In this document: in pieces, positions 1 through 64,000 of the stretch | Layout: every line of letters starts with the position of its first letter | Numbering within the stretch: position 1 is the first letter of the stretch | Source: Ignavibacteriota bacterium | GTDB taxonomy: Bacteria; Bacteroidota; Ignavibacteria; UBA10030; BY39 | Direction of reading: 5' to 3' | Length of the DNA stretch: 64,000 bases | NCBI GenBank assembly: GCA_003327435.1 | Contig: QOQV01000001.1 | Coordinates: 310,001 to 374,000, forward strand | Translations under genes and position numbers: made by a program | Notes under the pieces: model-generated | Told to the model about the DNA's origin: nothing | Database searches by the model: none | What the model saw: the letters and a program-made list of their open reading frames with translations, nothing else

Positions 1-747
1 CAATAAGATTGGAATTACCTGTCCAAGTCGAATAAGTAAAGGTAACTCTAACTGTTTATTGAAAGCACGAGAACTCAAATAAGATTCGATTATTACCATT
101 GCAAAACCAATGGTGAGTGCAGATAGAAAGAAAAATACAGGCAGAAGTGATGAATACCAGAATGCATATAATTTATTAGGAACAATTAAATATAGTGATC
201 CAAGTGAAGACTGGTGAAGTGTAGAAAGTATCACACCAAGAATTACTAATGGAATGGTTATGGATTTAATAATTTTTAAAGGAAAATTCCACTTTAATTT
301 TTCAAAAACAGCTGGGCTGAATTCAAGCGCTAAAACAGTCGTATATAACATCACACACCAGGCAACTTCAAACATCACTGATTTAGGATTCCACATAATT
401 ATTGCATGCCAGATTCTATATGGGCGGCCAAGGTCTATAAGCAAAGCTGCAATAACTAACAAGTAACCAAGAAAAGCTGTTAATACAGCTGGTCTAATAA
501 TTGGCTTAAAACTTTTGATATTAAAAATATAAACGATACCACAAAGAGTGAAACCACCTGCCGCTAACCCGACACCACACAATATATCAAATCCGATCCA
601 TAATCCCCAGGGGAATTCATCCTTTAAATTTGTAGCTGCACCAAGCCCATTCGTAAATCTTACGAAAACTGCATAAGCAGCGATAATTAGAACAATAATA
701 GCAAAACCTTTCCAGAATGTTAATTTACTTAAAAAAGAATTTTTCAT
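1..747 (-). CDS. HybB/NrfD-family integral membrane quinone-interacting subunit (3' end outside window)
   Basis: I translated this by hand from the complement of 745-747 (ATG); the frame stays open to the window edge, giving 249 codons without a stop. The protein is strongly hydrophobic with several membrane segments and carries the HybB-type features GLWIGFD near residue 50, a LIDLGRP motif near 110 and STLHQSSLGSLY near 190. Members of this family pass electrons between an iron-sulfur protein and the quinone pool in the membrane. It starts 2 bases after the stop of the HybA-like gene, so the two are surely co-transcribed and probably form one complex. The catalytic partner, if any, lies beyond the left edge. 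Whether it serves a hydrogenase, a molybdoenzyme or a cytochrome cannot be decided here. Confidence 0.85.
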   Translation of the reverse strand, partial: MKNSFLSKLTFWKGFAIIVLIIAAYAVFVRFTNGLGAATNLKDEFPWGLWIGFDILCGVGLAAGGFTLCGIVYIFNIKSFKPIIRPAVLTAFLGYLLVIAALLIDLGRPYRIWHAIIMWNPKSVMFEVAWCVMLYTTVLALEFSPAVFEKLKWNFPLKIIKSITIPLVILGVILSTLHQSSLGSLYLIVPNKLYAFWYSSLLPVFFFLSALTIGFAMVIIESYLSSRAFNKQLELPLLIRLGQVIPILL

Positions 748-749
748 AA

Positions 750-1514
750 TTAACCTTCCTCTTCTTCATTTTTTTGTTCCTTCAATTTACGCTCATATTC
801 TATAACTTCTTTACGCCGACTGGTAATCCACCAGATACCGTATAAAAGTGTCCCTCCCACTAAAACTACAGATGGAATTTTAGAAAGCGCTTTCCAGGTA
901 TATTCAGGAAGTGGTACTGTTCCTAAATTGGTTTTAAAACCTATCTTTTCAAATGGAACATCGGAAATATATAAAACAGAAGTGCCACCGACTTCTTTTT
1001 CACCATAAATATGATTTACATATTTATCCGGTTCTGCCTTAATGGTTTGATGTGCTATCTGTAACATTTGATAATATTCTCCGAATTGACTTGCACCTGT
1101 TTCGCAAGCTTGAACACAGGCTGGTACCTTTCCATCTCTTACTCTTTCTATGCACATTCTACATTTCTGGACACGTGGGGTTGTGCTATACCATTCATAT
1201 CTTGGAACCTGGAATGGACAAGCCATCATACAATATCTGCAACCGATACATTTATATTCATCATAAAGAACTGCACCCTCTGGCGTTTTTTCAAATGCAC
1301 CAACAGGACATACAGAAACACATGTAGGTTCATTACAATGCATACACAGACGTCTTACATAATGCTCCCCTCTCTCTTCTACCACTGTATATGCAGTGGC
1401 AGATAATTTTGTTTCTTCTATATCAGGCAAATTATTTTGCTCTTTACATGCAATAGCACACTGCTGACAACCAACACATTTAGTGATATCAATTAATAGT
1501 GCTTTCTTTTTCAT
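750..1514 (-). CDS. HybA-like 4Fe-4S electron-transfer protein with C-terminal membrane anchor
   Basis: 254 residues. Four ferredoxin-type cysteine clusters are visible: CVGCQQCAIAC near residue 14, CMHCNEPTCVSVCP near 57, CIGCRYCMMACP near 89 and CRMCIERVRDGKVPAC near 118. This is the four-cluster pattern of the DmsB/HybA/PsrB family. A hydrophobic helix (about 214-232, SVVLVGGTLLYGIWWI) followed by a charged tail resembles the C-terminal anchor of HybA. There is no twin-arginine signal peptide, so a cytoplasmic face is likelier than in classic HybA. It sits between a GcvH-like gene and a HybB-like gene and should wire the latter to a soluble or heme partner. Confidence 0.88.
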   Translation of the reverse strand: MKKKALLIDITKCVGCQQCAIACKEQNNLPDIEETKLSATAYTVVEERGEHYVRRLCMHCNEPTCVSVCPVGAFEKTPEGAVLYDEYKCIGCRYCMMACPFQVPRYEWYSTTPRVQKCRMCIERVRDGKVPACVQACETGASQFGEYYQMLQIAHQTIKAEPDKYVNHIYGEKEVGGTSVLYISDVPFEKIGFKTNLGTVPLPEYTWKALSKIPSVVLVGGTLLYGIWWITSRRKEVIEYERKLKEQKNEEEEG

Positions 1515-1531
1515 AGGATTTATCTCCTCTA

Positions 1532-2233
1532 TTATGCAAAATCAAGAAATTCTTTTTGAAACAAATCCCATTTTTGCTTATCCAATTCTGTTAAAATTCC
1601 TGTTACGGGAATTCCACCATCCTGTAATGTTTGAAGGCCCAAATTATTTCCATTGCCATAATTAATTATAAATTCCTTGAATCGTTTAAATTCATCTTTC
1701 AAAATTTTAATTGCCTCATCAGCTATTTTCATTGATGAAATATCTGAAGATAATTTTGATGGCTGAACGATCACTGTCCAACCTGCATTGTATGGGTCTT
1801 TCAAAAGCTCGGGTTTTGACATCAGTTCATCATTAACAGAAACTACAATTCCATTAATTGGTGAAATCAATTTCAAATTCTTATCCTTAGAATATAGATT
1901 TAGAATTGGTTGTCCTTTCTTTATTTCCATACCAATTGGTGGTAACACAACTTTATCAATTCCGCTTATAATTTTAGAAATGAAAGAATCGACACCAATT
2001 TTTACTTTTCCAGATTGGAGTACATATGCCCAGGTATGCTTTGGATGAAGAAATACACCATTCGGCAAGCTTATTTCATCTTCATTAATTACAGTTCGAT
2101 CTGATGATTTAGCTTGTTGATCTTCTACTGTATCTCTCGCTATCTGAACAAGTGCTGTACCTTTTTTTCTATAGACTAGATAGTCGATCGTGATAAAGAG
2201 AATCACGCTTAATATTACTAATAATGCAGTCAT
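1532..2233 (-). CDS. membrane-anchored GcvH-like (lipoyl-fold) protein, apparently without the lipoylation lysine
   Basis: 233 residues. Residues 1-20 form a single N-terminal membrane helix (LLVILSVILFITIDYLVY). Residues about 55-155 align with the glycine cleavage H protein: HPKHTWAYV matches the HEW start, then VKIGVDSF, an SPINGIVVSVN turn and DPYNAGWTV near the end. In the H protein the lipoyl lysine lies 8 residues before the SP of SPxxG; here that place is aspartate in YSKDKNLKLISP, although lysines flank it. The C-terminal 70 residues are not recognised. First gene behind a sigma-54-like promoter and upstream of HybA/HybB-like genes, so it likely belongs to that redox complex rather than to glycine metabolism; no gcvT or gcvP is nearby. 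Confidence 0.75.
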   Translation of the reverse strand: MTALLVILSVILFITIDYLVYRKKGTALVQIARDTVEDQQAKSSDRTVINEDEISLPNGVFLHPKHTWAYVLQSGKVKIGVDSFISKIISGIDKVVLPPIGMEIKKGQPILNLYSKDKNLKLISPINGIVVSVNDELMSKPELLKDPYNAGWTVIVQPSKLSSDISSMKIADEAIKILKDEFKRFKEFIINYGNGNNLGLQTLQDGGIPVTGILTELDKQKWDLFQKEFLDFA

Positions 2234-2276
2234 CTTTGTTACTCCTTTTATTTTTTATTCTTTTACTTATTTAATC

Positions 2277-2291
2277 GCATATATTATGCCA
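2277..2291 (-). promoter_or_regulatory. candidate sigma-54 (RpoN) -24/-12 promoter
   Basis: Read on the minus strand the 15-mer is TGGCATAATATATGC. It fits the consensus TGGCAC-N5-TTGC with GG and GC at the required spacing (10 bases between the two dinucleotides). It ends 43 bases before the start codon of the GcvH-like gene, leaving a normal leader. Two NtrC-type activators are encoded in the same window. Confidence 0.6.
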
Positions 2292-2380
2292 GATGAGCTA
2301 ATTTTGAAGCCAAAAATGGTGCTTATAACCACTTTAAAATAAAGGAGTTATAGGGATGGTAAATCACAAAAAATGTTTGT

Positions 2381-2414
2381 TTAATATTTCAATATATAAT
2401 TGTTGAAATATTAA
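2381..2414. promoter_or_regulatory. perfect 12-bp inverted repeat, possible upstream activator site
   Basis: Arms 2381-2392 (TTAATATTTCAA) and 2403-2414 (TTGAAATATTAA) are exact complements around a 10-base spacer. The centre is about 105 bases upstream of the -24 element at 2291, a usual distance for a dimeric NtrC-family enhancer site. No T-tract follows, so it is less likely to be a terminator. Function is inferred. Confidence 0.45.
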
Positions 2415-2485
2415 GCATTATATTCTAACATAATGTCGAAAATTTTATATTTTATTGAAATATCTATAAATGTAATTGTTGCATT

Positions 2486-2506
2486 ATTCAACAGCAACTG
2501 TTGAAT
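2486..2506. repeat. 9-bp perfect inverted repeat in the 2234-2569 intergenic region
   Basis: Arms 2486-2494 (ATTCAACAG) and 2498-2506 (CTGTTGAAT) enclose a 3-base spacer. It lies just beyond the terminator of the tetraheme cytochrome gene and about 200 bases upstream of the -24 element at 2291. It shares the TTGAA core with the repeat at 2381-2414, so it may be a second site for the same regulator. The rest of the 336-base gap 2234-2569 shows nothing else I can name. Confidence 0.35.
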
Positions 2507-2514
2507 ATAACAAC

Positions 2515-2541
2515 AAAAAAGCCAGAGCTAAAAGCTCTGGC
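2515..2541 (-). terminator. rho-independent terminator of the tetraheme cytochrome gene
   Basis: An 8-bp perfect stem (GCCAGAGC/GCTCTGGC, 2521-2528 and 2534-2541) with a 5-base loop is followed on the minus strand by a run of six T (2515-2520). It lies about 30 bases past the stop of the cytochrome gene at 2570, on the correct strand. Confidence 0.88.
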
Positions 2542-2569
2542 TTACTACAAAAGTGAAAAATCAGATATA

Positions 2570-3109
2570 TTATCTTACAGCTTTATGAACGATTTGAGCC
2601 CATGCTTCTTTAAACTTAAATTCTTTATAAGTTGGACTTTTTTCATTGTGGCATGTTTTACAATGTGCTTCAATAGCTTTCTCATCAGCGTAGGCAGTTA
2701 GACCATTTTCAATTGCTTTCTTCTTGTCTTTCATAATCGCCATTGATTTATATGCTGAACCAGCACCATGACATGTTTCACAGCCAACACCGTCTTCCTT
2801 TTTGAAATTTTTATCAAGCAGTTTCGCATCTGCTTTTGCTGCAGTAACATGGCATTCAAGGCATTCGGGACTTTCATGAGCTGGTTTCTTTAGCCCTTTC
2901 TCTTTAGCGATATTTTTTGCTGCATCTGTTAAAAGAGTTTGATATGCTTGGGCATGCTTACTCTTTTCCCATTTTTCCATAATTGCACCTTTTTTCTCCC
3001 CTTTATGACAAGGTGCACAGGTTTTTACACCCACGTATTTGTTTTGAGCAAATATTAAACCACTTAATAAAAATGTGAGAACAAGTATACCACTGATGAC
3101 TTTTTTCAT
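2570..3109 (-). CDS. periplasmic tetraheme cytochrome c (cytochrome c554-like)
   Basis: 179 residues. An N-terminal signal peptide (about residues 1-21, ending near IFAQ) exports it. Four CXXCH heme sites are visible: CAPCH near 31, CLECH near 84, CETCH near 110 and CKTCH near 150. The segment EKWEKSKHAQAY between the first two is characteristic of the cytochrome c554/multiheme c family. It is a monocistronic unit with its own terminator, beside a HybA/HybB-like membrane module, and is a natural periplasmic electron carrier for the respiratory proteins of this window. The exact partner is unknown. Confidence 0.9.
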   Translation of the reverse strand: MKKVISGILVLTFLLSGLIFAQNKYVGVKTCAPCHKGEKKGAIMEKWEKSKHAQAYQTLLTDAAKNIAKEKGLKKPAHESPECLECHVTAAKADAKLLDKNFKKEDGVGCETCHGAGSAYKSMAIMKDKKKAIENGLTAYADEKAIEAHCKTCHNEKSPTYKEFKFKEAWAQIVHKAVR

Positions 3110-3223
3110 AACTAACTCCTATTTAATTGGTTAAATTATTTAGATAACAAATTTCACATTAAATATATAAATATATAAATTAAAAATCAAGTTTATAAAT
3201 AGACCATAATTTGCAATTTTTAA

Positions 3224-4117
3224 TCATTTTCTTGCCAGATATACCCCAAAAACGGTAATTATTGCACCTACTATCTGGATAAAAAGTATTTTTTCATTCA
3301 AAGCAATGTGGGAAATAATGATAGCCAGAATTGGTACAAGATTCTGATAGTTTGATGTCCTTCCAGCTCCGATATTTTTTATACCATAAGACCATAATAA
3401 ATTCGATATTGCAATGGCAAAAACCCCAGATATGATTGCAGCCAAATAGTAACCAAAACTTATACTCGTAAATTTTAAATTCATTGCATATGGTAATGAT
3501 AAACCTGACAAACCTATTGCTCCAACAATAGTCGTAATTAAAGTCAACTGTACTGGGGGGTATTTTGTTAATACTGGCTTCTGTAAATTTGTTTGTAACG
3601 ACCAGAACAGAGCAGCAAACAAACAGATTATATCCCCAACTAACGCTTTACTCCCAAATTCAATCTGTTTTCCACTTCCTGTTATGATAAAGATAATCCC
3701 AATAAGTGAAATAAAAAGACCAGTATAAGTAATTAATTCTATCTTGTATTTATAAATCTTAGATTGTATAAATGCAGTCCATAATGGTGAGGTGGAGAGA
3801 ATAACTGCAGCATTTCCGGCTGTGGTCATATTAACTCCCGTAATAAATGCTACTTGATATAATACATTAGCTAATAATCCAATCCCAATAAACTTGAACC
3901 AATCGTTCTTAGGTATTTTGATCCATTTTTCTCTAACAACAAATATTATTGCTAAAACTATTGATGCAGTAATAAACCTAACAGCATTGAATATGAATAT
4001 ATTTAGACCAGATATTCCATATTTTATGATAGGATAATTAGCTGCCCAAACAAAAGTAATGAATAGAAGAAAATAGTCAATTTTTTCTCTTTTAAATTCG
4101 GGGGTAAACTTTTTCAT
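3224..4117 (-). CDS. EamA/DMT-family transporter
   Basis: 297 residues, almost entirely hydrophobic, with about ten membrane segments arranged as two five-helix repeats. The first repeat opens with FVWAANYPIIKYG and the second with LFAALFWSLQTNLQK, both typical of EamA domains. Such proteins export metabolites, often amino acids or their derivatives; the substrate cannot be read from the sequence. It starts 2 bases after the stop of the MEMO-family gene and is probably co-transcribed with it. Confidence 0.9.
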   Translation of the reverse strand: MKKFTPEFKREKIDYFLLFITFVWAANYPIIKYGISGLNIFIFNAVRFITASIVLAIIFVVREKWIKIPKNDWFKFIGIGLLANVLYQVAFITGVNMTTAGNAAVILSTSPLWTAFIQSKIYKYKIELITYTGLFISLIGIIFIITGSGKQIEFGSKALVGDIICLFAALFWSLQTNLQKPVLTKYPPVQLTLITTIVGAIGLSGLSLPYAMNLKFTSISFGYYLAAIISGVFAIAISNLLWSYGIKNIGAGRTSNYQNLVPILAIIISHIALNEKILFIQIVGAIITVFGVYLARK

Positions 4118-4118
4118 T

Positions 4119-5132
4119 TCAATTGTAGAATACCAATGTAAAAAAACCTACCCAATGTTTCAGTGAAAATGGTGCTGTTGTGCCAATACCAATTTTTTTT
4201 AAAGGTAGAACTCCATTACTATATGTATCAGAATAACTTACTAATTTCCCAATTACAACCTTATTATTAATTTTATTCGTTAAGTTTTTTAATGTTAACA
4301 TCCCAAATGGGATCGAATATTTACCACACCACACCATATTTTTCATCTCAGCCATAAAATTTTGAATCTTCTCTTCCTCTAAAGGACCTTCGAGATAATC
4401 TCTAATTATCCTCAGATCCTCGCCAATAGCTTTCGTATGTGAACCCTCGTCTTCTCCAAAAGGTGTATTATTGAAATCATTTCCATAATGATTTGCATCA
4501 GACGAGATCAGAATTAAAATATTTTTTCCAAATTCCAGATTTTTATATTTGATGTAATCGAACAAAATTTCGCTAAGTTCTTTTGTAATCTCTTTCATTC
4601 TATGAAAATCCATTTCTGTTACCATAATTGGTGTAATTTTAAAATTACGATTAAAGTAATTAAGAAACGGAATTTGGCTCTCAATTGAATGTTCAAGCAT
4701 ATGTGCTTTATTTGAAATGATGAAGAACGATGTATCAAGTTTTGATTTTATTAAATCTCTGAGTGGAGATATTTGGACATCAGAGGTTAGCCCTTTCCAG
4801 TTATCATAATCATCCAAAATTATCTTACCAAGAGGATTGTTAATTTCTTTTCTAACGGTTGAATGCGTAACGCCAAATATGATTACTTCATCAACATAAA
4901 TATTTTTCATAACTGGAAAATATACAGAAGCTGTGTAAAGATAATCATCATGTGGAGATATTGCAGCGATAAATCCTGGCTCAATATTCATTGAATCGAC
5001 AGATTGAAGGTATTCAATTATTTTTCTCATTGAATTCAAATTCCAACAATAGCCAACATCATCACGTATGGGACGAACATTCTGGGAATTTACTTCAAAT
5101 ATCACAAATATGATAATGAATAATTTTTTCAT
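4119..5132 (-). CDS. secreted MEMO-family (AmmeMemoRadiSam system B-like) protein
   Basis: 337 residues. A short hydrophobic N-terminus (residues 1-16, LFIIIFVIFEVNSQ) looks like a signal peptide, which is unusual because most MEMO proteins are cytoplasmic. Family landmarks are present: SPHDDYLYTASVY (usual form PHAGYxYSG), EHSIESQIPFL and SSDANHYG, which supply the histidines of the metal-like pocket related to extradiol dioxygenases. The second position DDY instead of AGY departs from the usual motif. The molecular function of the family is unsettled, and the usual AMMECR1 and radical SAM neighbours are absent here. Confidence 0.8.
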   Translation of the reverse strand: MKKLFIIIFVIFEVNSQNVRPIRDDVGYCWNLNSMRKIIEYLQSVDSMNIEPGFIAAISPHDDYLYTASVYFPVMKNIYVDEVIIFGVTHSTVRKEINNPLGKIILDDYDNWKGLTSDVQISPLRDLIKSKLDTSFFIISNKAHMLEHSIESQIPFLNYFNRNFKITPIMVTEMDFHRMKEITKELSEILFDYIKYKNLEFGKNILILISSDANHYGNDFNNTPFGEDEGSHTKAIGEDLRIIRDYLEGPLEEEKIQNFMAEMKNMVWCGKYSIPFGMLTLKNLTNKINNKVVIGKLVSYSDTYSNGVLPLKKIGIGTTAPFSLKHWVGFFTLVFYN

Positions 5133-5155
5133 TTATAAAACTCTAGACTTAATTG

Positions 5156-6739
5156 CTACTCTGCACCTGGTAACTTAATCCCCCATTGAGCTTTTAAAAC
5201 CTGTTTAACAGAATCAAGAACAGTTCCATCCACCCACTTCACAGCTGCAACGATTTTATCGCCGAGTAGTGGTTTTTGTGGTTTGCCACATATCCTTATA
5301 ACTTCGCGATGCAATTCTTCAATACTCTTTAGTGGTAAATCAGAATTCTTAACAGCATCTATCAAATCTTCTCGAATTGGATTAATTGCAATACCACGTT
5401 CTGTGATCACGACATCTATTAATTCACCTGGTCCGACAAGTGTTGTTACTTCATCTACAATTACAGGTATTCGATCTCTGAAGGAGGGTAATGCCAGAAT
5501 TACACATTTTGAGAACAAACAATTTTGCCAGCCACCAATTCCATGTAACAATCTTCCGTCAGAATGAGTTACCACGTTTGCGTTGAAACTAAGATCTACT
5601 TCCGTTGCACCCAGCACAACAACATCTACCATCGATGCAAAGTTACCTTTTCCATGATAATTATATGATGTAAACGGAGAGGTGTGAACATGATTTGGAT
5701 TATCCCTCATCGATTTAACGCCCTCAAGATCAAATGTTTGTCCATCCAATATATAATCAGTTAGTCCTTCTTTTAACATTTCAACCAAAAATTTTGTACT
5801 GCCACCTCGAACAAAGCGAGCTTTTATGTTTTCTTTTCTCATTAATTTTGCCAACTCAACTGCAAAGGCGAGAGCAGTTCCTCCGGCACCAGCTTGAAAA
5901 GAAAAACCATTTCGCATTATTCCTGCTGTTTTGATAAACTTAGCTACCAATTCAGCAATATACAATCTATCAGGGCTCCGTGTAATTTCAGTTGTACCAG
6001 AAACAATCTTTGATGGGTCACCAATTTTATCCATTACCACAACATAATCAACATAATTTCCCTGAATTTGCCAGGGGACACATGGGAATGGTACAAGATT
6101 ATCGGTAACTACAATTACTTTATCAGCATATTGGGAATCTGCTAAAGCAAATCCTAAGCCCCCACATGCGGAAGGTCCATTGACTCCATTCGCATTTCCA
6201 AAGGGGTCTGCTGTGGGAGCAGCGATTACTGCAATATCAATGTGTACTTCACCATCCTGAATAGCTTGATACCTTCCACCATGTGAGCGCAAAACTCCAA
6301 GTCCACGCATTCTTCCCTGTGAACAATACTCACCTAAAGAACCATTCAAACTACCTTCGATGTGATGAATTACTCCTGAGTCCAGGTGTCTTATGTTTGG
6401 GGCATGGCATTCAAACGCTGCGCTTGGAAACCATCTCAAATTTTTAATTCCAAGTTCAGCAGCTATGTCAAATATCCTGTTAGCAATAAAATCTCCATTT
6501 CTGAAATGGTGATGAGTTGAAATTGTAATTCCATCCCTTATGCCAGCTTTTATCAGGGCGGTTTTAAGATCCGGAACTATCTTGTTTCCATCTTCAGGGT
6601 AATCCATACAACTAGAAATTTTGGGTGCTGCTTTTTTCCCTTTTGGTTTGTAAGCACCAACACCACGAAAAGGTTCAGATTTTAATCCATTAATTTCTAC
6701 AGGCACATATCTGCCAGCAGCATTTTTGACTAATTTCAT
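5156..6739 (-). CDS. citF: citrate lyase alpha subunit (citrate CoA-transferase)
   Basis: 527 residues, the usual length for CitF. The alpha subunit swaps the acetyl group on the acyl-carrier thioester for citrate. Recognisable segments are NAAGRYVPVEING at the start, STHHHFRNGD near 75, FQAGAGGTALA near 280, and FTSYNYHGKGNFASMVDVV near 358, followed by GIGGWQNCLFSK. It starts 2 bases after the stop of the CitD-CitE gene, so the three subunit functions are encoded together. The ligase (CitC) and the two cofactor-attachment genes (CitG, CitX) are not in the window. Confidence 0.93.
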   Translation of the reverse strand: MKLVKNAAGRYVPVEINGLKSEPFRGVGAYKPKGKKAAPKISSCMDYPEDGNKIVPDLKTALIKAGIRDGITISTHHHFRNGDFIANRIFDIAAELGIKNLRWFPSAAFECHAPNIRHLDSGVIHHIEGSLNGSLGEYCSQGRMRGLGVLRSHGGRYQAIQDGEVHIDIAVIAAPTADPFGNANGVNGPSACGGLGFALADSQYADKVIVVTDNLVPFPCVPWQIQGNYVDYVVVMDKIGDPSKIVSGTTEITRSPDRLYIAELVAKFIKTAGIMRNGFSFQAGAGGTALAFAVELAKLMRKENIKARFVRGGSTKFLVEMLKEGLTDYILDGQTFDLEGVKSMRDNPNHVHTSPFTSYNYHGKGNFASMVDVVVLGATEVDLSFNANVVTHSDGRLLHGIGGWQNCLFSKCVILALPSFRDRIPVIVDEVTTLVGPGELIDVVITERGIAINPIREDLIDAVKNSDLPLKSIEELHREVIRICGKPQKPLLGDKIVAAVKWVDGTVLDSVKQVLKAQWGIKLPGAE

Positions 6740-6740
6740 A

Positions 6741-7946
6741 TTAGTTCTCCATCCAATTTTCTTGTAACCTGCCTATAGACAAAGCATGTTCAATTGTTTT
6801 CATAGCACGCTTAACAACAGGTGGATCGATCATTTTATTTCCAACTGCAACCACGGAAAGACCTTTTGTTTCTGCTTCTTTATAAGCTTTGACAATCTTG
6901 ATTGCCTTTTGTATCTCAGCATCATCTGGTGCAAATGCCTCATGAATGACAGAAATCTGCCTTGGATGAATACAACCTTTACCTTCAAAGCCTAACGATT
7001 TTGCTTCAATAACACTATTGCGTAAACCTTCCATATCAGTCACATCCGAAAACACTGTATCGATAGCCTGAATTCCTGCAGCTTTTGCAGCATTAACAAT
7101 CATCGATCGCGCAAAGAAACTCTCTTTGCCTTCAATTGTCCGTTGCGTACCAATATCAGCAGTGTAATCTTCCAGTCCAATTGTTAAAGCAACGACATTT
7201 TCTGCTGAGCTTGCAATTTCGTATGCATTGATTACACCAAGAGCACTTTCAATTATTGGCATCAAATAAACTGTTTTTTTCTTTCCCTTAAGAATTTTAA
7301 TGATTCGTTCATTTACCAGCAACACATCTTCGGCTTTCTCACATTTTGGTATTAGAATTACATGTACATTATGTGGAATAACATAGTCCAGGTCTTCCAA
7401 TCCAGCAGGTATCTGATTAATTCTGACCATTCTTTCGCATCCATAAAAATCGACCTGCCTTAATGCATTTCTAACCAATATTCTTGCTGCGTCTTTTTCA
7501 GTTGGATTGACGCTATCCTCTAAATCAAGAATTATACCATCTGGTTTGTGAATTCCTGCATTTAGCATATACTTTGGTTCATTACCAGGTAAATATAAAC
7601 GAGATCTCCTAAATCTATCGCGTTTTGTTGGATACTTTGCGCATTCGAGCATTTCGGGAAGGAATTCTTTCCGTGTAGTTTTGCCAAGCCTCTTAACTGC
7701 AGTTTCTAATCTTGCCATTATAACGAATTGAAGAGCCCCACTATCTTCAACTTTAATAATTGCATTTTCAATTCCAAAATATTCGCATCCTTTTTTTATA
7801 ATATTTTTTATAGATTTACCATAAAGCACATCAACTCTACTTACAAGCTCGATTTTAATTCCACCAGATTTTCTAAGTTCAATGCATATATAACAATCGG
7901 ACCGTACATCACTACCTTTACGGCCTGCTTCTGCAATAGTATTCAT
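6741..7946 (-). CDS. citE: fused citrate lyase gamma (acyl carrier) and beta subunits, CitD-CitE
   Basis: 401 residues from an ATG at 7946, chosen because it lies 1 base past the upstream stop and 8 bases after a GGAGAGAGG-type ribosome site; an open frame reaches upstream to 8087 inside the previous gene but lacks homology. Residues 1-80 match CitD: AEAGRKGSDVRSDC near the N-terminus holds the expected prosthetic-group serine (Ser16, in RSD), then VEDSGALQFVIMARLE. Residues 110-395 are CitE: RRSRLYLPGNEPKYM, DGIILDLEDSV, IPKCEKAEDV, IGLEDYTADIG and GKGCIHPRQI. CitE cleaves citryl-carrier to oxaloacetate and acetyl-carrier. CitD is normally a separate small protein, so the fusion would place carrier and lyase in one chain. 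Confidence 0.88.
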   Translation of the reverse strand: MNTIAEAGRKGSDVRSDCYICIELRKSGGIKIELVSRVDVLYGKSIKNIIKKGCEYFGIENAIIKVEDSGALQFVIMARLETAVKRLGKTTRKEFLPEMLECAKYPTKRDRFRRSRLYLPGNEPKYMLNAGIHKPDGIILDLEDSVNPTEKDAARILVRNALRQVDFYGCERMVRINQIPAGLEDLDYVIPHNVHVILIPKCEKAEDVLLVNERIIKILKGKKKTVYLMPIIESALGVINAYEIASSAENVVALTIGLEDYTADIGTQRTIEGKESFFARSMIVNAAKAAGIQAIDTVFSDVTDMEGLRNSVIEAKSLGFEGKGCIHPRQISVIHEAFAPDDAEIQKAIKIVKAYKEAETKGLSVVAVGNKMIDPPVVKRAMKTIEHALSIGRLQENWMEN

Positions 7947-7947
7947 A

Positions 7948-8436
7948 TTATTTACCTCTCTCCTGGAGTTTTTTTCTTGTGTATTCAAGAAGTCCACCTG
8001 CATCTCTAATAGCAAGGATTTCTGGTGGAAGTTTTGGAAAGCTAAATGAATTTTTGTCAATAAAAATCTGACTTTTATCAAAATCAATCTTCACAGTCAT
8101 ACCATCCTGATATTCTTGCACTGCTTTTGGGCATTCAATCAAGATTAATCCTTGATTTATTGCTGAGCGATAAAATATTCTGGAAAAACTTTCGCCTATA
8201 ATTGCTTCAATACCAATATATTTTAGCCCAACAGCAGGTTGTTCTCTCGAACTACCGCAACCAAAATTTTTTCCAACGATAAGAATATCACCTGGTTGTA
8301 CATTTTTAGAAAACTCAGGATCTAAATCCTCTAACAGGTGTGGTTTTATTTCTTCAGGTTTTGAACAGGTATAAGTATATTTACCCGGGAATAGCATATC
8401 TGTGTTGATGTTATCACCATATCTCCAAATCTTCAT
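7948..8436 (-). CDS. aconitase-superfamily small (swivel) subunit, LeuD/HacB type
   Basis: 162 residues, the normal size of the stand-alone swivel domain. DNINTDMLFPGKY at residue 8 and GKNFGCGSSREQPAVGL near 55 are the substrate-carboxylate binding loops of the family; ESFSRIFYRSAINQG follows. It pairs with the separate large subunit encoded 22 bases upstream. Possible substrates are isopropylmalate, homocitrate, methylmalate or citrate; the citrate-lyase and isocitrate-dehydrogenase neighbours favour a tricarboxylate, but the sequence alone does not settle it. Confidence 0.88.
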   Translation of the reverse strand: MKIWRYGDNINTDMLFPGKYTYTCSKPEEIKPHLLEDLDPEFSKNVQPGDILIVGKNFGCGSSREQPAVGLKYIGIEAIIGESFSRIFYRSAINQGLILIECPKAVQEYQDGMTVKIDFDKSQIFIDKNSFSFPKLPPEILAIRDAGGLLEYTRKKLQERGK

Positions 8437-8457
8437 AGAACCACCTTTATTTTAGGT

Positions 8458-9723
8458 TTACAATTTTTCTGGATTTGTAATTTTACCATTAATAGCAGAA
8501 GCTGCAACAACTGCCGGTGAAGCTAGATAAATTTCGGATTCGTTACAACCCATTCTTCCTTTAAAGTTCCTATTTGCGGTACTAATACATTTCTCACTTG
8601 GTGCCAGAACACCTTGATGAGCTCCCAGACAAGGTCCACACCCAGTCGGTAAAATGATTGCACCGGCTTTACTAAGTGTATCAATGTAACCTAACCTTAT
8701 TGCTTCTTCGAAAATTTTTTTAGATGCAGGCAAAACTAACAAACGTGTATTTGGTGAAACTTTTCTTCCCCATAAAATTTCCGCAGCAATTCGTAAATCA
8801 GAAAGTCGACCATTTGTACAGGTACCTAAAAAGCATTGGTCAACCTGAATACCTTCGACTTCTTCGATTGTTTTCCAGGCATCTACAGAGTGTGGGACTG
8901 CAACTGATATTGGAACTTCCGATAATTTAATCTCTAAAACTTGCGCATATTCAGCATCTTCATCAGCCCAGGTAATTTCATATTGATTAGCACCAATACC
9001 GATAGTGGATAAATAAAGTGTGGTAATATCATCTACAGGAAAAACAGCATTTTTTGCACCCATCTCCACGCCCATATTTGCTATTGTAATTCGATCATCA
9101 ATTGTTAGATTATGTACGTCCCCATGAAATTCTACAGATGCATAATTTGCTCCATCAGCACCAATCTTACCAATTATATAAAGGATAAGATCCTTCGCTG
9201 AGACATAATGATTTAATTTACCTCTCAACAAAATTTTTATAGAGTGTGGCACTTTTAACCAGGTCTCACCAGTCAATAAAAGAGCGGAAGCTTCTGTTCG
9301 ATCAATACCGGTAGAAAACGCACCTAACGCTCCATATGAACAGGTATGCGAATCACTTCCCAATAATAATTTGGATGGTAACGCAAAACCTTTTTCTATC
9401 ACAACCTGATGACAAATTCCATTTCCGACATCAAAAAAATTCTTTATATGATAGTTTTTTACAAATTCTCTTATCTGTTTATGATTAAGTGCAGTTTTCT
9501 CATCGGAAGCAGGGACTACATGGTCAAGTACAATAATCGGTAAATCTGGATCATATAAACCATATTGTTTAAGATCCTTAGAAATTTTTGATACTATGGC
9601 TGCGGTATTATCGTGCATTAACAGATAGTCTGGGTGGACAGTAACAATCTGACCGACCTCGACACTTTTAAGATTTGCTTTTTTTGCTAAAATTTTTTGA
9701 GCAAAAGTTTTTCCCATATTCAA
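8458..9723 (-). CDS. aconitase-superfamily large subunit, LeuC/HacA type
   Basis: 421 residues, the length of two-subunit isopropylmalate/homoaconitate dehydratases. The 4Fe-4S ligands are seen in GTCTNGRLSDL near 296 and PTGCGPCLGAHQG near 355. LGSDSHTCSYGALGAF near 120 and STANRNFKGRMG near 375 are further family signatures. The enzyme shifts a hydroxyl group between neighbouring carbons of a di- or tricarboxylate. Its start overlaps the stop of the upstream fused aconitase by 4 bases, giving translational coupling. It is a second, differently built hydratase in one operon, see Findings. Confidence 0.88.
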   Translation of the reverse strand: MNMGKTFAQKILAKKANLKSVEVGQIVTVHPDYLLMHDNTAAIVSKISKDLKQYGLYDPDLPIIVLDHVVPASDEKTALNHKQIREFVKNYHIKNFFDVGNGICHQVVIEKGFALPSKLLLGSDSHTCSYGALGAFSTGIDRTEASALLLTGETWLKVPHSIKILLRGKLNHYVSAKDLILYIIGKIGADGANYASVEFHGDVHNLTIDDRITIANMGVEMGAKNAVFPVDDITTLYLSTIGIGANQYEITWADEDAEYAQVLEIKLSEVPISVAVPHSVDAWKTIEEVEGIQVDQCFLGTCTNGRLSDLRIAAEILWGRKVSPNTRLLVLPASKKIFEEAIRLGYIDTLSKAGAIILPTGCGPCLGAHQGVLAPSEKCISTANRNFKGRMGCNESEIYLASPAVVAASAINGKITNPEKL

Positions 9724-11528
9724 CTCCTGATTAATAAACCACCTCTTTTATAAATTTCCATCTGAACATTAGAAAATGGTTTTACGTGAAAAATTGCACC
9801 ATCAGAAATTTTGATCACTTTTCCATTCGAGAAATCTACTTTTATTAAATCACCATCTTTTAAATAATCTTTCAGATTTCCGACTAATATTGGGAAAGCA
9901 GCATTTATAGCATTTCTCTCATAAATTGCGCCGAAGGACTCTGCTATTATAGCTCCAATCCCTAATGATTTAAAACAATCAACAGCTTGTTGCCGAGAAC
10001 TACCAGCACCAAAATTTTTTCCTGTTACTATAATATCTCCTTTTTTTGCTTTCTGAGGAAAATCTTCCCATCCTTTTAAATTACCGAAAGCGAATTTTCC
10101 CATCTCTTCAATATTCGTAATAGCTAGATGCCGATTATGAAATATCATATCTGTATCAATATTATCAATTGGTATTATCCAAACTCGACCCTCAACAAAA
10201 GGTTCTCTTACCGAAATTATTTTATGTAAATCTCTTGAAGTATCTGATTTAGCACTCTTAATGATTTGAAATATAACAGGTTTTTCAAGAATCTTATCAA
10301 CTGAAGTAATAACACCAGAAACAGCCGAAGCTGCAGCGGTTTCTGGAGAAGCAAGATAAACAGCACCTTTACCCTGCTTACCTGTGAAGTTCCTGTTACC
10401 CGTCGATACTGTAACTTCGTTTGGGCCATTTTGCCCAACTTGGCCATCAGCGCATCCAGCACATCCAGCATTACTAACAAGTGCTCCTGCTTTTTTAAAA
10501 ATATCCAATAGCCCTTCTTGGAGACATTTTTTCCAAATAGCATCTGTCGATGGAACAATTTTCAGAACAACACCAGGTGCGACCTTTTTATTTTTCAATA
10601 CATTTGCTACTGCGAGCATATCTTCGAAGCGTCCATTTGTACATGAACCAACAAAAACGGAATCAACTTTTTGTCCGTTTAATGTATCCACTTCCACCAC
10701 ATTTTCCGGATTTCCAGGAAGAGAAATTAATGGTTTTAAATCTGAAATGTCGATTTCTATTACTTCATTAAATTTAGCATCTTGATCAGAATAAATTGCA
10801 GCAAATTCTTTTCCCGATGCATTTTTACAATAATCAATGATTTTTTTCGAAGGAGGGAATAAAATTATAATTGCTCCCATCTCGGTAGCCATCGAAGCTA
10901 TTGTAATTCTTCCGGAAAGATCCAGATCTTCGATATAGTCACCATAGAGTTCAGCTGCAAATCCTAATAAACCGTTCGCTCCGAATTGTTTTAATAATCT
11001 TAACACAACATCTTTAGGAGTTACTAGTTTAGATGGTTTACCTTTTAAGATTATTTTTACAGTTGGAGGAACTTCAAACCAGACTTTACCAAACGACCAT
11101 GCATAAGCGATGTCCTGATCACCCATTCCCTGTCCAAAAGCTCCGATAGCACCTAAAATATTTGCATGTGAATCTGTTGAAACAAGTGTACATCCTGGAT
11201 AAGCTAACCCTTCATCGATCGCTATATGTGTTCCAATTCCCTGGTTTACATCAAAAACTTTAACACCTGTTTTTCTTGCAAACAATCTGCAAATTTGCTG
11301 GTTAGCAGCATATTTTTGGTCTGAACCACCCGGATTACAATCAAAAGTAAAAAAAGTTTTTGTAGGATCATCAACATCAAGTTTATTTTCCTCGATATTT
11401 TTAACCACATTAGCACCACCAAAATCTCTGGCGAGTCGAACATCGATAATTATATCGACAATATCACCTGGTTTTACTGGTTTGCCGCAATGATTTGATA
11501 TAATTTTTTCAATAATTGTCTGTCCCAT
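9720..11528 (-). CDS. single-chain aconitase-type hydratase (large and small domains fused)
   Basis: 602 residues: a large catalytic part (1 to about 410) followed by a swivel domain (about 440-602). Iron-sulfur ligands lie in GSCTNGRFEDM near 297 and SNAGCAGCADGQVG near 360; TDSHANILGAIGAFGQGMGD near 120 is the conserved histidine region; DNIDTDMIF and GKNFGAGSSRQQAV are the swivel loops. This bacterial and archaeal short aconitase type is smaller than AcnA or AcnB (about 850-900 residues). Placed between an isocitrate-type dehydrogenase and citrate lyase, it is the better candidate of the two for citrate-isocitrate interconversion. Confidence 0.88.
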   Translation of the reverse strand: MGQTIIEKIISNHCGKPVKPGDIVDIIIDVRLARDFGGANVVKNIEENKLDVDDPTKTFFTFDCNPGGSDQKYAANQQICRLFARKTGVKVFDVNQGIGTHIAIDEGLAYPGCTLVSTDSHANILGAIGAFGQGMGDQDIAYAWSFGKVWFEVPPTVKIILKGKPSKLVTPKDVVLRLLKQFGANGLLGFAAELYGDYIEDLDLSGRITIASMATEMGAIIILFPPSKKIIDYCKNASGKEFAAIYSDQDAKFNEVIEIDISDLKPLISLPGNPENVVEVDTLNGQKVDSVFVGSCTNGRFEDMLAVANVLKNKKVAPGVVLKIVPSTDAIWKKCLQEGLLDIFKKAGALVSNAGCAGCADGQVGQNGPNEVTVSTGNRNFTGKQGKGAVYLASPETAAASAVSGVITSVDKILEKPVIFQIIKSAKSDTSRDLHKIISVREPFVEGRVWIIPIDNIDTDMIFHNRHLAITNIEEMGKFAFGNLKGWEDFPQKAKKGDIIVTGKNFGAGSSRQQAVDCFKSLGIGAIIAESFGAIYERNAINAAFPILVGNLKDYLKDGDLIKVDFSNGKVIKISDGAIFHVKPFSNVQMEIYKRGGLLIRS

Positions 11529-11532
11529 AGAA

Positions 11533-12108
11533 CTACTCTATCAACAAACCTTTTTGTTTCATTACTAAAGGATCAAATGTAGCAAAATCCGCTTGATGAA
11601 TGAATACAGTCTCTATAAATTGAGGTTTACCCTCACCTTCTTTTGCGTGGCAGGCGATACAATTTATTATATCTTCTGGGATACCTACCTTAGCGGCCAA
11701 AATCGCTCCAGAAATTGGGTGTCTTGCGATTTCTCCTCTTCTACTTTTTTTATAACCTGTTTTACCATCTTTTTCAATTTCGAGTAGTTTCCCAATGTCA
11801 TGCAACAGTCCACCTGCAACCAATCTATCATAATCAATTTTAATCGGAATACTTTTATAATTTTTAGTTTGAGCATCAGCAAGACCAATGGCACCTTCGG
11901 TTACAGCAATTGTATGTTCAATAAAATTTATTCCATGAGTATTCGTTAGAAGTGTGAATGGCATATTTACGAGTTCATTAATCGAGTTCCAGCCACCTTC
12001 TTTACAAGCTTCAACCCAGACTTTTACGACTTGATTTCTGAGTGTTTTGTTTTTGATTCTTGAAAGTTGTTTTTGAAAAAGTTTTTCGATATCGTTTCGT
12101 GTTATCAT
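11533..12108 (-). CDS. HD-domain metal-dependent phosphohydrolase-like protein
   Basis: 191 residues from the ATG at 12108; an earlier ATG at 12126 overlaps the previous stop, but GGAGG sits 6 bases before the later one. HTIAVTEGAI near 65, GGLLHDIGKLLEIE near 100 and HPISGAILA plus CHAKEGEG further on give the H...HD...H...D metal pattern of HD hydrolases. The natural substrate is unknown. Its place between an isocitrate-type dehydrogenase and an aconitase is unusual and suggests a house-cleaning or signalling role linked to this pathway; that is inference only. Confidence 0.8.
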   Translation of the reverse strand: MITRNDIEKLFQKQLSRIKNKTLRNQVVKVWVEACKEGGWNSINELVNMPFTLLTNTHGINFIEHTIAVTEGAIGLADAQTKNYKSIPIKIDYDRLVAGGLLHDIGKLLEIEKDGKTGYKKSRRGEIARHPISGAILAAKVGIPEDIINCIACHAKEGEGKPQFIETVFIHQADFATFDPLVMKQKGLLIE

Positions 12109-12122
12109 CCCGAAACCTCCAA

Positions 12123-13214
12123 TCAAATTTTGGATGCGATAGCTTCAGCCATTTGTAATGTGGTTGAATTTCCACCCATATCATATGTTCTAACTTTACC
12201 TTCTTTTATAACAGCAGCTACTGCGTTTTCGATCAGGTTAGCTTTTTCTTTTTCTCCGAGCCAATCCAGCATCATTTTTGCGGCAAGAATTGTTGCAATT
12301 GGATTAACTTTGTATAAACCATAATATTTTGGAGCAGAGCCGTGAGTCGGTTCAAATACAGCAAGTTTCTCACCAATATTACCGCTGCAACCAAAACCCA
12401 AACCTCCAACAAGTTGAGCAGCCAAGTCTGAAATTATATCTCCATATAAATTTGGTGCAACCAGTACATCGTAGTTAAAAGGATTTTTGAGCATCCACAT
12501 AGTCATAGCATCGATATTTGCATCATCCATTTCAATTTCGGGGTAATCTTTTGCAACTTCACGAGCTGTTTCAAGGAACAATCCATCAGTTACTCTTACA
12601 ACATTAGCTTTATGAACGACTGTCACCTTCTTTCTTTTATTTTTCCTTGCAAACTCAAAAGCTGCACGAATTATTCTTTCGCTTCCCTTTTTGGTATTTG
12701 CTTTAATTGAAATCTTTGCATCTTTTGGAATTTTTGAAAACTCAGGGATGCTAAACATCACTTCAGGAATTTTGTCAAACTCAACACCAATGTACAAGTC
12801 CTCAGTATTCTCCCTGAATACGACAATATCAATATTCTCTTTATAGTTCAATGGATTTCCTGGATAAGCTTTACAGGGGCGGAGACAGATATAAAGATCA
12901 AAAAGCTGGCGCATACGGACAATAGGACTACGATATGTCAATCCTTTGGATTGTAGTTCAGGTATAAGTTCCTTTTGTGCTTCTTTAATAGGTTTAGAAG
13001 TTATCGCACCAAAGAGTGCAGCATTACAATTTTTCAGTAGTTCGATGGTGCGTTGTGGTAGTGCATCACCTTCTTTACACCAGAATTCCCAGCCAATATC
13101 ACCATTAATGTATTCTGCATCGAGGTTTACTTTATCTAATACAATTTTTGCTGCTTCACATACTTCTTTACCAACGCCATCACCTGGTAACCAGGCAATT
13201 CGATACTTTGCCAT
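12123..13214 (-). CDS. isocitrate/homoisocitrate-type decarboxylating dehydrogenase
   Basis: 363 residues from the ATG at 13214 (MAKYRIAWLPGDG). An in-frame ATG exists 15 bases earlier, but its own first codons form the GGAG ribosome site for this start. Family landmarks: LPGDGVGKEV at the N-terminus, SPIVRMRQLFDLYICLRP near 100, VFRENTEDLYIGVE near 133, HKANVVRVTDG near 199 and the binding site ANIDAMTMWM ... NLYGDIISDLAA near 230-265, then EPTHGSAPKY. The reaction oxidises and decarboxylates a 2-hydroxy acid with NAD(P). The neighbours aconitase and 2-oxoacid:ferredoxin oxidoreductase make isocitrate to 2-oxoglutarate, or its reverse, the most likely role; cofactor choice cannot be fixed by eye. 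Confidence 0.88.
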   Translation of the reverse strand: MAKYRIAWLPGDGVGKEVCEAAKIVLDKVNLDAEYINGDIGWEFWCKEGDALPQRTIELLKNCNAALFGAITSKPIKEAQKELIPELQSKGLTYRSPIVRMRQLFDLYICLRPCKAYPGNPLNYKENIDIVVFRENTEDLYIGVEFDKIPEVMFSIPEFSKIPKDAKISIKANTKKGSERIIRAAFEFARKNKRKKVTVVHKANVVRVTDGLFLETAREVAKDYPEIEMDDANIDAMTMWMLKNPFNYDVLVAPNLYGDIISDLAAQLVGGLGFGCSGNIGEKLAVFEPTHGSAPKYYGLYKVNPIATILAAKMMLDWLGEKEKANLIENAVAAVIKEGKVRTYDMGGNSTTLQMAEAIASKI

Positions 13215-13271
13215 AAATATTTTCTCCATTTAATTTTGATAAATAATTTTTCAGATGGATTATAAAATTTA

Positions 13272-13514
13272 TCAGAAGCTTTCACCGATTTGATCCAGAG
13301 TATTAAATCGGATTCTGACGTCCTCTGCTTTATCTTTTAAAAGTAAAATATATTTTTCTTTAGCTGTGATAATATCGTTTAAAAGTATTTTCACATCGGG
13401 ATAATCACATTCATCGAAGAAGTTTTTTAAACTTTGAATTGATTTTGATTCTTGCTCTATTGCTAATTCAAGCGCTTTGCATAAGCCCTTGCAAGTATGT
13501 TCACAGATAGTCAT
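13272..13514 (-). CDS. small helical Cys-containing protein in the 2-oxoacid oxidoreductase operon
   Basis: 80 residues, not assigned to a named family. The N-terminus has ICEHTCKGLC (three Cys and a His in ten residues), then two amphipathic helices rich in Glu and Lys that resemble a ferritin or rubrerythrin-like hairpin (EQESKSIQSLKNFFDEC). It begins 7 bases after the korC stop, with a GAGGG ribosome site, and is clearly in the operon. A metal-binding or oxidoreductase-protecting role is conceivable but unproven. Confidence 0.7.
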   Translation of the reverse strand: MTICEHTCKGLCKALELAIEQESKSIQSLKNFFDECDYPDVKILLNDIITAKEKYILLLKDKAEDVRIRFNTLDQIGESF

Positions 13515-13521
13515 TTTGCCC

Positions 13522-14073
13522 TCAATTTGTTATTAATGATTTTACTAACTCGGCTCCACTTTTAAGAGCTGTTTCATTTAATGGAATTAGATGGTGATAT
13601 CTTTCAGGTAGAACCTTTTTCAAAGCTTTTGTAACTGACTCGAACGATACAATTGGTTTAAGTTCAAGTAAGCTTCCCAAAACTATCATGTTCATAATTT
13701 TCATATTTTTCAGTTTATTTGCTTCTTCACTTGCAGGAATCGGGTATACTTCTACATCTTTCCTTGTTGGAGGATTGAGTATGTTCGTACTATCATAAAT
13801 TATCAGTCCACCAGCTCTTACCTTAGATTCAAATTTATCTAAAGATGGTTGGTTTAGTGCAACTAGAATATCAAATGTAGATATAATTGGCGAACTTATT
13901 CTTTCATTAGAAACTATCACTATACAATTTGCAGTACCACCACGCATTTCTGGACCATATGAGGGCATCCATGTTACATTTTTATTTTCCATCAAGGCAG
14001 CATAGGCTAAGGTTTGTCCCATTGAAAGAACACCTTGTCCACCAAAACCGGCAAATATCATTTCGTAAGTCAT
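13522..14073 (-). CDS. korC: 2-oxoacid:ferredoxin oxidoreductase gamma subunit
   Basis: 183 residues, the family length. AGFGGQGVLSMGQTLAYAA at residue 8 is the nucleotide-binding-like glycine motif of the gamma domain; MPSYGPEMRGGTANC near 36 and ALNQPSLDKF near 83 follow. In these enzymes the gamma subunit joins alpha and beta in the CoA-dependent oxidative decarboxylation of a 2-oxoacid. It follows korB after 14 bases. Order in the operon is D, A, B, C. Confidence 0.93.
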   Translation of the reverse strand: MTYEMIFAGFGGQGVLSMGQTLAYAALMENKNVTWMPSYGPEMRGGTANCIVIVSNERISSPIISTFDILVALNQPSLDKFESKVRAGGLIIYDSTNILNPPTRKDVEVYPIPASEEANKLKNMKIMNMIVLGSLLELKPIVSFESVTKALKKVLPERYHHLIPLNETALKSGAELVKSLITN

Positions 14074-14087
14074 ATTTAGTTTTCCTT

Positions 14088-14891
14088 TTATTTTTGAGGT
14101 TGAGATTTTTTCTCTACAAGTTTACCATCGACTTTAAGATCTCCGGGTGGGAAATAAGGGAACATATTTTCTTCAAGCCATTTATTTGCCTGAACTGGGG
14201 TCATTTTCCAACCAGATGGACAATTAGATACAATTTCAATTAAACATGTACCTTTCTTTTCCATCTGATATTTAAAAGCTTTTTCTACCGCCTTTTTGAA
14301 GTGTCTGACAGCATTTGCATTGTGCACAGATTGTCGCGTTACATAATATGTGCCTGGCAATTGAGCAACAACTTCTGTTATTTTGAATGGATAACCCTGT
14401 GTAGATATTTCTCTACCTTCTGGTGTAGTACTTGTAACCATACCGAGTATTGATGTTGGAGCCATCTGGCCACCGGTCATACCGTATATAGCATTGTTAA
14501 TAAATATTATTAAGAAATTTTCGCCCCTATTACAGGCATGGATGGTTTCAGCAGTACCAATTGCTGCCAGATCTCCATCACCCTGATATGTAAATACCAG
14601 TTTATCGGGTAAAAATCTTTTGATTCCAGTGGCAACTGCAGTTGCTCTTCCATGCGCAGCTTCCTGCATATCAATATTCATATAATGGTAAGCTAAGACT
14701 GAACAACCAACAGGTGCAACTCCAATGGTTTTATCTTGAATATTTAATTCCTGTACAACTTCCATTAAAATTTTATGAATGACACCATGACCACAGCCAG
14801 GACAATAGTGCATTTTTACATCAGTAAGGGTTTCTGGTTTTTCCCAAACTATCTCCATTTCTTCAAGCATTAAATCATCTCTATTTAACAT
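14088..14891 (-). CDS. korB: 2-oxoacid:ferredoxin oxidoreductase beta subunit (thiamine diphosphate binding)
   Basis: 267 residues. YCPGCGHGVIHKIL near 28 is the conserved beta-subunit opening; GDGDLAAIGTAETIHA near 104 followed by NNAIYGMTGGQ near 132 is the Mg-ThDP motif. This half holds the active-site cofactor and, in related enzymes, a 4Fe-4S cluster. It starts 17 bases after korA. Aconitase and isocitrate-type dehydrogenase in the same block point to 2-oxoglutarate as substrate; sequence similarity also covers branched-chain 2-oxoacid enzymes. Confidence 0.92.
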   Translation of the reverse strand: MLNRDDLMLEEMEIVWEKPETLTDVKMHYCPGCGHGVIHKILMEVVQELNIQDKTIGVAPVGCSVLAYHYMNIDMQEAAHGRATAVATGIKRFLPDKLVFTYQGDGDLAAIGTAETIHACNRGENFLIIFINNAIYGMTGGQMAPTSILGMVTSTTPEGREISTQGYPFKITEVVAQLPGTYYVTRQSVHNANAVRHFKKAVEKAFKYQMEKKGTCLIEIVSNCPSGWKMTPVQANKWLEENMFPYFPPGDLKVDGKLVEKKSQPQK

Positions 14892-14908
14892 ATTAAATCT
14901 CCTGAGTT

Positions 14909-15979
14909 TTATTTAGACGTTTTTTGGATTAGATCTTTTAGTTTTGAAACTATTTCTTCTGGAGTTGGAACTATACCACCCATACGACCATAGAAATCAA
15001 CGGGCACCTTACCTTCTACACCTAATTTTACATCTTCAATCATCTGTCCAGCATTCATCTCCACAACCAGCACACCTTTAATTTTAGAAGCCATTTGATT
15101 TAAAATTTTGTATGGATAAGGGTAAAGCGTAATTGGCCGAAGCAATCCAACTTTTATATTTTCATTTCTTGCAATATCCATAGCTTTTTGACAGATCCTT
15201 GCACTTAATCCAAAAGCAACAAACAAATATTCAGCATCATCTGTATTTAACAGTTCATATCTTACTTCATTCTGTTCGATTGTTCTATACTTTTGTTGCA
15301 ATCGAAGGTTAATTTTTTCCATTTCTTCAGATTGAATATGAAGTGATGTGATCACATTAGGTTCACGATCAGGGGTTTTACCAGTAGTTGCCCAGGGTTT
15401 AGGCAATTTATGTTCTGAAATATTATACTCTTTAAATTCCACACGTTCCATCATTTGACCCAGTGCACCATCTGCAAGTATCAATACAGGATTTCGGTAT
15501 TTATCAGCAAGATCAAACCCCAGGAAAACAAAGTCAGCCATTTCCTGCACGCTCGCTGGTGCAAGCACGATAAGATGATAATCACCATGCCCACCACCTT
15601 TAACTGACTGAAAGTAATCACCTTGTGAAGGTTGAATGGTACCTAAGCCAGGTCCACCACGGTTAATATTAATTAACAAACATGGTAACTCTGCACAAGC
15701 AATATAGGAAATGCCTTCTTGCATTAGACTAATTCCAGGACTTGAAGATGAAGACATTGCTCTTGCTCCAGCGCCAGCAGCTCCATAAATCATATTTATT
15801 GCAGCCACTTCGCTTTCAACTTGCATAACAATCATTCCGCGTTTTCTACCCTGGTCAGAAAGGTATTCAATTATTTCAGACTGTGGTGTGATTGGATATC
15901 CAAAGTAACAATCACAACCTGCACGAATTGCTGCTTCAGCTGCAGCTTCATTACCTTTCATTAAGCGCACTTCACTCAT
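14909..15979 (-). CDS. korA: 2-oxoacid:ferredoxin oxidoreductase alpha subunit
   Basis: 356 residues. GNEAAAEAAIRAGCDCYFGYPITPQSE at the start (broken here: KGNEAAAEAAI, then YFGYPITPQSE) is the alpha-subunit pyrimidine-binding region; MSSSSSPGISLMQEG near 94 is the domain I substrate/CoA loop. VLRP-like GLLRPITLYPYP near 280 opens the transketolase C-terminal domain. Overlap ATGA with the ferredoxin gene upstream (15976-15979) shows translational coupling. The family includes both 2-oxoglutarate (Kor) and 2-oxoisovalerate (Vor) enzymes; operon context favours Kor. Confidence 0.92.
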   Translation of the reverse strand: MSEVRLMKGNEAAAEAAIRAGCDCYFGYPITPQSEIIEYLSDQGRKRGMIVMQVESEVAAINMIYGAAGAGARAMSSSSSPGISLMQEGISYIACAELPCLLININRGGPGLGTIQPSQGDYFQSVKGGGHGDYHLIVLAPASVQEMADFVFLGFDLADKYRNPVLILADGALGQMMERVEFKEYNISEHKLPKPWATTGKTPDREPNVITSLHIQSEEMEKINLRLQQKYRTIEQNEVRYELLNTDDAEYLFVAFGLSARICQKAMDIARNENIKVGLLRPITLYPYPYKILNQMASKIKGVLVVEMNAGQMIEDVKLGVEGKVPVDFYGRMGGIVPTPEEIVSKLKDLIQKTSK

Positions 15980-16299
15980 AAATCTATTCTCCCTTCACCA
16001 TTTGGTACTTCTGGATTATCGATACTTATTCGAATGTTCTCTTTTACATCTTTAATTGTTGCTATTGGGACTTTTTCTTTTTTCTTTGTTGTACGATATA
16101 CAGTTATCACTGCATCAGGACATACAAGCGCACAATTTATGCATCCTGTACAATTATCTTTGATTAAAACCGCATAATGATATCCTTTTGCATTGATCTC
16201 TTTAGACATTGCAAGACTTTCCTGTGGACAGGCTTCTACACACAATTCACAACCCTTACAGGTCTCTATATCAATCTTAACAGTTCCTTTGACTGCCAT
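15976..16299 (-). CDS. korD: 2-oxoacid:ferredoxin oxidoreductase ferredoxin-like delta subunit
   Basis: 107 residues with two complete 4Fe-4S motifs: CKGCELCVEACP near residue 14 and CTGCINCALVCP near 50. It carries electrons out of the ThDP enzyme to ferredoxin. The first structural gene of the korDABC set, 27 bases after the malic enzyme stop, so malic enzyme and oxidoreductase probably share a transcript. Confidence 0.92.
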   Translation of the reverse strand: MAVKGTVKIDIETCKGCELCVEACPQESLAMSKEINAKGYHYAVLIKDNCTGCINCALVCPDAVITVYRTTKKKEKVPIATIKDVKENIRISIDNPEVPNGEGRIDL

Positions 16300-16326
16300 A
16301 TTAATCTCCTTATTATAAATTTTAAG

Positions 16327-18579
16327 TTAATCTACAAGTTGGGCATCTTGTACAGCCATTGCAGTAATGTTCACTATATCCTGGACATCATTACCTGGTA
16401 TCAGGAGATATACGGGTTTTTTTATACCCATCAATATTGGACCAACGGCTGTAGCTTCTCCAAGATGTGCAAGTAATTTATAAGCAATATTAGCTGATGT
16501 TAAATCGGGACAAATTAAAACATTAGCACCACCTTTTAAATTACTGAAAGGATAAATCTCATTCAGTATCTCAGGTGTTACTGCGGTATCAGCTTGCATT
16601 TCTCCATCAATTATCAGATTTGGCATTTTTTTCTTCACAATTTCTACAGCATTTCTGACTTTTTCAGCAAGTGGATGATGTACGCTTCCGAAGTTGCTGA
16701 AGGAAAGCATTGCTATTCTTGGTTCTACCTCGTATTGTCGAACTTTCTGTGCTGTTAGAATTGCTATTTGAGCTAATTGTTCTGCATTTGGTTCTATATT
16801 TATTGTAGCATCAGCAATAAATATAATCTGATTCTTGAATATTAACATATACAAACCGGCAACAATATCTGAATCATCACGATGTCCAATTATTTGCAGA
16901 GCTGGACGAACTGTATCTGGATAATGTTGTGTCAGGCCAGAAATTAATCCATCTGCATCGCCCTGACGAACCATCATCATCCCATAATAATTTGGTACTT
17001 TCATAAGACGTAAAGCATCAAAATGTGTAATACCTTTTCGTTTTCTTAATTCATAAAAATTCTCAACATAATTCTGGTAATTTTCCGCTGTACTTGGATT
17101 AATCAATTCTATTCCTTCTAAATTGACTCCTATTTCTTCAGCTTTCGAATGGATAATTTCAGGATCACCTAATAGAATGGGTTGAGCTATATTTTCATCT
17201 AAAACTATTTGTGCAGCTCGGAGTATTTTGGTTTCTTCACCTTCTGGAAATACTATTTTCTTTGGTGATTTCTTAGCTTTATGGATAAATATTCTCATAA
17301 CTTCACGAGATTTTCCGAGACGGGCTTCAAGTGAATCTCGATAAGCTTCAAAATCTTTAATTTCAAGTCGGGCAACTCCACTTTCCATTGCAGCCTTTGC
17401 AACTGCTGGTGCTTCCCATAACAGCACTCTTGGATCAAGTGGTTTCGGAATAATATATTCTCTACCAAACTCTATTCTCTTACCACCATAAGCCCGAATG
17501 ACCGAATCAGGGACATCTTCTTTTGCGAGCTTCGCTAAAGCCATCGCTGCCGCAACTTTCATATGATCATTAATCTGACGAGCTCTTACATCAAGAGCAC
17601 CTCTAAAAATAAATGGAAAGCCCAATACATTATTTACCTGGTTGGGATAATCTGATCGACCTGTTCCCATAATTACATCATCTCTTGCGGCGAGTGCATC
17701 AGGATAGGTAATTTCAGGATCTGGATTTGCCATTGCAAAGACAATTGGTTTATCAGCCATCGAGCGGACCATTTCCTTCGTTACCAGATCTTTAACAGAA
17801 ACACCGCAAAATACATCTGCACCTTTCATTGCATCAGCGAGTGTTCGTTCCTCTGTATCGACAGCAAAATACTCTTTATACTTATTCATTCCTTCTTTTC
17901 TACCTTTATAGATCACTCCTTTTGTGTCCACCAATCGAATATTTTCGTGTTTCACACCCAGTGTTTCATAAAATTTTGCACAGGCAATCCCGGAAGCACC
18001 TGCGCCACTGAATACAACTTTAATCTGGTCAATTCTTTTTCCAACTAGTTCCAATGCATTTAACAATGCTGCACCACTAATAATTGCTGTTCCGTGTTGA
18101 TCATCATGAAATACAGGAATGTTCATTATTTTTTTCAATTCTTCTTCAATCTCAAAGCATTCTGGTGCTTTTATATCTTCAAGATTTATACCTCCAAAAG
18201 TGGGTTCAAGTAATTTAACAGTGCGGATAATTTCTTTGGGATCGTGAGAATCGATTTCAATATCAAAAACATCAATATCAGCAAACCTTTTAAATAAAAC
18301 TCCTTTACCTTCCATTACAGGTTTACCTGCAAGGGCACCGATATCTCCTAATCCCAATACTGCTGTTCCATTACTAACGACTGCTACAAGGTTGCCTTTA
18401 GCAGTGTAAATATATGCATCTTCCGGATTTCGATATATTTCCATACAGGGTTCAGCAACCCCAGGTGAGTAAGCTAACGAGAGATCTCTTTGTGTAGCAC
18501 AAGGTTTTGTGGGAATAACTTCAATTTTACCCCGGCGACCGAGTGCATGATAATCTAAAGCATCTTGTTTACGTATCAT
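16327..18579 (-). CDS. maeB: NADP-type malic enzyme with C-terminal phosphotransacetylase-like domain
   Basis: 750 residues, the length of MaeB. Residues 1-425 are the malic enzyme: [11 protein letters not shown] near 34, [20 protein letters not shown] near 160 and [15 protein letters not shown] near 190 (dinucleotide fold). Residues about 435-750 form a phosphate acetyltransferase-like domain ([35 protein letters not shown]) that in MaeB proteins is regulatory and not catalytic. It links malate with pyruvate and feeds NADPH. It heads the central-carbon block, with a 207-base gap upstream (18580-18786) that presumably holds the promoter; I see no clear motif there. Confidence 0.93.
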
Positions 18580-18786
18580 TTATTTATTCCTTTATTTTGA
18601 TTAATAACCTGAAGAACACAGTAAGAATCTATACTGCTGCGGAATTTATGATGGCTAAGTTCCCGCATAATTTTGTTTTCTGAGATTATTATTTGGAGAG
18701 AACTTAAAAATTTCACCCCATGATTTGATGTAAAAAAGGGCATATTTGCTTGAACTACTTGTTCCGTTAATAAATTACTGAAAATA

Positions 18787-19638
18787 TTATTTATAAGCAA
18801 AAATCATAGCATAAATAATCCATACCACCATAAAGAAGCCGATTGAGAGAGCAATCCATCCGAAAATTTTTATACCTCTTATGACAACTTCAGGATAAGG
18901 TTCCACAAGATATTTCTCAAGTTCACCACTTTCAATCAATTTCTGATAATCATCGGGACGATCCATTTTGTATTCTTCGAGTGGGACTCTACCAGTAAAA
19001 ATGCAGATATCCATTGGAAATTTTTCTGGTCTGAGATGAGTATTGAAAAAATGAACAGTAAAAATGAATCCTGTTGCGAGTAAAGCTTCATCACTATGAA
19101 TTATTGTGGCTACATTTATAAATTCTCCAGGAATAAATTTTGTAAAAAATTCTGGAAACCATAGTACGAGTCCAGTAGAACCGATTACCATCATTCCCCA
19201 GAAGACAGCAAAGTAATCAAACTTTTCCCAGTATGTCCACTTACCATATTTTGGTCTTGGTCCTAACCACAAAAACCATTTAATTGAGTCAACAAAATCT
19301 CTTAAATCTTTTTTTGTTGGTAACATTGTGTTTGGACCGAATAATAAATTTTTCATGGAGCCATATTCTCTCTTTTTTCTTTTCAATAAGTCAAATATGT
19401 GCGAGAAGAATATTATAAACATAATTGTAGCAGCAACCCGGTGAATGAAACCCGCAAATTCAAAACCACCAAACATTCTTGATAGAAATACCGCCCAGCT
19501 GGTATATGAAAATTTTAAAGTCATACCAGTTAACGCCAGACTCATAAAACTCAATATCATCCCAATGTGTAATATTCTATTAAATCTACTGAATCGAAGT
19601 ATTTGTTTTTGTTCATTCTCCTGATTTGTCATTTCCAT
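18787..19638 (-). CDS. cytochrome b-type membrane subunit (FdnI/thiosulfate-reductase gamma-like)
   Basis: 283 residues with five membrane segments. [20 protein letters not shown] near 20, [20 protein letters not shown] near 64, [20 protein letters not shown] near 128 and [20 protein letters not shown] near 170 supply the histidines for two b hemes. A fifth helix ([17 protein letters not shown]) ends the protein. It should exchange electrons with quinone and with the 19-heme cytochrome whose gene overlaps its start by 26 bases. Last gene of the multiheme operon. Confidence 0.88.
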
Positions 19639-21649
19639 TCTCTACCTCTTTTTCAATAGATTTTTCTGTTTTGTTTTTTTCTTCACTCGTTTCTTCATTT
19701 TTATTTTTTAATTTCGTATGTAATTGTCGCCTCATTTGTAAAGCCCTTGGTAACCATAACAATGTATGGATTCCACCTAAAACAAAAGTGAAAATTAGAA
19801 GACCTGTCATTCCCCAGAAACTCCAGTACAACCAGGGATATTTTTCAGGATCATGATGTGTAGCATGAGTCAGATAACCAGCAAAGCGGCGATTAGCTCC
19901 TGGATGACATTTCTGACAGGTTTTAACAACATTATTTCTACTTAAATGAGAGCGAATATCACTTACCGGGTAAATGTCGTGCGCACCATGACAATCATAA
20001 CATTTTGCGGTCTTCACATATCCTAACCTTGACACCTTTCCATGATATGTATCAAAATATGTTTTGGCTATCTCCTGATGGCATCTGCCACATTTACTCA
20101 TTATCTCAAACTTGAATGCATCAGCATCAGTGCGTTTTATTGTATGGGCTGAATGACAATCACGACAGGTAGGTAAATCTTTTGGTTCACTATGCCAGGT
20201 CTTTGAATGAACACTTGACTCAAACTTTTCTTCAACACCATGATGACACTTACCACAGGTAACAGCAATATTATCATGATGGACACTTGAATTCTTATCA
20301 GATGCTGGCAAAATCTTATGTGGCGTGTGACAATCTGTACACATAGCTGTCACAACCAACCCACTTTTTAATAAACCTTTACCATGTATACTTTCTTGAT
20401 AATTTTCGATAACTTGATGCTCGCTACCCGTATATCTTACTGCTGCTTTTTGTCCTTCCTGATGACATTTTGCGCAAAGTTTCGGAACATTTAACGGGAA
20501 AACAGGCGAATTCGATTCTTTCTTACCTAAAACACTATGTGTGCCGTGACATTCTATACAGGTTGGAGCATTTGGATCATTACGAGCAAGATATATCCCA
20601 TGGATACTTTGCTGGAAATCATTTCCAACTTCTATATGGCAGGAAGAGCAATCAACTTTTGATTTTATTGTTTCACACGCTCTAACTTTAGATGGTGAAA
20701 CTTCTGTGTGACATTGGCTGCATGCAACACGATTATGCTTCGAGCCAGCTATTAAATCCTTGCTCACATATAAGGATCTACCATCTTTTGAACTTTTTAA
20801 ATCAACCCTTGAATGACATGAAAGGCAATCTTTATCAGACATTCCTTGTTCGTAGAATACCTTCCTAACTTTATGTGGTTGATGACAGTCGACACATGCA
20901 GGCAAAACATGAAGTTCTTTCTCCCACAGTTCTCCTCTTATAACCTTTCGGTGAACTTCTTCAATTTGTCGATGGCAACTTGCACAAGTTGCTGCTATAT
21001 TACTGCGTGCGATCGAGGATCTGGGATCATTATGAGGTAAAATATCATGTGAACGATGGCAGGATACACAGGTTGCTGTAACTGCAAGCCCTTTTTTCAA
21101 CAATCCAACTCCGTGAATACTTTCAGAATAATTCTCAAGTATATTTGATTGGTGAATATTTCTCTGTAATTGAACAGGAGCCCCTTCTTTATGACATTTA
21201 CCACACAGGTAAGGAATTTTAAGAGGTGCTACTACAGAATTAACATCACTAATAGGTAAAATATCATGATATCCGTGGCAATCTTTACAACCTGGTGCTA
21301 ATTTATCACCTCTTACATATGCCTTACCATGTAGTCCAATTAAATATTTTTCTTTTTCTTTCGAGTGACAGTTCCCACAATCCACTTTTTCCAGGTCCTC
21401 ATTATGTGGGAAATCGCTACCTTCCAGATCAGTATGACAATTTATGCAATTTAATTCCTTATGTACTGATTTAGAAAAATGCTTTTCATTGAAATATACA
21501 GATACAGTTCTCCCACCACTCACACCTTTAATTGTAATATCAGAGTGGCATGATAAGCACTCATCATTTTCCTGAGAAAGGGTGAATTGTAAACAAAGGA
21601 AGCTTAATAAAATTATAGGAAGTAATTTCGATTTACTTCTTTCTTTCAT
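19613..21649 (-). CDS. 19-heme periplasmic cytochrome c with C-terminal membrane anchor
   Basis: 678 residues. Signal peptide 1-25 (LLPIILLSFLCLQFTLS). I count 19 CXXCH sites between residues 31 and 590, most in repeated pairs of the form CxxCHxxHDILP followed by CGKCH, as if built by duplication of a two-heme module; SIHGxGLLK occurs twice. A membrane helix near 614-634 (FWGMTGLLIFTFVLGGIHTL) and a charged tail rich in Lys and Glu end it. The gene overlaps its neighbours on both sides (4 and 26 bases). It should carry electrons over a long distance along the membrane surface or across the periplasm. I do not recognise a named family of this exact heme count. Confidence 0.88.
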   Translation of the reverse strand: MKERSKSKLLPIILLSFLCLQFTLSQENDECLSCHSDITIKGVSGGRTVSVYFNEKHFSKSVHKELNCINCHTDLEGSDFPHNEDLEKVDCGNCHSKEKEKYLIGLHGKAYVRGDKLAPGCKDCHGYHDILPISDVNSVVAPLKIPYLCGKCHKEGAPVQLQRNIHQSNILENYSESIHGVGLLKKGLAVTATCVSCHRSHDILPHNDPRSSIARSNIAATCASCHRQIEEVHRKVIRGELWEKELHVLPACVDCHQPHKVRKVFYEQGMSDKDCLSCHSRVDLKSSKDGRSLYVSKDLIAGSKHNRVACSQCHTEVSPSKVRACETIKSKVDCSSCHIEVGNDFQQSIHGIYLARNDPNAPTCIECHGTHSVLGKKESNSPVFPLNVPKLCAKCHQEGQKAAVRYTGSEHQVIENYQESIHGKGLLKSGLVVTAMCTDCHTPHKILPASDKNSSVHHDNIAVTCGKCHHGVEEKFESSVHSKTWHSEPKDLPTCRDCHSAHTIKRTDADAFKFEIMSKCGRCHQEIAKTYFDTYHGKVSRLGYVKTAKCYDCHGAHDIYPVSDIRSHLSRNNVVKTCQKCHPGANRRFAGYLTHATHHDPEKYPWLYWSFWGMTGLLIFTFVLGGIHTLLWLPRALQMRRQLHTKLKNKNEETSEEKNKTEKSIEKEVENGNDKSGE

Positions 21650-23811
21650 ATTGACTTTTCTGAAATTTGTTCTTCCTCAGTTTCAAGGATCTTCCTCTCT
21701 TCACGTTTGATTCTTTCCAACTCAAGTGGATGTTCTTCTTGCATTTCTGTTTCGGTTAAGGTTCCTTTAATCCATGCTAAATTCATCGGGTAAACATCAG
21801 GATTAAATATAACAAAATAGATATGCCAAACAAAAATTGAGAGCGTTGCTAACCATGCTTCATAATAATGGATTGTTCTTGCAACATCCCACCCTAATTT
21901 GGATAATAAACCAATGAAAGTATTATCGAACCAGAGTATAAAACCAGTAATTACCATTACCAGTGTTCCCCACACCAACGCCCAGTATTCACTTTTTTCT
22001 ATGTAGCTAAAACGATCAAATTTTGGCTTATAATTACTCAAGCCTAAATTATATTTAAGAACAGCTATCGCATCTGCAATATCCTTTCGTACCGGTAGTA
22101 AATCTTTTATTAGTTGGCGGCCTCTTTCGGTAAAACTTATATAATAAATATGATATAAGCTTGCCATTATCATGACAACTGCTGCTACACGGTGTAAAAT
22201 GCCTCTAATCTCAAATACATATGAGCTTATACTTTTTATTGATAAAACCCACCACGCTTCAGGATATTTTAGCATAAATCCAGTTATCACTAAAGTGAAG
22301 AAACTCAACAGCAAAGACAAATGTTGAATTCTCTCGGATAGTGTCATCCGTAAATACAATCTGTGACTTACATGATGATGAGGTATAAGACCTCTTCTGA
22401 TCATTAAATTCCTTTTTGCCTTTTTTATAAAATCCAGTAAATTGTGGAAAAACATTCCACCAACTATCGTTACAATCAGAATAATGTAAGCTGTAGAAAT
22501 AAAATACAATATCGGTTCTTCTTTTGATTTTATATTGATATGCACAGCACCTTTTGCAAAGTTTTCATTAGCCCCAGGATGACAGCTTCCGCAGGTTTTT
22601 GCCAAATTTGATTTATGAATCCGGGATGTTGAATCGCTTGAACTTTTAATATCATGATATCCATGGCAGGATGCGCAATTGGCAACTGTTAGATCACCGG
22701 CTTTCCCTGCCAAGCCATGATAACTATCCGCAAAAGTTTCGAAGCGTTGACTTGCAACCCCATATTTTTCACTTAATTTTACAGATTCATGGCACGGTTT
22801 ACATACCTGTCCAGAAACATTTATTGCTGCAACAGGTGATCTTGGATCATCATGTGGTAAAATCTTGTGTTCACCATGACAATCAGTACAGGTTGCTGAG
22901 GATAGAACACCTTTAGATAAAGCTTTCCCATGTTCACTTTCTAAATAAATTTTTGCTTCCTCTTCATGACACTTCCCACAGGTCTTTGCGATATTATTTT
23001 TGAAAACTGTTGATGTGGGGTTACTACCTTTCTTCATATTATGTGCACCATGGCAATCGCTACATGTAGCTGCATTTAACTTACCTGATTGCATTGCAAT
23101 CCCGTGGACGCTTTCTGAATATCCCTTTATAAAAGTGGCAGTTGGACTTACTGTAGCGCGGACATCTGGATTATCAAGATGGCATTTCAAACACACAGCT
23201 GCTTCGTGCTGACGGCTTACTTCTGATTTATCGGAAGTAACTGCTTGAATTGTATGTTCGCCATGGCAATCAATACAGAACGGTGCTCCCTTCACACCTG
23301 CAATCAATCCCTTTCCGTGATCACTTTCAAGATATTGTTTCACAACATCGTTATGACATTTACCACATAATTCTGCTTCAATCTTTCTATTTTCTGTTTT
23401 TTTCATATCTTCTAATGAAATAATTTCATGACTCCCGTGGCAATCTTTACATTCTGCGCCTCCTTTTACCCTTGCGTGAACACTTTGAGTATATAAATTG
23501 ACCCTTTCTCCATCGTGACAATTTAAACACTTTACTGGTTTAATTTTTTTCGCATGTGGAATTTCTCCAGGATCAAATCCAGTATGACAGTCGATGCACT
23601 CAAGCACTGAATGAACAGATTTTGAAAATCGCACACTGTCGACCCAAAGTGATATTGTTTTACCAGACTTATCCATCGTCAGCGACTTGTCACTATGACA
23701 AGCTAAACAATCATCATTACTTTGAGTATAAGATATGCTTGGAAATAATATGAAATTTAACAATAAAACTGAAATTAGATATTTTGAGAAACATGTTTGC
23801 ATAAGATTCAT
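21646..23811 (-). CDS. 13-heme cytochrome c fused to a cytochrome b membrane domain
   Basis: 721 residues. Signal peptide about 1-29. I count 13 CXXCH motifs from CLACH near 36 to CGSCH near 414, many followed by HGxH-type sequences. After a helix at about 440-462 comes a four-helix cytochrome b part (about 500-690): RIQHLSLLLSFFTLVITGF, ILHRVAAVVMIMASLYHIYY, WALVWGTLVMVITGFILW and ARTIHYYEAWLATLSIFVWH. It resembles the separate cytochrome b at 18787-19638, so the operon has two such domains, one fused and one free. A single chain could accept electrons from quinol and pass them into the heme wire. Start and stop overlap neighbours by 4 bases. Confidence 0.88.
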   Translation of the reverse strand: MNLMQTCFSKYLISVLLLNFILFPSISYTQSNDDCLACHSDKSLTMDKSGKTISLWVDSVRFSKSVHSVLECIDCHTGFDPGEIPHAKKIKPVKCLNCHDGERVNLYTQSVHARVKGGAECKDCHGSHEIISLEDMKKTENRKIEAELCGKCHNDVVKQYLESDHGKGLIAGVKGAPFCIDCHGEHTIQAVTSDKSEVSRQHEAAVCLKCHLDNPDVRATVSPTATFIKGYSESVHGIAMQSGKLNAATCSDCHGAHNMKKGSNPTSTVFKNNIAKTCGKCHEEEAKIYLESEHGKALSKGVLSSATCTDCHGEHKILPHDDPRSPVAAINVSGQVCKPCHESVKLSEKYGVASQRFETFADSYHGLAGKAGDLTVANCASCHGYHDIKSSSDSTSRIHKSNLAKTCGSCHPGANENFAKGAVHINIKSKEEPILYFISTAYIILIVTIVGGMFFHNLLDFIKKAKRNLMIRRGLIPHHHVSHRLYLRMTLSERIQHLSLLLSFFTLVITGFMLKYPEAWWVLSIKSISSYVFEIRGILHRVAAVVMIMASLYHIYYISFTERGRQLIKDLLPVRKDIADAIAVLKYNLGLSNYKPKFDRFSYIEKSEYWALVWGTLVMVITGFILWFDNTFIGLLSKLGWDVARTIHYYEAWLATLSIFVWHIYFVIFNPDVYPMNLAWIKGTLTETEMQEEHPLELERIKREERKILETEEEQISEKSI

Positions 23812-24197
23812 TTTTTATTTGATAATAATTCTTTGTTTTTTTCAACAATTAAATTATCAACAGCCATTGTTAACTGTGATACATCAATTGGTTTATAAAG
23901 AAGAAAATCTGAATATTTTCTATATCCAGCTTCGAGTTGAGTTTCATTCATTCTATATATGTATAACAACAATATTTTAATTTTAGGGTATTTTGTTTTA
24001 ATACGTTTTATCTTACTTAATAAATTACCATCAGATATTGGTACATCGATTATAAGAAGATCAACATCAACATCCTCAATATTTATCGAATTGGTTGTGT
24101 ACCTGATTTGATACTTGGATTGTAGTAAAAGAGATATGCTATTACATAAATCCAGATCAGTACTATAGACAAATATTTTATGATTTTCCGTTATCAT
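23808..24197 (-). CDS. single-domain response-regulator (receiver-like) protein
   Basis: 129 residues from the ATG at 24197 (MITENHKIFVYSTD). An earlier in-frame start at 24254 adds 19 hydrophobic residues that do not fit the receiver fold. DLDLCNSI near 13 stands for the acidic pocket, LLIIDVPISDG near 53 contains the phosphoacceptor Asp, and FLLYKPIDVSQL near 105 the conserved Lys. The usual Thr/Ser before the fourth helix looks replaced (ILLLYIYR). No output domain. Its stop overlaps the 13-heme cytochrome start, so it is translated with the cytochromes; it may act by protein contact in the two-component network encoded nearby. Confidence 0.7.
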   Translation of the reverse strand: MITENHKIFVYSTDLDLCNSISLLLQSKYQIRYTTNSINIEDVDVDLLIIDVPISDGNLLSKIKRIKTKYPKIKILLLYIYRMNETQLEAGYRKYSDFLLYKPIDVSQLTMAVDNLIVEKNKELLSNKK

Positions 24198-24215
24198 TTT
24201 AACATAAATAAAAAA

Positions 24216-24230
24216 CCAATAATTATGCCA
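24216..24230 (-). promoter_or_regulatory. weak candidate sigma-54-like element
   Basis: On the minus strand TGGCATAATTATTGG matches TGGCAC-N5-TTGC except for the last base and one T. It lies only 18 bases before the chosen start at 24197, which would leave a very short leader. It resembles the better elements at 2277-2291, 30959-30973 and 48315-48329. Treat as tentative. Confidence 0.3.
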
Positions 24231-24330
24231 GAAAAATATTTCTAAAATAATCAATTTTTAAATTTTGAAGGAATCTTACCTTTAATTTTACTAAAATTAA
24301 GAAATTTTATAGGAAAATTTCTATTTTTAG

Positions 24331-24364
24331 AAAAAAAAAGTCGGAATCTTTTAAGATTCCGACT
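24331..24364 (-). terminator. rho-independent terminator of the nine-heme cytochrome gene
   Basis: A 12-base inverted repeat (24339-24350 and 24353-24364, core GTCGGAATC/GATTCCGAC) follows the 24387 stop on the minus strand and is followed by a T-run (A-tract 24331-24339 on the plus strand). It separates the nine-heme gene from the receiver-cytochrome operon, so that operon needs its own promoter. Confidence 0.88.
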
Positions 24365-24386
24365 TTTAAAAATAGCTATAAGTATT

Positions 24387-27206
24387 CTACTTCAGGAATA
24401 ACATCTTCTTTACAGCTGTATAATCTCCAGCAACCATCTTGTAAAGATAAATTCCGCTATGTACCTGATTTCCAGATTTATCTTTACCATTCCAGGAGAG
24501 ATTATAATAACCTGCCTCATGATGACGGTTAACTAAAGTTACTATTTCCTGTCCGATTGCATTGTAGATTGTTATCTTCACATTGCCAGACATCGGAACC
24601 TGATATTTAATACTTGTACTCGGATTAAATGGATTCGGATAATTTTGACCCAACGCAAAGGTTGTCGGTAGCTCAACATTATTATCAGCGTTAAGTACTG
24701 TGATAGACACGGAAGCTACTTTACCTTTGTTTCCTGAAAAATCAACACCCCTGACCACATAGTAATACTTAATACCCTGTTGAACATCATTATCGACAAA
24801 GTTAGTTTGAGATGTTGTTCCAATTGGTGGAGTACTTTCGTAATCGAAATCAGGTGTCAATCCCCGATAGATGGCAAAGTACTTAACATCTGGATCTGAT
24901 GTTTCCTGCCATTCCAGTTTTACTGCATCGACAACCATCTTAGCAGTCAAACTAAGTGGCGGATTTGGTACTAAATTATCAACTGAATATCCAGAATCTA
25001 CTTTTGACCAGACAAGTGGGGTATAATCAGCTGCATGTCCAGAAATTTTGAATTTAGTCCAATAGATTCCATTATCTACAGTTGAATCAAATAAAGTTGG
25101 AACATTAACTGAATAGAGATCAAGACCTGCAACAGGCGCCCATCCTACAAAAGTCCAGACAACCCCAGCTACATTGTACTGCTGACCAACATCAAGAGAT
25201 TTAAAATCAATGCCATTGAAATCACCCACTTCACTGACCTTACCGACTGGGCTATCATCCATTCTCCAGATAGCGTATGTTTTAATTGGATTAAGAGTAT
25301 CGTCTTCGCCAGGGAATTTATACCATATTACCTGAACTGCTTTACCCTGATCATTTGGGACGTCGCGAATAGCACCAATCTGACCAGCGAATAATGCATA
25401 ATAAAGATTATCTATGCTATTCTGCAAAAGTGAAACAACATATTTAGGATTATGGACTCCATTGCTTCCGTCCTGTGCAACATACAGATAATTCCAGAAC
25501 GCTTTCTTAAACAACACAGAATCTGGACTTGTTCGTATCAAGTTTCGATCGATTGTTTCACTTCCAAAAGGAGGTAATAACTTTGCCAACTTCTTCATTA
25601 AGCCATTTACCTCATTAATGAAAGGTTCAACCGTTCCATTTTGATCATAATCGTATGATGCAGTAATATCTTCAAATTTTGTGATACCCGTATGGCAATT
25701 AACACAACCAGTTATATTATGGATTTCTTCTCCGACATCAGGTTTGTAACGCATATTCCAGGTGTGCATACCGATTTTATCACGCGCTGGTGTGCCTGTA
25801 TCTGGAGTTGCAGACATATGGCATCCCACGCAGGTATTTTCCACATGTTGATGTGCTATACTGGATGGTAATGTTGCACCAAATGTATAACCGTTTTTGC
25901 CAAGAAGCACATCAGTTGCACCTCTGTAATGTGGGCTCCATGTTGTACTCATTGCAGTTAAAATATAAGTTTCATTATTTCTACGATACTTGTGGCAACT
26001 TACACAAATTTTTCCTGCACCAAAATCGAAACTTGAATAATTATAACCATTACCAAGAGTATCTGAAGAAGCTGGTACAGTTCTTAATTCCATTGAATGT
26101 GGTTCATGGCAGGTTTGGCATGTAATTTTAGTATGTGCAAGTGGACCATATCCGGCTGCAACACTATTATTAAAAGGTTTACCTTTTGTGAAATTAACAA
26201 ATGCCTGTCCGTCATGGCAACGCACGCAGGCATTCAGGTTATAATTTGTTCCAACAGGAGTGCCAGTTGTTCTAAATGAATTCGACCAAATGGCTTCACT
26301 ATGTCCGGAGTTTTCCCATTGGACAACTCTGTTATGTCGCCATGGCTCATCATGGCACTGAGCACAAACACCAGCATTCATAGTTTTTGGTTGTGTGCCA
26401 GCACCAAAATGCATCGGATCTTTTGGACCATGGCAGCTTTCACAGGATATAGTCCCAACCAAGCTTAATGTTTTTTTATCTGTTGCCAATAACGAATCGA
26501 ATAAACCTGGCCGGCCTGGTTTCCATTCATTCCAAATAAACCCTACATTTTGTGCAACATCATCAAACCCGCCATTAACAGCCATAGCATTAAGATTGTA
26601 GCCCGTTGTATGACATTTGAAGCAACTTTCACCCCAATAAGGTGCAATCTGACCATTCATACCACGCTCGAACATTGTAGCATGATCAGATGTTTTCCAG
26701 GTAGTATACAATGTAGGTGTTGCACTTGAATGGCAGGAAGCACAATTAAAACCAGCCCCGGCAACATCTTTCCAGTTTGTCCCAGTGTAATTAGATGCAG
26801 TAATTTTTTGTGTGGTGGAATGTGTTCCAGCAGCGGTTGTAATTGTTAAACGAACAATATAATCACCAACTAAATCAGGTTGGAACGAGGTCATTTGTGT
26901 AGTCGGAGAATTAAAGTCTGCCAAGGAACCACTGGGCTTTGAGTCAAATTCCCACAAATAAGTATCTGCAGGATTGAATGCGGTATTACCAGAAGTATCC
27001 CATCCCGTTAACCAGACCATTGTACCAACACCAACAGTACTTAATCCGGAAGAAACATAATCCCAACTATTAGGATTTGGCAATCCTAACTCATGCAGCT
27101 TATGGATCGACATAGCTTCGATCTTTATCGCTGCTTTCTGAGAGAAGGATTGATTAAAGCAAATCAAAAGAACAAACAGAAACAAAATGATTTTGAAGTT
27201 TTTCAT
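24387..27206 (-). CDS. secreted nine-heme cytochrome c with PKD-like, FN3-like and type IX sorting domains
   Basis: 939 residues. Signal peptide 1-22. Residues about 50-140 look like a PKD/REJ-type beta domain (YLWEFDSKPSGS; GDYIVRLTITT). Nine CXXCH sites follow between about 155 and 505 (CASCH, CFKCH, CESCH, CAQCH, CVRCH, CQTCH, CVSCH, CVGCH, CVNCH). Residues about 755-840 resemble fibronectin type III (WQETSDPDVKYFAIYRG). The last 85 residues are a type IX secretion sorting domain: LGQNYPNPFNPSTSIKY ... ITIYNAIGQEI ... SGIYLYKMVAG. The design predicts a cell-surface or released electron-transfer protein. Single gene, closed by its own terminator. Confidence 0.92.
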   Translation of the reverse strand: MKNFKIILFLFVLLICFNQSFSQKAAIKIEAMSIHKLHELGLPNPNSWDYVSSGLSTVGVGTMVWLTGWDTSGNTAFNPADTYLWEFDSKPSGSLADFNSPTTQMTSFQPDLVGDYIVRLTITTAAGTHSTTQKITASNYTGTNWKDVAGAGFNCASCHSSATPTLYTTWKTSDHATMFERGMNGQIAPYWGESCFKCHTTGYNLNAMAVNGGFDDVAQNVGFIWNEWKPGRPGLFDSLLATDKKTLSLVGTISCESCHGPKDPMHFGAGTQPKTMNAGVCAQCHDEPWRHNRVVQWENSGHSEAIWSNSFRTTGTPVGTNYNLNACVRCHDGQAFVNFTKGKPFNNSVAAGYGPLAHTKITCQTCHEPHSMELRTVPASSDTLGNGYNYSSFDFGAGKICVSCHKYRRNNETYILTAMSTTWSPHYRGATDVLLGKNGYTFGATLPSSIAHQHVENTCVGCHMSATPDTGTPARDKIGMHTWNMRYKPDVGEEIHNITGCVNCHTGITKFEDITASYDYDQNGTVEPFINEVNGLMKKLAKLLPPFGSETIDRNLIRTSPDSVLFKKAFWNYLYVAQDGSNGVHNPKYVVSLLQNSIDNLYYALFAGQIGAIRDVPNDQGKAVQVIWYKFPGEDDTLNPIKTYAIWRMDDSPVGKVSEVGDFNGIDFKSLDVGQQYNVAGVVWTFVGWAPVAGLDLYSVNVPTLFDSTVDNGIYWTKFKISGHAADYTPLVWSKVDSGYSVDNLVPNPPLSLTAKMVVDAVKLEWQETSDPDVKYFAIYRGLTPDFDYESTPPIGTTSQTNFVDNDVQQGIKYYYVVRGVDFSGNKGKVASVSITVLNADNNVELPTTFALGQNYPNPFNPSTSIKYQVPMSGNVKITIYNAIGQEIVTLVNRHHEAGYYNLSWNGKDKSGNQVHSGIYLYKMVAGDYTAVKKMLFLK

Positions 27207-27342
27207 ATAACCCTCACATTATTTGTTAATTTTGGTTAATTATTAAATTTTTGAATTAAATTGTAAATCAAAGAACATTAAAAATGATTTTATTTAAAAT
27301 GTAGCTTATATTTCTTTTTAGAAAAACTTCAAAAACTTAAAA

Positions 27343-28728
27343 TCAAACATCGTGATAATTTTTCATAGTTGTCTTACGAATCAGACCTAATTCCTGCAAT
27401 CTCCTGTATAATGTAGAGACACTAATATCTAATGCTCGAGCAGTCAATTCTTTATCATTATTAAAATATTTCAATACTTTTTCTATATATTTCTTTTCGA
27501 ATTCCCTGATTGCCTGGTCTAAATTTTTTATGTTATCGTTAAGATATTCCTTATGCTCATTAGATAAATTCTCAGGTAAATCGGACAATGTGATTTTATC
27601 TCCAGAGGCAAATATCATTGAACGTTCAATCGCATTTTCCAGCTCTCTAACTTCACCTTTCCAGGTATGATTAATTAAAGTAGTTAAAGCATCGTTCTCA
27701 ATACCTTTAATACCTTTATTCATTCGTCTGTTATATTTGTTTATAAAGTGATTGACGAGTAATGGTATATCTTCTTTTCTTTCGGATAATGATGGGAGGT
27801 TGATTTGTACAACATTTAATCGATAATATAAATCTTCTCTAAATTTACCTTCCTCAACAAGTTTATTCAAATCTCTATTCGTAGATGCAATGATTCTAAC
27901 ATCAACCTTTACTGGATTTGAATCGCCAACTGGATATATTTCCATTTCCTCGATCGCGCGTAGTAATTTTACCTGTAGGTTTAATGGAATCTCGCTAACC
28001 TCATCCAAGAAAAGAGTTCCTTTATCAGCTGATTTGAATAATCCATCTTTATCACAAACAGCATCAGTGAAAGCACCCTTTTTATGACCAAATAATTCGC
28101 TTTCGAATAATGTCTCTACCACAGCTCCACAATTAATGGTGATAAAAGGTTTATCTTTGCGTGGGCTATTATGATGTATTGCACGAGCAACTAATTCTTT
28201 TCCTGTACCGCTTTTACCATAAATTATGACATTAGCACAAGAATTTGCAACATATTTTATAATTTCAAATACTTTTTGCATAGCAGGGCTTTTACCAATA
28301 ATATTCTCGTAATCATAATTCAGATACAACTGGTTTTTTAATCTTGTATTTTCAAGAACTAAATCTCTATGTACTGCAATCCGTTTAATCCTGAATAATA
28401 AATCATCAAAGTCAATTGGCTTAATTATATAGTCAAATGCACCATGTCTTAATGCTGATATAGCGCTCTCCACAGATGCAAATGCAGTAATAATAATGAC
28501 AAATGTTTCCGGTGTTGCTTGTCGAATTCTTTCAAGCAATTCAATACCTTTCATTTCTGGCATTTCTAAATCAGTAATTACAATATCAAAAGGCGTGCTC
28601 AGATGCTTATCGAGAGCTTCTCTACCGTTCTTTGCAGATTCAACATAATAATTTTCCTTCTGAAGTATGAAGGTAATTGAATCGCGAATGATTTCTTCAT
28701 CATCAACTATTAAGATTCTCTCAGCCAT
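27343..28728 (-). CDS. NtrC-family sigma-54-dependent response regulator (GAFTDA variant)
   Basis: 461 residues: receiver (1-120, phosphoacceptor in FDIVITDLEMPEMKG, Lys in DYIIKPID), AAA+ domain (about 140-375; GKSGTGKELVARAIH Walker A, GTLFLDEVSEI Walker B), and a Fis-type helix-turn-helix at the end (ELTARALDISVSTLYRRLQ). The sigma-54 contact loop reads GAFTDA instead of GAFTGA. Its start overlaps the ccmF stop by 8 bases. Cognate kinase is probably the triple-PAS kinase at 32431-34230. Targets are unknown; candidate sigma-54 promoters lie in this window. Confidence 0.93.
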   Translation of the reverse strand: MAERILIVDDEEIIRDSITFILQKENYYVESAKNGREALDKHLSTPFDIVITDLEMPEMKGIELLERIRQATPETFVIIITAFASVESAISALRHGAFDYIIKPIDFDDLLFRIKRIAVHRDLVLENTRLKNQLYLNYDYENIIGKSPAMQKVFEIIKYVANSCANVIIYGKSGTGKELVARAIHHNSPRKDKPFITINCGAVVETLFESELFGHKKGAFTDAVCDKDGLFKSADKGTLFLDEVSEIPLNLQVKLLRAIEEMEIYPVGDSNPVKVDVRIIASTNRDLNKLVEEGKFREDLYYRLNVVQINLPSLSERKEDIPLLVNHFINKYNRRMNKGIKGIENDALTTLINHTWKGEVRELENAIERSMIFASGDKITLSDLPENLSNEHKEYLNDNIKNLDQAIREFEKKYIEKVLKYFNNDKELTARALDISVSTLYRRLQELGLIRKTTMKNYHDV

Positions 28729-30928
28729 TTAGTTCTTTATTCATTCTATTTTCTTTAATCCTACGACTATAAGCTATAAAAGTACCCAATACAAGTATAA
28801 TCGCACCGAACCAGACAAAATTCATAAACGGTTTTACAGTAAATTCCACAAGAACCATCTCAGTTACTGACGATTCGTTTTCACCAAATCCATAAAATGT
28901 AAGAGCAATCATCTTTTCATCTGCATTTATATCGGAAAGTGCTACTGATTTTTTATCCGCTCCTGATGGCAATTCTACAGGATTTGATATTCTCTGATTT
29001 TGTTGATATAACATTGCTGGCTTAATTACATAATCTTTCCCGTTATACTTTACCTTCACATTTGCAGCAATTTTAATGTCCTCACTCATTCCATGATTTT
29101 CAAATTCAAAATTCTGAAATGTCAGTTCATAGTTTTCAAATTCTTTTGTATCACCTTTTTTCAAAACTATATTACTCTTATTTTCATTCGATGATTGTTG
29201 TCTATCCATTACAGATATGTAAATGTCATACAATGGGAATATTGTAATATCTGGTTCTCGCATCCAGGCATTATTATATGTACTAAAATAAAGTTTTGGT
29301 TTCTTATTTATGCTCTTTCCGTCTTTTTCCATTTCAATATTTATTTCTGTTTTACCAGAGGGGTTATCTGAAATTCCATGATATATTAGACTATATTCTC
29401 CAACCTGTGATGGTTTATGTAATTCAAGCATTGCTCTTTCAGTTTTATCAAAATTACCAGAAACGATTATTCCCATGAACATTATTGCCACACCAAAGTG
29501 CGCAAGCGGACCACCAATATTTAGAAAACTTACTTTCAAATAAGATAACAGTGTTAAAAAATTAGAAACAGTAGCAAAAACAGATGATAAGATAAAAATT
29601 AATATTTTTACATCACGAACACCTGCAATATATGCAATCAATACACCTACAATAGCACCGACAATGGAAATACTTAAAAATCGAGTAAATGACTCAATCT
29701 TCGAATTACCCCACAATAAAAGTGGAGTGATTCCTAATAACAGAAGGATTAATATTCCTAATGGGAAGTTAACTCCGTTATAAAATGTTATTTCAACAGG
29801 GGTTGGTGTTGAAGAAAAAATCCCAGTGATTATAGGAGACGAAGTACCAATAAATGTAAATAACCCACTTAATAACAATACCACGATACTCCAGAATAAA
29901 CCACTTTCACGATTCAATTTAAAAGGATCAAAACTATTGCTCTGGATTTTTTTGAAGTTCTTAATTATAAAAAACAAACTGATAACTAATATCACCAGCA
30001 TAAATCCGATGAGGAAGTGATTCTGGCCTTCACCTGCGAACGAGTGCACAGAGAAATTTGCAAGTACACCACTTCTTGTCAAAAATGTTGCATAAATCAC
30101 CAGAACAAATGCTAATATGGAAAGCAACAAATTAAAACGTACAAGAGAGTTCTTCATTTTCTGAATCAAAATTCCGTGGAACAATGCAAGTGTTACCAAC
30201 CATGGGATAAGAGATGAATTCTCTACAGGATCCCAGCCCCAGTATCCACCCCAACCCAATACTTCATATGCCCAGAAACCACCAATAATAATACCGGCAC
30301 CAAGTGTAACTGAGCCTATTAAGCTCCATCTTAAACTATGCTTAATCCAGTTCACATAATCATTTTTTAAAAGTGCAGCAATTGATAATGCAAAAGGAAA
30401 AGTAGTTGCAGCATATCCTAAAAATAGAACTGGTGGGTGTACAACCATCCACGGATCTTGAAGTAACGGATTTAAACCAGCACCATCGGGTGGAACAACT
30501 GGCAATACTTCGAAAGGACTTTTATCAATCATTAACAAGATTAGGAACGATTGCACTAACATAACGACTATCATAGAATAGGATTCATACCTGCCTACAC
30601 CTTTCATAAATGGAATACCCAATAAGCTTATATATAAAACCCATAGTAGGTATGATCCTTCCTGTCCAGCCCAGAAAGCAGAAATAAGATATCCAAAAGG
30701 TAAAGAACGGGAACTATATCTATAAACATAGTCGTACTGGAATTGATGTGATAATAATAAATATACAAGGTAAGCGCTCGTAACAATTAATAAAAATGTA
30801 TTAAATCTATATACAATTCTTGCTATTTTCAGTAATTGTGAGTTACCCCGTGCAGATTGAAAATAAAAATATGCTGTAATTAAAGAGAGTGCAAAAGCTA
30901 TAATTAATAATATTAAACCTATATCCAT
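28721..30928 (-). CDS. ccmF: cytochrome c-type biogenesis protein CcmF (heme lyase subunit)
   Basis: 735 residues with about fifteen membrane helices. The heme-handling WWD motif is seen in WGGYWGWDPVENSSLIPW near 228; PPVLFLGYAATTFPFAL near 165 and FLTRSGVLANFSVHSFAG near 287 are typical CcmF/NrfE sequences. A periplasmic loop region from about 510 to 700 precedes the last helix. It attaches heme to apocytochromes, which fits the 41 c-type heme sites encoded between 19613 and 27206. It lies in an operon with an NtrC-type regulator and has a sigma-54-like element upstream. Confidence 0.93.
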   Translation of the reverse strand: MDIGLILLIIAFALSLITAYFYFQSARGNSQLLKIARIVYRFNTFLLIVTSAYLVYLLLSHQFQYDYVYRYSSRSLPFGYLISAFWAGQEGSYLLWVLYISLLGIPFMKGVGRYESYSMIVVMLVQSFLILLMIDKSPFEVLPVVPPDGAGLNPLLQDPWMVVHPPVLFLGYAATTFPFALSIAALLKNDYVNWIKHSLRWSLIGSVTLGAGIIIGGFWAYEVLGWGGYWGWDPVENSSLIPWLVTLALFHGILIQKMKNSLVRFNLLLSILAFVLVIYATFLTRSGVLANFSVHSFAGEGQNHFLIGFMLVILVISLFFIIKNFKKIQSNSFDPFKLNRESGLFWSIVVLLLSGLFTFIGTSSPIITGIFSSTPTPVEITFYNGVNFPLGILILLLLGITPLLLWGNSKIESFTRFLSISIVGAIVGVLIAYIAGVRDVKILIFILSSVFATVSNFLTLLSYLKVSFLNIGGPLAHFGVAIMFMGIIVSGNFDKTERAMLELHKPSQVGEYSLIYHGISDNPSGKTEINIEMEKDGKSINKKPKLYFSTYNNAWMREPDITIFPLYDIYISVMDRQQSSNENKSNIVLKKGDTKEFENYELTFQNFEFENHGMSEDIKIAANVKVKYNGKDYVIKPAMLYQQNQRISNPVELPSGADKKSVALSDINADEKMIALTFYGFGENESSVTEMVLVEFTVKPFMNFVWFGAIILVLGTFIAYSRRIKENRMNKELNG

Positions 30929-30958
30929 ATATTTTTTACCTTTATATTGTTGTTTATT

Positions 30959-30973
30959 TCAATATTTATGCCA
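30959..30973 (-). promoter_or_regulatory. candidate sigma-54 promoter of ccmF and the downstream regulator
   Basis: On the minus strand TGGCATAAATATTGA matches TGGCAC-N5-TTGC at all but two positions (T for C in the -24 box, A for the last C). Its -12 box ends 31 bases before the ccmF start. It differs by one base from the element upstream of the hydrogenase operon (48315-48329). The remaining part of the 133-base gap 30929-31061 is AT-rich with nothing else obvious. Confidence 0.5.
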
Positions 30974-31061
30974 AAAGAAAACAATAAAATTTCTTATAAA
31001 TTTTGAATATCCTTTTTAATTTTAGGAAATTGTAGTATTATATTTATCAAAATTGAGATTT

Positions 31062-32414
31062 TTATTTAATTCCCAATTCATCAATTTTACGATACAAAGA
31101 AGAAACACTTATACCAAGTTCACTAGCTACCAGATTTTTATCATATCGATGAAATTCCAGCCGACTTTTGATATAATCTCTTTCAAATTCCTTGATTTTA
31201 TCTTTAAGTGTAGAAGAAGTTTGAGAAAACCCTTGAATGGATTTCTTCCTAAATTCTTCTGGTAAATCTTTAAGAGTGATATATTCCCCATCAGCAAATA
31301 TAAGAGCTCTCTCAATTATATTTTCAAGTTCACGAACCTGCCCTTTCCAAGTATGATTCATTAAAACCTTTATCACATCATTCGTAGCTCCGTGTACAAC
31401 TTTTCCCATTTTCTTACTATGTTTCTTTATAAAATGGTGAACCAATGAGGCTATATCCTCTTTTCTTTCTTCGAGGGCAGGGAGGTGAATTTCTACTATG
31501 TTTAAACGATAAAACAAATCTTCCCTGAATTTTCCTTCCTCCACCAATTCACGCAGTGATTTATTCGAGGCAGTGATAATACGTACATCCACTTTTATTG
31601 GTGTAGTACTTCCAACTGGCAATACTTCTCTTTCCTCAATTACTCTCAGAAGTTTAACCTGTAAGTGGAGTGGGATTTCACTTACTTCATCTAGAAAGAT
31701 TGTACCACCGTCAGCAATCTTAAAAAGTCCATCTTTATCTGAAGTTGCACCAGTGAAAGAGCCCTTTTTATGTCCGAATAATTCACTTTCGAAAAGTGTT
31801 TCTACAATTGCACCACAATTTATAGCTACAAATTTTTGTGCTGCTCGTTTACTATTGTAATGAATTGCTCGTGCAATCAGTTCTTTTCCTGTACCACTTT
31901 TTCCGGTAATCAAAACAGTTCCATCCGTTTTTGATACTCTTTTTACTAACTCAAAAACCTGTTTCATCACAGGGCTTTCACCAATAATATTTTGAAAATC
32001 ATATTCTCTGTTTAATTCTGCACGTAGATTTATATTTTCCTGAAGTAAATCTTTATATTCAAATATCTTCCTAACACGATGTAACAAATCCTCAAACTCA
32101 AGTGGTTTTAAAATGTAATCCGATGCACCCTTACGAAATGCTGATATGGCAGTCTCAATTGACGCATAAGCAGTTATTAAAATAACAAATGTGTCGGGTG
32201 AATACTGCCTTGTCTTTTCCAATAATTCAATTCCTTTAATCTCAGGCATTTCTATGTCTGTAATCAGTAAGTCGTAATTGTCGGATTTTATCTTCTCAAG
32301 GGCTTGCAATCCATTCGAAGCTTCATCGACTTCGTAGTCCTCTTTTCTTAAGACAAATGCAAGCGATTCGCGTATCAAGGATTCATCATCTACAACTAAT
32401 ATTTTCTTCTTCAT
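31062..32414 (-). CDS. NtrC-family sigma-54-dependent response regulator (GSFTGA variant)
   Basis: 450 residues with receiver (YDLLITDIEMPEIKG; DYILKPLE), AAA+ (ITGKSGTGKELIARAIH; GTIFLDEVSEI) and Fis-type DNA-binding domain (NLVASELGISVSSLYRKID). It is about as similar to the regulator at 27343-28728 as expected for paralogs and shares the same architecture. The sigma-54 loop reads GSFTGA. It starts 16 bases after the stop of the histidine kinase gene and is the likely direct partner of that kinase. Confidence 0.93.
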   Translation of the reverse strand: MKKKILVVDDESLIRESLAFVLRKEDYEVDEASNGLQALEKIKSDNYDLLITDIEMPEIKGIELLEKTRQYSPDTFVILITAYASIETAISAFRKGASDYILKPLEFEDLLHRVRKIFEYKDLLQENINLRAELNREYDFQNIIGESPVMKQVFELVKRVSKTDGTVLITGKSGTGKELIARAIHYNSKRAAQKFVAINCGAIVETLFESELFGHKKGSFTGATSDKDGLFKIADGGTIFLDEVSEIPLHLQVKLLRVIEEREVLPVGSTTPIKVDVRIITASNKSLRELVEEGKFREDLFYRLNIVEIHLPALEERKEDIASLVHHFIKKHSKKMGKVVHGATNDVIKVLMNHTWKGQVRELENIIERALIFADGEYITLKDLPEEFRKKSIQGFSQTSSTLKDKIKEFERDYIKSRLEFHRYDKNLVASELGISVSSLYRKIDELGIK

Positions 32415-32430
32415 ATACTTTTAAAATTGA

Positions 32431-34230
32431 TTATGTTATAGGTAAACTAATAGTAAAAGTGCTTCCTTTTCCTACCTGGCTTTCAAAGTCAATATCACCA
32501 CCAAAATTTTTCACAATTCCATAACTTACCCACAAACCCAGGCCTGTACCTTCTCCAACTTTTTTCGTAGTAAAGAAAGGTTCAAATATTTTACTTTTTA
32601 TCTCATCTGGAATTCCTTTGCCTTTATCGATGAAATGAATTTTTATATTATTACCATACAACTCTGATTTAACTTTAATCTCTCCTGGCTTACCATCCAT
32701 TGCGTCAACAGCATTCAGTAAAATATTTATAAACACCTGGATAATTTGATCCTGTACAAGTGTTATTTTTGGAATTTTATCACTCAATTCGAGAACGAAA
32801 TTTATATCCCTGGATTTTTTACCATACCTTACAATATTAACTGCATCCTGCAATACTTTATTTACATCAGTTTGTCTAATCTCATAATTTGATGGTCTTG
32901 AAAAATCAACAAGTTCGCGAATTGTTCGCGCAATTCTATTAATTTGGTTTTTAACGAGTTCGAGCTTTTCGATAGCAAATGTATCGTTTGTTGTTCTCTG
33001 TATTACCTGAACTATCGATGAAATTGAGGTAAGCGGATTTCCAACTTCATGGGCGATTCCTGCAGCCAGCTGACCTACCACCGATAATTTTTCTGCATGG
33101 CTTATTTGTCGTTTTAACTTCTTAATTTCAGTTACATCCCGTACAATTGCAGAACTTCCAATTATATTTCCACCTGAATCTTTAACCAGTGTTCTGGTCA
33201 TTTCAATTGTGATTCTTCTACCATCCTTCGTTAACCGTTCTGTTTCATAATTTCTTATAAAACCTTTCTTCCTAAACTCTTCATTAAGAAAATCCAGCTC
33301 TCCACTTTTAATTAAATCAGGTGGCACCAAGACTGAGAAATTTTTTCCAATTATCTCTTCTGCTTTATAACCATAAATTTTTTCAGCTCCTTTATTCCAG
33401 GATCTAATATTAAAATCACAGTCCAAACCAATTATGGCATCCGTTGAATCATCAAGTATCGCAGCCATATAAGCAGAAACTCTGGCAAGCTCGTTTTCTA
33501 ATTTCTTTTGCTCGGTTAAATCATTATGTATACCCAAAAATCCAATTAATTTACCTGATGGATCTATAATTGGAGAAATTAGTAGTCTTTCATTTATAAT
33601 ATTACCATTTTTTGTTTTGTTCTCAATTTCACCGGTCCAAACTTTTCCTTTTAATATTGTTTCCCACACATTTTTCCAGAATTCTTTTGGTTGGCGACCG
33701 CTATTTAAAATATTTGGATTCTTTCCTAACAACTCCTGTTTGGTATAACCAGTTACTTTTTCAAATGACGGATTAACATAAATAATTTTTCCCTCAACAT
33801 CAGTTATTTCAATTGGATTAACGGTATAATGAATGGCATTTGCAAAACGAAGAAGTTGCAATTGTGCCCTTCTTTGTTCGCTTATATCGCGTGCACTTAC
33901 AAAATAAAGTGCATTTTCACCTTTTCCATTTAACTTGAATATTGAAATTGAAACATTAACATTTTCCGAGGATGTATTTAATAACTCAGCCTCGATTGAG
34001 GAAGCTTTTTTTTCTTTGATTGAATTATGAAAAACCTTTTTAAAATTCTCCCTCGACACAGCCGACAACAGTTCCACAATGGGTTTATTTAATAATTCTT
34101 CACGAGAAATATTGAATTTCTCAACAGCCGATGGATTAACATCCAATATTAATCCATCCTGATTTACAATAAAACAATAATCTGTGGCTTTTTCAAATAA
34201 CTCTTCGCCTTTTATATATAATTTTTTCAC
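32431..34230 (-). CDS. soluble triple-PAS sensor histidine kinase
   Basis: 599 residues, no membrane segment. Three PAS domains: about 8-115 (FIVNQDGLILDVNPSAVEKF), 125-245 (ITDVEGKIIYVNPSFEKVTG) and 255-370 (IGLDCDFNIRSWNKGAEKIYG), each ending in a PAC-like segment. HisKA (QLAAGIAHEVGNPLTSISS near 392, phospho-His in AHE) and HATPase_c (GKGIPDEIKSKIFEPFF; GTGLGLWVSYGIV) follow. The cytoplasmic PAS set suggests sensing of redox state, oxygen or a small ligand. It forms an operon with the NtrC-type regulator just downstream. Confidence 0.93.
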   Translation of the reverse strand: MKKLYIKGEELFEKATDYCFIVNQDGLILDVNPSAVEKFNISREELLNKPIVELLSAVSRENFKKVFHNSIKEKKASSIEAELLNTSSENVNVSISIFKLNGKGENALYFVSARDISEQRRAQLQLLRFANAIHYTVNPIEITDVEGKIIYVNPSFEKVTGYTKQELLGKNPNILNSGRQPKEFWKNVWETILKGKVWTGEIENKTKNGNIINERLLISPIIDPSGKLIGFLGIHNDLTEQKKLENELARVSAYMAAILDDSTDAIIGLDCDFNIRSWNKGAEKIYGYKAEEIIGKNFSVLVPPDLIKSGELDFLNEEFRKKGFIRNYETERLTKDGRRITIEMTRTLVKDSGGNIIGSSAIVRDVTEIKKLKRQISHAEKLSVVGQLAAGIAHEVGNPLTSISSIVQVIQRTTNDTFAIEKLELVKNQINRIARTIRELVDFSRPSNYEIRQTDVNKVLQDAVNIVRYGKKSRDINFVLELSDKIPKITLVQDQIIQVFINILLNAVDAMDGKPGEIKVKSELYGNNIKIHFIDKGKGIPDEIKSKIFEPFFTTKKVGEGTGLGLWVSYGIVKNFGGDIDFESQVGKGSTFTISLPIT

Positions 34231-34312
34231 TTATGATTTCAAATTTATGATGTATAAAATAAAATTTTTAGGTAACTTTTCAAAGTAACAAAAATTACCC
34301 AATATCTTAAAA

Positions 34313-35644
34313 TTAAAACTTAAAATGTACCTTAGGACTATTTACCGAAATCATTACTTTAAACTTATTAAATTCAGATTGCAGATCAAAAATCGATTGA
34401 TAGAATGCTTTGCGCTTTTCTTTACCAACTACATATCTGGCGCTTAAGATTGGTTTCCATCCGTCTAAAAAAGAACTTTCAAGTGTTATGATATAATCTA
34501 CTTTTATTTTGTTTGCCACTTTAGTCAGGGTCAGATTAACTTTCTGTGCAATCTCTTTTTCCTTAAAAAGCACCTTTTCAAATTGCTTAACTTCCATCCG
34601 CTGCACTTTAGGATGGCGAGAATAGTCACGAGTTTCTGAAGTTTTAGCAGAATCACTTAAAAGTTTCATAAACTCATTATCCAGAACTGAAACCTCTACA
34701 TCCCAGTCAATTGCATCATGTATATCTATCAGACTATGCAGAAAATTTAGATAACGTTCTTCTATTGTTCTAACAATTTTTTCCCTACCCATTTTAATTG
34801 TCCAGAATTCCAAAGGGACAAGAATCTCATTAGTGCGTATCTGATTAAGAATACATGAATGATTATATCTCAAAGAAATTGCTTCTTTTGGACTCAGTAT
34901 GTGTTCACCTGTTTTTGCAATTACAAATTTTTCAAACTGTATCTTGCTTAGATACAACCTCACATCACCATAATCAAGTCCAAACACAACATTCTTATCG
35001 TCTACACCCTTAATCGGTAATTCAATCGACGGATATCCTTTACCTTCACTATTGGGAGCATAACTGAATCCATATAAATAAAGCCAATCATTTTCTGAAA
35101 TTGCAATCTCAGTTTTTTTCTCTCTTTTGAAATAAACCGATGGTTTCTCTTTTAATTCCTCCACTTCAATAACTGATTCAATTGACTCTTTTGTAATTTC
35201 TTCTCTTTCCTTGGGTATATCGCTGGTAACTACCGGTTCTTTAATAGGTTCAATAATATCAATTGGTTCGGTTTTATCAGATTTTTCATCTATTACTTCT
35301 GTTAATTCTTCTTTAACAATTTCACCTGGTTCAGTTGTCTCGGATGGTATTGTACTAACAATAGCTTCATTTTCTATATTAATACTTTCTTCTGCAATTA
35401 TATTTTCTTTAACCTGTGGTTGGATTTCTCTCAGATACATTAACTTCAAGCGATTAATGATTTCTTCTTTAAGATTTCCAGTTAATAATTTTTCGAACTC
35501 TGAGAGAAATTCTTCAGCAACTTTTTCAGGTGGAAATTCTAAGAACTTTTTCAGTACTTCTTTTAGATATTCCCTTTTTTTTAACCTCTCCGATATTTCG
35601 TCCAATATCAGTTGTGCTAATTTTTCTTGAAAATTTGAATTCAT
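34313..35644 (-). CDS. GvpL/GvpF-like domain protein with acidic linker (orphan)
   Basis: 443 residues. Residues 1-85 are helical and charged; about 85-185 is a low-complexity acidic linker rich in Glu, Ile, Pro and Thr; about 190-443 resemble gas vesicle proteins GvpL/F: WLYLYGFSYAP at the start, LRYNHSCILNQIRTNEILVPLEFWTI in the middle (short form: NEILVPLEFWTI), AIDWDVEVSVLD, and a final FNKFKVMISVNSP. This is pattern recognition at low similarity. No gas vesicle shell gene (gvpA) is seen here. Orphan GvpL/F-like proteins may serve another assembly role; function unknown. Confidence 0.5.
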   Translation of the reverse strand: MNSNFQEKLAQLILDEISERLKKREYLKEVLKKFLEFPPEKVAEEFLSEFEKLLTGNLKEEIINRLKLMYLREIQPQVKENIIAEESINIENEAIVSTIPSETTEPGEIVKEELTEVIDEKSDKTEPIDIIEPIKEPVVTSDIPKEREEITKESIESVIEVEELKEKPSVYFKREKKTEIAISENDWLYLYGFSYAPNSEGKGYPSIELPIKGVDDKNVVFGLDYGDVRLYLSKIQFEKFVIAKTGEHILSPKEAISLRYNHSCILNQIRTNEILVPLEFWTIKMGREKIVRTIEERYLNFLHSLIDIHDAIDWDVEVSVLDNEFMKLLSDSAKTSETRDYSRHPKVQRMEVKQFEKVLFKEKEIAQKVNLTLTKVANKIKVDYIITLESSFLDGWKPILSARYVVGKEKRKAFYQSIFDLQSEFNKFKVMISVNSPKVHFKF

Positions 35645-35753
35645 AAATTTATATCCATTCTAATTAAGAACTTAATCCAAGCTATTATCCAAATACATTT
35701 TAAGCGCATCAGACTTATGATAAATATCTAAATATTGATAGATTCAGTTATTG

Positions 35754-35835
35754 CGGAGAGCGAGGGACTCGAACCCCCAAGTCCTTGCGGACGCCGGTTT
35801 TCAAGACCGGTGACTTACCATTAGCCTAGCTCTCC
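35754..35835 (-). tRNA. tRNA-Ser(UGA)
   Basis: Reverse-complement folding gives acceptor stem GGAGAGC/GCTCTCC, a D-arm GGCT/AGTC, anticodon stem CCGGT/ACCGG with loop CTTGAAA (anticodon TGA at 35801-35803), a long variable arm (GTCC/GGAC) as expected of class II tRNAs, a T-arm with TTCGAGT, and discriminator G. The 3' CCA is not encoded. The gene is 82 bases. Confidence 0.95.
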
Positions 35836-35913
35836 GAATTAACGATTAAATATATAAAAAATCTGTATATGAAACAATTTTTATTTACCATATAATATTT
35901 TTATCTTTTTTCA

Positions 35914-37119
35914 ATGGAACTTTGGAGAAAAAATTTATATACGCTATGGGTAGCACAATTTTTTACAATGGCGGGAATGAATCTGGTAATCCCTTTCCTT
36001 CCGTTCTTTGTGCGTGAACTGGGAATTACCAATCAAACTGCTGTTGCCCGCTGGAGTGGACTGGTATTTGCCGGACCTTTCTTCTTCTCCTTTTTTCTGA
36101 CTCCATTTTGGGGCACATTGGGTGATAAATATGGAAGAAAATTAATGGTAATCAGAGCAATATTTGGACTGGGTATTTCACAAGTTTTAATTGGACTATC
36201 ACCAAATGTGGAATTTTTGTTCATTGCCAGAATGATTCAGGGGGCTATTAGTGGATTTGTACCTTCAGCTCTGGCACTCGTATCATCAACAACTCCGAAC
36301 GAAAAAAGCGGCTATGCCATTGGTGTACTACAAAGTTCGACCGCAGCTGGCACGATTATCGGTCCATTGATAGGAGGATTTCTTGCTGACATATTACCTT
36401 ATAGATTAATTTTTTTCATAACCGCCTCACTTTGCTTCACAGCTGGAATCTTAGTGATAAAAATTGTTAAAGAAGATTCATTTAAAAAGACTGAATCACA
36501 CTCATTCACAGTTAAAGAAAACTATAAATTTACTTTTAGTACACCAGGTTTAAGATTAGGTGTTATATTGATATTCATCAGCCAACTTGCAGTAATGCTA
36601 ATACAACCAATATTTGCTCTGTACATAGAAAGTTTTAAAATTAATCCGAACTATCTTGCAACTTTTACTGGAATGGCATTTTCCATACTTGGAATTTTTA
36701 TGTTAATATCTTCACCAATATGGGGAAAGAGAATTGATAAGAATGGTTATCGCAAAAATTTACCTATGGCTATAGCTGGTGCTGCTATCGCCTATGTATT
36801 GCAGGGCGTTACAAACTCTGCAATTCTATTGATATTATTCCGTGCAATTCAGGGTCTATTCATGGGAGGAATTATCCCTTCAATATATTCCTACATTTCA
36901 AAAAATTGCGTTTCCTTCCGCCGAGCTGGAATAATGGGAATCGCTTCAGGATTATTTGTATTAGCCAATCTAATAGGTCCAATTTTAGGTGGCTTTATGG
37001 CTTCAAGTTTTGGATTCAATCAAGTATTTTATATATCTGGTATAATACTTTCGTTGACTTCAATTTATCTTTTCAGAAATCTTAAAGAACCAATTCCGAT
37101 AAATGAATGTGTACAGTGA
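35914..37119 (+). CDS. MFS transporter, drug/H+ antiporter type
   Basis: 401 residues with twelve membrane helices. The loop motif GTLGDKYGRKLMV between helices 2 and 3 and the helix-5 motif GTIIGPLIGGFLAD identify a 12-helix major facilitator exporter; a second GPILGGFMA near 360 ends the C-half. Probable multidrug or metabolite efflux across the inner membrane. The first plus-strand gene of the window; its stop abuts that of the convergent acyl-CoA synthetase with no space between. Confidence 0.9.
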   Translation: MELWRKNLYTLWVAQFFTMAGMNLVIPFLPFFVRELGITNQTAVARWSGLVFAGPFFFSFFLTPFWGTLGDKYGRKLMVIRAIFGLGISQVLIGLSPNVEFLFIARMIQGAISGFVPSALALVSSTTPNEKSGYAIGVLQSSTAAGTIIGPLIGGFLADILPYRLIFFITASLCFTAGILVIKIVKEDSFKKTESHSFTVKENYKFTFSTPGLRLGVILIFISQLAVMLIQPIFALYIESFKINPNYLATFTGMAFSILGIFMLISSPIWGKRIDKNGYRKNLPMAIAGAAIAYVLQGVTNSAILLILFRAIQGLFMGGIIPSIYSYISKNCVSFRRAGIMGIASGLFVLANLIGPILGGFMASSFGFNQVFYISGIILSLTSIYLFRNLKEPIPINECVQ

Positions 37120-38823
37120 TTACTCTGGAACATTTGCATATCTTTTAATTTTTTGCGCTGTGGTTTTCTCGAACTCTTTATCCCGAATTATAAAATCCTG
37201 TATTCGCTTAAAAGGAGTTAAATTCTTATTTATATTTTGTATTTCTTTCCTTATTATTTCCTGAATTACCTGCTCGTTTATTTGAATGTTTTCTTTTTCT
37301 GACAATTCAATAAATGCTTCAGCATCAACATATATTTGGGCTTTAATTATCTCCCCATGTTTACTATCCTGTTCAGCATATACCATTGATTCAAGAATAA
37401 ACGGACTTCTATTCAATATATCTTCTATTTCTTCAGGATAAACATTTTTACCACTTTTCGAAATAATAACATTCTTTTTTCTTCCATTTATGTATAAGAA
37501 CCCATCTGAATCAACATGCCCAATGTCACCTGTTTTAAACCAACCATTCTCCATAACTTCCTTAGTAGCCTTTTCATTTTTATAATAACCCAGCATAATA
37601 TTAGGACCTTTTGCCCATATTTCACCGTTACCTTCAGAATCTGGATTTGCAATTTTTATCTCGACTCCTGGGAGAGGCAATCCTGCTGAATCATCTCTAA
37701 AATTATTCAGCCGATTTAATGTTAATATTGGAGAGGTTTCTGTTAAACCATAACCTTGTATGAATGTGAAACCAAATTCGCGCAAACCTTTCGCAATAAC
37801 AGGATCCTGTTTAGCACCACCTGTAATAAATGCTCTTATCGACCCACCAAATTTTTCATGAATTTCTTTAAACAACCTCCTTTTTAAATCAATCCCCATC
37901 CCTTCCAATATATTTGTTAATGTTATTAGTGGTGAAATGATAATACTGGTGATCTTCTTTTCCTGAATTGCTTTTCTAATTCCCCTATACATTTTATCGT
38001 ACAGCAAGGGTACACCAAGCAATATAGTTGGATGTACTTTCTGCATATCTTCGACGATTGTTTTCAGAGAACGTGAATAATGTACCGAAGCACCACAATA
38101 AATTGGACATAAAAAACCACATGTGCATTCATAAGTATGATGGATCGGTAAGACAGATAAAAATCTATCTTCTGGATATATATAGAACGCGCTTACCATA
38201 CTCATCAAATTGGATGTCAAATTCTTCTGGCTAAGCATTACTCCTTTAGATTTTCCAAGTGTCCCTGATGTAAACAAAATTACAGCTAACTCTTCAGGAT
38301 TTATTTGTGGCAAATTATCAAGACTGCATCCCTTCGAGGAAAACAATAAATCAATCATTGTATAAAAATTATTCTCAGCTTTTATATAATCCATACATAT
38401 GTAAAATTTCATCTTTCTAAAAATCTTTGATTTTTCTAAAAATAGAGGATGGAATTCACTCGAATAGATAATTGCTTCAGCATCTGATTCATGAATTATA
38501 TTTATAATTTCGCTTTCAGATAATTTCCTGTCAATGGGTACAACAACATAATTAAAACAAACACATGTAAGGTATGCTATTCCCCATTGTACGCGATTTT
38601 CTCCAATGATGGCAACTTTAGCCCTTTCTTTGACACCAAGGTTCCGTAAAGCAGTACCAAATTTTAAAACATTCTTTAAAAGCTGGCTATATGTAACGCT
38701 TGGAATCGGTGTATCATTTAAATCCTCAAGAGCAAGCTTATCAGGATACTTTTGTGCTGACTTAATAAGCACATCCTGAAGTGAACCAATATGTGGAACA
38801 TCATATAAATCGTTTTTTACCAT
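37120..38823 (-). CDS. AMP-forming long-chain acyl-CoA synthetase-like ligase
   Basis: 567 residues. ANL-superfamily core motifs: ILFTSGTLGKSKGVMLSQKN near 188, GYGLTETSPIL near 355, GWFKTGDIGHVD near 430 and KNVIISKSGKNVYPEEIED near 452. The enzyme adenylates a carboxylic acid, likely a fatty acid, and transfers it to CoA. The TSGT-type P-loop has Leu where Thr is usual (TSGTLGKSKG). Monocistronic and convergent with the MFS gene. Confidence 0.9.
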   Translation of the reverse strand: MVKNDLYDVPHIGSLQDVLIKSAQKYPDKLALEDLNDTPIPSVTYSQLLKNVLKFGTALRNLGVKERAKVAIIGENRVQWGIAYLTCVCFNYVVVPIDRKLSESEIINIIHESDAEAIIYSSEFHPLFLEKSKIFRKMKFYICMDYIKAENNFYTMIDLLFSSKGCSLDNLPQINPEELAVILFTSGTLGKSKGVMLSQKNLTSNLMSMVSAFYIYPEDRFLSVLPIHHTYECTCGFLCPIYCGASVHYSRSLKTIVEDMQKVHPTILLGVPLLYDKMYRGIRKAIQEKKITSIIISPLITLTNILEGMGIDLKRRLFKEIHEKFGGSIRAFITGGAKQDPVIAKGLREFGFTFIQGYGLTETSPILTLNRLNNFRDDSAGLPLPGVEIKIANPDSEGNGEIWAKGPNIMLGYYKNEKATKEVMENGWFKTGDIGHVDSDGFLYINGRKKNVIISKSGKNVYPEEIEDILNRSPFILESMVYAEQDSKHGEIIKAQIYVDAEAFIELSEKENIQINEQVIQEIIRKEIQNINKNLTPFKRIQDFIIRDKEFEKTTAQKIKRYANVPE

Positions 38824-38985
38824 ATAATTGCCTTTCTTAAATTCTAATGTCTAAATTTAACAATTTTTAAAATATATTAAAAATGGAAGATTTTCATTTA
38901 TTGCTTATATCAAAAATTTAACATATATTTAGATAATTTTAGAAAAGATTTTTTTAATCATTATTAAAAGGAGTAACATCGAAAT

Positions 38986-41079
38986 ATGCCAATAATGACA
39001 AAAATGCGCGACAATATGCCGACGATTTTAATTTTACTCGTCGTTGCATTTATCTTAACAATCGTGTTCGAATGGGGTATGGATTATCTCGGATTAAGAT
39101 CCCGTGGTCATGATTATGTGGGTGTAATAAATGACCGCAAAATATCATATCAGGAATTTATTGAGCTTGTAAGGCAACGCTCAGAGCAAGAAAAGCAGCA
39201 AACAGGAAAAGAACCTGATGAAAATGCACTTAATCGCATAAGAGATGAAGTGTGGAATTCGCTTGTCACACAAACTCTTGTCGATGAAGAAATTAAGAGG
39301 CTCGGAATCGAGGTGCCCGATCAGGAAATAGTTGATTGGGTCAAGGGTGATAATCCACCGGAATTTTTATACAAACAATTTGTAGATTCAAACGGAGTTT
39401 TCAATAGAGCAGCTTATGAAGCAGCCATCGCTGATCCCAGAAATAAAGAAATATGGATTCAAATTGAACAAGGTTTAAAAAAACAGAGAATGCAGGAAAA
39501 ATTGCAAAGCTTGATTTTAGCAAGCGTTAGGGTTTCAGAATCAGAATTGTTCGAAAAATATGTCGAACAAAATCTGAAACTGAATATGGAATATGTATTC
39601 TTTGATCCAAATAAGTATGTTACTGATGAAGAAGTAAACCTAACTGACTCAGACATTGAAAAATATTATAACGAACATTCAGCTGAATTCAAGACCGAAC
39701 CAACACGCAAACTTAAATATGTAAAATTTAAAGAAGTACCTTCAGCAAAAGATACGCAATCTGTCATATCTGAACTGGAAGATGTTCTTGACAAAGTTCG
39801 TTCAGGTGCCGACTTTATGGATCTACTAAACACCTATTCTGAAACACCAACCACAGAAATATTTTACAAACATGGAGAATTAAGTCCAACAAAAGAAGAA
39901 AAATTGTTTTCCGCAAAAGTTGGCGATATAGTTGGGCCATTTTCTGACTTCGACGGTTATCATCTTGTCAAAATCCTTGAAGAACGTACCGGCAATGATG
40001 AATTCATTCGTGCCAGTCATATCTTAATAAACATTCAAGGCAATGATTCAACAAGTGCTCTTAACCAGGCGAAAGAAATCATTGTAAAATTAAAAAAAGG
40101 TGAAGACTTTGCTACATTAGCCAAACAATTTTCCAAAGATCCTGGATCTGCTGAAAAAGGCGGTGACCTTGGTTGGTTCGGTAAAGGTCGAATGGTGAAA
40201 CCATTCGAAGATGCCTGCTACAAAGCTCAATTAAATCAAATTGTTGGTCCAGTAAAAACTCAATTTGGATATCATATTATAAAAGTAACAGGTAAGAGCA
40301 AGAGAGAAATCAAAATTGCCGATATTGTAATTCCTGTAAAAATTAGTTCCGAAACCAGAAGTCTTATATATCAAAATGCACAAGATTTCAGATACCTGGC
40401 TCAAGAAAACGGATTTATTAAAGAAGCAGAATCTGTGAAATACCAGATCCTCGAAACTCCCGCGTTTACTAAAGACGGAATAATTCCTGGAATTGGCAAA
40501 CATCCCGCACTAAATCGTTTTGCTTTTGAAAAAGATCTTGGCGACATAAGCGAGGTATTTCCAATACCTGAAGGATATGGTGTATTTATGATCTCGGAAA
40601 TAAAAAAAGGTGGAATTAGACCACTTAGTGATCTGAAAGAATCACTTAAACCCCGCGTGCTCCGCGAAAAGAAAATGCAAATTCTTGCAAAAAAGGTGAT
40701 GGAAATTAGAAAAGAAATTTCTGACGCCGACCCTTTACAAAAGATTACGGAAAAACATCCTGATATTACCGTTCAAACAACCGGACAATTTGCTCTTATC
40801 TCCAGCATCCCCGGTATTGGTAGAGATATAAAACTTATCGGAGTTCTCAATACACTTCTACCATTCACAGTTTCTAAACCTATTGAAGGTACACGTGGTT
40901 ATTATATCGTAAAAATTTTAGATAAATCCGGCATCGACTCAACAGCATATAATGCCCAGAAGGATATGTTTAAGAAGCAAATCTTACAAACTAAGAAATC
41001 TCAATTTATCAGCGAATGGCTTGAGCAACTTAAGAAAAATGCCGATATAGAAGATAATAGAGATATGTTCTTTAGATAA
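38986..41079 (+). CDS. PpiD/SurA-like membrane-anchored peptidyl-prolyl isomerase
   Basis: 697 residues. One N-terminal helix (about 12-30, [17 protein letters not shown]) anchors it in the inner membrane with the rest in the periplasm. A SurA_N-type domain (about 40-220) is followed by a degenerate parvulin domain (about 225-330) and a second, well-formed one (about 335-440; [29 protein letters not shown], shortened [15 protein letters not shown]). It assists folding of exported proteins. A clear AAAGGAG ribosome site precedes the start. Confidence 0.9.
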
Positions 41080-41080
41080 A

Positions 41081-41125
41081 TTATAGTCCGACTAATAAGC
41101 ATTCAATGGATAAGTCGGACTATAA
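41081..41125 (+). terminator. hairpin downstream of the PpiD-like gene
   Basis: A 13-bp perfect stem (41081-41093 and 41113-41125, core ATAGTCCGACT) with a 19-base loop starts right after the stop codon at 41077-41079. A short CTTTT run follows. It is probably a terminator, although the loop is long and the T-tract weak. Confidence 0.6.
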
Positions 41126-41155
41126 CTTTTCAGATGCTCAATATAACAATTCATT

Positions 41156-41827
41156 ATGTTTTATTTTTATAAAAAAATTCTTTTATATAGCTTCATTTTT
41201 TTATTATTGGTTTCGCACGCTACAGCACAAAGAAACTCATTAAGTTCAAAATTGATATATGTTAGTTCATCCAAGATATACCTCTTCCCAGAAGCATCAG
41301 ATTTAATTTTAAGAAAAAAAAATCTACCAATTGAAAACATTTGGGGTATCAGTATTGAATACAGAAGAATTTTTAATGAAGATAAGTATGGTCTTGGAAT
41401 AAACATTGATTATATTAGAAAAACTATAAATTTGAATACCTTCGGCACAACCGACGGTTTCTGGTCAATCCCAATTGAAGTTACTGCATATTTTTTTATT
41501 CCTCTTGGACTTGAAAAATGGAAAATTTTTATGGGTGGTGGCGTTGGTGCTTATCTCGGCGGTAGATTATTAACAAAGGAAAATTCAATAGAGAGTAGTT
41601 CAGGCTCTTCGCCTGGATATGGTATTCATATCCTTGGAGGAATTGAATATTATTTTTATAGGCAATTTGCAATAAAAACTCAAATGAAATTTAGAGATCT
41701 CTCTTTCAAAACAAGCAATAAATTTTATTCAAATCAAGACGACTTTAACAATACATCAATTGATTACAAATCCAGAATAAATGTTGATGGGATGATATTG
41801 GAGTTAGGTATCGTATATTCATTTTAA
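41156..41827 (+). CDS. predicted outer-membrane beta-barrel protein
   Basis: 223 residues. Signal peptide about 1-24 (YSFIFLLLVSHATAQ). The remainder shows alternating hydrophobic strands with glycine-rich turns (FFIPLGLEKWKIFMGGGVGAYLGG) and ends with a terminal aromatic residue (LGIVYSF), typical of small outer-membrane barrels of this lineage. Function is not recognised. It lies 4 bases before the shikimate kinase start and may share its transcript. Confidence 0.7.
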   Translation: MFYFYKKILLYSFIFLLLVSHATAQRNSLSSKLIYVSSSKIYLFPEASDLILRKKNLPIENIWGISIEYRRIFNEDKYGLGINIDYIRKTINLNTFGTTDGFWSIPIEVTAYFFIPLGLEKWKIFMGGGVGAYLGGRLLTKENSIESSSGSSPGYGIHILGGIEYYFYRQFAIKTQMKFRDLSFKTSNKFYSNQDDFNNTSIDYKSRINVDGMILELGIVYSF

Positions 41828-41831
41828 TACT

Positions 41832-42398
41832 ATGCTCGATGTTAGAAAAAACTTAATCTTCCTTACTGGATTCATGGGAAGTGGTAAAAGTACCATAGGT
41901 CCAATTCTTGCAAATACCTTAGGATTCAATTTTATAGATATCGATAAAGAAATAGAATCCATCACAAAAAAAAATATTGTTGAAATTTTCAAGAATAATG
42001 AAGAAAAACATTTTAGAAAATTGGAAAGTGAAATTTTAAAGAAAGTCAGCAACTACAATAATTACATTGTATCACTTGGTGGTGGAACATTACTCAATCA
42101 AGATAATCTAAAACTAGTTCTAACTAAAGGGATATTGATATATTTGAAGACCGATTTAGATAATCTTTATAAAAGGTTGCGATACAAGAATGATCGACCA
42201 CTATTGTTAACAAAAACCGGAGAACATCTAACTGATGAGGAATTAAAAATTAGAATCAAAGAAATTCTAACTGAGCGGGAGAAAATATACGAAAACGCAC
42301 AAATTATTATAAACACGGATGATAAAAAAATCTCATCTACAATCGATGAAATTATAAAATCACTAAAAAATTATCTTAAGCTCTCTACAGGTTTTTAA
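41832..42398 (+). CDS. aroK: shikimate kinase
   Basis: 188 residues. GFMGSGKSTIGPILA near 15 is the Walker A loop, FIDIDKEIE near 37 contains the shikimate-binding aspartates, FRKLESEIL near 60 the conserved Arg, and SLGGGTLL near 81 the glycine Walker B-like motif; NDRPLL near 120 closes the lid. It phosphorylates shikimate in aromatic amino acid synthesis. Its last 14 bases overlap the 3' end of the convergent DUF302 gene. Confidence 0.93.
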   Translation: MLDVRKNLIFLTGFMGSGKSTIGPILANTLGFNFIDIDKEIESITKKNIVEIFKNNEEKHFRKLESEILKKVSNYNNYIVSLGGGTLLNQDNLKLVLTKGILIYLKTDLDNLYKRLRYKNDRPLLLTKTGEHLTDEELKIRIKEILTEREKIYENAQIIINTDDKKISSTIDEIIKSLKNYLKLSTGF

Positions 42399-42768
42399 AA
42401 ACTTCCTCTATTCTCTCTTTAAGAATCACAGATAAATCTCTTAACTTTTCATCATCGAATAGTTTGGTTAAAACATCTGGATTAAAAGCCATAATTTCAA
42501 CCAATGATTCTTTTTCCTGTATGACGACATTACAGGGTAACAGCAAACTGACTTCATCATTTTGTTCAATCGCATTATGAGCAAATTCTGGATTACATGC
42601 ACCTAAAATTAAAAATTTCCTGAACTCTTTGTTGAGTTTTTTCTTTAGCACATCCTGAACATCAATTGTTGTAATAATTCCGAACCCCTGTTTGGCAAGC
42701 TCTTCGGTCACCTTTTTTACAGCAAGTTCAAAACTTATGTTTAACTTCTTTTTAATACTAATTTGCAT
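42385..42768 (-). CDS. DUF302-family protein
   Basis: 127 residues. KKVTEELAKQGFGIITTIDV near 18 and RKFLILGACNPEFAHNA near 50, then LLPCNVVIQE near 77, are the DUF302 pattern; the conserved Cys of CNP and of LPC are both present. The biochemical role of the family is unknown, though it often sits near thiol and sulfur genes. It is the last gene of the redox cluster 42385-47409. Confidence 0.85.
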   Translation of the reverse strand: MQISIKKKLNISFELAVKKVTEELAKQGFGIITTIDVQDVLKKKLNKEFRKFLILGACNPEFAHNAIEQNDEVSLLLPCNVVIQEKESLVEIMAFNPDVLTKLFDDEKLRDLSVILKERIEEVFKNL

Positions 42769-42770
42769 TT

Positions 42771-43175
42771 TTAATCACCATAAAATTTTAAAAGTATCTG
42801 TTTCATCTTGTTGATATCTTGAGCACCAACCATTACATCTAATATCTTTCGGCTTTCTACAAGCATAATTGTTGGTACTGCCATTATACCTAATTTTTTT
42901 GCTATTGAAATCTCATCAGACAAATTAATAAGAAAAATATTTTTAAACTCGTCCTTCAATTCCAAAATAATCGGTGTTTGATGCTTGCATACTCTGCAGC
43001 TCTCAGTCCAAAAATACAACATTAATTTTTTATTCTCCAATAAAATCTTACCTAACTCACCATCAATATTGTCTATTATTTGACCTTTTTTAGATTTCAA
43101 TCTTCTGATAGAAACATATTGTACAAAAATAAAGCTTAGGAAAATAGTTATTAAAATTAAAACTATCCACTTCAT
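42771..43175 (-). CDS. membrane-anchored thioredoxin-like protein
   Basis: 134 residues. An N-terminal helix (1-18, IVLILITIFLSFIFVQY) tethers a thioredoxin fold with the active site TESCRVCKHQTP near 58-67 and a cis-Pro in MAVPTIMLV. It should exchange disulfides outside the cytoplasm. Separated by 2 bases from the DUF302 gene and overlapping the tiny membrane protein gene upstream by 4 bases. Confidence 0.85.
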   Translation of the reverse strand: MKWIVLILITIFLSFIFVQYVSIRRLKSKKGQIIDNIDGELGKILLENKKLMLYFWTESCRVCKHQTPIILELKDEFKNIFLINLSDEISIAKKLGIMAVPTIMLVESRKILDVMVGAQDINKMKQILLKFYGD

Positions 43176-43357
43176 AGAGAATTTTTCTTTTTTGTAGAAG
43201 GAGTCAGCAGAAAGCCTATTAATGCTCCATAAATTGTGCTTATTACAGGATTACTTGAAATTGGGCAGGTGCCAGAATAACATCCAACAAAATAATAATA
43301 AGCATATCCACCAGACGCACCAATCGTTAAGAACAGTGCCATTCGAAATAGTTTCAT
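43172..43357 (-). CDS. small two-helix membrane protein (DUF6132-like), copy 1
   Basis: 61 residues from the ATG at 43357 (MKLFRMALFLTIGASGG); longer frames upstream run into the FmdB-like gene. Two hydrophobic helices flank GCYSGTCPISSNPVISTIYG, which has two cysteines in a pore-like or thiol-reactive loop. A paralogous mini-gene occurs at 44287-44448 with the same CPI..NP.ISTIY core. Both lie beside thioredoxin-fold and CcdA genes, so I suspect a sulfur or thiol transport role; the family has no proven function known to me. Confidence 0.75.
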   Translation of the reverse strand: MKLFRMALFLTIGASGGYAYYYFVGCYSGTCPISSNPVISTIYGALIGFLLTPSTKKKNSL

Positions 43358-43370
43358 AGAATAAAATTTT

Positions 43371-43610
43371 TTAATCAATTCCACAAAGCCCACTTGCACA
43401 CCCACCGTATGATGGAGCATTATCTGAACAACTATCACAATTCCCACTTGTCTCAATCTTACCTATATTCAGCATTGGGGCAGAAAACAATTTAACAGAG
43501 TTTCTTGAACCACATCTTGGACAAATTACTTCCTGTAAATTCTCTTTTCCTTTATGAAAGATTTCGTAATTACTATTACAATCTTTACAATGATAATCAA
43601 AAGTTGGCAT
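43371..43610 (-). CDS. FmdB-type zinc-ribbon protein with Cys-rich tail
   Basis: 79 residues. FDYHCKDCNSNYEIFHK at the N-terminus and ICPRCGSRNSVKLFSAP around 34 make the CxxC...CxxC zinc ribbon of the FmdB/CxxC_CXXC_SSSS family. The C-terminal tail has five further cysteines in 23 residues (CDSCSDNAPSYGGCASGLC), which might bind another metal or cluster. Stop and start overlap the DUF1858 gene by one base. Confidence 0.85.
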   Translation of the reverse strand: MPTFDYHCKDCNSNYEIFHKGKENLQEVICPRCGSRNSVKLFSAPMLNIGKIETSGNCDSCSDNAPSYGGCASGLCGID

Positions 43611-43843
43611 TATCTTTTCTCCATTTTTAAATGATTTTCTTTCAAAATAGCATTTAAGTCTTTTACAAAAATTTCTATTTGTTCTTCTTTAAAACCTTTT
43701 TCTTTTGAAGCAGATTCGAGTGTTCCCCAAACCGGTTCACCACAGGCAAGACACTTTATTCCTTTGTTCATGAGATAAGTTACAGATTCAGGCAATATAT
43801 TAACCAATTCTTCTATCAAGATATCTTTTTCGATTTGTTTCAT
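43610..43843 (-). CDS. DUF1858-domain protein (hybrid-cluster-associated redox-disulfide type)
   Basis: 77 residues. ILPESVTYLMNKGIKCLACGEPVWGTLES is the DUF1858 core (here in parts: VTYLMNKGIKC, CLACGEPVWGTLES) with a CxxC-like CLAC pair. This short redox-disulfide domain is found with sulfur-transfer and hybrid-cluster proteins. It is in an operon with OsmC and the zinc-ribbon protein. Confidence 0.88.
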   Translation of the reverse strand: MKQIEKDILIEELVNILPESVTYLMNKGIKCLACGEPVWGTLESASKEKGFKEEQIEIFVKDLNAILKENHLKMEKR

Positions 43844-43846
43844 AAA

Positions 43847-44275
43847 TCAATCAACTTCAATAATTTTATATGTATGAGTAATCTCAACAGAGTTTTTGAG
43901 CATAAATGAGACAGAGCAATATTTTGTTTTGGATAATTCTATTGCTCTCTCAACATCACTCGGACTAATAGATTTGCCTTCAAGAACATACTCTAAATTT
44001 ATTTTGGTATAAACCTGAGGATGTTCTTCAGCCACTTCCGCTTCGATATTGATATAAAAGTTTTTAAAGTTCACTCTCTTTTTTCTCAGAATCGAAGCTA
44101 CATCACTACCAGTACATCCACCAAGAGCAATCAAAACAAGTTCTTTTGGTCTGGTACCTGCGTTGCTGCCACCAAATTCTTCAGGTCCATCCATTATAAC
44201 CCAATGATTTGAATCTGCTTTACCCGCAAATGTTATGCCTTTAATATTTTGAACTACCGCTTTTTTTGTTGCCAT
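43847..44275 (-). CDS. OsmC/Ohr-family thiol peroxidase-like protein
   Basis: 142 residues from the ATG at 44275 (MATKKAVVQNIKG), which follows an AAGGA ribosome site; an in-frame TTG 15 bases earlier is less likely. PKELVLIALGGCTGSDVASIL near 42 contains the first redox Cys and SKTKYCSVSFML near 118 the second. OsmC proteins reduce organic hydroperoxides or act in persulfide chemistry. It lies in the thiol cluster just after the mini membrane protein. Confidence 0.9.
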   Translation of the reverse strand: MATKKAVVQNIKGITFAGKADSNHWVIMDGPEEFGGSNAGTRPKELVLIALGGCTGSDVASILRKKRVNFKNFYINIEAEVAEEHPQVYTKINLEYVLEGKSISPSDVERAIELSKTKYCSVSFMLKNSVEITHTYKIIEVD

Positions 44276-44286
44276 AGTTTTCCTTT

Positions 44287-44448
44287 TCAATTAATTCCAA
44301 TTAAAAACCCTAACAAACCAAAATATATCGTGCTAATTTTTGGATTACATAAAATAGGACAAGAATTACCGAGCTTATGAAAAAATCTTCCAATAAAAAA
44401 ACCAGTTACTCCACCCAATACTGCACCTAAAATGCCATACAAAATCAT
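44287..44448 (-). CDS. small two-helix membrane protein (DUF6132-like), copy 2
   Basis: 53 residues that I translated directly: start ATG at 44446-44448 behind an AGGAG ribosome site, stop TGA at 44287-44289. The start overlaps the ccdA stop as ATGA. It has two glycine-rich helices (GILGAVLGGVTGFFIG; YFGLLGFLIGI) and the loop NSCPILCNPKISTIY, which matches CPISSNPVISTIY of the copy at 43172-43357. The gene is easily missed because of its size, but spacing, ribosome site and paralogy support it. Confidence 0.8.
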   Translation of the reverse strand: MILYGILGAVLGGVTGFFIGRFFHKLGNSCPILCNPKISTIYFGLLGFLIGIN

Positions 44449-45176
44449 CCTATTTCTCCTAAAAACGGGAATAATCGTATCAAATAATTTGCAATAATTG
44501 TTAATGAATCTGTTACCATTAATATACCAACAGCAATTAATAAAACACCGCTTACTATTTCGACAATTCTGAAATATCTTTTAACTTTATCGAACAAAGT
44601 AAAAAACGCATTTAAGGAAACAGCAGTTATCAAAAACGGAATACCTAATCCGAGTGAGTAGACACTCAAAAGTAGAATACCCTGGTATACTGTTTCCTGC
44701 TGACTTGCAATTGCCAGGATACCAGCGAGTATTGGACCTATGCATGGAGTCCAACCAAATGCAAAAGCCAGTCCAACTAAAAATGAACCAAATATACCAA
44801 AAGATTTTTTCTGCGTATGAATTCTTTTTTCATAGTTTAAAAAATTCAATTTTATCAAACCAGTTAAATGTATTCCTAAAAGGACAATAAAGATACCTGC
44901 AATTTTTCCAGCTATTGCAAGATTTGATAGTAAGAACTGTCCAATTATTGTAGCAGAAGCACCTAATAATGTGAATATTACTGAAAAACCAAGTACAAAA
45001 AATATAGAGTTATACAGGACTTTCTTTAAATTCTCTTTTCTATCACCTTTTTGCATTTGTTCAAGCGATAACCCTGAAATAAACGAAAGATAACCAGGAA
45101 TAATAGGTAAAACGCATGGAGAAATGAATGATAGTATTCCAAATAAAAATGCTGTAAATATGCTAATGGATTCCAT
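44445..45176 (-). CDS. ccdA: CcdA-family cytochrome c biogenesis / thiol-electron transporter
   Basis: 243 residues with six membrane helices. FISPCVLPIIPGYLSFISG near 16 and FGWTPCIGPILAGILA near 139 place the two redox cysteines, one in each half-repeat, as in CcdA and the DsbD core. It carries reducing power from cytoplasmic thioredoxin across the membrane. Next to a TlpA-like protein (12 bases upstream) and two thioredoxin-type partners it could support both cytochrome c maturation and periplasmic thiol repair. Confidence 0.92.
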   Translation of the reverse strand: MESISIFTAFLFGILSFISPCVLPIIPGYLSFISGLSLEQMQKGDRKENLKKVLYNSIFFVLGFSVIFTLLGASATIIGQFLLSNLAIAGKIAGIFIVLLGIHLTGLIKLNFLNYEKRIHTQKKSFGIFGSFLVGLAFAFGWTPCIGPILAGILAIASQQETVYQGILLLSVYSLGLGIPFLITAVSLNAFFTLFDKVKRYFRIVEIVSGVLLIAVGILMVTDSLTIIANYLIRLFPFLGEIG

Positions 45177-45188
45177 AGTAAAGGCAGC

Positions 45189-45653
45189 TTATTTTAATTC
45201 TTTTAAAATATCTTTTTCAAAAATTTCTCTGGTACGATACCCGTCATATCTCTGTTTGATTTTTCCATCTTTGCCTATTAAAAATGAAGTTGGAATTCCT
45301 CGTATGTTACCATATTTCCTGACAACCTCTTGATCCCCAATTAAAATTGGATAATTAATTTTATAAGCACTTTTAAAATCAACTACGCTTTTTATATCAT
45401 CAAGTGCAATACCCAAAATAACAAAATCTTCCTTTTGATACTTTTTATATAGGTCAATAAAATCCGGTATCTCTCGCTTGCAAGGTGGACACCAGGTCGC
45501 CCAAAAATTAATTAATATTACCTTACCCTGATATTCACTAGATTTCACAACTTTGCCATTTAAATCCTTTAGTTCGAAATATGGCATATTGTTACTATAA
45601 GAAGCATTGAAACCTATAAGTAAAATAATTAATATTAAAAATATTTTCTTCAT
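45189..45653 (-). CDS. TlpA/ResA-like periplasmic thioredoxin
   Basis: 154 residues. Signal peptide or anchor 1-20. FWATWCPPCKREIPDF near 51 is the active site, preceded by the TlpA start YFELKDLNGKVVKSSEYQGKV (short form KDLNGKVVKSS) and followed by cis-Pro in RGIPTSFLIG. It probably receives electrons from CcdA and reduces apocytochrome c or other periplasmic disulfides. Confidence 0.92.
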   Translation of the reverse strand: MKKIFLILIILLIGFNASYSNNMPYFELKDLNGKVVKSSEYQGKVILINFWATWCPPCKREIPDFIDLYKKYQKEDFVILGIALDDIKSVVDFKSAYKINYPILIGDQEVVRKYGNIRGIPTSFLIGKDGKIKQRYDGYRTREIFEKDILKELK

Positions 45654-45662
45654 AGTTGTATT

Positions 45663-46328
45663 TTAATTATGATTATGATTTGAATGGTCTAAAGCATGCA
45701 AAACTTCTTCGACATATAAATTTTCAGGTAGTGCACCTTCAAAAAAGTGATTTTCATTAATAACAACTCTCGGTACACCACGAACATTGTATTTGTACGC
45801 TAATTGAGGAAACTCTGTTGCTTCAACCATATCTGCTCGTATATTTTTATTTAATATTGCAAGCGCATGCCCCATTAAAACCGCAGATGGACAATATGGA
45901 CAGGTTGGAGTTACAAATACCTGAATGTGTACAGGCTCATTGATTGTTTTTACTTTTTCAATAACATCCTGACTTAATTGTGTATCACCTGTTGATATCA
46001 TTTCGATTGATTCAAGTAGTGAAGAAAATTCATAGCCTGCAGGAATACCATAGTATCGTATACCGTAATCAATCTCTTCTCCCATAACTACTATCCCGGG
46101 TACTTTATCAATTCCATATTTATCCGCAACTTCTTTATCATTAACGAAATTATATGTTTCTAGGTTGATTTTATCAGACAGTTCAGCTAATTCCTTAAGC
46201 AATTGTCCAGTTTCACGGCAATATTGGCATTCCAATTCTTGAGTAAAGAACAGAATTTTAACATTTCCCTTAAGATTTTCGAATCTTTTTATGATTTCCT
46301 GTTTATCTTTTTCTTTTAAAAAATTCAT
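45663..46328 (-). CDS. two-domain protein disulfide oxidoreductase (PDO/glutaredoxin-like)
   Basis: 221 residues made of two thioredoxin folds. The first has QELECQYCRET near 31-41, the second TPTCPYCPSAV near 138-148, with cis-Pro in KVPGIVV and RGVPRVV. This is the size and layout of the PDO proteins first known from hyperthermophilic archaea, here cytoplasmic (no signal peptide). A His-Asn-rich end (HSNHNHN) closes it. It may form or shuffle disulfides in the cytoplasm. Confidence 0.88.
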   Translation of the reverse strand: MNFLKEKDKQEIIKRFENLKGNVKILFFTQELECQYCRETGQLLKELAELSDKINLETYNFVNDKEVADKYGIDKVPGIVVMGEEIDYGIRYYGIPAGYEFSSLLESIEMISTGDTQLSQDVIEKVKTINEPVHIQVFVTPTCPYCPSAVLMGHALAILNKNIRADMVEATEFPQLAYKYNVRGVPRVVINENHFFEGALPENLYVEEVLHALDHSNHNHN

Positions 46329-46378
46329 TTTATTCCTTTTAATTTAATTTAATAATAATTGTTAATATAGACAAGCTC

Positions 46379-46852
46379 TTATTTTATTTCAATGTTTTTA
46401 TTTTTCTCATTCGAATTTTTTTTAAAAATTATAGTAAGTATTCCATTTTTTAATTCGCTTTCGATATTATTTAGCGAACAATATGAAGGTAGTTTTATTT
46501 TCCTTAAAAATGTACCATAATTGCCTTCGCAACAATAATATTTATGTGAATCATCCTTCTCTATCCTTCTTTCACCCTGAATCCACAGTTCGTAATTGTG
46601 AATTGTTAAAGACACATCCTGTTTCTCCACACCAGGTAATTCGACTTTAATAATAAAGGACTCAGGGCTATCAACTAAATCCACAAGCGGTAACCAGTCT
46701 GAATTAATTGTGTCTCTATACTGATCAGGTGAACTATATTCTGGCAAGTCCGGATAGAGACGGTGCAGAAGTGCCTGAGCAGGAGAATAATACCACCTGC
46801 GTTGAATCGGAATTTTACTGGAATCACCATTTTTTCTAAAAAAGTAGCTCAT
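46379..46852 (-). CDS. Hsp20/alpha-crystallin-family small heat shock protein
   Basis: 157 residues from the ATG at 46852, which has GGAG 6 bases upstream; an earlier in-frame ATG at 46885 overlaps trxA. The alpha-crystallin domain lies at about 55-150 (LVDLVDSPESFIIKVELPGV; LSPG-like GILTIIFKK at the end). The N-terminus is long with two Tyr-rich stretches. Chaperone holding unfolded proteins; its place in a thiol cluster is slightly unusual. Confidence 0.88.
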   Translation of the reverse strand: MSYFFRKNGDSSKIPIQRRWYYSPAQALLHRLYPDLPEYSSPDQYRDTINSDWLPLVDLVDSPESFIIKVELPGVEKQDVSLTIHNYELWIQGERRIEKDDSHKYYCCEGNYGTFLRKIKLPSYCSLNNIESELKNGILTIIFKKNSNEKNKNIEIK

Positions 46853-46865
46853 AATCAGCTCCGTT

Positions 46866-47216
46866 TTAATTAAATTTTGAAGCAAACTTTGATAAAATAG
46901 ATTTAATCTTATCGTTCAAAACCTGCTTTGGAACTGCTCCTACAACACCATCTACAACTTCGCCACCTACAAATATTGCGAGAGTTGGTATACTCATAAT
47001 ACCATATTTTGTTGCTGTCTCAAAATTTTCATCAGTGTTCAACTTTGCAACTTTAAGTTTACCAGAAAATTCATTTGCCAGTTGCTCTACGACTGGAGCT
47101 ATCATTCTACATGGAGCGCACCAGGGCGCCCAAAAATCAACTAATACCGGCAAATCTGATTCCAGAACTTCGGCTTTAAAATTTTGATCAGTTACATTTA
47201 TAATATTTTTATCCAT
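46866..47216 (-). CDS. trxA: thioredoxin
   Basis: 116 residues from the ATG at 47216 ([13 protein letters not shown]) with an AGGAA ribosome site; longer frames upstream lie in the DUF2892 gene. [16 protein letters not shown] near 29 has the classical WCxPC active site, and MSIPTLAIF the cis-Pro. Cytoplasmic general disulfide reductase. Its first 8 bases overlap the DUF2892 gene. Confidence 0.95.
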
Positions 47217-47409
47217 TTTTCTGTTCCTTTTTAATTGTAGATATTTTAAATGGTATATATGCTGGGCAAACACCAACTATTGCAGTTAATATCGGGATGA
47301 TTCCAAGTAAACCCCATGGTGTTTGTGGTCCAAAGAAGTATAAGCTTAATAAGATTAAACCAATGATTATACGCAATATTTTGTCTGTTGTACCTATATT
47401 TTTAGTCAT
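47209..47409 (-). CDS. DUF2892-family two-helix membrane protein
   Basis: 66 residues. [21 protein letters not shown] followed by a Gly-Pro-rich turn and [21 protein letters not shown] is the DUF2892 pattern (here shown in part: [23 protein letters not shown]), with a conserved Cys. The same domain is fused to rhodanese in YgaP-type proteins. It is the first gene of the redox cluster; the upstream gap 47410-47530 should contain its promoter. Confidence 0.9.
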
Positions 47410-47530
47410 TTTTGATTTCCTTTATATTATTTAATTGTTCTTTCACCAATATGATGCAAAAAGCAGAAAAAGGATTCAACATTAAAGTATTGGCGGGTCA
47501 GATTTTTATATGTGAAAATTATTAAAAATT

Positions 47531-48157
47531 TTACAATTTAACACTCACAATCAATCCATCCCGAATGGGCACAATCGTGTTAAAAAGTTCTCTGGAAGCA
47601 TACGCCATCCGTGTATAAGTTAATACTCCTGCTGCTGAAGCATCGGGATTTTTCTCTAAAATTTTACCATTGCAGAAAGCATTATCACTGATAAGCAGCC
47701 CACCCTTTTTTAATCGTGGTAACGCTTTCCGTAAAACTTTAGGGTAAATTTCTTTATTGACATCATTGAAGATGATATCAAATTCTCCTTCCAAGATATT
47801 AAAAACAGAAAGCGCATCCGACACATGGAACTGCATTCTGTTAGAGATTCTTCCCTTTTTAAAATATTCACGGGCTTTATCAGCATACTCTGGATTTGAA
47901 TCGGTACATAAAACGATTCCATCCTTTCCAACAGCTTTTGCAAACCAATAAGCTGAATAACCAAACCCAGAACCCAATTCTAAAATTCTTTTCGCATTCA
48001 CTGCAAGAGTTATCACATATAAAAACCTGCCTACAAGTGGTCCAACAATCGGGAAATTGTTCTTTTCTGCATATTTTTCCATTTCTGTTAGCACGGCATC
48101 ACGATCCGGGATCACGTCATAAAGATATGATTCAATATTTGGGTCTAAAATATTCAT
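47531..48157 (-). CDS. class I SAM-dependent O-methyltransferase
   Basis: 208 residues. ILELGSGFGYSAYWFAKAVG near 58 is the SAM-binding glycine loop; CTDSNPEYADKAREYF near 85 contains the ribose-binding acid; FDIIFNDVNKEIYPKVL near 125 has the metal-binding aspartates of the catechol O-methyltransferase-like (Methyltransf_3) group. The acceptor is not known. Divergent from the hydrogenase operon across a 216-base gap (48158-48373). Confidence 0.9.
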   Translation of the reverse strand: MNILDPNIESYLYDVIPDRDAVLTEMEKYAEKNNFPIVGPLVGRFLYVITLAVNAKRILELGSGFGYSAYWFAKAVGKDGIVLCTDSNPEYADKAREYFKKGRISNRMQFHVSDALSVFNILEGEFDIIFNDVNKEIYPKVLRKALPRLKKGGLLISDNAFCNGKILEKNPDASAAGVLTYTRMAYASRELFNTIVPIRDGLIVSVKL

Positions 48158-48230
48158 ATTGCATTTTCCTTTTATTATATGATAAAATAAAAAAGAATGG
48201 TTAAAAAGTCAACGCCCTTATCATTTTTGA

Positions 48231-48260
48231 GAATAATAAAAATAATATTTTTATAATTCA
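48231..48260. promoter_or_regulatory. 30-base imperfect palindrome upstream of the hydrogenase promoter
   Basis: The outer 12 bases GAATAATAAAAA and TTTTTATAATTC are complementary at 10 of 12 positions around a 6-base centre. Its centre lies about 70 bases upstream of the -24 box at 48315, a plausible enhancer-site position. It is AT-rich, so chance occurrence is possible. Confidence 0.3.
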
Positions 48261-48314
48261 AATGACTAATGCCAAAAATTTATATTTTAAAGAGAAAATT
48301 CGCATATATCTATA

Positions 48315-48329
48315 TGGCACAAATATTGA
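48315..48329 (+). promoter_or_regulatory. candidate sigma-54 promoter of the NiFe hydrogenase operon
   Basis: TGGCACAAATATTGA has a perfect TGGCAC -24 box and TTG of the -12 box at the right spacing, with A for the last C. It ends 44 bases before the first hydrogenase start codon. It is one base different from the ccmF element at 30959-30973. Confidence 0.55.
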
Positions 48330-48373
48330 GTATAATATCGTTGAAATTCAAACAAATATCTGGACTAATTTAA

Positions 48374-49396
48374 ATGAAAATATTAAAATTACCAAAGGCA
48401 AATTTTCAAAAATTTCTATTAAGTCTAAAAAATTACGGTGAAGTTCACATTCCCAAAAAGAAAAGCGAAGAAAGCTATGTATTTGCCCCCATGGAAGATC
48501 CATCAGAAGTTGCATTAGAATATTTACGGACAATAATTCCACCAAAAAAATATTTCTTTAAACCAAAAGAAAGCATCTTTCATTACGGTGATGGAAACCA
48601 TTTTAACGAACATATTGAAGATATTGATAAAAAAATAGTACTTTTTGGGCTTCATCCTTGCGATATTCATGGTTTAAAAATATTAGACATTGTTTTTGGG
48701 ACCGGTTATATCGACAAATATTATTTTGCTCGGCGAAGAAATGTATTAATAATAGGATTAAGTTGTATGCCTGACGAAAGATGTTTTTGTCGCTCTATGG
48801 GTACGGATGCAACTGAAGATGGCTTTGATTTATTCTTATCAGAATTAAAAAATTCATACCTCGTAACTGTTGGATCAAGCCAAGGAGATGACATCACAAA
48901 CGATTTAAAGGATCTCTTAGGTGAAATAACCAAAAAAGATACAAACGAATATCTCAAAATCAGAAATGAGAGGAAGAAACGTTTTAAATTGCAATTAGAT
49001 ATATCCGATTTACCATATATTCTGGAACTGCAGAGAGAAAGTGAAGTATGGGACGATTTAGGTAAAAAATGCCTCTGCTGTGGCAGTTGTTCAATGGTAT
49101 GCCCAACTTGTTCATGTTTTAATGTTTACGATAATCTAAGTTTGGATACGAAAAAAGGTGAGCGAATACGACAATGGGATTCATGCTTATTTAAGGATTA
49201 TGCTGTAGTTGCAGGTGGACATAATTTCAGAGCAAATAGAGCTGATAGAGTTCGTAATAGATATTATCACAAACAACACGGATTTGTAACCCAATTTGGA
49301 AAACCAAGTTGCACAGGCTGTGGCAGATGTATACAGTATTGCCCAACACAAATCCATGTTGTCGAAGTTTTCAATAAAATCAGAGGAGAAGAATAA
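48374..49396 (+). CDS. hydB: group 3b NiFe hydrogenase (sulfhydrogenase) beta subunit, iron-sulfur
   Basis: 340 residues. CLCCGSCSMVCPTCSCFNVYD near 236 (in part: CCGSCSMVCPTC) and CTGCGRCIQYCP near 315 are two 4Fe-4S clusters; FGLHPCDIHGLKILD near 95 is the family signature. With the gamma subunit it forms the diaphorase part that transfers electrons between NAD(P)H and the hydrogenase centre. First gene of the operon, overlapping the next by one base. Confidence 0.93.
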   Translation: MKILKLPKANFQKFLLSLKNYGEVHIPKKKSEESYVFAPMEDPSEVALEYLRTIIPPKKYFFKPKESIFHYGDGNHFNEHIEDIDKKIVLFGLHPCDIHGLKILDIVFGTGYIDKYYFARRRNVLIIGLSCMPDERCFCRSMGTDATEDGFDLFLSELKNSYLVTVGSSQGDDITNDLKDLLGEITKKDTNEYLKIRNERKKRFKLQLDISDLPYILELQRESEVWDDLGKKCLCCGSCSMVCPTCSCFNVYDNLSLDTKKGERIRQWDSCLFKDYAVVAGGHNFRANRADRVRNRYYHKQHGFVTQFGKPSCTGCGRCIQYCPTQIHVVEVFNKIRGEE

Positions 49397-50292
49397 TGAC
49401 ACCACAACACACATTATTAGATTACTCATCAAAAGCAAGAGTGCAGAATGTAATGCTTCCACAACTGGCTCGATTGGTTAGAGTGATACCAATGGTGCAG
49501 GATAATTATTTATTTTTATTTCGATTTGAAGATCCACATTTGAACGAAACATTTGTTTATAAACCTGGTCAGTTTGTCGAACTTACCATAATCGGAACTG
49601 GCGAGGCACCAATATCTATAAGTTCCACCCCAACAAGAAAAGGTGTGCTTGAAATGTGCGTTCGAAGGATGGGGCGAGTAACAAACGCACTTTATAATTT
49701 ACCTGAAAATTCTTTTGTCGGCATTAGAGGACCATACGGCAATGGATATCCAGTCGAAGATATGAAAGGCCATGATGTATTGATAGTTGCTGGAGGCCTT
49801 GGAATGGCACCACTTCGTTCACTTTTAAATTATATTCTGGACAATAGAAACCAGTTTGGAAGATTGATTCTAATGTACGGTACCAAAACACCAGACGATG
49901 TACTTTTCAGAGATGAGTTAGAGTCATTAACACGCAGAGGTGACCTTGAATGTTTATTAGCGGTTGAACAAGCTTACCAATATCCGGGTGCGCACCCCTG
50001 GCGTGGGAAAATTGGTCTGGTAACAGATTTATTCCAGTATGCAAAAAATATTGATGTACCTAACACAATTGCAGCCATTTGTGGTCCACCTATATTTTAT
50101 AAATTTGTTCTTGAAAAACTGCTAAAGATGAATTTTTCTAAAGACCATATACTTATGTCGCTTGAGAGAAGAATGGAATGTGGCGTAGGTAAATGTGGAC
50201 ATTGTGCGATCGGATATAAATACACCTGCATCGACGGACCAATATTTACATATTGGGATGTAATAAATATGCCTGAATTAATCGAATTCTAA
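49396..50292 (+). CDS. hydG: group 3b NiFe hydrogenase gamma subunit, FAD/NAD(P)-binding
   Basis: 298 residues. A ferredoxin-NADP reductase fold: GQFVELTIIGTGEAPISISS near 57-76 binds FAD, VAGGLGMAPLRSLLNYIL near 132 binds NAD(P), and the C-terminal ERRMECGVGKCGHCAIG near 257 plus YTCIDGP supply a 2Fe-2S cluster. It joins the beta subunit as the NAD(P)H-reactive half. The symbol follows sulfhydrogenase naming and is not the radical-SAM HydG. Confidence 0.92.
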   Translation: MTPQHTLLDYSSKARVQNVMLPQLARLVRVIPMVQDNYLFLFRFEDPHLNETFVYKPGQFVELTIIGTGEAPISISSTPTRKGVLEMCVRRMGRVTNALYNLPENSFVGIRGPYGNGYPVEDMKGHDVLIVAGGLGMAPLRSLLNYILDNRNQFGRLILMYGTKTPDDVLFRDELESLTRRGDLECLLAVEQAYQYPGAHPWRGKIGLVTDLFQYAKNIDVPNTIAAICGPPIFYKFVLEKLLKMNFSKDHILMSLERRMECGVGKCGHCAIGYKYTCIDGPIFTYWDVINMPELIEF

Positions 50293-50302
50293 GGAGAAAA
50301 AT

Positions 50303-51076
50303 ATGACGAAGAAACCAAAAATTGGAATATTTGGACTTACTTCTTGCGCTGGTGACCAGCTTGCGATATTAAATTGTGAAGATGAATTATTAACAATTGC
50401 AGATGCATTTGATATTCTTGATTGGGAAATGGCTAAAACAAACAATGATAAAGTAACAGAATTAGATATAGCATTTGTTGAAGGTGTGGTGGCTCAAACA
50501 CGAGATCTGGAAGCTCTGCAGGCAATTAGAAAAAGGTCGAAACTCCTTGTTGCAATCGGAACCTGTGCTGTATGGGGTGGTGTAGCAGCAATGAAGAATC
50601 AAATTCCAAGAGAAATTCTGAAGAAAGAAGTTTATGGAGAAGAAATAAATGTTGTTGATTCTGTGGAAGCTCTACCGGTACGCTCTTTTGTGAAAACAGA
50701 TATCTTATTACCTGGATGTCCAATTGAAAAAGAACAATTTCTACAAATAGCAGCCTCACTACTACACGGTGATTTACCCGAACTGCTAAATTTCTCAGTT
50801 TGCAGTGAATGTAAAATGCGTGAAAACGCCTGCTTGGTAGTTGAAAAAGGTGAAATTTGTTGTGGTGCTTTAACTGTTTCTGGTTGCAATGCAAGATGTC
50901 CAAGTCATAATATTCCATGTGGTGGTTGCCACGGTCCAATCGAAGAAGTACATTACGATGCTAATTACACAATGTTTGCACAAAGAGGAATCACAAAAGA
51001 AGAAATCCAGACAAAAATGTCAAATTTTGCGGCACCAGCCTGGATGGGGCAAAAACTTTTATCAGAAATTAAATAA
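50303..51076 (+). CDS. hydD: group 3b NiFe hydrogenase small (delta) subunit
   Basis: 257 residues. GLTSCAGDQLAILN near 10, IGTCAVWGGVAAM near 95, LLPGCPIEKEQF near 137 and a cysteine-rich C-terminus (CSECKMRENACLVVEKGEICCGA; CNARCPSHNIPCGGC, in shorter pieces) hold the proximal, medial and distal Fe-S clusters. No signal peptide, so the enzyme is cytoplasmic, unlike group 1 hydrogenases. Ribosome site AAGGAG 6 bases before the start. Confidence 0.93.
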   Translation: MTKKPKIGIFGLTSCAGDQLAILNCEDELLTIADAFDILDWEMAKTNNDKVTELDIAFVEGVVAQTRDLEALQAIRKRSKLLVAIGTCAVWGGVAAMKNQIPREILKKEVYGEEINVVDSVEALPVRSFVKTDILLPGCPIEKEQFLQIAASLLHGDLPELLNFSVCSECKMRENACLVVEKGEICCGALTVSGCNARCPSHNIPCGGCHGPIEEVHYDANYTMFAQRGITKEEIQTKMSNFAAPAWMGQKLLSEIK

Positions 51077-51087
51077 TTGGAGTAATA

Positions 51088-52386
51088 ATGGATAAAGATA
51101 GAAAAATAGTAGTTCCACATCTTGGCAGAGTTGAAGGACATGGCGGCATTGATGTGGAGATTGAAAAAGGTGATATTTCAAAAGTAAATATGGAAATATT
51201 CGAAGGTTCAAGATTTTATGAAGTGTTAATTATTGGTAAGAAGTACTCTGAAATATCATCAATAGTTTCTCGCGTATGCGGAATCTGTTCTGCTGGCCAT
51301 ACATTAACTTCACAGATGGCAACAGAAAATGCTTTTCAGATTAAAATTACACAACGCACAGAATTTTTAAGGGGTCTGCTGTTACATGGTGAAGCTATTG
51401 AAAGTCATGCATTACATCTTGGTTGTCTGGTACTCCCTGATTTACTTGGTTATGATGGACCTCTATCAATGGCTAAAGACTATCCAAAAGAAGTCACAAT
51501 TGCACTGAATCTTAAGAAATTAGGGAACAAAATACAAGAACTTATTGGTGGAAGAGCAATTCATCCTATAAATGCAGTAGTAGGCGGCTTCGGTAAATGT
51601 CCTTCAAAAACCCAATTAGAGCAACTAAAAATCGAGCTCCAAAAGGGATTAGAAATGTCGGATGCAATTGTAGATCTGTTCTCAAAGATAAAACTCCCCG
51701 ATTTCAACTTCAAGGAAGGAATCTACTCAGCACTTCTGCCGAAAGAAGAAAGATATAGTTATCTTGGCGATTATATCTATACTTCCGACGGAATTACAAG
51801 ACCGATTTCAGAATTCAGGAAAGTTTGCCACGAAAAAGTTGTTGCACATTCAACAGCTAAACAAAGTTTATATAACAACCAACCTTTTATGGTAGGTGCT
51901 CTTGCAAGAATTAATATCAATCACAAATATCTAACAGGTAAAGCAAAGGAAGCACTTGACAAGTTATTCCCAATTTTGCCTTCGCATAATCCGCTTCATA
52001 TTAATTATGCACAAGCTGTAGAGTTAGTTCATTCAATCGAACGCTCCATACAACTTATTAAATTCCTTTTTGAAATTGGTTTCGAGCATGAGGAACCAGT
52101 TCAATTTGAAGTATTTGCAAGTAAAGGTGTTGGAGCAATTGAAGTACCAAGGGGCACACTCTATCATTACTATGAATTTAACGATAAGGGTGAAGTCGTT
52201 GAAGCCGACATAATTACTCCAACAGCACAGAACCTGGCTAATGTAGAAAAAAATATGAGAGAAGCTGTTAAAACACTAATGCAAGGACCTTTGAATACCT
52301 TACAGAGCTCTCTTGAGAATATAGCAAGAGCTTATGATCCATGTATTTCTTGTGCAACTCATTTAGTAAGAATTAAATTTAAATGA
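51088..52386 (+). CDS. hydA: group 3b NiFe hydrogenase large (alpha) catalytic subunit
   Basis: 432 residues. The two NiFe ligand motifs are RVCGICSAGHT near 62 (CxxC) and DPCISCATHLVRI at the very end (CxxC). VPHLGRVEGHGGIDV at the start and EAIESHALHLGCLVLPD near 97 are typical of bidirectional cytoplasmic hydrogenases. Catalyses reversible H2 oxidation; sulfhydrogenases can also reduce elemental sulfur. The residues after CATH (LVRIKFK) are the short tail removed by the protease encoded next. Confidence 0.95.
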   Translation: MDKDRKIVVPHLGRVEGHGGIDVEIEKGDISKVNMEIFEGSRFYEVLIIGKKYSEISSIVSRVCGICSAGHTLTSQMATENAFQIKITQRTEFLRGLLLHGEAIESHALHLGCLVLPDLLGYDGPLSMAKDYPKEVTIALNLKKLGNKIQELIGGRAIHPINAVVGGFGKCPSKTQLEQLKIELQKGLEMSDAIVDLFSKIKLPDFNFKEGIYSALLPKEERYSYLGDYIYTSDGITRPISEFRKVCHEKVVAHSTAKQSLYNNQPFMVGALARININHKYLTGKAKEALDKLFPILPSHNPLHINYAQAVELVHSIERSIQLIKFLFEIGFEHEEPVQFEVFASKGVGAIEVPRGTLYHYYEFNDKGEVVEADIITPTAQNLANVEKNMREAVKTLMQGPLNTLQSSLENIARAYDPCISCATHLVRIKFK

Positions 52387-52877
52387 ACAAATTTTTAAAA
52401 ACTTTAATTGTAAGTGCCGGTAATACTTTGATGAGAGACGATGGCTTGGGCTTCGCAGCCTTACAAAGATTACAACAAGTGATTGTCAATGAAAATATTC
52501 AATTTTTTGATTCAGGTACTGATATATTCAAATTGATGACGATTCAGGAGGAATATGAAAAAATAATCATTCTTGATGCAATCCAATCAGGTAACGAACC
52601 AGGAACCATTTATCGATTTCATTTAGATCAAATAGACAGTATTAACAAAAATAATTCATTACACCAGATTAAACTGACTGAAGCATTAAAATTATTAAAA
52701 GTTATTCAAAATAATTTTGCAAAATCTGAAATTATATTATATGGAATAGAACCTTTTGACATTTCATTTGGTGAAGAAATTTCACCTGTCATTCAAAATA
52801 GCATTAAATATATGGTCGATTTAATTTGCGCGGAATTAGAAAATGCACGAAGCTACAGTTGCCAGAAATATAATTGA
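52383..52877 (+). CDS. hydrogenase maturation protease (HyaD/HybD family)
   Basis: 164 residues. GNTLMRDDGLGFAALQRL near 13 carries the acidic Ni-binding site of the family, DSGTDIF near 43 and ILDAIQSG near 62 the others. It clips the C-terminal tail of the large subunit after nickel is inserted. Overlaps the hydrogenase large subunit by 4 bases and hypA by 35 bases, so translation is tightly coupled. Confidence 0.9.
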   Translation: MNKFLKTLIVSAGNTLMRDDGLGFAALQRLQQVIVNENIQFFDSGTDIFKLMTIQEEYEKIIILDAIQSGNEPGTIYRFHLDQIDSINKNNSLHQIKLTEALKLLKVIQNNFAKSEIILYGIEPFDISFGEEISPVIQNSIKYMVDLICAELENARSYSCQKYN

Positions 52878-53184
52878 AGTTATAGAATCAGAAATTTCTA
52901 TCGCAAATTGTAAGAAAATTTATTCTGTCAAATTGCGAATCGGGGAACTGTCAGGAATATATCCAGAATCATTAGAATATTATTTTTATGAATTAAGTAA
53001 AAACACAATACTCGAAAACGCAAAACTCTATTTTGAAAAAGCTCCTATAAAAGTTAAATGTACAGCTTGTAGTGCTGAATTTGAAATACAAAATCTTGAT
53101 TATGACTGCCCAAATTGTAAAAGCAGTCAATATCACATAATTGGTGGTGATGAGTTAGAAATAATAAATATGGAGGTTGAATAA
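52843..53184 (+). CDS. hypA: hydrogenase nickel incorporation protein HypA
   Basis: 113 residues. MHEATVARNI provides the His2 nickel ligand; the zinc site CTACSAEFEIQNLDYDCPNC near 73 (two CxxC) is intact. HypA hands Ni to the large subunit with HypB. The start lies inside the protease gene, 35 bases before its stop. Confidence 0.95.
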   Translation: MHEATVARNIIEVIESEISIANCKKIYSVKLRIGELSGIYPESLEYYFYELSKNTILENAKLYFEKAPIKVKCTACSAEFEIQNLDYDCPNCKSSQYHIIGGDELEIINMEVE

Positions 53185-53855
53185 TGGAAATTATAACAGT
53201 TGAACAAAAAATACTAAAGAAAAATGATGAGATTGCAACCGAGTTAAGAAAGAAGTTTGATGAAGCAAACGTTTTAGTGATAAACATGGTTAGTTCACCT
53301 GGTTCAGGCAAAACATCAATTATTGAGAGAACCTTAAAAATCATCTCACCCGCTTTATCAGTGGGAGTAATAGAAGGGGATATTCAGACCAGTTTGGATG
53401 CCGAAAGAATAGCGCAATTTAACATACCTGTAGCTCAGATCATTACTAATGGTACTTGTCATTTAGAAGCCAGAATGATAGAACAGGCAGTTAATCAGCT
53501 ACCATTAAAGGATTTGGATGTTCTTTTCATCGAAAATGTCGGAAATTTAGTGTGTCCTTCAAGTTATTATCTTGGAGAACATGCACGGGTTGTAATTATG
53601 AGCGTCACGGAAGGTGAGGATAAACCATTAAAATATCCAGCAATGTTTTCAAAAAGCTGCGTTCTCTTAATGAACAAAATTGATTTATTACCTCACATTA
53701 TCTTTGATATTGCTAAAGCAAAAAAATTTGCTCTAAAAATTAATCCAGATCTCAAGATTTATGAGACTTCCTGCTACGACAACACAGGTATAATGCAATG
53801 GTGTGATTGGATTACGAATGAATTAAAATTAAGAAGATGTAATTCGCCCAGTTAA
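53184..53855 (+). CDS. hypB: hydrogenase nickel incorporation GTPase HypB
   Basis: 223 residues. SSPGSGKTSIIERTLK near 36 is the P-loop; EGDIQTSLDAERI near 62, NGTCHLEARMIEQAV near 90 (metal site Cys-His) and ENVGNLVCPSSYYLGEH near 122 follow; NKIDLLPH near 170 is the guanine site. No His-rich N-terminal region is present, so nickel storage is not a function here. Last gene of the operon; hypC, hypD, hypE and hypF are not in the window. Confidence 0.95.
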   Translation: MEIITVEQKILKKNDEIATELRKKFDEANVLVINMVSSPGSGKTSIIERTLKIISPALSVGVIEGDIQTSLDAERIAQFNIPVAQIITNGTCHLEARMIEQAVNQLPLKDLDVLFIENVGNLVCPSSYYLGEHARVVIMSVTEGEDKPLKYPAMFSKSCVLLMNKIDLLPHIIFDIAKAKKFALKINPDLKIYETSCYDNTGIMQWCDWITNELKLRRCNSPS

Positions 53856-53867
53856 CAATCTCGTCTA

Positions 53868-55061
53868 TTACTTTTCCAATTCTGGAATTTCTTCTTCTTC
53901 CGCAAGCGGTTCTTTTAGTAAATGTGCGGGTAAAAACAATTTGTTTGCAATTATAGTAGGTACAACTGCGCTCGCTATTACCACTGCCACCAGATATGAA
54001 TACTGTTCATTTGTTATGATATTATGAGTCAATCCATATAACGCAGAAATTGTTCCAAAAGTTAGACCAGTTGACATTAGAAGTGTATAATACCAGATCT
54101 CTTTTTTATTATTCTTTCGAAAATGTTTAATTGCTGGTTGTAACCCGAAAATTTTGGATAAAACTTTCCCGCCAAATAATACAATAAAAACTAATGGTGT
54201 AGATATTACAGCGGGTATTGAAACAAGTGCACCAGCTCTCAGGAAATAAAACGGAGTCAAAAAGCCAATTGTCAGAGTCCGTATTCTTCTAATGAAAAAA
54301 TTATCTTTGCTTATAGTTTCAGAGAGCACCATACCAGCAATATATGAAGGCAGAACTGCTTCACTCCCTGCCCATATTGCTAAAGCACCCAGTCCAAATA
54401 ATAGAAATAGTATCCATTTTGTTCTTATTGCTGCAGTCTTATATCCAAAAGTTTTTGTTAGGTAAGAAGTAATTCGAGGCATGAAATAAAAAGTCAAACC
54501 CGAAAGAGCAATAAATACTATCGTCTTGATATTAAAAGGGGCAAAAATTAATCCAAGAGCGATAACTGTTCCAAGGTCGTTAATAAAACAGGAACCTAAA
54601 ATACCTTTCCCGAATTCTGTCTTATTAAATCCATATTCAAGCATAACAGCATATACAACTGCCATAGATGTAGTAGAGAGGGCAATTCCAGCTAGTAAAC
54701 TTGCTTTTAGATTCCACCCCAATATAAAATAAGCGAGTAATCCACATCCGATAAATGGAGTCGCAAATCCTATAAATCCAATAATAGAAGCTTCTTCTAA
54801 CTTAGCTTTTAAAGAAGCTGGATCCAATTCTGCACCAGCTAAAAATGTAAGAATTATTGCACCCGCACCCGCAACAAATTTAATCCATTCATGATCTTCT
54901 TTAAGAACATTTACTCCCCAAAAATAATTTACAACATAACCTGCAATTGCTCCTATTATGATTTCCATAAGAGCCATTGAAATTTTTAATTTGCTCGCTA
55001 AAATTGTTGCAATAATAGCCAGCATTAACCAAACTGCTGCCAGAGAATAGATTTCCAACAT
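53868..55061 (-). CDS. monovalent cation:proton antiporter-2 family transporter (KefB/Na+-H+ exchanger fold)
   Basis: 397 residues with about twelve membrane helices. GAGAIILTFLAGAELDPASLK near 68 (short: ILTFLAGAELDP) and STTSMAVVYAVMLEYG near 128 with GSCFINDLGTVIALGLI near 155 are CPA2 core motifs with the conserved acidic residue in ND. No C-terminal TrkA domain. Cation exchange or, given the fluoride-type riboswitch just upstream, removal of a consequence of fluoride stress. Convergent with hypB. Confidence 0.85.
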   Translation of the reverse strand: MLEIYSLAAVWLMLAIIATILASKLKISMALMEIIIGAIAGYVVNYFWGVNVLKEDHEWIKFVAGAGAIILTFLAGAELDPASLKAKLEEASIIGFIGFATPFIGCGLLAYFILGWNLKASLLAGIALSTTSMAVVYAVMLEYGFNKTEFGKGILGSCFINDLGTVIALGLIFAPFNIKTIVFIALSGLTFYFMPRITSYLTKTFGYKTAAIRTKWILFLLFGLGALAIWAGSEAVLPSYIAGMVLSETISKDNFFIRRIRTLTIGFLTPFYFLRAGALVSIPAVISTPLVFIVLFGGKVLSKIFGLQPAIKHFRKNNKKEIWYYTLLMSTGLTFGTISALYGLTHNIITNEQYSYLVAVVIASAVVPTIIANKLFLPAHLLKEPLAEEEEIPELEK

Positions 55062-55095
55062 TAGAAAGCTCCTTATATTAATTAATTATTTTAAA

Positions 55096-55146
55096 GGTAG
55101 GCGTCATTAGCCCGAGGGCGATTATGAGGGAGACTCCATTCCCTAC
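55096..55146 (-). ncRNA. fluoride riboswitch (crcB motif)
   Basis: Read on the minus strand the element opens with GTAGGGAATGGAGTCTCCCT and closes with GGGCTAATGACGCCTAC. P1 is GTAGG/CCTAC; P2 is AGGGA/TCCCT around the loop ATGGAGTC; P3 is GCCC/GGGC; loop GGAGTC can pair with GACGCC except at the variable position, forming the pseudoknot of the family. The GGCTAATGACGCCTAC end matches the conserved 3' part of known crcB RNAs. It lies 35 bases before the antiporter start, so it probably controls that gene. Confidence 0.85.
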
Positions 55147-55198
55147 AATTTTGCATTAATATAATAATTATTATATAAATTCACAAAGAAGTTTCAGG

Positions 55199-56679
55199 TT
55201 AATATGAAATACAATATTTTAGGACTCTTTCATAAACTAATTTGGAACTGATGATTGCCATTGGAAGTCCAGCACCGGGAATTGTAGATGCACCAACATA
55301 AAAAACATTTTTATAAATTTCATTGTAATTTGGTGGTCGAAATGCACCTATTTGGTTCATATTATGTGCTAAACCCAAGCCACTCCCAGAATATAAATTA
55401 AACTTATCTCTCCAATCAATTGGCGTATATATAGTTTTCGAAACAATTTCTGGAAAAATATTCTTACTTATTCTCTTGCAAAAATCTGTTATAATGTTAT
55501 CAACTATTTTCTCTTTATCATCCCAGTTAGTTTTATAAAGTAAATTTGGAACTGGACAAACGAAGAATAAACTTTAACCACCTTCTGGAGCACATTCAAT
55601 ATTATGTTTAGATAGTACATTTACATAGTAATACGGTTTCTGTAAAGAATCTGGATTTTGCATAATATTATTTGCGTATTCTTCATAATTATTTCCCAAA
55701 TAATAGTTATGATGATATATCTGCGGAAGTTTGCACTTCAAGCCAATATAAAAAGTCAAATATCCCATAGTCCAAGTCATTTCACTCAATCTATTGTCTG
55801 AATATTTTTTATGTTTGAATATTTTGTTCCTGAAAAAAGCTGCATCAGAATTGATAACAAAAATATCTGAACTCCATTTATTAACGTTTTGGTCAATTAA
55901 GCTTTCAATTACTTCTTCATTATTCACATAACCAACTATTTCAGTGTTAAAATGAAACTCTGTATTTTCCTTTTTTAATTCATTAACTAAACCTTCAACA
56001 ATTTTATACATACCGCCTTCGACATTGTAATATCCATCATGTTTAAATTCAACATGTGAAAGTAACGTATAAACAGAGTTTGTATCAAATGGAGTTCTGC
56101 CTAAAAAAATGCTACTAAAGAGATTATCTGTCTGGCTTCTCTTGAAGAAAAATTATTCGTCACTTCTTTCCAGAAGCTTTTTAAGAGTAAGGGTAAATGA
56201 ATTGGATTTACCTGCATCAAAGAGATAAGATAGGAAAATATAGAATCAAAATTTCTTTTTATAACTAAATCTACAGTATCATTAAATACTTTTTCAGTTT
56301 TATTAAGATATTTCATCATTTTAATTTCAAAGTTGGGTTCTATATCATTGAATTGCTCTGAAAGTTTCCTTACATTTTTATATATAAAAAAGGTTTTAGC
56401 ATTATTAATAATGTTAACTGTATAAAGCGGTTCTAAAGGGGAGTATTTGAAAGGGATTCTTATCCTACAATCCTTTGCGAAATTTTCAAACTCATAGGAC
56501 ATACTAAAAAAACTTGGTCCAGTATCAAAGCTGAAACCATCCCGGGATATGCGATTAAGTCGGCCTCCAGCTTGACTATTTTTCTCTAGTATTTTGACTT
56601 TGTATCCACTTTTAACCAACCGTAAGGCAGTAGCTAAACCACCAATTCCAGCTCCAACAATTATTACATTTTTACTCAT
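55199..56679 (-). pseudogene. crtI: phytoene desaturase (CrtI), broken by a frameshift and an in-frame stop
   Basis: Start ATG at 56679 (MSKNVIIVGAGIGGLATAL) with AAGGAAAA upstream. The dinucleotide-binding GAGIGGLATAL and GGRLNRISRDGFSFDTGPSF region is intact. The frame ends at 56101 in a T-run (7 T); with one more T it continues as FLGRTPFDTNSVYTLLSHVEF and then MYKIVEGLVNEL. A second lesion is TAA at 55574-55576 where family proteins have EGxESLF; after it the same frame runs on to WRDKFNLYSGSGLGLAHN, FRPPNYNEIYKNVFYVG and STIPGAGLPMAIISS, ending at 55199. The first lesion is a homopolymer change, the second a base substitution. Product would desaturate phytoene. Confidence 0.88.
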
Positions 56680-56686
56680 ATTTTCC

Positions 56687-57082
56687 TTAATTAACAATTT
56701 CTTTATTATAATTTTTCAAAAATTCAGGATATAACTCGTTCTTAATCCATAAAAATCTTGGTTCAACTTCTAAAATTTTCTCAAAGTATTTAAAAGCTGA
56801 CTTATAATCTTTGATTTCCACATATGCTTTCGCAATCGTAACTAAAAGGTTTAAATAATTCCAGTCATTTTTTATTCCATCAATATTTTGTTCCATTAAT
56901 GTCTCAGCTTTGATGTAATACTGAAGTGCTTTTGTTTTTGAACCACCAAAAATAACCGGCCTATAATATTCAGCATTACCATACTGAATATATCCATAAA
57001 CATTTTTATTATCCTGCTGAACTGCCATTTCAGCATATTTAACGCTTTTAGGACTCGGTTTATTGTATGAATACGAAATATT
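56687..57082 (-). pseudogene. 5'-truncated tetratricopeptide-repeat protein
   Basis: The open frame 57082-56687 encodes NKPSPKSVKYAEMAV..., PVIFGGSKTKALQYYIKAETL and AFKYFEKILEVEP, a TPR-type helical repeat found in small secreted proteins. No start codon, ribosome site or signal peptide precedes the conserved part; upstream DNA belongs to cruF in another frame. It looks like the 3' half of a gene joined to cruF by a deletion. An ATG at 57028 would give a 113-residue piece, but its repeat homology starts before that. Not otherwise known as a carotenoid gene. Confidence 0.6.
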
Positions 57083-57634
57083 TTAATGAGGGTATGAAAA
57101 AATATTGCTATTATTAACCACGCGATATAGTTCTTTACAGGAACAACATTTTTACTAAATTGCCACAAATCGAGTAGCGGTGCAACTTTTTCAAGAACAA
57201 TATTATAAACCAACATTAAGAAAGATGCAATCAATATCTTTAATAAATTACTAATATTGTATTTTTCAACTATAGATGAAGTTAAATAAACCAATAATAC
57301 CCAATTTAGTCCAATTATTACCGGTGTGTTAGATATTTTGAGCCCTAATGTCTGACCGTAGGTATATTCACCAAAAATTAATCCAGTATTAACACCAATA
57401 ACTTCAATTAAAAAGCTTATTATATATATTAAAATGAAATTCAATAAAGTGGATTTTTTAATTCCACCATGATGAAACATCATTAAAAGAATAAACGATG
57501 AAATGAGAACTATTGGGGTTAATTAAAATAAAAAGAGAAAATCTTGGAGTAATAATTCCCATACCACCAATCATATAAAACAAAAGAATTATTATTCTAA
57601 TTATCCTCTCCTGCTTAATTGTCCAATTAAACAT
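57061..57634 (-). pseudogene. cruF: CruF-like carotenoid hydratase (DUF422), frameshifted and 3'-truncated
   Basis: Start ATG at 57634; residues read FNWTIKQERIIRIIILLFY, then GGMGIITPRFSLF. At the C-run in AACCCC (about 57515-57518) one extra base breaks the frame; removing it gives NPIVLISSFILLMMFHHGG, joining the downstream frame with EVIGVNTGLIFGEYTYG, GLNWVLLVYLTSS and NYIAWLIIAIFFH. The homology stops near 57065, where the TPR remnant begins in another frame. CruF adds water to carotenoid ends in monocyclic carotenoid synthesis. The start overlaps the cyclase gene by 8 bases, as in an intact operon. Confidence 0.82.
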
Positions 57635-58328
57635 TTTTTATCCCTATGGTGTACTTACTTTTGAATTTTGTATAGAGAAGAAGATTTAGAAAAATTAAGC
57701 TGAAACCATAAACAAAATCTTCCACAGGTATTGTTAAAATGCGAATTCCAAGATTCTCAGAATTATTATACCATACAACTTCTTACTCAATAAAACTTCC
57801 AGTCAATATTCCATTTATTGCAATGAATGGGACAAGAATTATTAAGAAAGTTAAGTAGAAATTTTGAACTATTGAAAACTTGTCAAATGAAGACAACAAT
57901 AAAGTAATTATCAAAATACTGAACGCATAAATTGTATAAATTTTATCTGAATTTAATATAATAATGAAGGACGATAACAAAATTAAAGATTTAGTTAAAT
58001 AACTGCTTACAATATTTTTCAATCGAACCCTTGGGAAATACAAAACGATTGATTCATGTAAGAAAATACTAGCATATGGTATAATTATAAAAAAAAGGAA
58101 CTCTTCTATTGGCAACCCGAATATTTTAATATTCAATGTGTAGCGTGAATTAAAACCCCAAATACCCATTTGGGTAAAGTAAATATCAAAAATAATGAAA
58201 AAAAAACCGACCAAAAATAAAGCTGGAAAAAGATACTTCCAATTTTGATAAAACTTCAATTTCTTATCACAACTTAAAACAAGAGGTACGAGAATTGAAA
58301 TACATAACAAAGATGCATATAGAAACAT
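57627..58328 (-). pseudogene. lycopene cyclase domain protein (CrtYcd-like) with an in-frame stop
   Basis: The protein begins MFLYASLLCISILVPLVLSC and has GIWGFNSRYTLNIKIFGLP plus EEFLFFIIIPYASIFLHE, the double cyclase-domain pattern. A TAA at 57783-57785 interrupts the text GILTGSFIE; the same frame continues EVVWYNNSENLGIRILTIP and VEDFVYGFSLIFLNLLLY to a stop at 57627. The continuation matches the expected second half, so TAA replaced a sense codon, most simply GAA. About 52 codons of conserved sequence are lost. The family makes beta-ionone rings from lycopene. Confidence 0.85.
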
Positions 58329-58331
58329 AGT

Positions 58332-58801
58332 TTACTCATTTAAAAAACGGACTGGAAACAATAACAAACCAAAATTATTAAAATCATCATTTGATTTAGG
58401 CCTGTGATGTGCAATGTGGGCTTTAATAACTGCTTTAAAATATTTATTGTTAATATTGCTCAATCTTTTGATTTTTATTCTTTGATGAATAATTATATCA
58501 TGAACCAAAAAGTATGTAAAACCATATAAAGTTATTCCAAAACCAATGAATATTAATGAGGTTATATCAAAATAAAACCCGGTTAATAAAAATATTATGG
58601 CTGGGATTGCATATAAGAGGAAGAAAAGATCATTCTTCTCAAATCCGGAAAATTTCAAATTGTTGGGTGCAAAGCTCAGGTTATCATTGAGATGATGGTC
58701 TTTATGCCATCTCCACAGAAACCCATGCATAACATATTATGATTAGACCATGCTATAAATTCCATAAATAAAAATGCAACAATTAATAATATTATATTCA
58801 T
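58332..58801 (-). pseudogene. crtZ: beta-carotene hydroxylase-like protein (CrtZ family), frameshifted
   Basis: From the ATG at 58801 the frame reads MNIILLIVAFLFMEFIAWSN and breaks near 58738; one extra A in the AATATG run restores HKYVMHGFLWRWHKDHHLN. The later part has the histidine clusters HKDHH, HD and HIAHH of membrane di-iron hydroxylases and ends LFPVRFLNE. Histidine motifs are still intact, which shows the decay is young. The product would hydroxylate carotenoid rings. Confidence 0.8.
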
Positions 58802-58886
58802 TACTCTTAATAATTCAAACGATTTTTTTCAAAAACAACTTTTTGCTAAATATACCCATAAATAAGCAAAGATTTCAATAAGAGAA

Positions 58887-59681
58887 CTATCTTTTTGAAA
58901 TTCGAAATTCTAATGCTTCTCTCAATAATTTTTTTGTTTCTGTTTTCTTAATTTTTTTCAGTAAGCTTTGATAATAATAATATGCTAATAAAACCGCTAA
59001 TTTTGCTTTTTTAGGAAGTCGTTTTATGCCCAAATAAGCAAAACTAAAATCACTTTCTATATCCGCAGTAATGATCAATTTAGTATTTTCATCAAAATTC
59101 CCATCTTGAATTTCCGGGAAATATTTACGATTTAAATTATAAATATCATTTTTCAAATCCCTTAAAAAGTTAATCTTCTGGAAAGCCAGAACCTAATTTC
59201 ATTGCATATGGTTCGAGCTCATTATAAAGTTTTTGACCACCTTTACAAAATACTCTTAAACACATTAATCCAACAATATCTGCAGAACCATATATATATT
59301 CATCCAATTGGATTTTATTATAATTTGTCTCAACTAAATCATATTTCATACTTCTGAGGAATGCCTGAATATGTTCATTGGGTATTGAATATTTTTTACG
59401 GTTCTTTGAAATGCATGAAGTACTGGATTCAAACTTATACCGTTTCTTAACCCATCATAAAAATCCTTTTCATATTTTTCCAATAAATATCTTTTATCAT
59501 ACTCATGAAATGTGTCTACAATCTCATCTGCCAATCTAACAAACCCATATATGCTAAAAATAGCATCTCTCATTTCTTTATCAAGTAAACTAGTAGCAAT
59601 CGAAAATGAAGTACTATACCTTTTAGTTATCAAACGAGATAATTCAATTGCTATTTCATTATATTGACCCTTATTTTCCAT
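58887..59681 (-). pseudogene. crtB: phytoene synthase (CrtB) with two frameshifts
   Basis: Start ATG at 59681. STSFSIATSLLDKEMRDAI and the first Asp-rich motif DEIVD are present. At the A-run 59392-59397 (6 bases; 7 would keep frame) VKN becomes VKKYSIPNEHIQAFLRSMK. At CC 59186-59187 (one C too many on the plus strand) the frame must shift again to read AFQKINFLRDLKND, the second Asp-rich site, then LNRKYFPEIQ to the stop at 58887. Both motifs survive in separate frames. The enzyme would condense geranylgeranyl diphosphate to phytoene. Confidence 0.87.
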
Positions 59682-59781
59682 TCCATTTGAGGCTTTCTAA
59701 TTCCTGAATTATGTATAAATCTATTACATAATAATTAAAAATACAATCCAGAATTATAAACTTCCAAAGTAAATATCTAAC

Positions 59782-61155
59782 CTATAATCCGAGCTCTGAA
59801 ATCAAATAAACAAAAATTGCAATCTCAATAGCACCTAATTCAAGCTCCCGTGGATGAACTTTATCTACTGTATCATTATCAGAATGATGATAATCAAAAT
59901 ATTTATGTCCATCAACCCGTAATCCTGCTGTTGGAACACCAAGTTTTCCGAGAGGAGAAATATCTACACCTCCACCTCCTTTTGAAATTCGGTCCACATC
60001 TATAGTTTTTAAGAAACTCTCCAACTTTCTAATTTTTTCAAATGTTATTGAATCTGCGGTTATTCCAAAACCTCGTGGTGTAAATCCACCTGCATCAGAT
60101 TCAAGTGCAAAGATATGCTTTTCACTCTTTAGAAGATTTTCAGCGTATGCATTGCCTCCACGCAAACCATTTTCCTCATTAATGAACATTACTGCTCTTA
60201 TTGTTCTTTTAGGTCTTAAATTTAAATCCTTTAATATTCGAAGCGCTTCAATAACATGAACACATCCAGCGCCATCATCATGCGCACCCGTACCTTTATC
60301 CCAGCTATCTATATGCCCACCAAGCACAATAATTTCCTCTGGTTTTTCAGTACCTCGAATTTCGCCAATTACATTAGCAGAAATAGTATCTGGTAATGTT
60401 TGGCAGGTGAGTTTTAGATATACTTTTAAATGTGAATCATTTTTTAATTTTTGACTAAGATAATCGGCACTTTTGGTACTTATTGCAGCAGCAGGCACTT
60501 TAGGTAGTGAATCATTATAATACATAACACCAGTATGAGGAACATCATCATATGCAGTAGTTAAAGATCGAGATATTGACGCTAAACCACCTACTCTTGC
60601 CGCTTCGATGGCTCCCTGTGTTCTTTGAAACGCAGCTTCGCCATATGCTGAACCTTGGTTAAACTTACTCTTATCCATATGTCTGTTCCAAAATATGATT
60701 TTGCCCTTTGCCTGTTCCTTTTTTTGTTGTAATTCCTCAATAGAGCGCACTTCGATTACCTCGGCAATAATGCCACCATCAGATGTTGCGATACTTCCAC
60801 CCAGAGCACAAATGCTTAATTTTTCTTTTCCATTCACAATATATGCTTCCTCCACCTGTCCCCTGATCCAATGTGGAACTGTAACTGGTTGAATATGGAC
60901 ATTTTCAAATCCAAGAGTGAGCATTTTCTTTTCAGCCCATTTTATTGCTTTCCAGGACTCAATAGACCCGCTTAATCTTGGTCCAATGGATGTTAATTCT
61001 TCCAACATTTCATATGCTTTCCCTTCCTGCAATCCGTAATTTATAATCTTATTTACTATTGACTGATAGTAATATACATCAATGGTATCAGTGTTTTGTG
61101 AATAACAAACAAAACAATATAATAATAAAGAAATAACAAATTTATAAGAGCTCAT
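59782..61155 (-). CDS. M28-family zinc aminopeptidase with PA insert (secreted)
   Basis: 457 residues. Signal peptide about 1-19. The PA-like insert spans about 125-240. Metal ligands: GGHIDSWDKGTGAHDDGAG near 275 (His and Asp), INEENGLRGGNAYA near 325 (Glu), LESDAGGFTPRG near 352 (Asp) and DYHHSDNDT near 425 (His), a complete co-catalytic di-zinc set. It probably removes N-terminal residues from peptides in the periplasm or outside. The first intact gene after the carotenoid remains. Confidence 0.92.
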   Translation of the reverse strand: MSSYKFVISLLLYCFVCYSQNTDTIDVYYYQSIVNKIINYGLQEGKAYEMLEELTSIGPRLSGSIESWKAIKWAEKKMLTLGFENVHIQPVTVPHWIRGQVEEAYIVNGKEKLSICALGGSIATSDGGIIAEVIEVRSIEELQQKKEQAKGKIIFWNRHMDKSKFNQGSAYGEAAFQRTQGAIEAARVGGLASISRSLTTAYDDVPHTGVMYYNDSLPKVPAAAISTKSADYLSQKLKNDSHLKVYLKLTCQTLPDTISANVIGEIRGTEKPEEIIVLGGHIDSWDKGTGAHDDGAGCVHVIEALRILKDLNLRPKRTIRAVMFINEENGLRGGNAYAENLLKSEKHIFALESDAGGFTPRGFGITADSITFEKIRKLESFLKTIDVDRISKGGGGVDISPLGKLGVPTAGLRVDGHKYFDYHHSDNDTVDKVHPRELELGAIEIAIFVYLISELGL

Positions 61156-61211
61156 GTAACTTTCCTTTTTTGAATAAATATTGACTTGAATTTATCACTT
61201 TACCAATAAAC

Positions 61212-62963
61212 TTACAAATTCATTTCTAACTGAAGCCCAATCCGATCATCATAATTGGCTGGTAATTGCTCCCATCCAGTACCAATCTTTTTGACATCAT
61301 CCCTTATTAAATAAGAGTATTTTATAGAGAGCAAAAGCAAATTTTTTATTTTGTATTTAACTAATAAATACCATTTCAAACCTTTACCATAGAGTATTGG
61401 ATTCGTTAATACACCATCAAGGTCACTTTCATAGGAACTTATACCCGATTTGTATGAACTTGAAGAAAAGAATGTTATTCGAAAATTTACAGATTTTTCA
61501 AATAAAAAATCTAAACCGATATCATGATAAAACATTCTACCATATTCTCTGGTACTTGTATATTTCGAACTTAATATTAAATATTCAGCTCTAAACTTGT
61601 ATATTACTTTCTTGGATATTTTATAATTCAGATGAAAACGAAAATTTTCTTTTTCAAATACTTCATTTATTTTAGTTGTTCGATTCAAATCATCAAATAT
61701 CTGCTTTTTTTCTTCAAATATTTTACTGCGATATCTGATATAAAAATCAATACCATTAGAAAAATAGTTATTAATTTGAATAAAATATTCACTACCATTA
61801 ACACTGAAATTGTATTTTTCGGAAAATGGAATTGTGTATTTATCTGCATAAGCGGTAATTAATAAATACTTATTTAGTTTGCATTTCATTCCTGTAAAAA
61901 AGCCATTTTCACTTTTACCACCTGAATATTCACCAAATGGATTCGAAAATCTGTTAAAAGTCGAAACAGAGTAACTCCTATATAATAATAAATAATTCAT
62001 GTTTTTAACTGGTTGGAGTTTTATAACTAAAATAGAATTCAGGTTGCGCATATTATTTAAATATGATTCGAATGCAACATTTATAGATTGGTAATTGAAT
62101 AGCATATCCAATCCCATATTCACATATCTGTTTTTCTGAACATTTTGTATCACTCTTGAATAAATATTTTCTGTAATAGTGAATCCTATTTTATAGTTTG
62201 CACGGCTCATAAAGATTCGTGAACCGTAAATTTTTTCGCCTGTATTATTTTTCCTTGCTAAATCAGATTGAGTACGAAAATATGTGAAGTAGAAATTATT
62301 TATAAAACCATTTGTATCAATTGAAGCAGTAAGATTACGTTTTGAATAAAAAATCAGGATGGATAAAAAAATAAAATCCAATTGAGTTGCGAACCCTCTC
62401 ATAAATCCTAATTCGTCGGATGAATTGTAAGCTTGCAGTTCTCTTGCTTTTCTTATAGCAGTTTCGCTAAATCCAACACCTTTAGAATAATAATATCCCC
62501 TCCAGAAAAATAAACCCTGTCCTGCTTCAATAATGTAATCTCCAATTATGAATTTCTTGAATTTAAAAATATCATTTAATTGGAAATAATAATTAGTAAA
62601 ATCGCTATATGATTTTTCACCGGCATCTTTTTTCAGGAGCAGTCCACCTTCAGCTATTTGATTACCAATTTTGATTCTTTGATAGGAATACCATGGGTTG
62701 CCCAGATAAACATTCTCTTTATATCCACGACTTATTGGTAACTGTCTTCTGAACCTTGAGCGAATTTCAATATTTGGTCTACTTAACAAAGTTTCTCCTT
62801 GTTTCAGCATAGGTTTTTCAAATAGTTCATCAATAGGAGCTTCTTCATTGGATATCTCCTCAAGTAGATCTTCCTTATCATAAATTAATGTATCCATTTC
62901 AGTAGTTTGCGCATAAGAGGTTAAATAATACATAACCAGGCAGAGCAGTATTTTTTTAACCAT
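61212..62963 (-). CDS. outer-membrane beta-barrel protein related to ComEA-linked barrels, without helix-hairpin-helix
   Basis: 583 residues from the ATG at 62963 (MVKKILLCL) with GGAGG upstream; it overlaps the preceding stop by 8 bases. Signal peptide ends near YAQ (about 19). Acidic stretch 25-60, then RSRFRRQLPISRGYKENVYLG and many alternating strands ending in a terminal beta strand (RIGLQLEMNL). Larger Bacteroidota relatives carry a helix-hairpin-helix part at the N-terminus, which I do not see. Function unknown; possibly DNA uptake or surface transport. Confidence 0.75.
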   Translation of the reverse strand: MVKKILLCLVMYYLTSYAQTTEMDTLIYDKEDLLEEISNEEAPIDELFEKPMLKQGETLLSRPNIEIRSRFRRQLPISRGYKENVYLGNPWYSYQRIKIGNQIAEGGLLLKKDAGEKSYSDFTNYYFQLNDIFKFKKFIIGDYIIEAGQGLFFWRGYYYSKGVGFSETAIRKARELQAYNSSDELGFMRGFATQLDFIFLSILIFYSKRNLTASIDTNGFINNFYFTYFRTQSDLARKNNTGEKIYGSRIFMSRANYKIGFTITENIYSRVIQNVQKNRYVNMGLDMLFNYQSINVAFESYLNNMRNLNSILVIKLQPVKNMNYLLLYRSYSVSTFNRFSNPFGEYSGGKSENGFFTGMKCKLNKYLLITAYADKYTIPFSEKYNFSVNGSEYFIQINNYFSNGIDFYIRYRSKIFEEKKQIFDDLNRTTKINEVFEKENFRFHLNYKISKKVIYKFRAEYLILSSKYTSTREYGRMFYHDIGLDFLFEKSVNFRITFFSSSSYKSGISSYESDLDGVLTNPILYGKGLKWYLLVKYKIKNLLLLSIKYSYLIRDDVKKIGTGWEQLPANYDDRIGLQLEMNL

Positions 62964-63774
62964 CTCTACCTCCAAAGATTATACTAATTGTTATAGAATG
63001 TGAGATACCAAGTTGCTGGTGGCTTAAAAAGGCATAATCCAGACGCAAAAAATTGTATTCCACACCAATTCCTGCCGAATATGTCGAGGGTATATTACGC
63101 ATTCCTATCCTTAGTGAAGCCAGATCGTAAATTTTATATTCCGCACCAGATGCAAAACTCAAATCCGATTTATATTCTTTCTGTAAATCAAATGTAATCA
63201 AGAAATCATCAACAGGACGATATGAGACGCCTGATAGTAGTATTTGAGGTAGTTTTTCTTTCTTTCGTCCAATTGTAGGTGCGTTAATATTCTTAATATT
63301 AAATCCAATATAAAATTTACTCATCAAAGGCAACAATACTCCTACATCCAGACCAAGTGTGATATCGTTACCGTAATTCTTTATGGTTAGAGAGTTGATA
63401 TTGATTGTTGTTCCAAGATTTATTTTATTGAATTGATTAGCATAAACAATTGAGCCCGTCAATTCCTGATATAATTCAAATCCAAATTTTTTACCCGCAA
63501 AGCCAATTGTTCCATATTTCGTGTGATAATTAGCAACAATTACGGTTGTTGATAATTCTTTAAGTCCAAACTGATAGGGTGATAAAAAAAATGCAACCTC
63601 ATTATATTTTGAATTTGCCAGACCTGCAGGATTATAAAAAATACTAAAACAATCATTTGATAAACCGGTGAATGCACAACCCATTGCAATTGATTTAGAG
63701 CCATACTCGTATCCTTCAAAACTCCCAAATACTGTTGTATTTACAAAGAAAAAAGTTAAAATGAACCTCTTCAT
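62956..63774 (-). CDS. PorV/FadL-like outer membrane protein
   Basis: 272 residues. Signal peptide about 1-17. SKSIAMGCAFTGLSNDCFSIF near 26 and YNPAGLANSKYNEVAFF (short: FYNPAGLA) are the N-terminal pattern of PorV/PorQ-type barrels, which serve as outer-membrane parts of type IX secretion. LGTTININSLTIKNYGNDITLGLDVG in the middle (short: GNDITLGLDVG) is typical. It may be a partner for the sorting-domain cytochrome, but no other secretion machinery gene lies nearby except the DUF4835 gene. Confidence 0.75.
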   Translation of the reverse strand: MKRFILTFFFVNTTVFGSFEGYEYGSKSIAMGCAFTGLSNDCFSIFYNPAGLANSKYNEVAFFLSPYQFGLKELSTTVIVANYHTKYGTIGFAGKKFGFELYQELTGSIVYANQFNKINLGTTININSLTIKNYGNDITLGLDVGVLLPLMSKFYIGFNIKNINAPTIGRKKEKLPQILLSGVSYRPVDDFLITFDLQKEYKSDLSFASGAEYKIYDLASLRIGMRNIPSTYSAGIGVEYNFLRLDYAFLSHQQLGISHSITISIIFGGRDG

Positions 63775-63837
63775 ATAGCCTCCTTGAAGTTATTGGAAAA
63801 AATGTTTATATTTAAATCAACAAATAGAAAATTTTAT

Positions 63838-64000
63838 ATGAAAATATTAGCATTGATATCATTAATAATATTTTCCTTTACGAAATCTGATTCGCAGGAA
63901 TTGATTTGTAAAGTTACTATGAACACAGACAATCTTACTGCAGAAGCAAGGGACAACATTCTTGGATTCGATAAAGTTATTCAGGATTATATTAACAATT
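63838..64000 (+). CDS. DUF4835 (PorD-like) type IX secretion-associated protein, 5' part
   Basis: The frame from the ATG at 63838 is open to the window end: a signal peptide MKILALISLIIFSFTKS then QELICKVTMNTDNLTAEA, RDNILGFDKVIQDYINN. The short motif CKVT.NTDNLTAEARDN is the conserved beginning of DUF4835 proteins. Such proteins occur with gliding/type IX components in Bacteroidota. The 3' end is beyond the window. Confidence 0.85.
   Translation, partial: MKILALISLIIFSFTKSDSQELICKVTMNTDNLTAEARDNILGFDKVIQDYINN

Follow-up and report, generated by a model that had tools for sequence, protein, structure and literature searches.

The window (the whole stretch of DNA analysed, 64,000 nucleotides) carries on its minus strand, at positions 24387–27206, a gene for a 939-residue nonaheme cytochrome that ends in a T9SS type A sorting domain (ATG start; the stop codon occupies 24387–24389). 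The domain layout was taken from a full-length AlphaFold2 model (mean pLDDT 82.6); the nine-heme core was also folded separately (pLDDT 81.8), the FN3 domains having dominated the fold search made with the whole model. A type I-like signal peptide without a lipobox (residues 1–22, positions 27141–27206, minus strand as are all features of this protein; helical over residues 2–22 in the model) is followed by an N-terminal PKD/Ig-like β-sandwich (residues 24–140, 26787–27137), which had no match in the Pfam scan and owes its label to the fold (superposition on PKD domains with Z 8.4–8.9 and rmsd 2.5–3.8 Å). The nine-heme core (residues 150–520, 25647–26759), delimited by CXXCH motifs, profile and fold, leads into a C-terminal three-helix bundle of the NrfA/OcwA superfamily (residues 529–606, 25389–25622, with GVHN at 583–586), placed by the models and by alignment with OcwA. 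Two FN3-like domains come next, both assigned by fold match: one at residues 607–740 (24987–25388), missing from short (~700 aa) homologues, and one at residues 745–839 (24690–24974; Z 13, rmsd 1.7 Å). The sorting domain itself (residues 848–939, 24390–24665) closes the chain with ...KKMLFLK. The first-pass annotation had claimed nine CXXCH sites, a PKD-like and an FN3-like domain and a C-terminal Por sorting signature for this chain, each of which was recovered; the domain at residues 607–740, a second FN3-like one, it had overlooked.

There are exactly nine CXXCH motifs (residues 155, 195, 255, 281, 327, 363, 401, 459, and 501). Shuffled sequences of the same composition averaged 0.01 such motifs and never held more than 1, and all nine motifs are kept across the homologues; a chance cluster was rejected on these grounds.

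The gene sits in a block that reads, on one strand, PAS histidine kinase (32431–34230), NtrC-type response regulator (31062–32414, the second of two), CcmF-like cytochrome c assembly protein (28721–30928), NtrC-type sigma-54 response regulator (27343–28728), the nonaheme cytochrome, a stand-alone degenerate receiver-like protein (23808–24254, which also adjoins the nonaheme gene in several relatives), and three membrane-associated cytochrome genes. The first of these three encodes a 13-heme cytochrome fused to a b561-type membrane domain (21646–23811), an architecture like that of CbcL (PMC6295460) and presumably a quinol:cytochrome oxidoreductase; the second a 19-heme cytochrome with a C-terminal membrane anchor (19613–21649); and the third a b561/formate-dehydrogenase-gamma-like membrane cytochrome b (18787–19638), the presumed partner of the 19-heme protein. 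All are on the minus strand, as is a tetraheme c554-like protein, presumably periplasmic, further off at 2570–3109. CbcL family members act as inner-membrane quinol oxidases or quinone reductases in extracellular electron chains (PMC6295460). The nearest relative, G136, preserves the whole block; G082, G066, and G058 preserve parts of it. A GvpL/GvpF-like protein (34313–35644, Pfam 46 bits) adjoins the sensor kinase; no further gas-vesicle genes were noticed among the window proteins scanned.

Directly behind the nonaheme gene lies an intrinsic terminator-like hairpin with a 14 bp stem (24336–24367, minus strand); this terminator is strong, so that the CbcL-like genes need not be co-transcribed with the nonaheme gene, and the cytochrome genes downstream of the hairpin may have their own promoter. 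No sigma-54 promoter was found ahead of the nonaheme gene. Weak TGGCAC-like sigma-54 −24/−12 matches, adjoining the NtrC-type regulators, lie upstream of the receiver-like gene (24190–24260) and of CcmF (30930–31070) and are present at both genes in G136 as well, such matches across the window not being above chance.

A predicted fold had been named in the first-pass annotation as a check, and it brought out a likeness which that annotation had overlooked: by sequence profile and predicted fold alike, the nearest matches of the core (residues 150–606) are OcwA and OmhA, cytochromes found on the surface of Gram-positive iron reducers. Searching the PDB with a profile of homologues returned OcwA (6i5b) at E 8e-33, OmhA (6qvm) at 1.5e-22, and NrfA at 2e-14. 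The predicted core matches OcwA and OmhA with Z 12.8 over ~340 residues (against 6i5b, rmsd 4.0 Å over 338 residues), whereas scores for other members of the superfamily fall between 9.0 and 9.7 (octaheme nitrite reductases about 9.5, MccA 9.2, NrfA 9.0). In the alignment, the CXXCH motifs are colinear, one to one, with the nine OcwA hemes, and the models place a globular heme domain before the three-helix bundle, as in OcwA. OcwA itself is a cytochrome of the cell surface, able to reduce iron oxides and to exchange electrons with electrodes (PMC6703420), and it has earlier been assigned to a clade with nonahemes from Gram-negative bacteria (PMC7829351), so that Gram-negative relatives of OcwA are not new.

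Seven histidines outside the CXXCH motifs are invariant or nearly so in 26 relatives from the class and in 31 sequences from many phyla, and align with those of OcwA. Seven such residues for nine hemes leave two hemes without a conserved distal histidine; the alignment points to hemes 2 and 5, matching the hemes that are open in OcwA and that there face distal His-His pockets (PMC6703420). The pockets, as read from the alignment only, are altered: that of heme 2 presents Arg290-His291, the second His of the OcwA pair being retained in 26 of 31 relatives, and at heme 5 the His-His of OcwA is replaced by an aromatic residue (Trp) and Gly/Ser. With the OcwA pockets retained in part only, the nonaheme protein cannot be presumed to share OcwA's substrate chemistry.

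These pockets bear on what the protein might reduce. A surface-exposed or secreted reductase acting on a soluble acceptor (nitrite, hydroxylamine, or an oxyanion of sulfur, selenium, or arsenic) rather than on minerals or electrodes would be in keeping with a superfamily that includes NrfA, the octaheme nitrite reductases, and MccA, with the partly retained distal His at heme 2, and with OcwA itself, which reduces nitrite and hydroxylamine in addition (PMC6703420). We nevertheless regard it as unlikely, if worth keeping in mind: OcwA and OmhA, the surface metal reductases, outscore the nitrite and sulfite reductases; the protein has no CXXCK, Arg408 at the position of the NrfA-type Tyr (CHVEYY), and a second pocket whose His pair is missing; and neither surface display nor a conduit is needed to reach a soluble acceptor.

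The sorting domain scores 35.2 bits against TIGR04183 (cut-off 23; residues 856–935) and 27.4 bits against PF18962, just above the cut-off of 27 by a margin of 0.4 bit; both curated cut-offs are thus exceeded. The first-pass annotation had suggested a genome-wide search for type IX parts, an absent apparatus speaking against surface attachment by this route. The genome (2.63 Mb, 98.6% complete) encodes SprA (1115 bits), PorU (964 bits), and PorV (311 bits), the PorU and PorV genes being adjacent, and contains 93 sorting-domain matches at E <= 0.001, 92 of them besides the nonaheme protein. In the open-access literature (subscription papers lay outside the search) we found no paper joining T9SS with multiheme cytochromes as cargo, and no demonstration of T9SS export of a nine-heme holoprotein. 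The same genome holds a second tagged multiheme cytochrome on contig 5 (L120:5372–6727; 452 aa, 8 CXXCH), weakly similar to the Ext cytochromes of selenite/tellurite operons. Elsewhere, T9SS-tagged multihemes that are not orthologous to the nonaheme protein (7–9 CXXCH) lie beside its gene at L125:7218–8786, L132:7274–8986, L050:12045–13595, and L052:7556–10555.

Among 149 sampled genomes of the class the nonaheme core is present in 79, and it spans 43 of 79 genera (E <= 1e-50). The class homologues read with an intact C-terminus all end in a sorting domain, one homologue broken at a contig edge being uninformative on this point, and they follow two layouts, with the tag placed either directly after the bundle (about 700 aa) or after an FN3 pair (about 900–1000 aa). 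A different protein fragment with 9 CXXCH (L025:1–1098, minus strand; 366 aa, cut by the contig piece) lies near the nonaheme homologue of G069. In a genome collection with names, relatives of the nonaheme occur in many phyla, and we typed their tails in 50 genomes using an HMM built from class members. The T9SS tail is restricted to Ignavibacteriota/Bacteroidota, KSB1, Calditrichota, Neomarinimicrobiota, and Latescibacterota; other homologues stop 20–50 residues past the bundle and often open with a lipobox. SprA scores above cut-off in 16 of 17 genomes with a tagged homologue vs 7 of 33 without the tag (Fisher p 7e-7, ancestry uncorrected), the latter dividing into 0 of 8 with the tail described next and 7 of 25 others.

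Eight homologues (L041, L045, L046, L047, L049, L060, L073, L108), five of them from named Verrucomicrobia, share a C-terminal region of ~130 aa, GDGVPNWLKYALGLDP... ending QxFFRVVxTP, which has no Pfam or NCBIfam match and occupies the position of the T9SS domain of their relatives; it may be a surface-display or anchoring domain. In the tree, this group is nested within the tagged group, and an AU test rejects the tagged proteins as a single clade (p 0.007). The simplest reading is that a lineage lacking T9SS exchanged the sorting tail for another. We see in such an exchange the best indirect evidence that the tail serves as an address label and that the protein is destined for the outside.

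The distribution of the tag also bears on whether the C-terminal domain could instead be a structural Ig/FlgD-like module of a protein that remains in the periplasm, as might be read from PF13860 (FlgD_ig), which at 40 bits outscores PF18962 at the same place. Of the alternatives weighed here this is the least probable: TIGR04183 is well above its cut-off, the domain stands at the extreme C-terminus with basic residues at the end in the homologues read, the genome holds many further copies of such a domain, and the tag is found only alongside SprA, with one exception, and is replaced in the SprA-less Verrucomicrobia. Surface attachment through T9SS, as first proposed for this gene, is hence supported by inference, from a tag above cut-offs, the machinery, the 92 further matches, and the way in which the tag tracks SprA.

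The same contig carries, 34.7 kb from the nonaheme gene and outside its operon, a conduit-like trio (C18:296998–300738) of a 427-aa barrel-like protein, a 14-heme protein, and a 9-heme lipoprotein. The 427-aa protein has no family in Pfam, NCBIfam, or PDB sequence searches and is a predicted barrel, as judged by its sequence pattern and its fixed place beside the 14-heme and lipoprotein cytochromes. The trio forms part of a longer run (L118, C18:290001–310000, at 6998–15302) of 9-heme lipoprotein, 14-heme, barrel-like, and 11-heme proteins, a cytochrome b, and a 6-heme NapC-like membrane protein, which is probably an electron conduit with its quinol oxidase. Porin–cytochrome complexes have been noted in Ignavibacteria earlier (PMC7399161).

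The barrel is found in 76 of the 79 nonaheme genomes vs 19 of the 70 others (Fisher 3e-20, ancestry uncorrected), and two of the three nonaheme genomes that lack it are <80% complete. Linkage is seen as well as co-occurrence. One cluster of <20 kb in each of G016, G110, and G097 joins the nonaheme gene, NtrC, an 18-heme protein with its b-type subunit (CbcL-like), a 17-heme protein, a tri/tetraheme, and the conduit trio; in G116 and G008, the nonaheme gene is linked with conduit genes; and in a member of the Calditrichota (L052), homologues of the trio share a gene block with the tagged nonaheme. Homologues of the window's tetraheme protein (2570–3109) occur within the nonaheme–conduit clusters of G016, G110, G097, and G116. 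The first-pass annotation had taken T9SS display for an outlet different from porin–cytochrome conduits, and this part of its proposal is not supported, given the conduit set in the same genome, the barrel in nearly all nonaheme genomes, and the shared clusters. T9SS would move the protein, not electrons, and the co-occurrence and clustering imply that its display adds to conduits without replacing them. The possibility that the nonaheme protein is itself a transmembrane conduit was considered and rejected.

Taken with gene linkage and co-occurrence, the computed domains, heme spacing and fold, and the tag with its machinery lead us to favor, as the probable reading, an OcwA/OmhA-type nonaheme terminal oxidoreductase that would be exported to the surface by T9SS, fed by the conduit chain, and reduce an extracellular acceptor. 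Its export, heme loading, redox partner, direction, and substrate we infer as follows. The protein would be made with a Sec signal peptide and receive its hemes in the periplasm (the second gene upstream encodes a CcmF), would cross the outer membrane through the SprA pore, and would there lose its sorting domain to the sortase PorU, which would anchor or release it. Electrons would pass from quinol to the CbcL-like 13-heme/b561 protein, to the 19-heme protein with its b561 partner, or to both; from these to periplasmic multihemes, such as the tetraheme protein at 2570–3109; and on through the porin–cytochrome conduit (barrel, 14-heme protein, and 9-heme lipoprotein) to the surface nonaheme. 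The final acceptor would most likely be Fe(III) minerals, humics, shuttles, or an electrode. In the class Ignavibacteria, to which the genome analysed most likely belongs, Melioribacter roseus grows with Fe(III), and its genome paper posits a hypothetical outer-membrane Fe(III) reductase, unnamed there (PMC3534657).

The same chain might run in reverse, with electrons taken up at the surface through oxidation of Fe(II), a metal, or a partner cell and delivered to the quinone pool via CbcL/MtoC-type proteins. Homologues of CbcL, MtrH, and MtoC occur in iron reducers and iron oxidisers alike, and direction is not readable from any sequence feature (PMC6295460); a cultured class member, however, grows heterotrophically with Fe(III) as its acceptor (PMC3534657), and oxidative TCA genes adjoin the window locus, a weak pointer against uptake. 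We hold this reversal to be quite improbable. Under the favored outward flow, the best reading is a division of labor in which T9SS would bring the terminal oxidoreductase to the surface and electron transport would fall to the conduit. Whether this extends beyond the present gene is an evenly balanced matter: across the FCB group, multiheme cytochromes may routinely be exported by T9SS; they would pass through SprA fully hemylated and folded, be anchored by the sortase as the outermost element on porin–cytochrome chains, and have their tail swapped on entry into a lineage with another display system, as in the nested Verrucomicrobia.

If true, the proposal would join T9SS and extracellular electron transfer, two machineries usually studied apart. 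Known T9SS cargo consists mainly of enzymes, adhesins, and virulence proteins, and explanations of extracellular electron transfer in diderms invoke lipoprotein cytochromes seated on porin conduits. With a widespread relative of OcwA displayed by T9SS, Ignavibacteria and neighboring phyla would have a defined surface terminal reductase, and the OcwA design would reach past Gram-positives by a clear route of delivery; T9SS transport of a protein with nine covalent hemes would become testable.

Of the known systems, OcwA of Thermincola potens (6i5b; PMC6703420) resembles the nonaheme protein in its nine hemes, its heme domain with three-helix bundle, and its seven conserved histidines, and as a surface terminal reductase in presumed role; its host, however, is monoderm, it lacks the PKD, FN3, and T9SS domains, and it carries an extra β-domain within the heme core. 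OmhA of Carboxydothermus ferrireducens (6qvm; PMC7829351) has the same core fold (Z 12.8–14.8) and is likewise surface-associated and tied to Fe(III) respiration, but has eleven hemes and belongs to the S-layer of a Gram-positive, without T9SS. NrfA, the octaheme nitrite reductases, and MccA share ancestry with the nonaheme protein in hemes 5–9 and the three-helix bundle, whereas they are periplasmic, bear five or eight hemes with CXXCK or other active-site motifs, and match with Z of only about 9; membership of NrfA was rejected on the nine CXXCH motifs, the lack of CXXCK, and the Arg at the Tyr position in the alignment. MtrC/OmcA and OmcB would do the same job, that of the last cytochrome outside the outer membrane and downstream of the conduit, yet they differ in fold, are lipoproteins, and belong to the conduit itself, where the nonaheme protein has a T9SS tag and no lipobox; MtrC/OmcA membership was rejected on the latter, on the nine hemes in place of ten, on a core that is not MtrC-like, and on TIGR03507, which is not among the matches listed up to E 0.01. 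With T9SS type A cargo the nonaheme protein shares a signal peptide and a C-terminal Por_Secre_tail, in a genome that encodes SprA, PorU, and PorV; it differs in that the cargo here is a nine-heme cytochrome.
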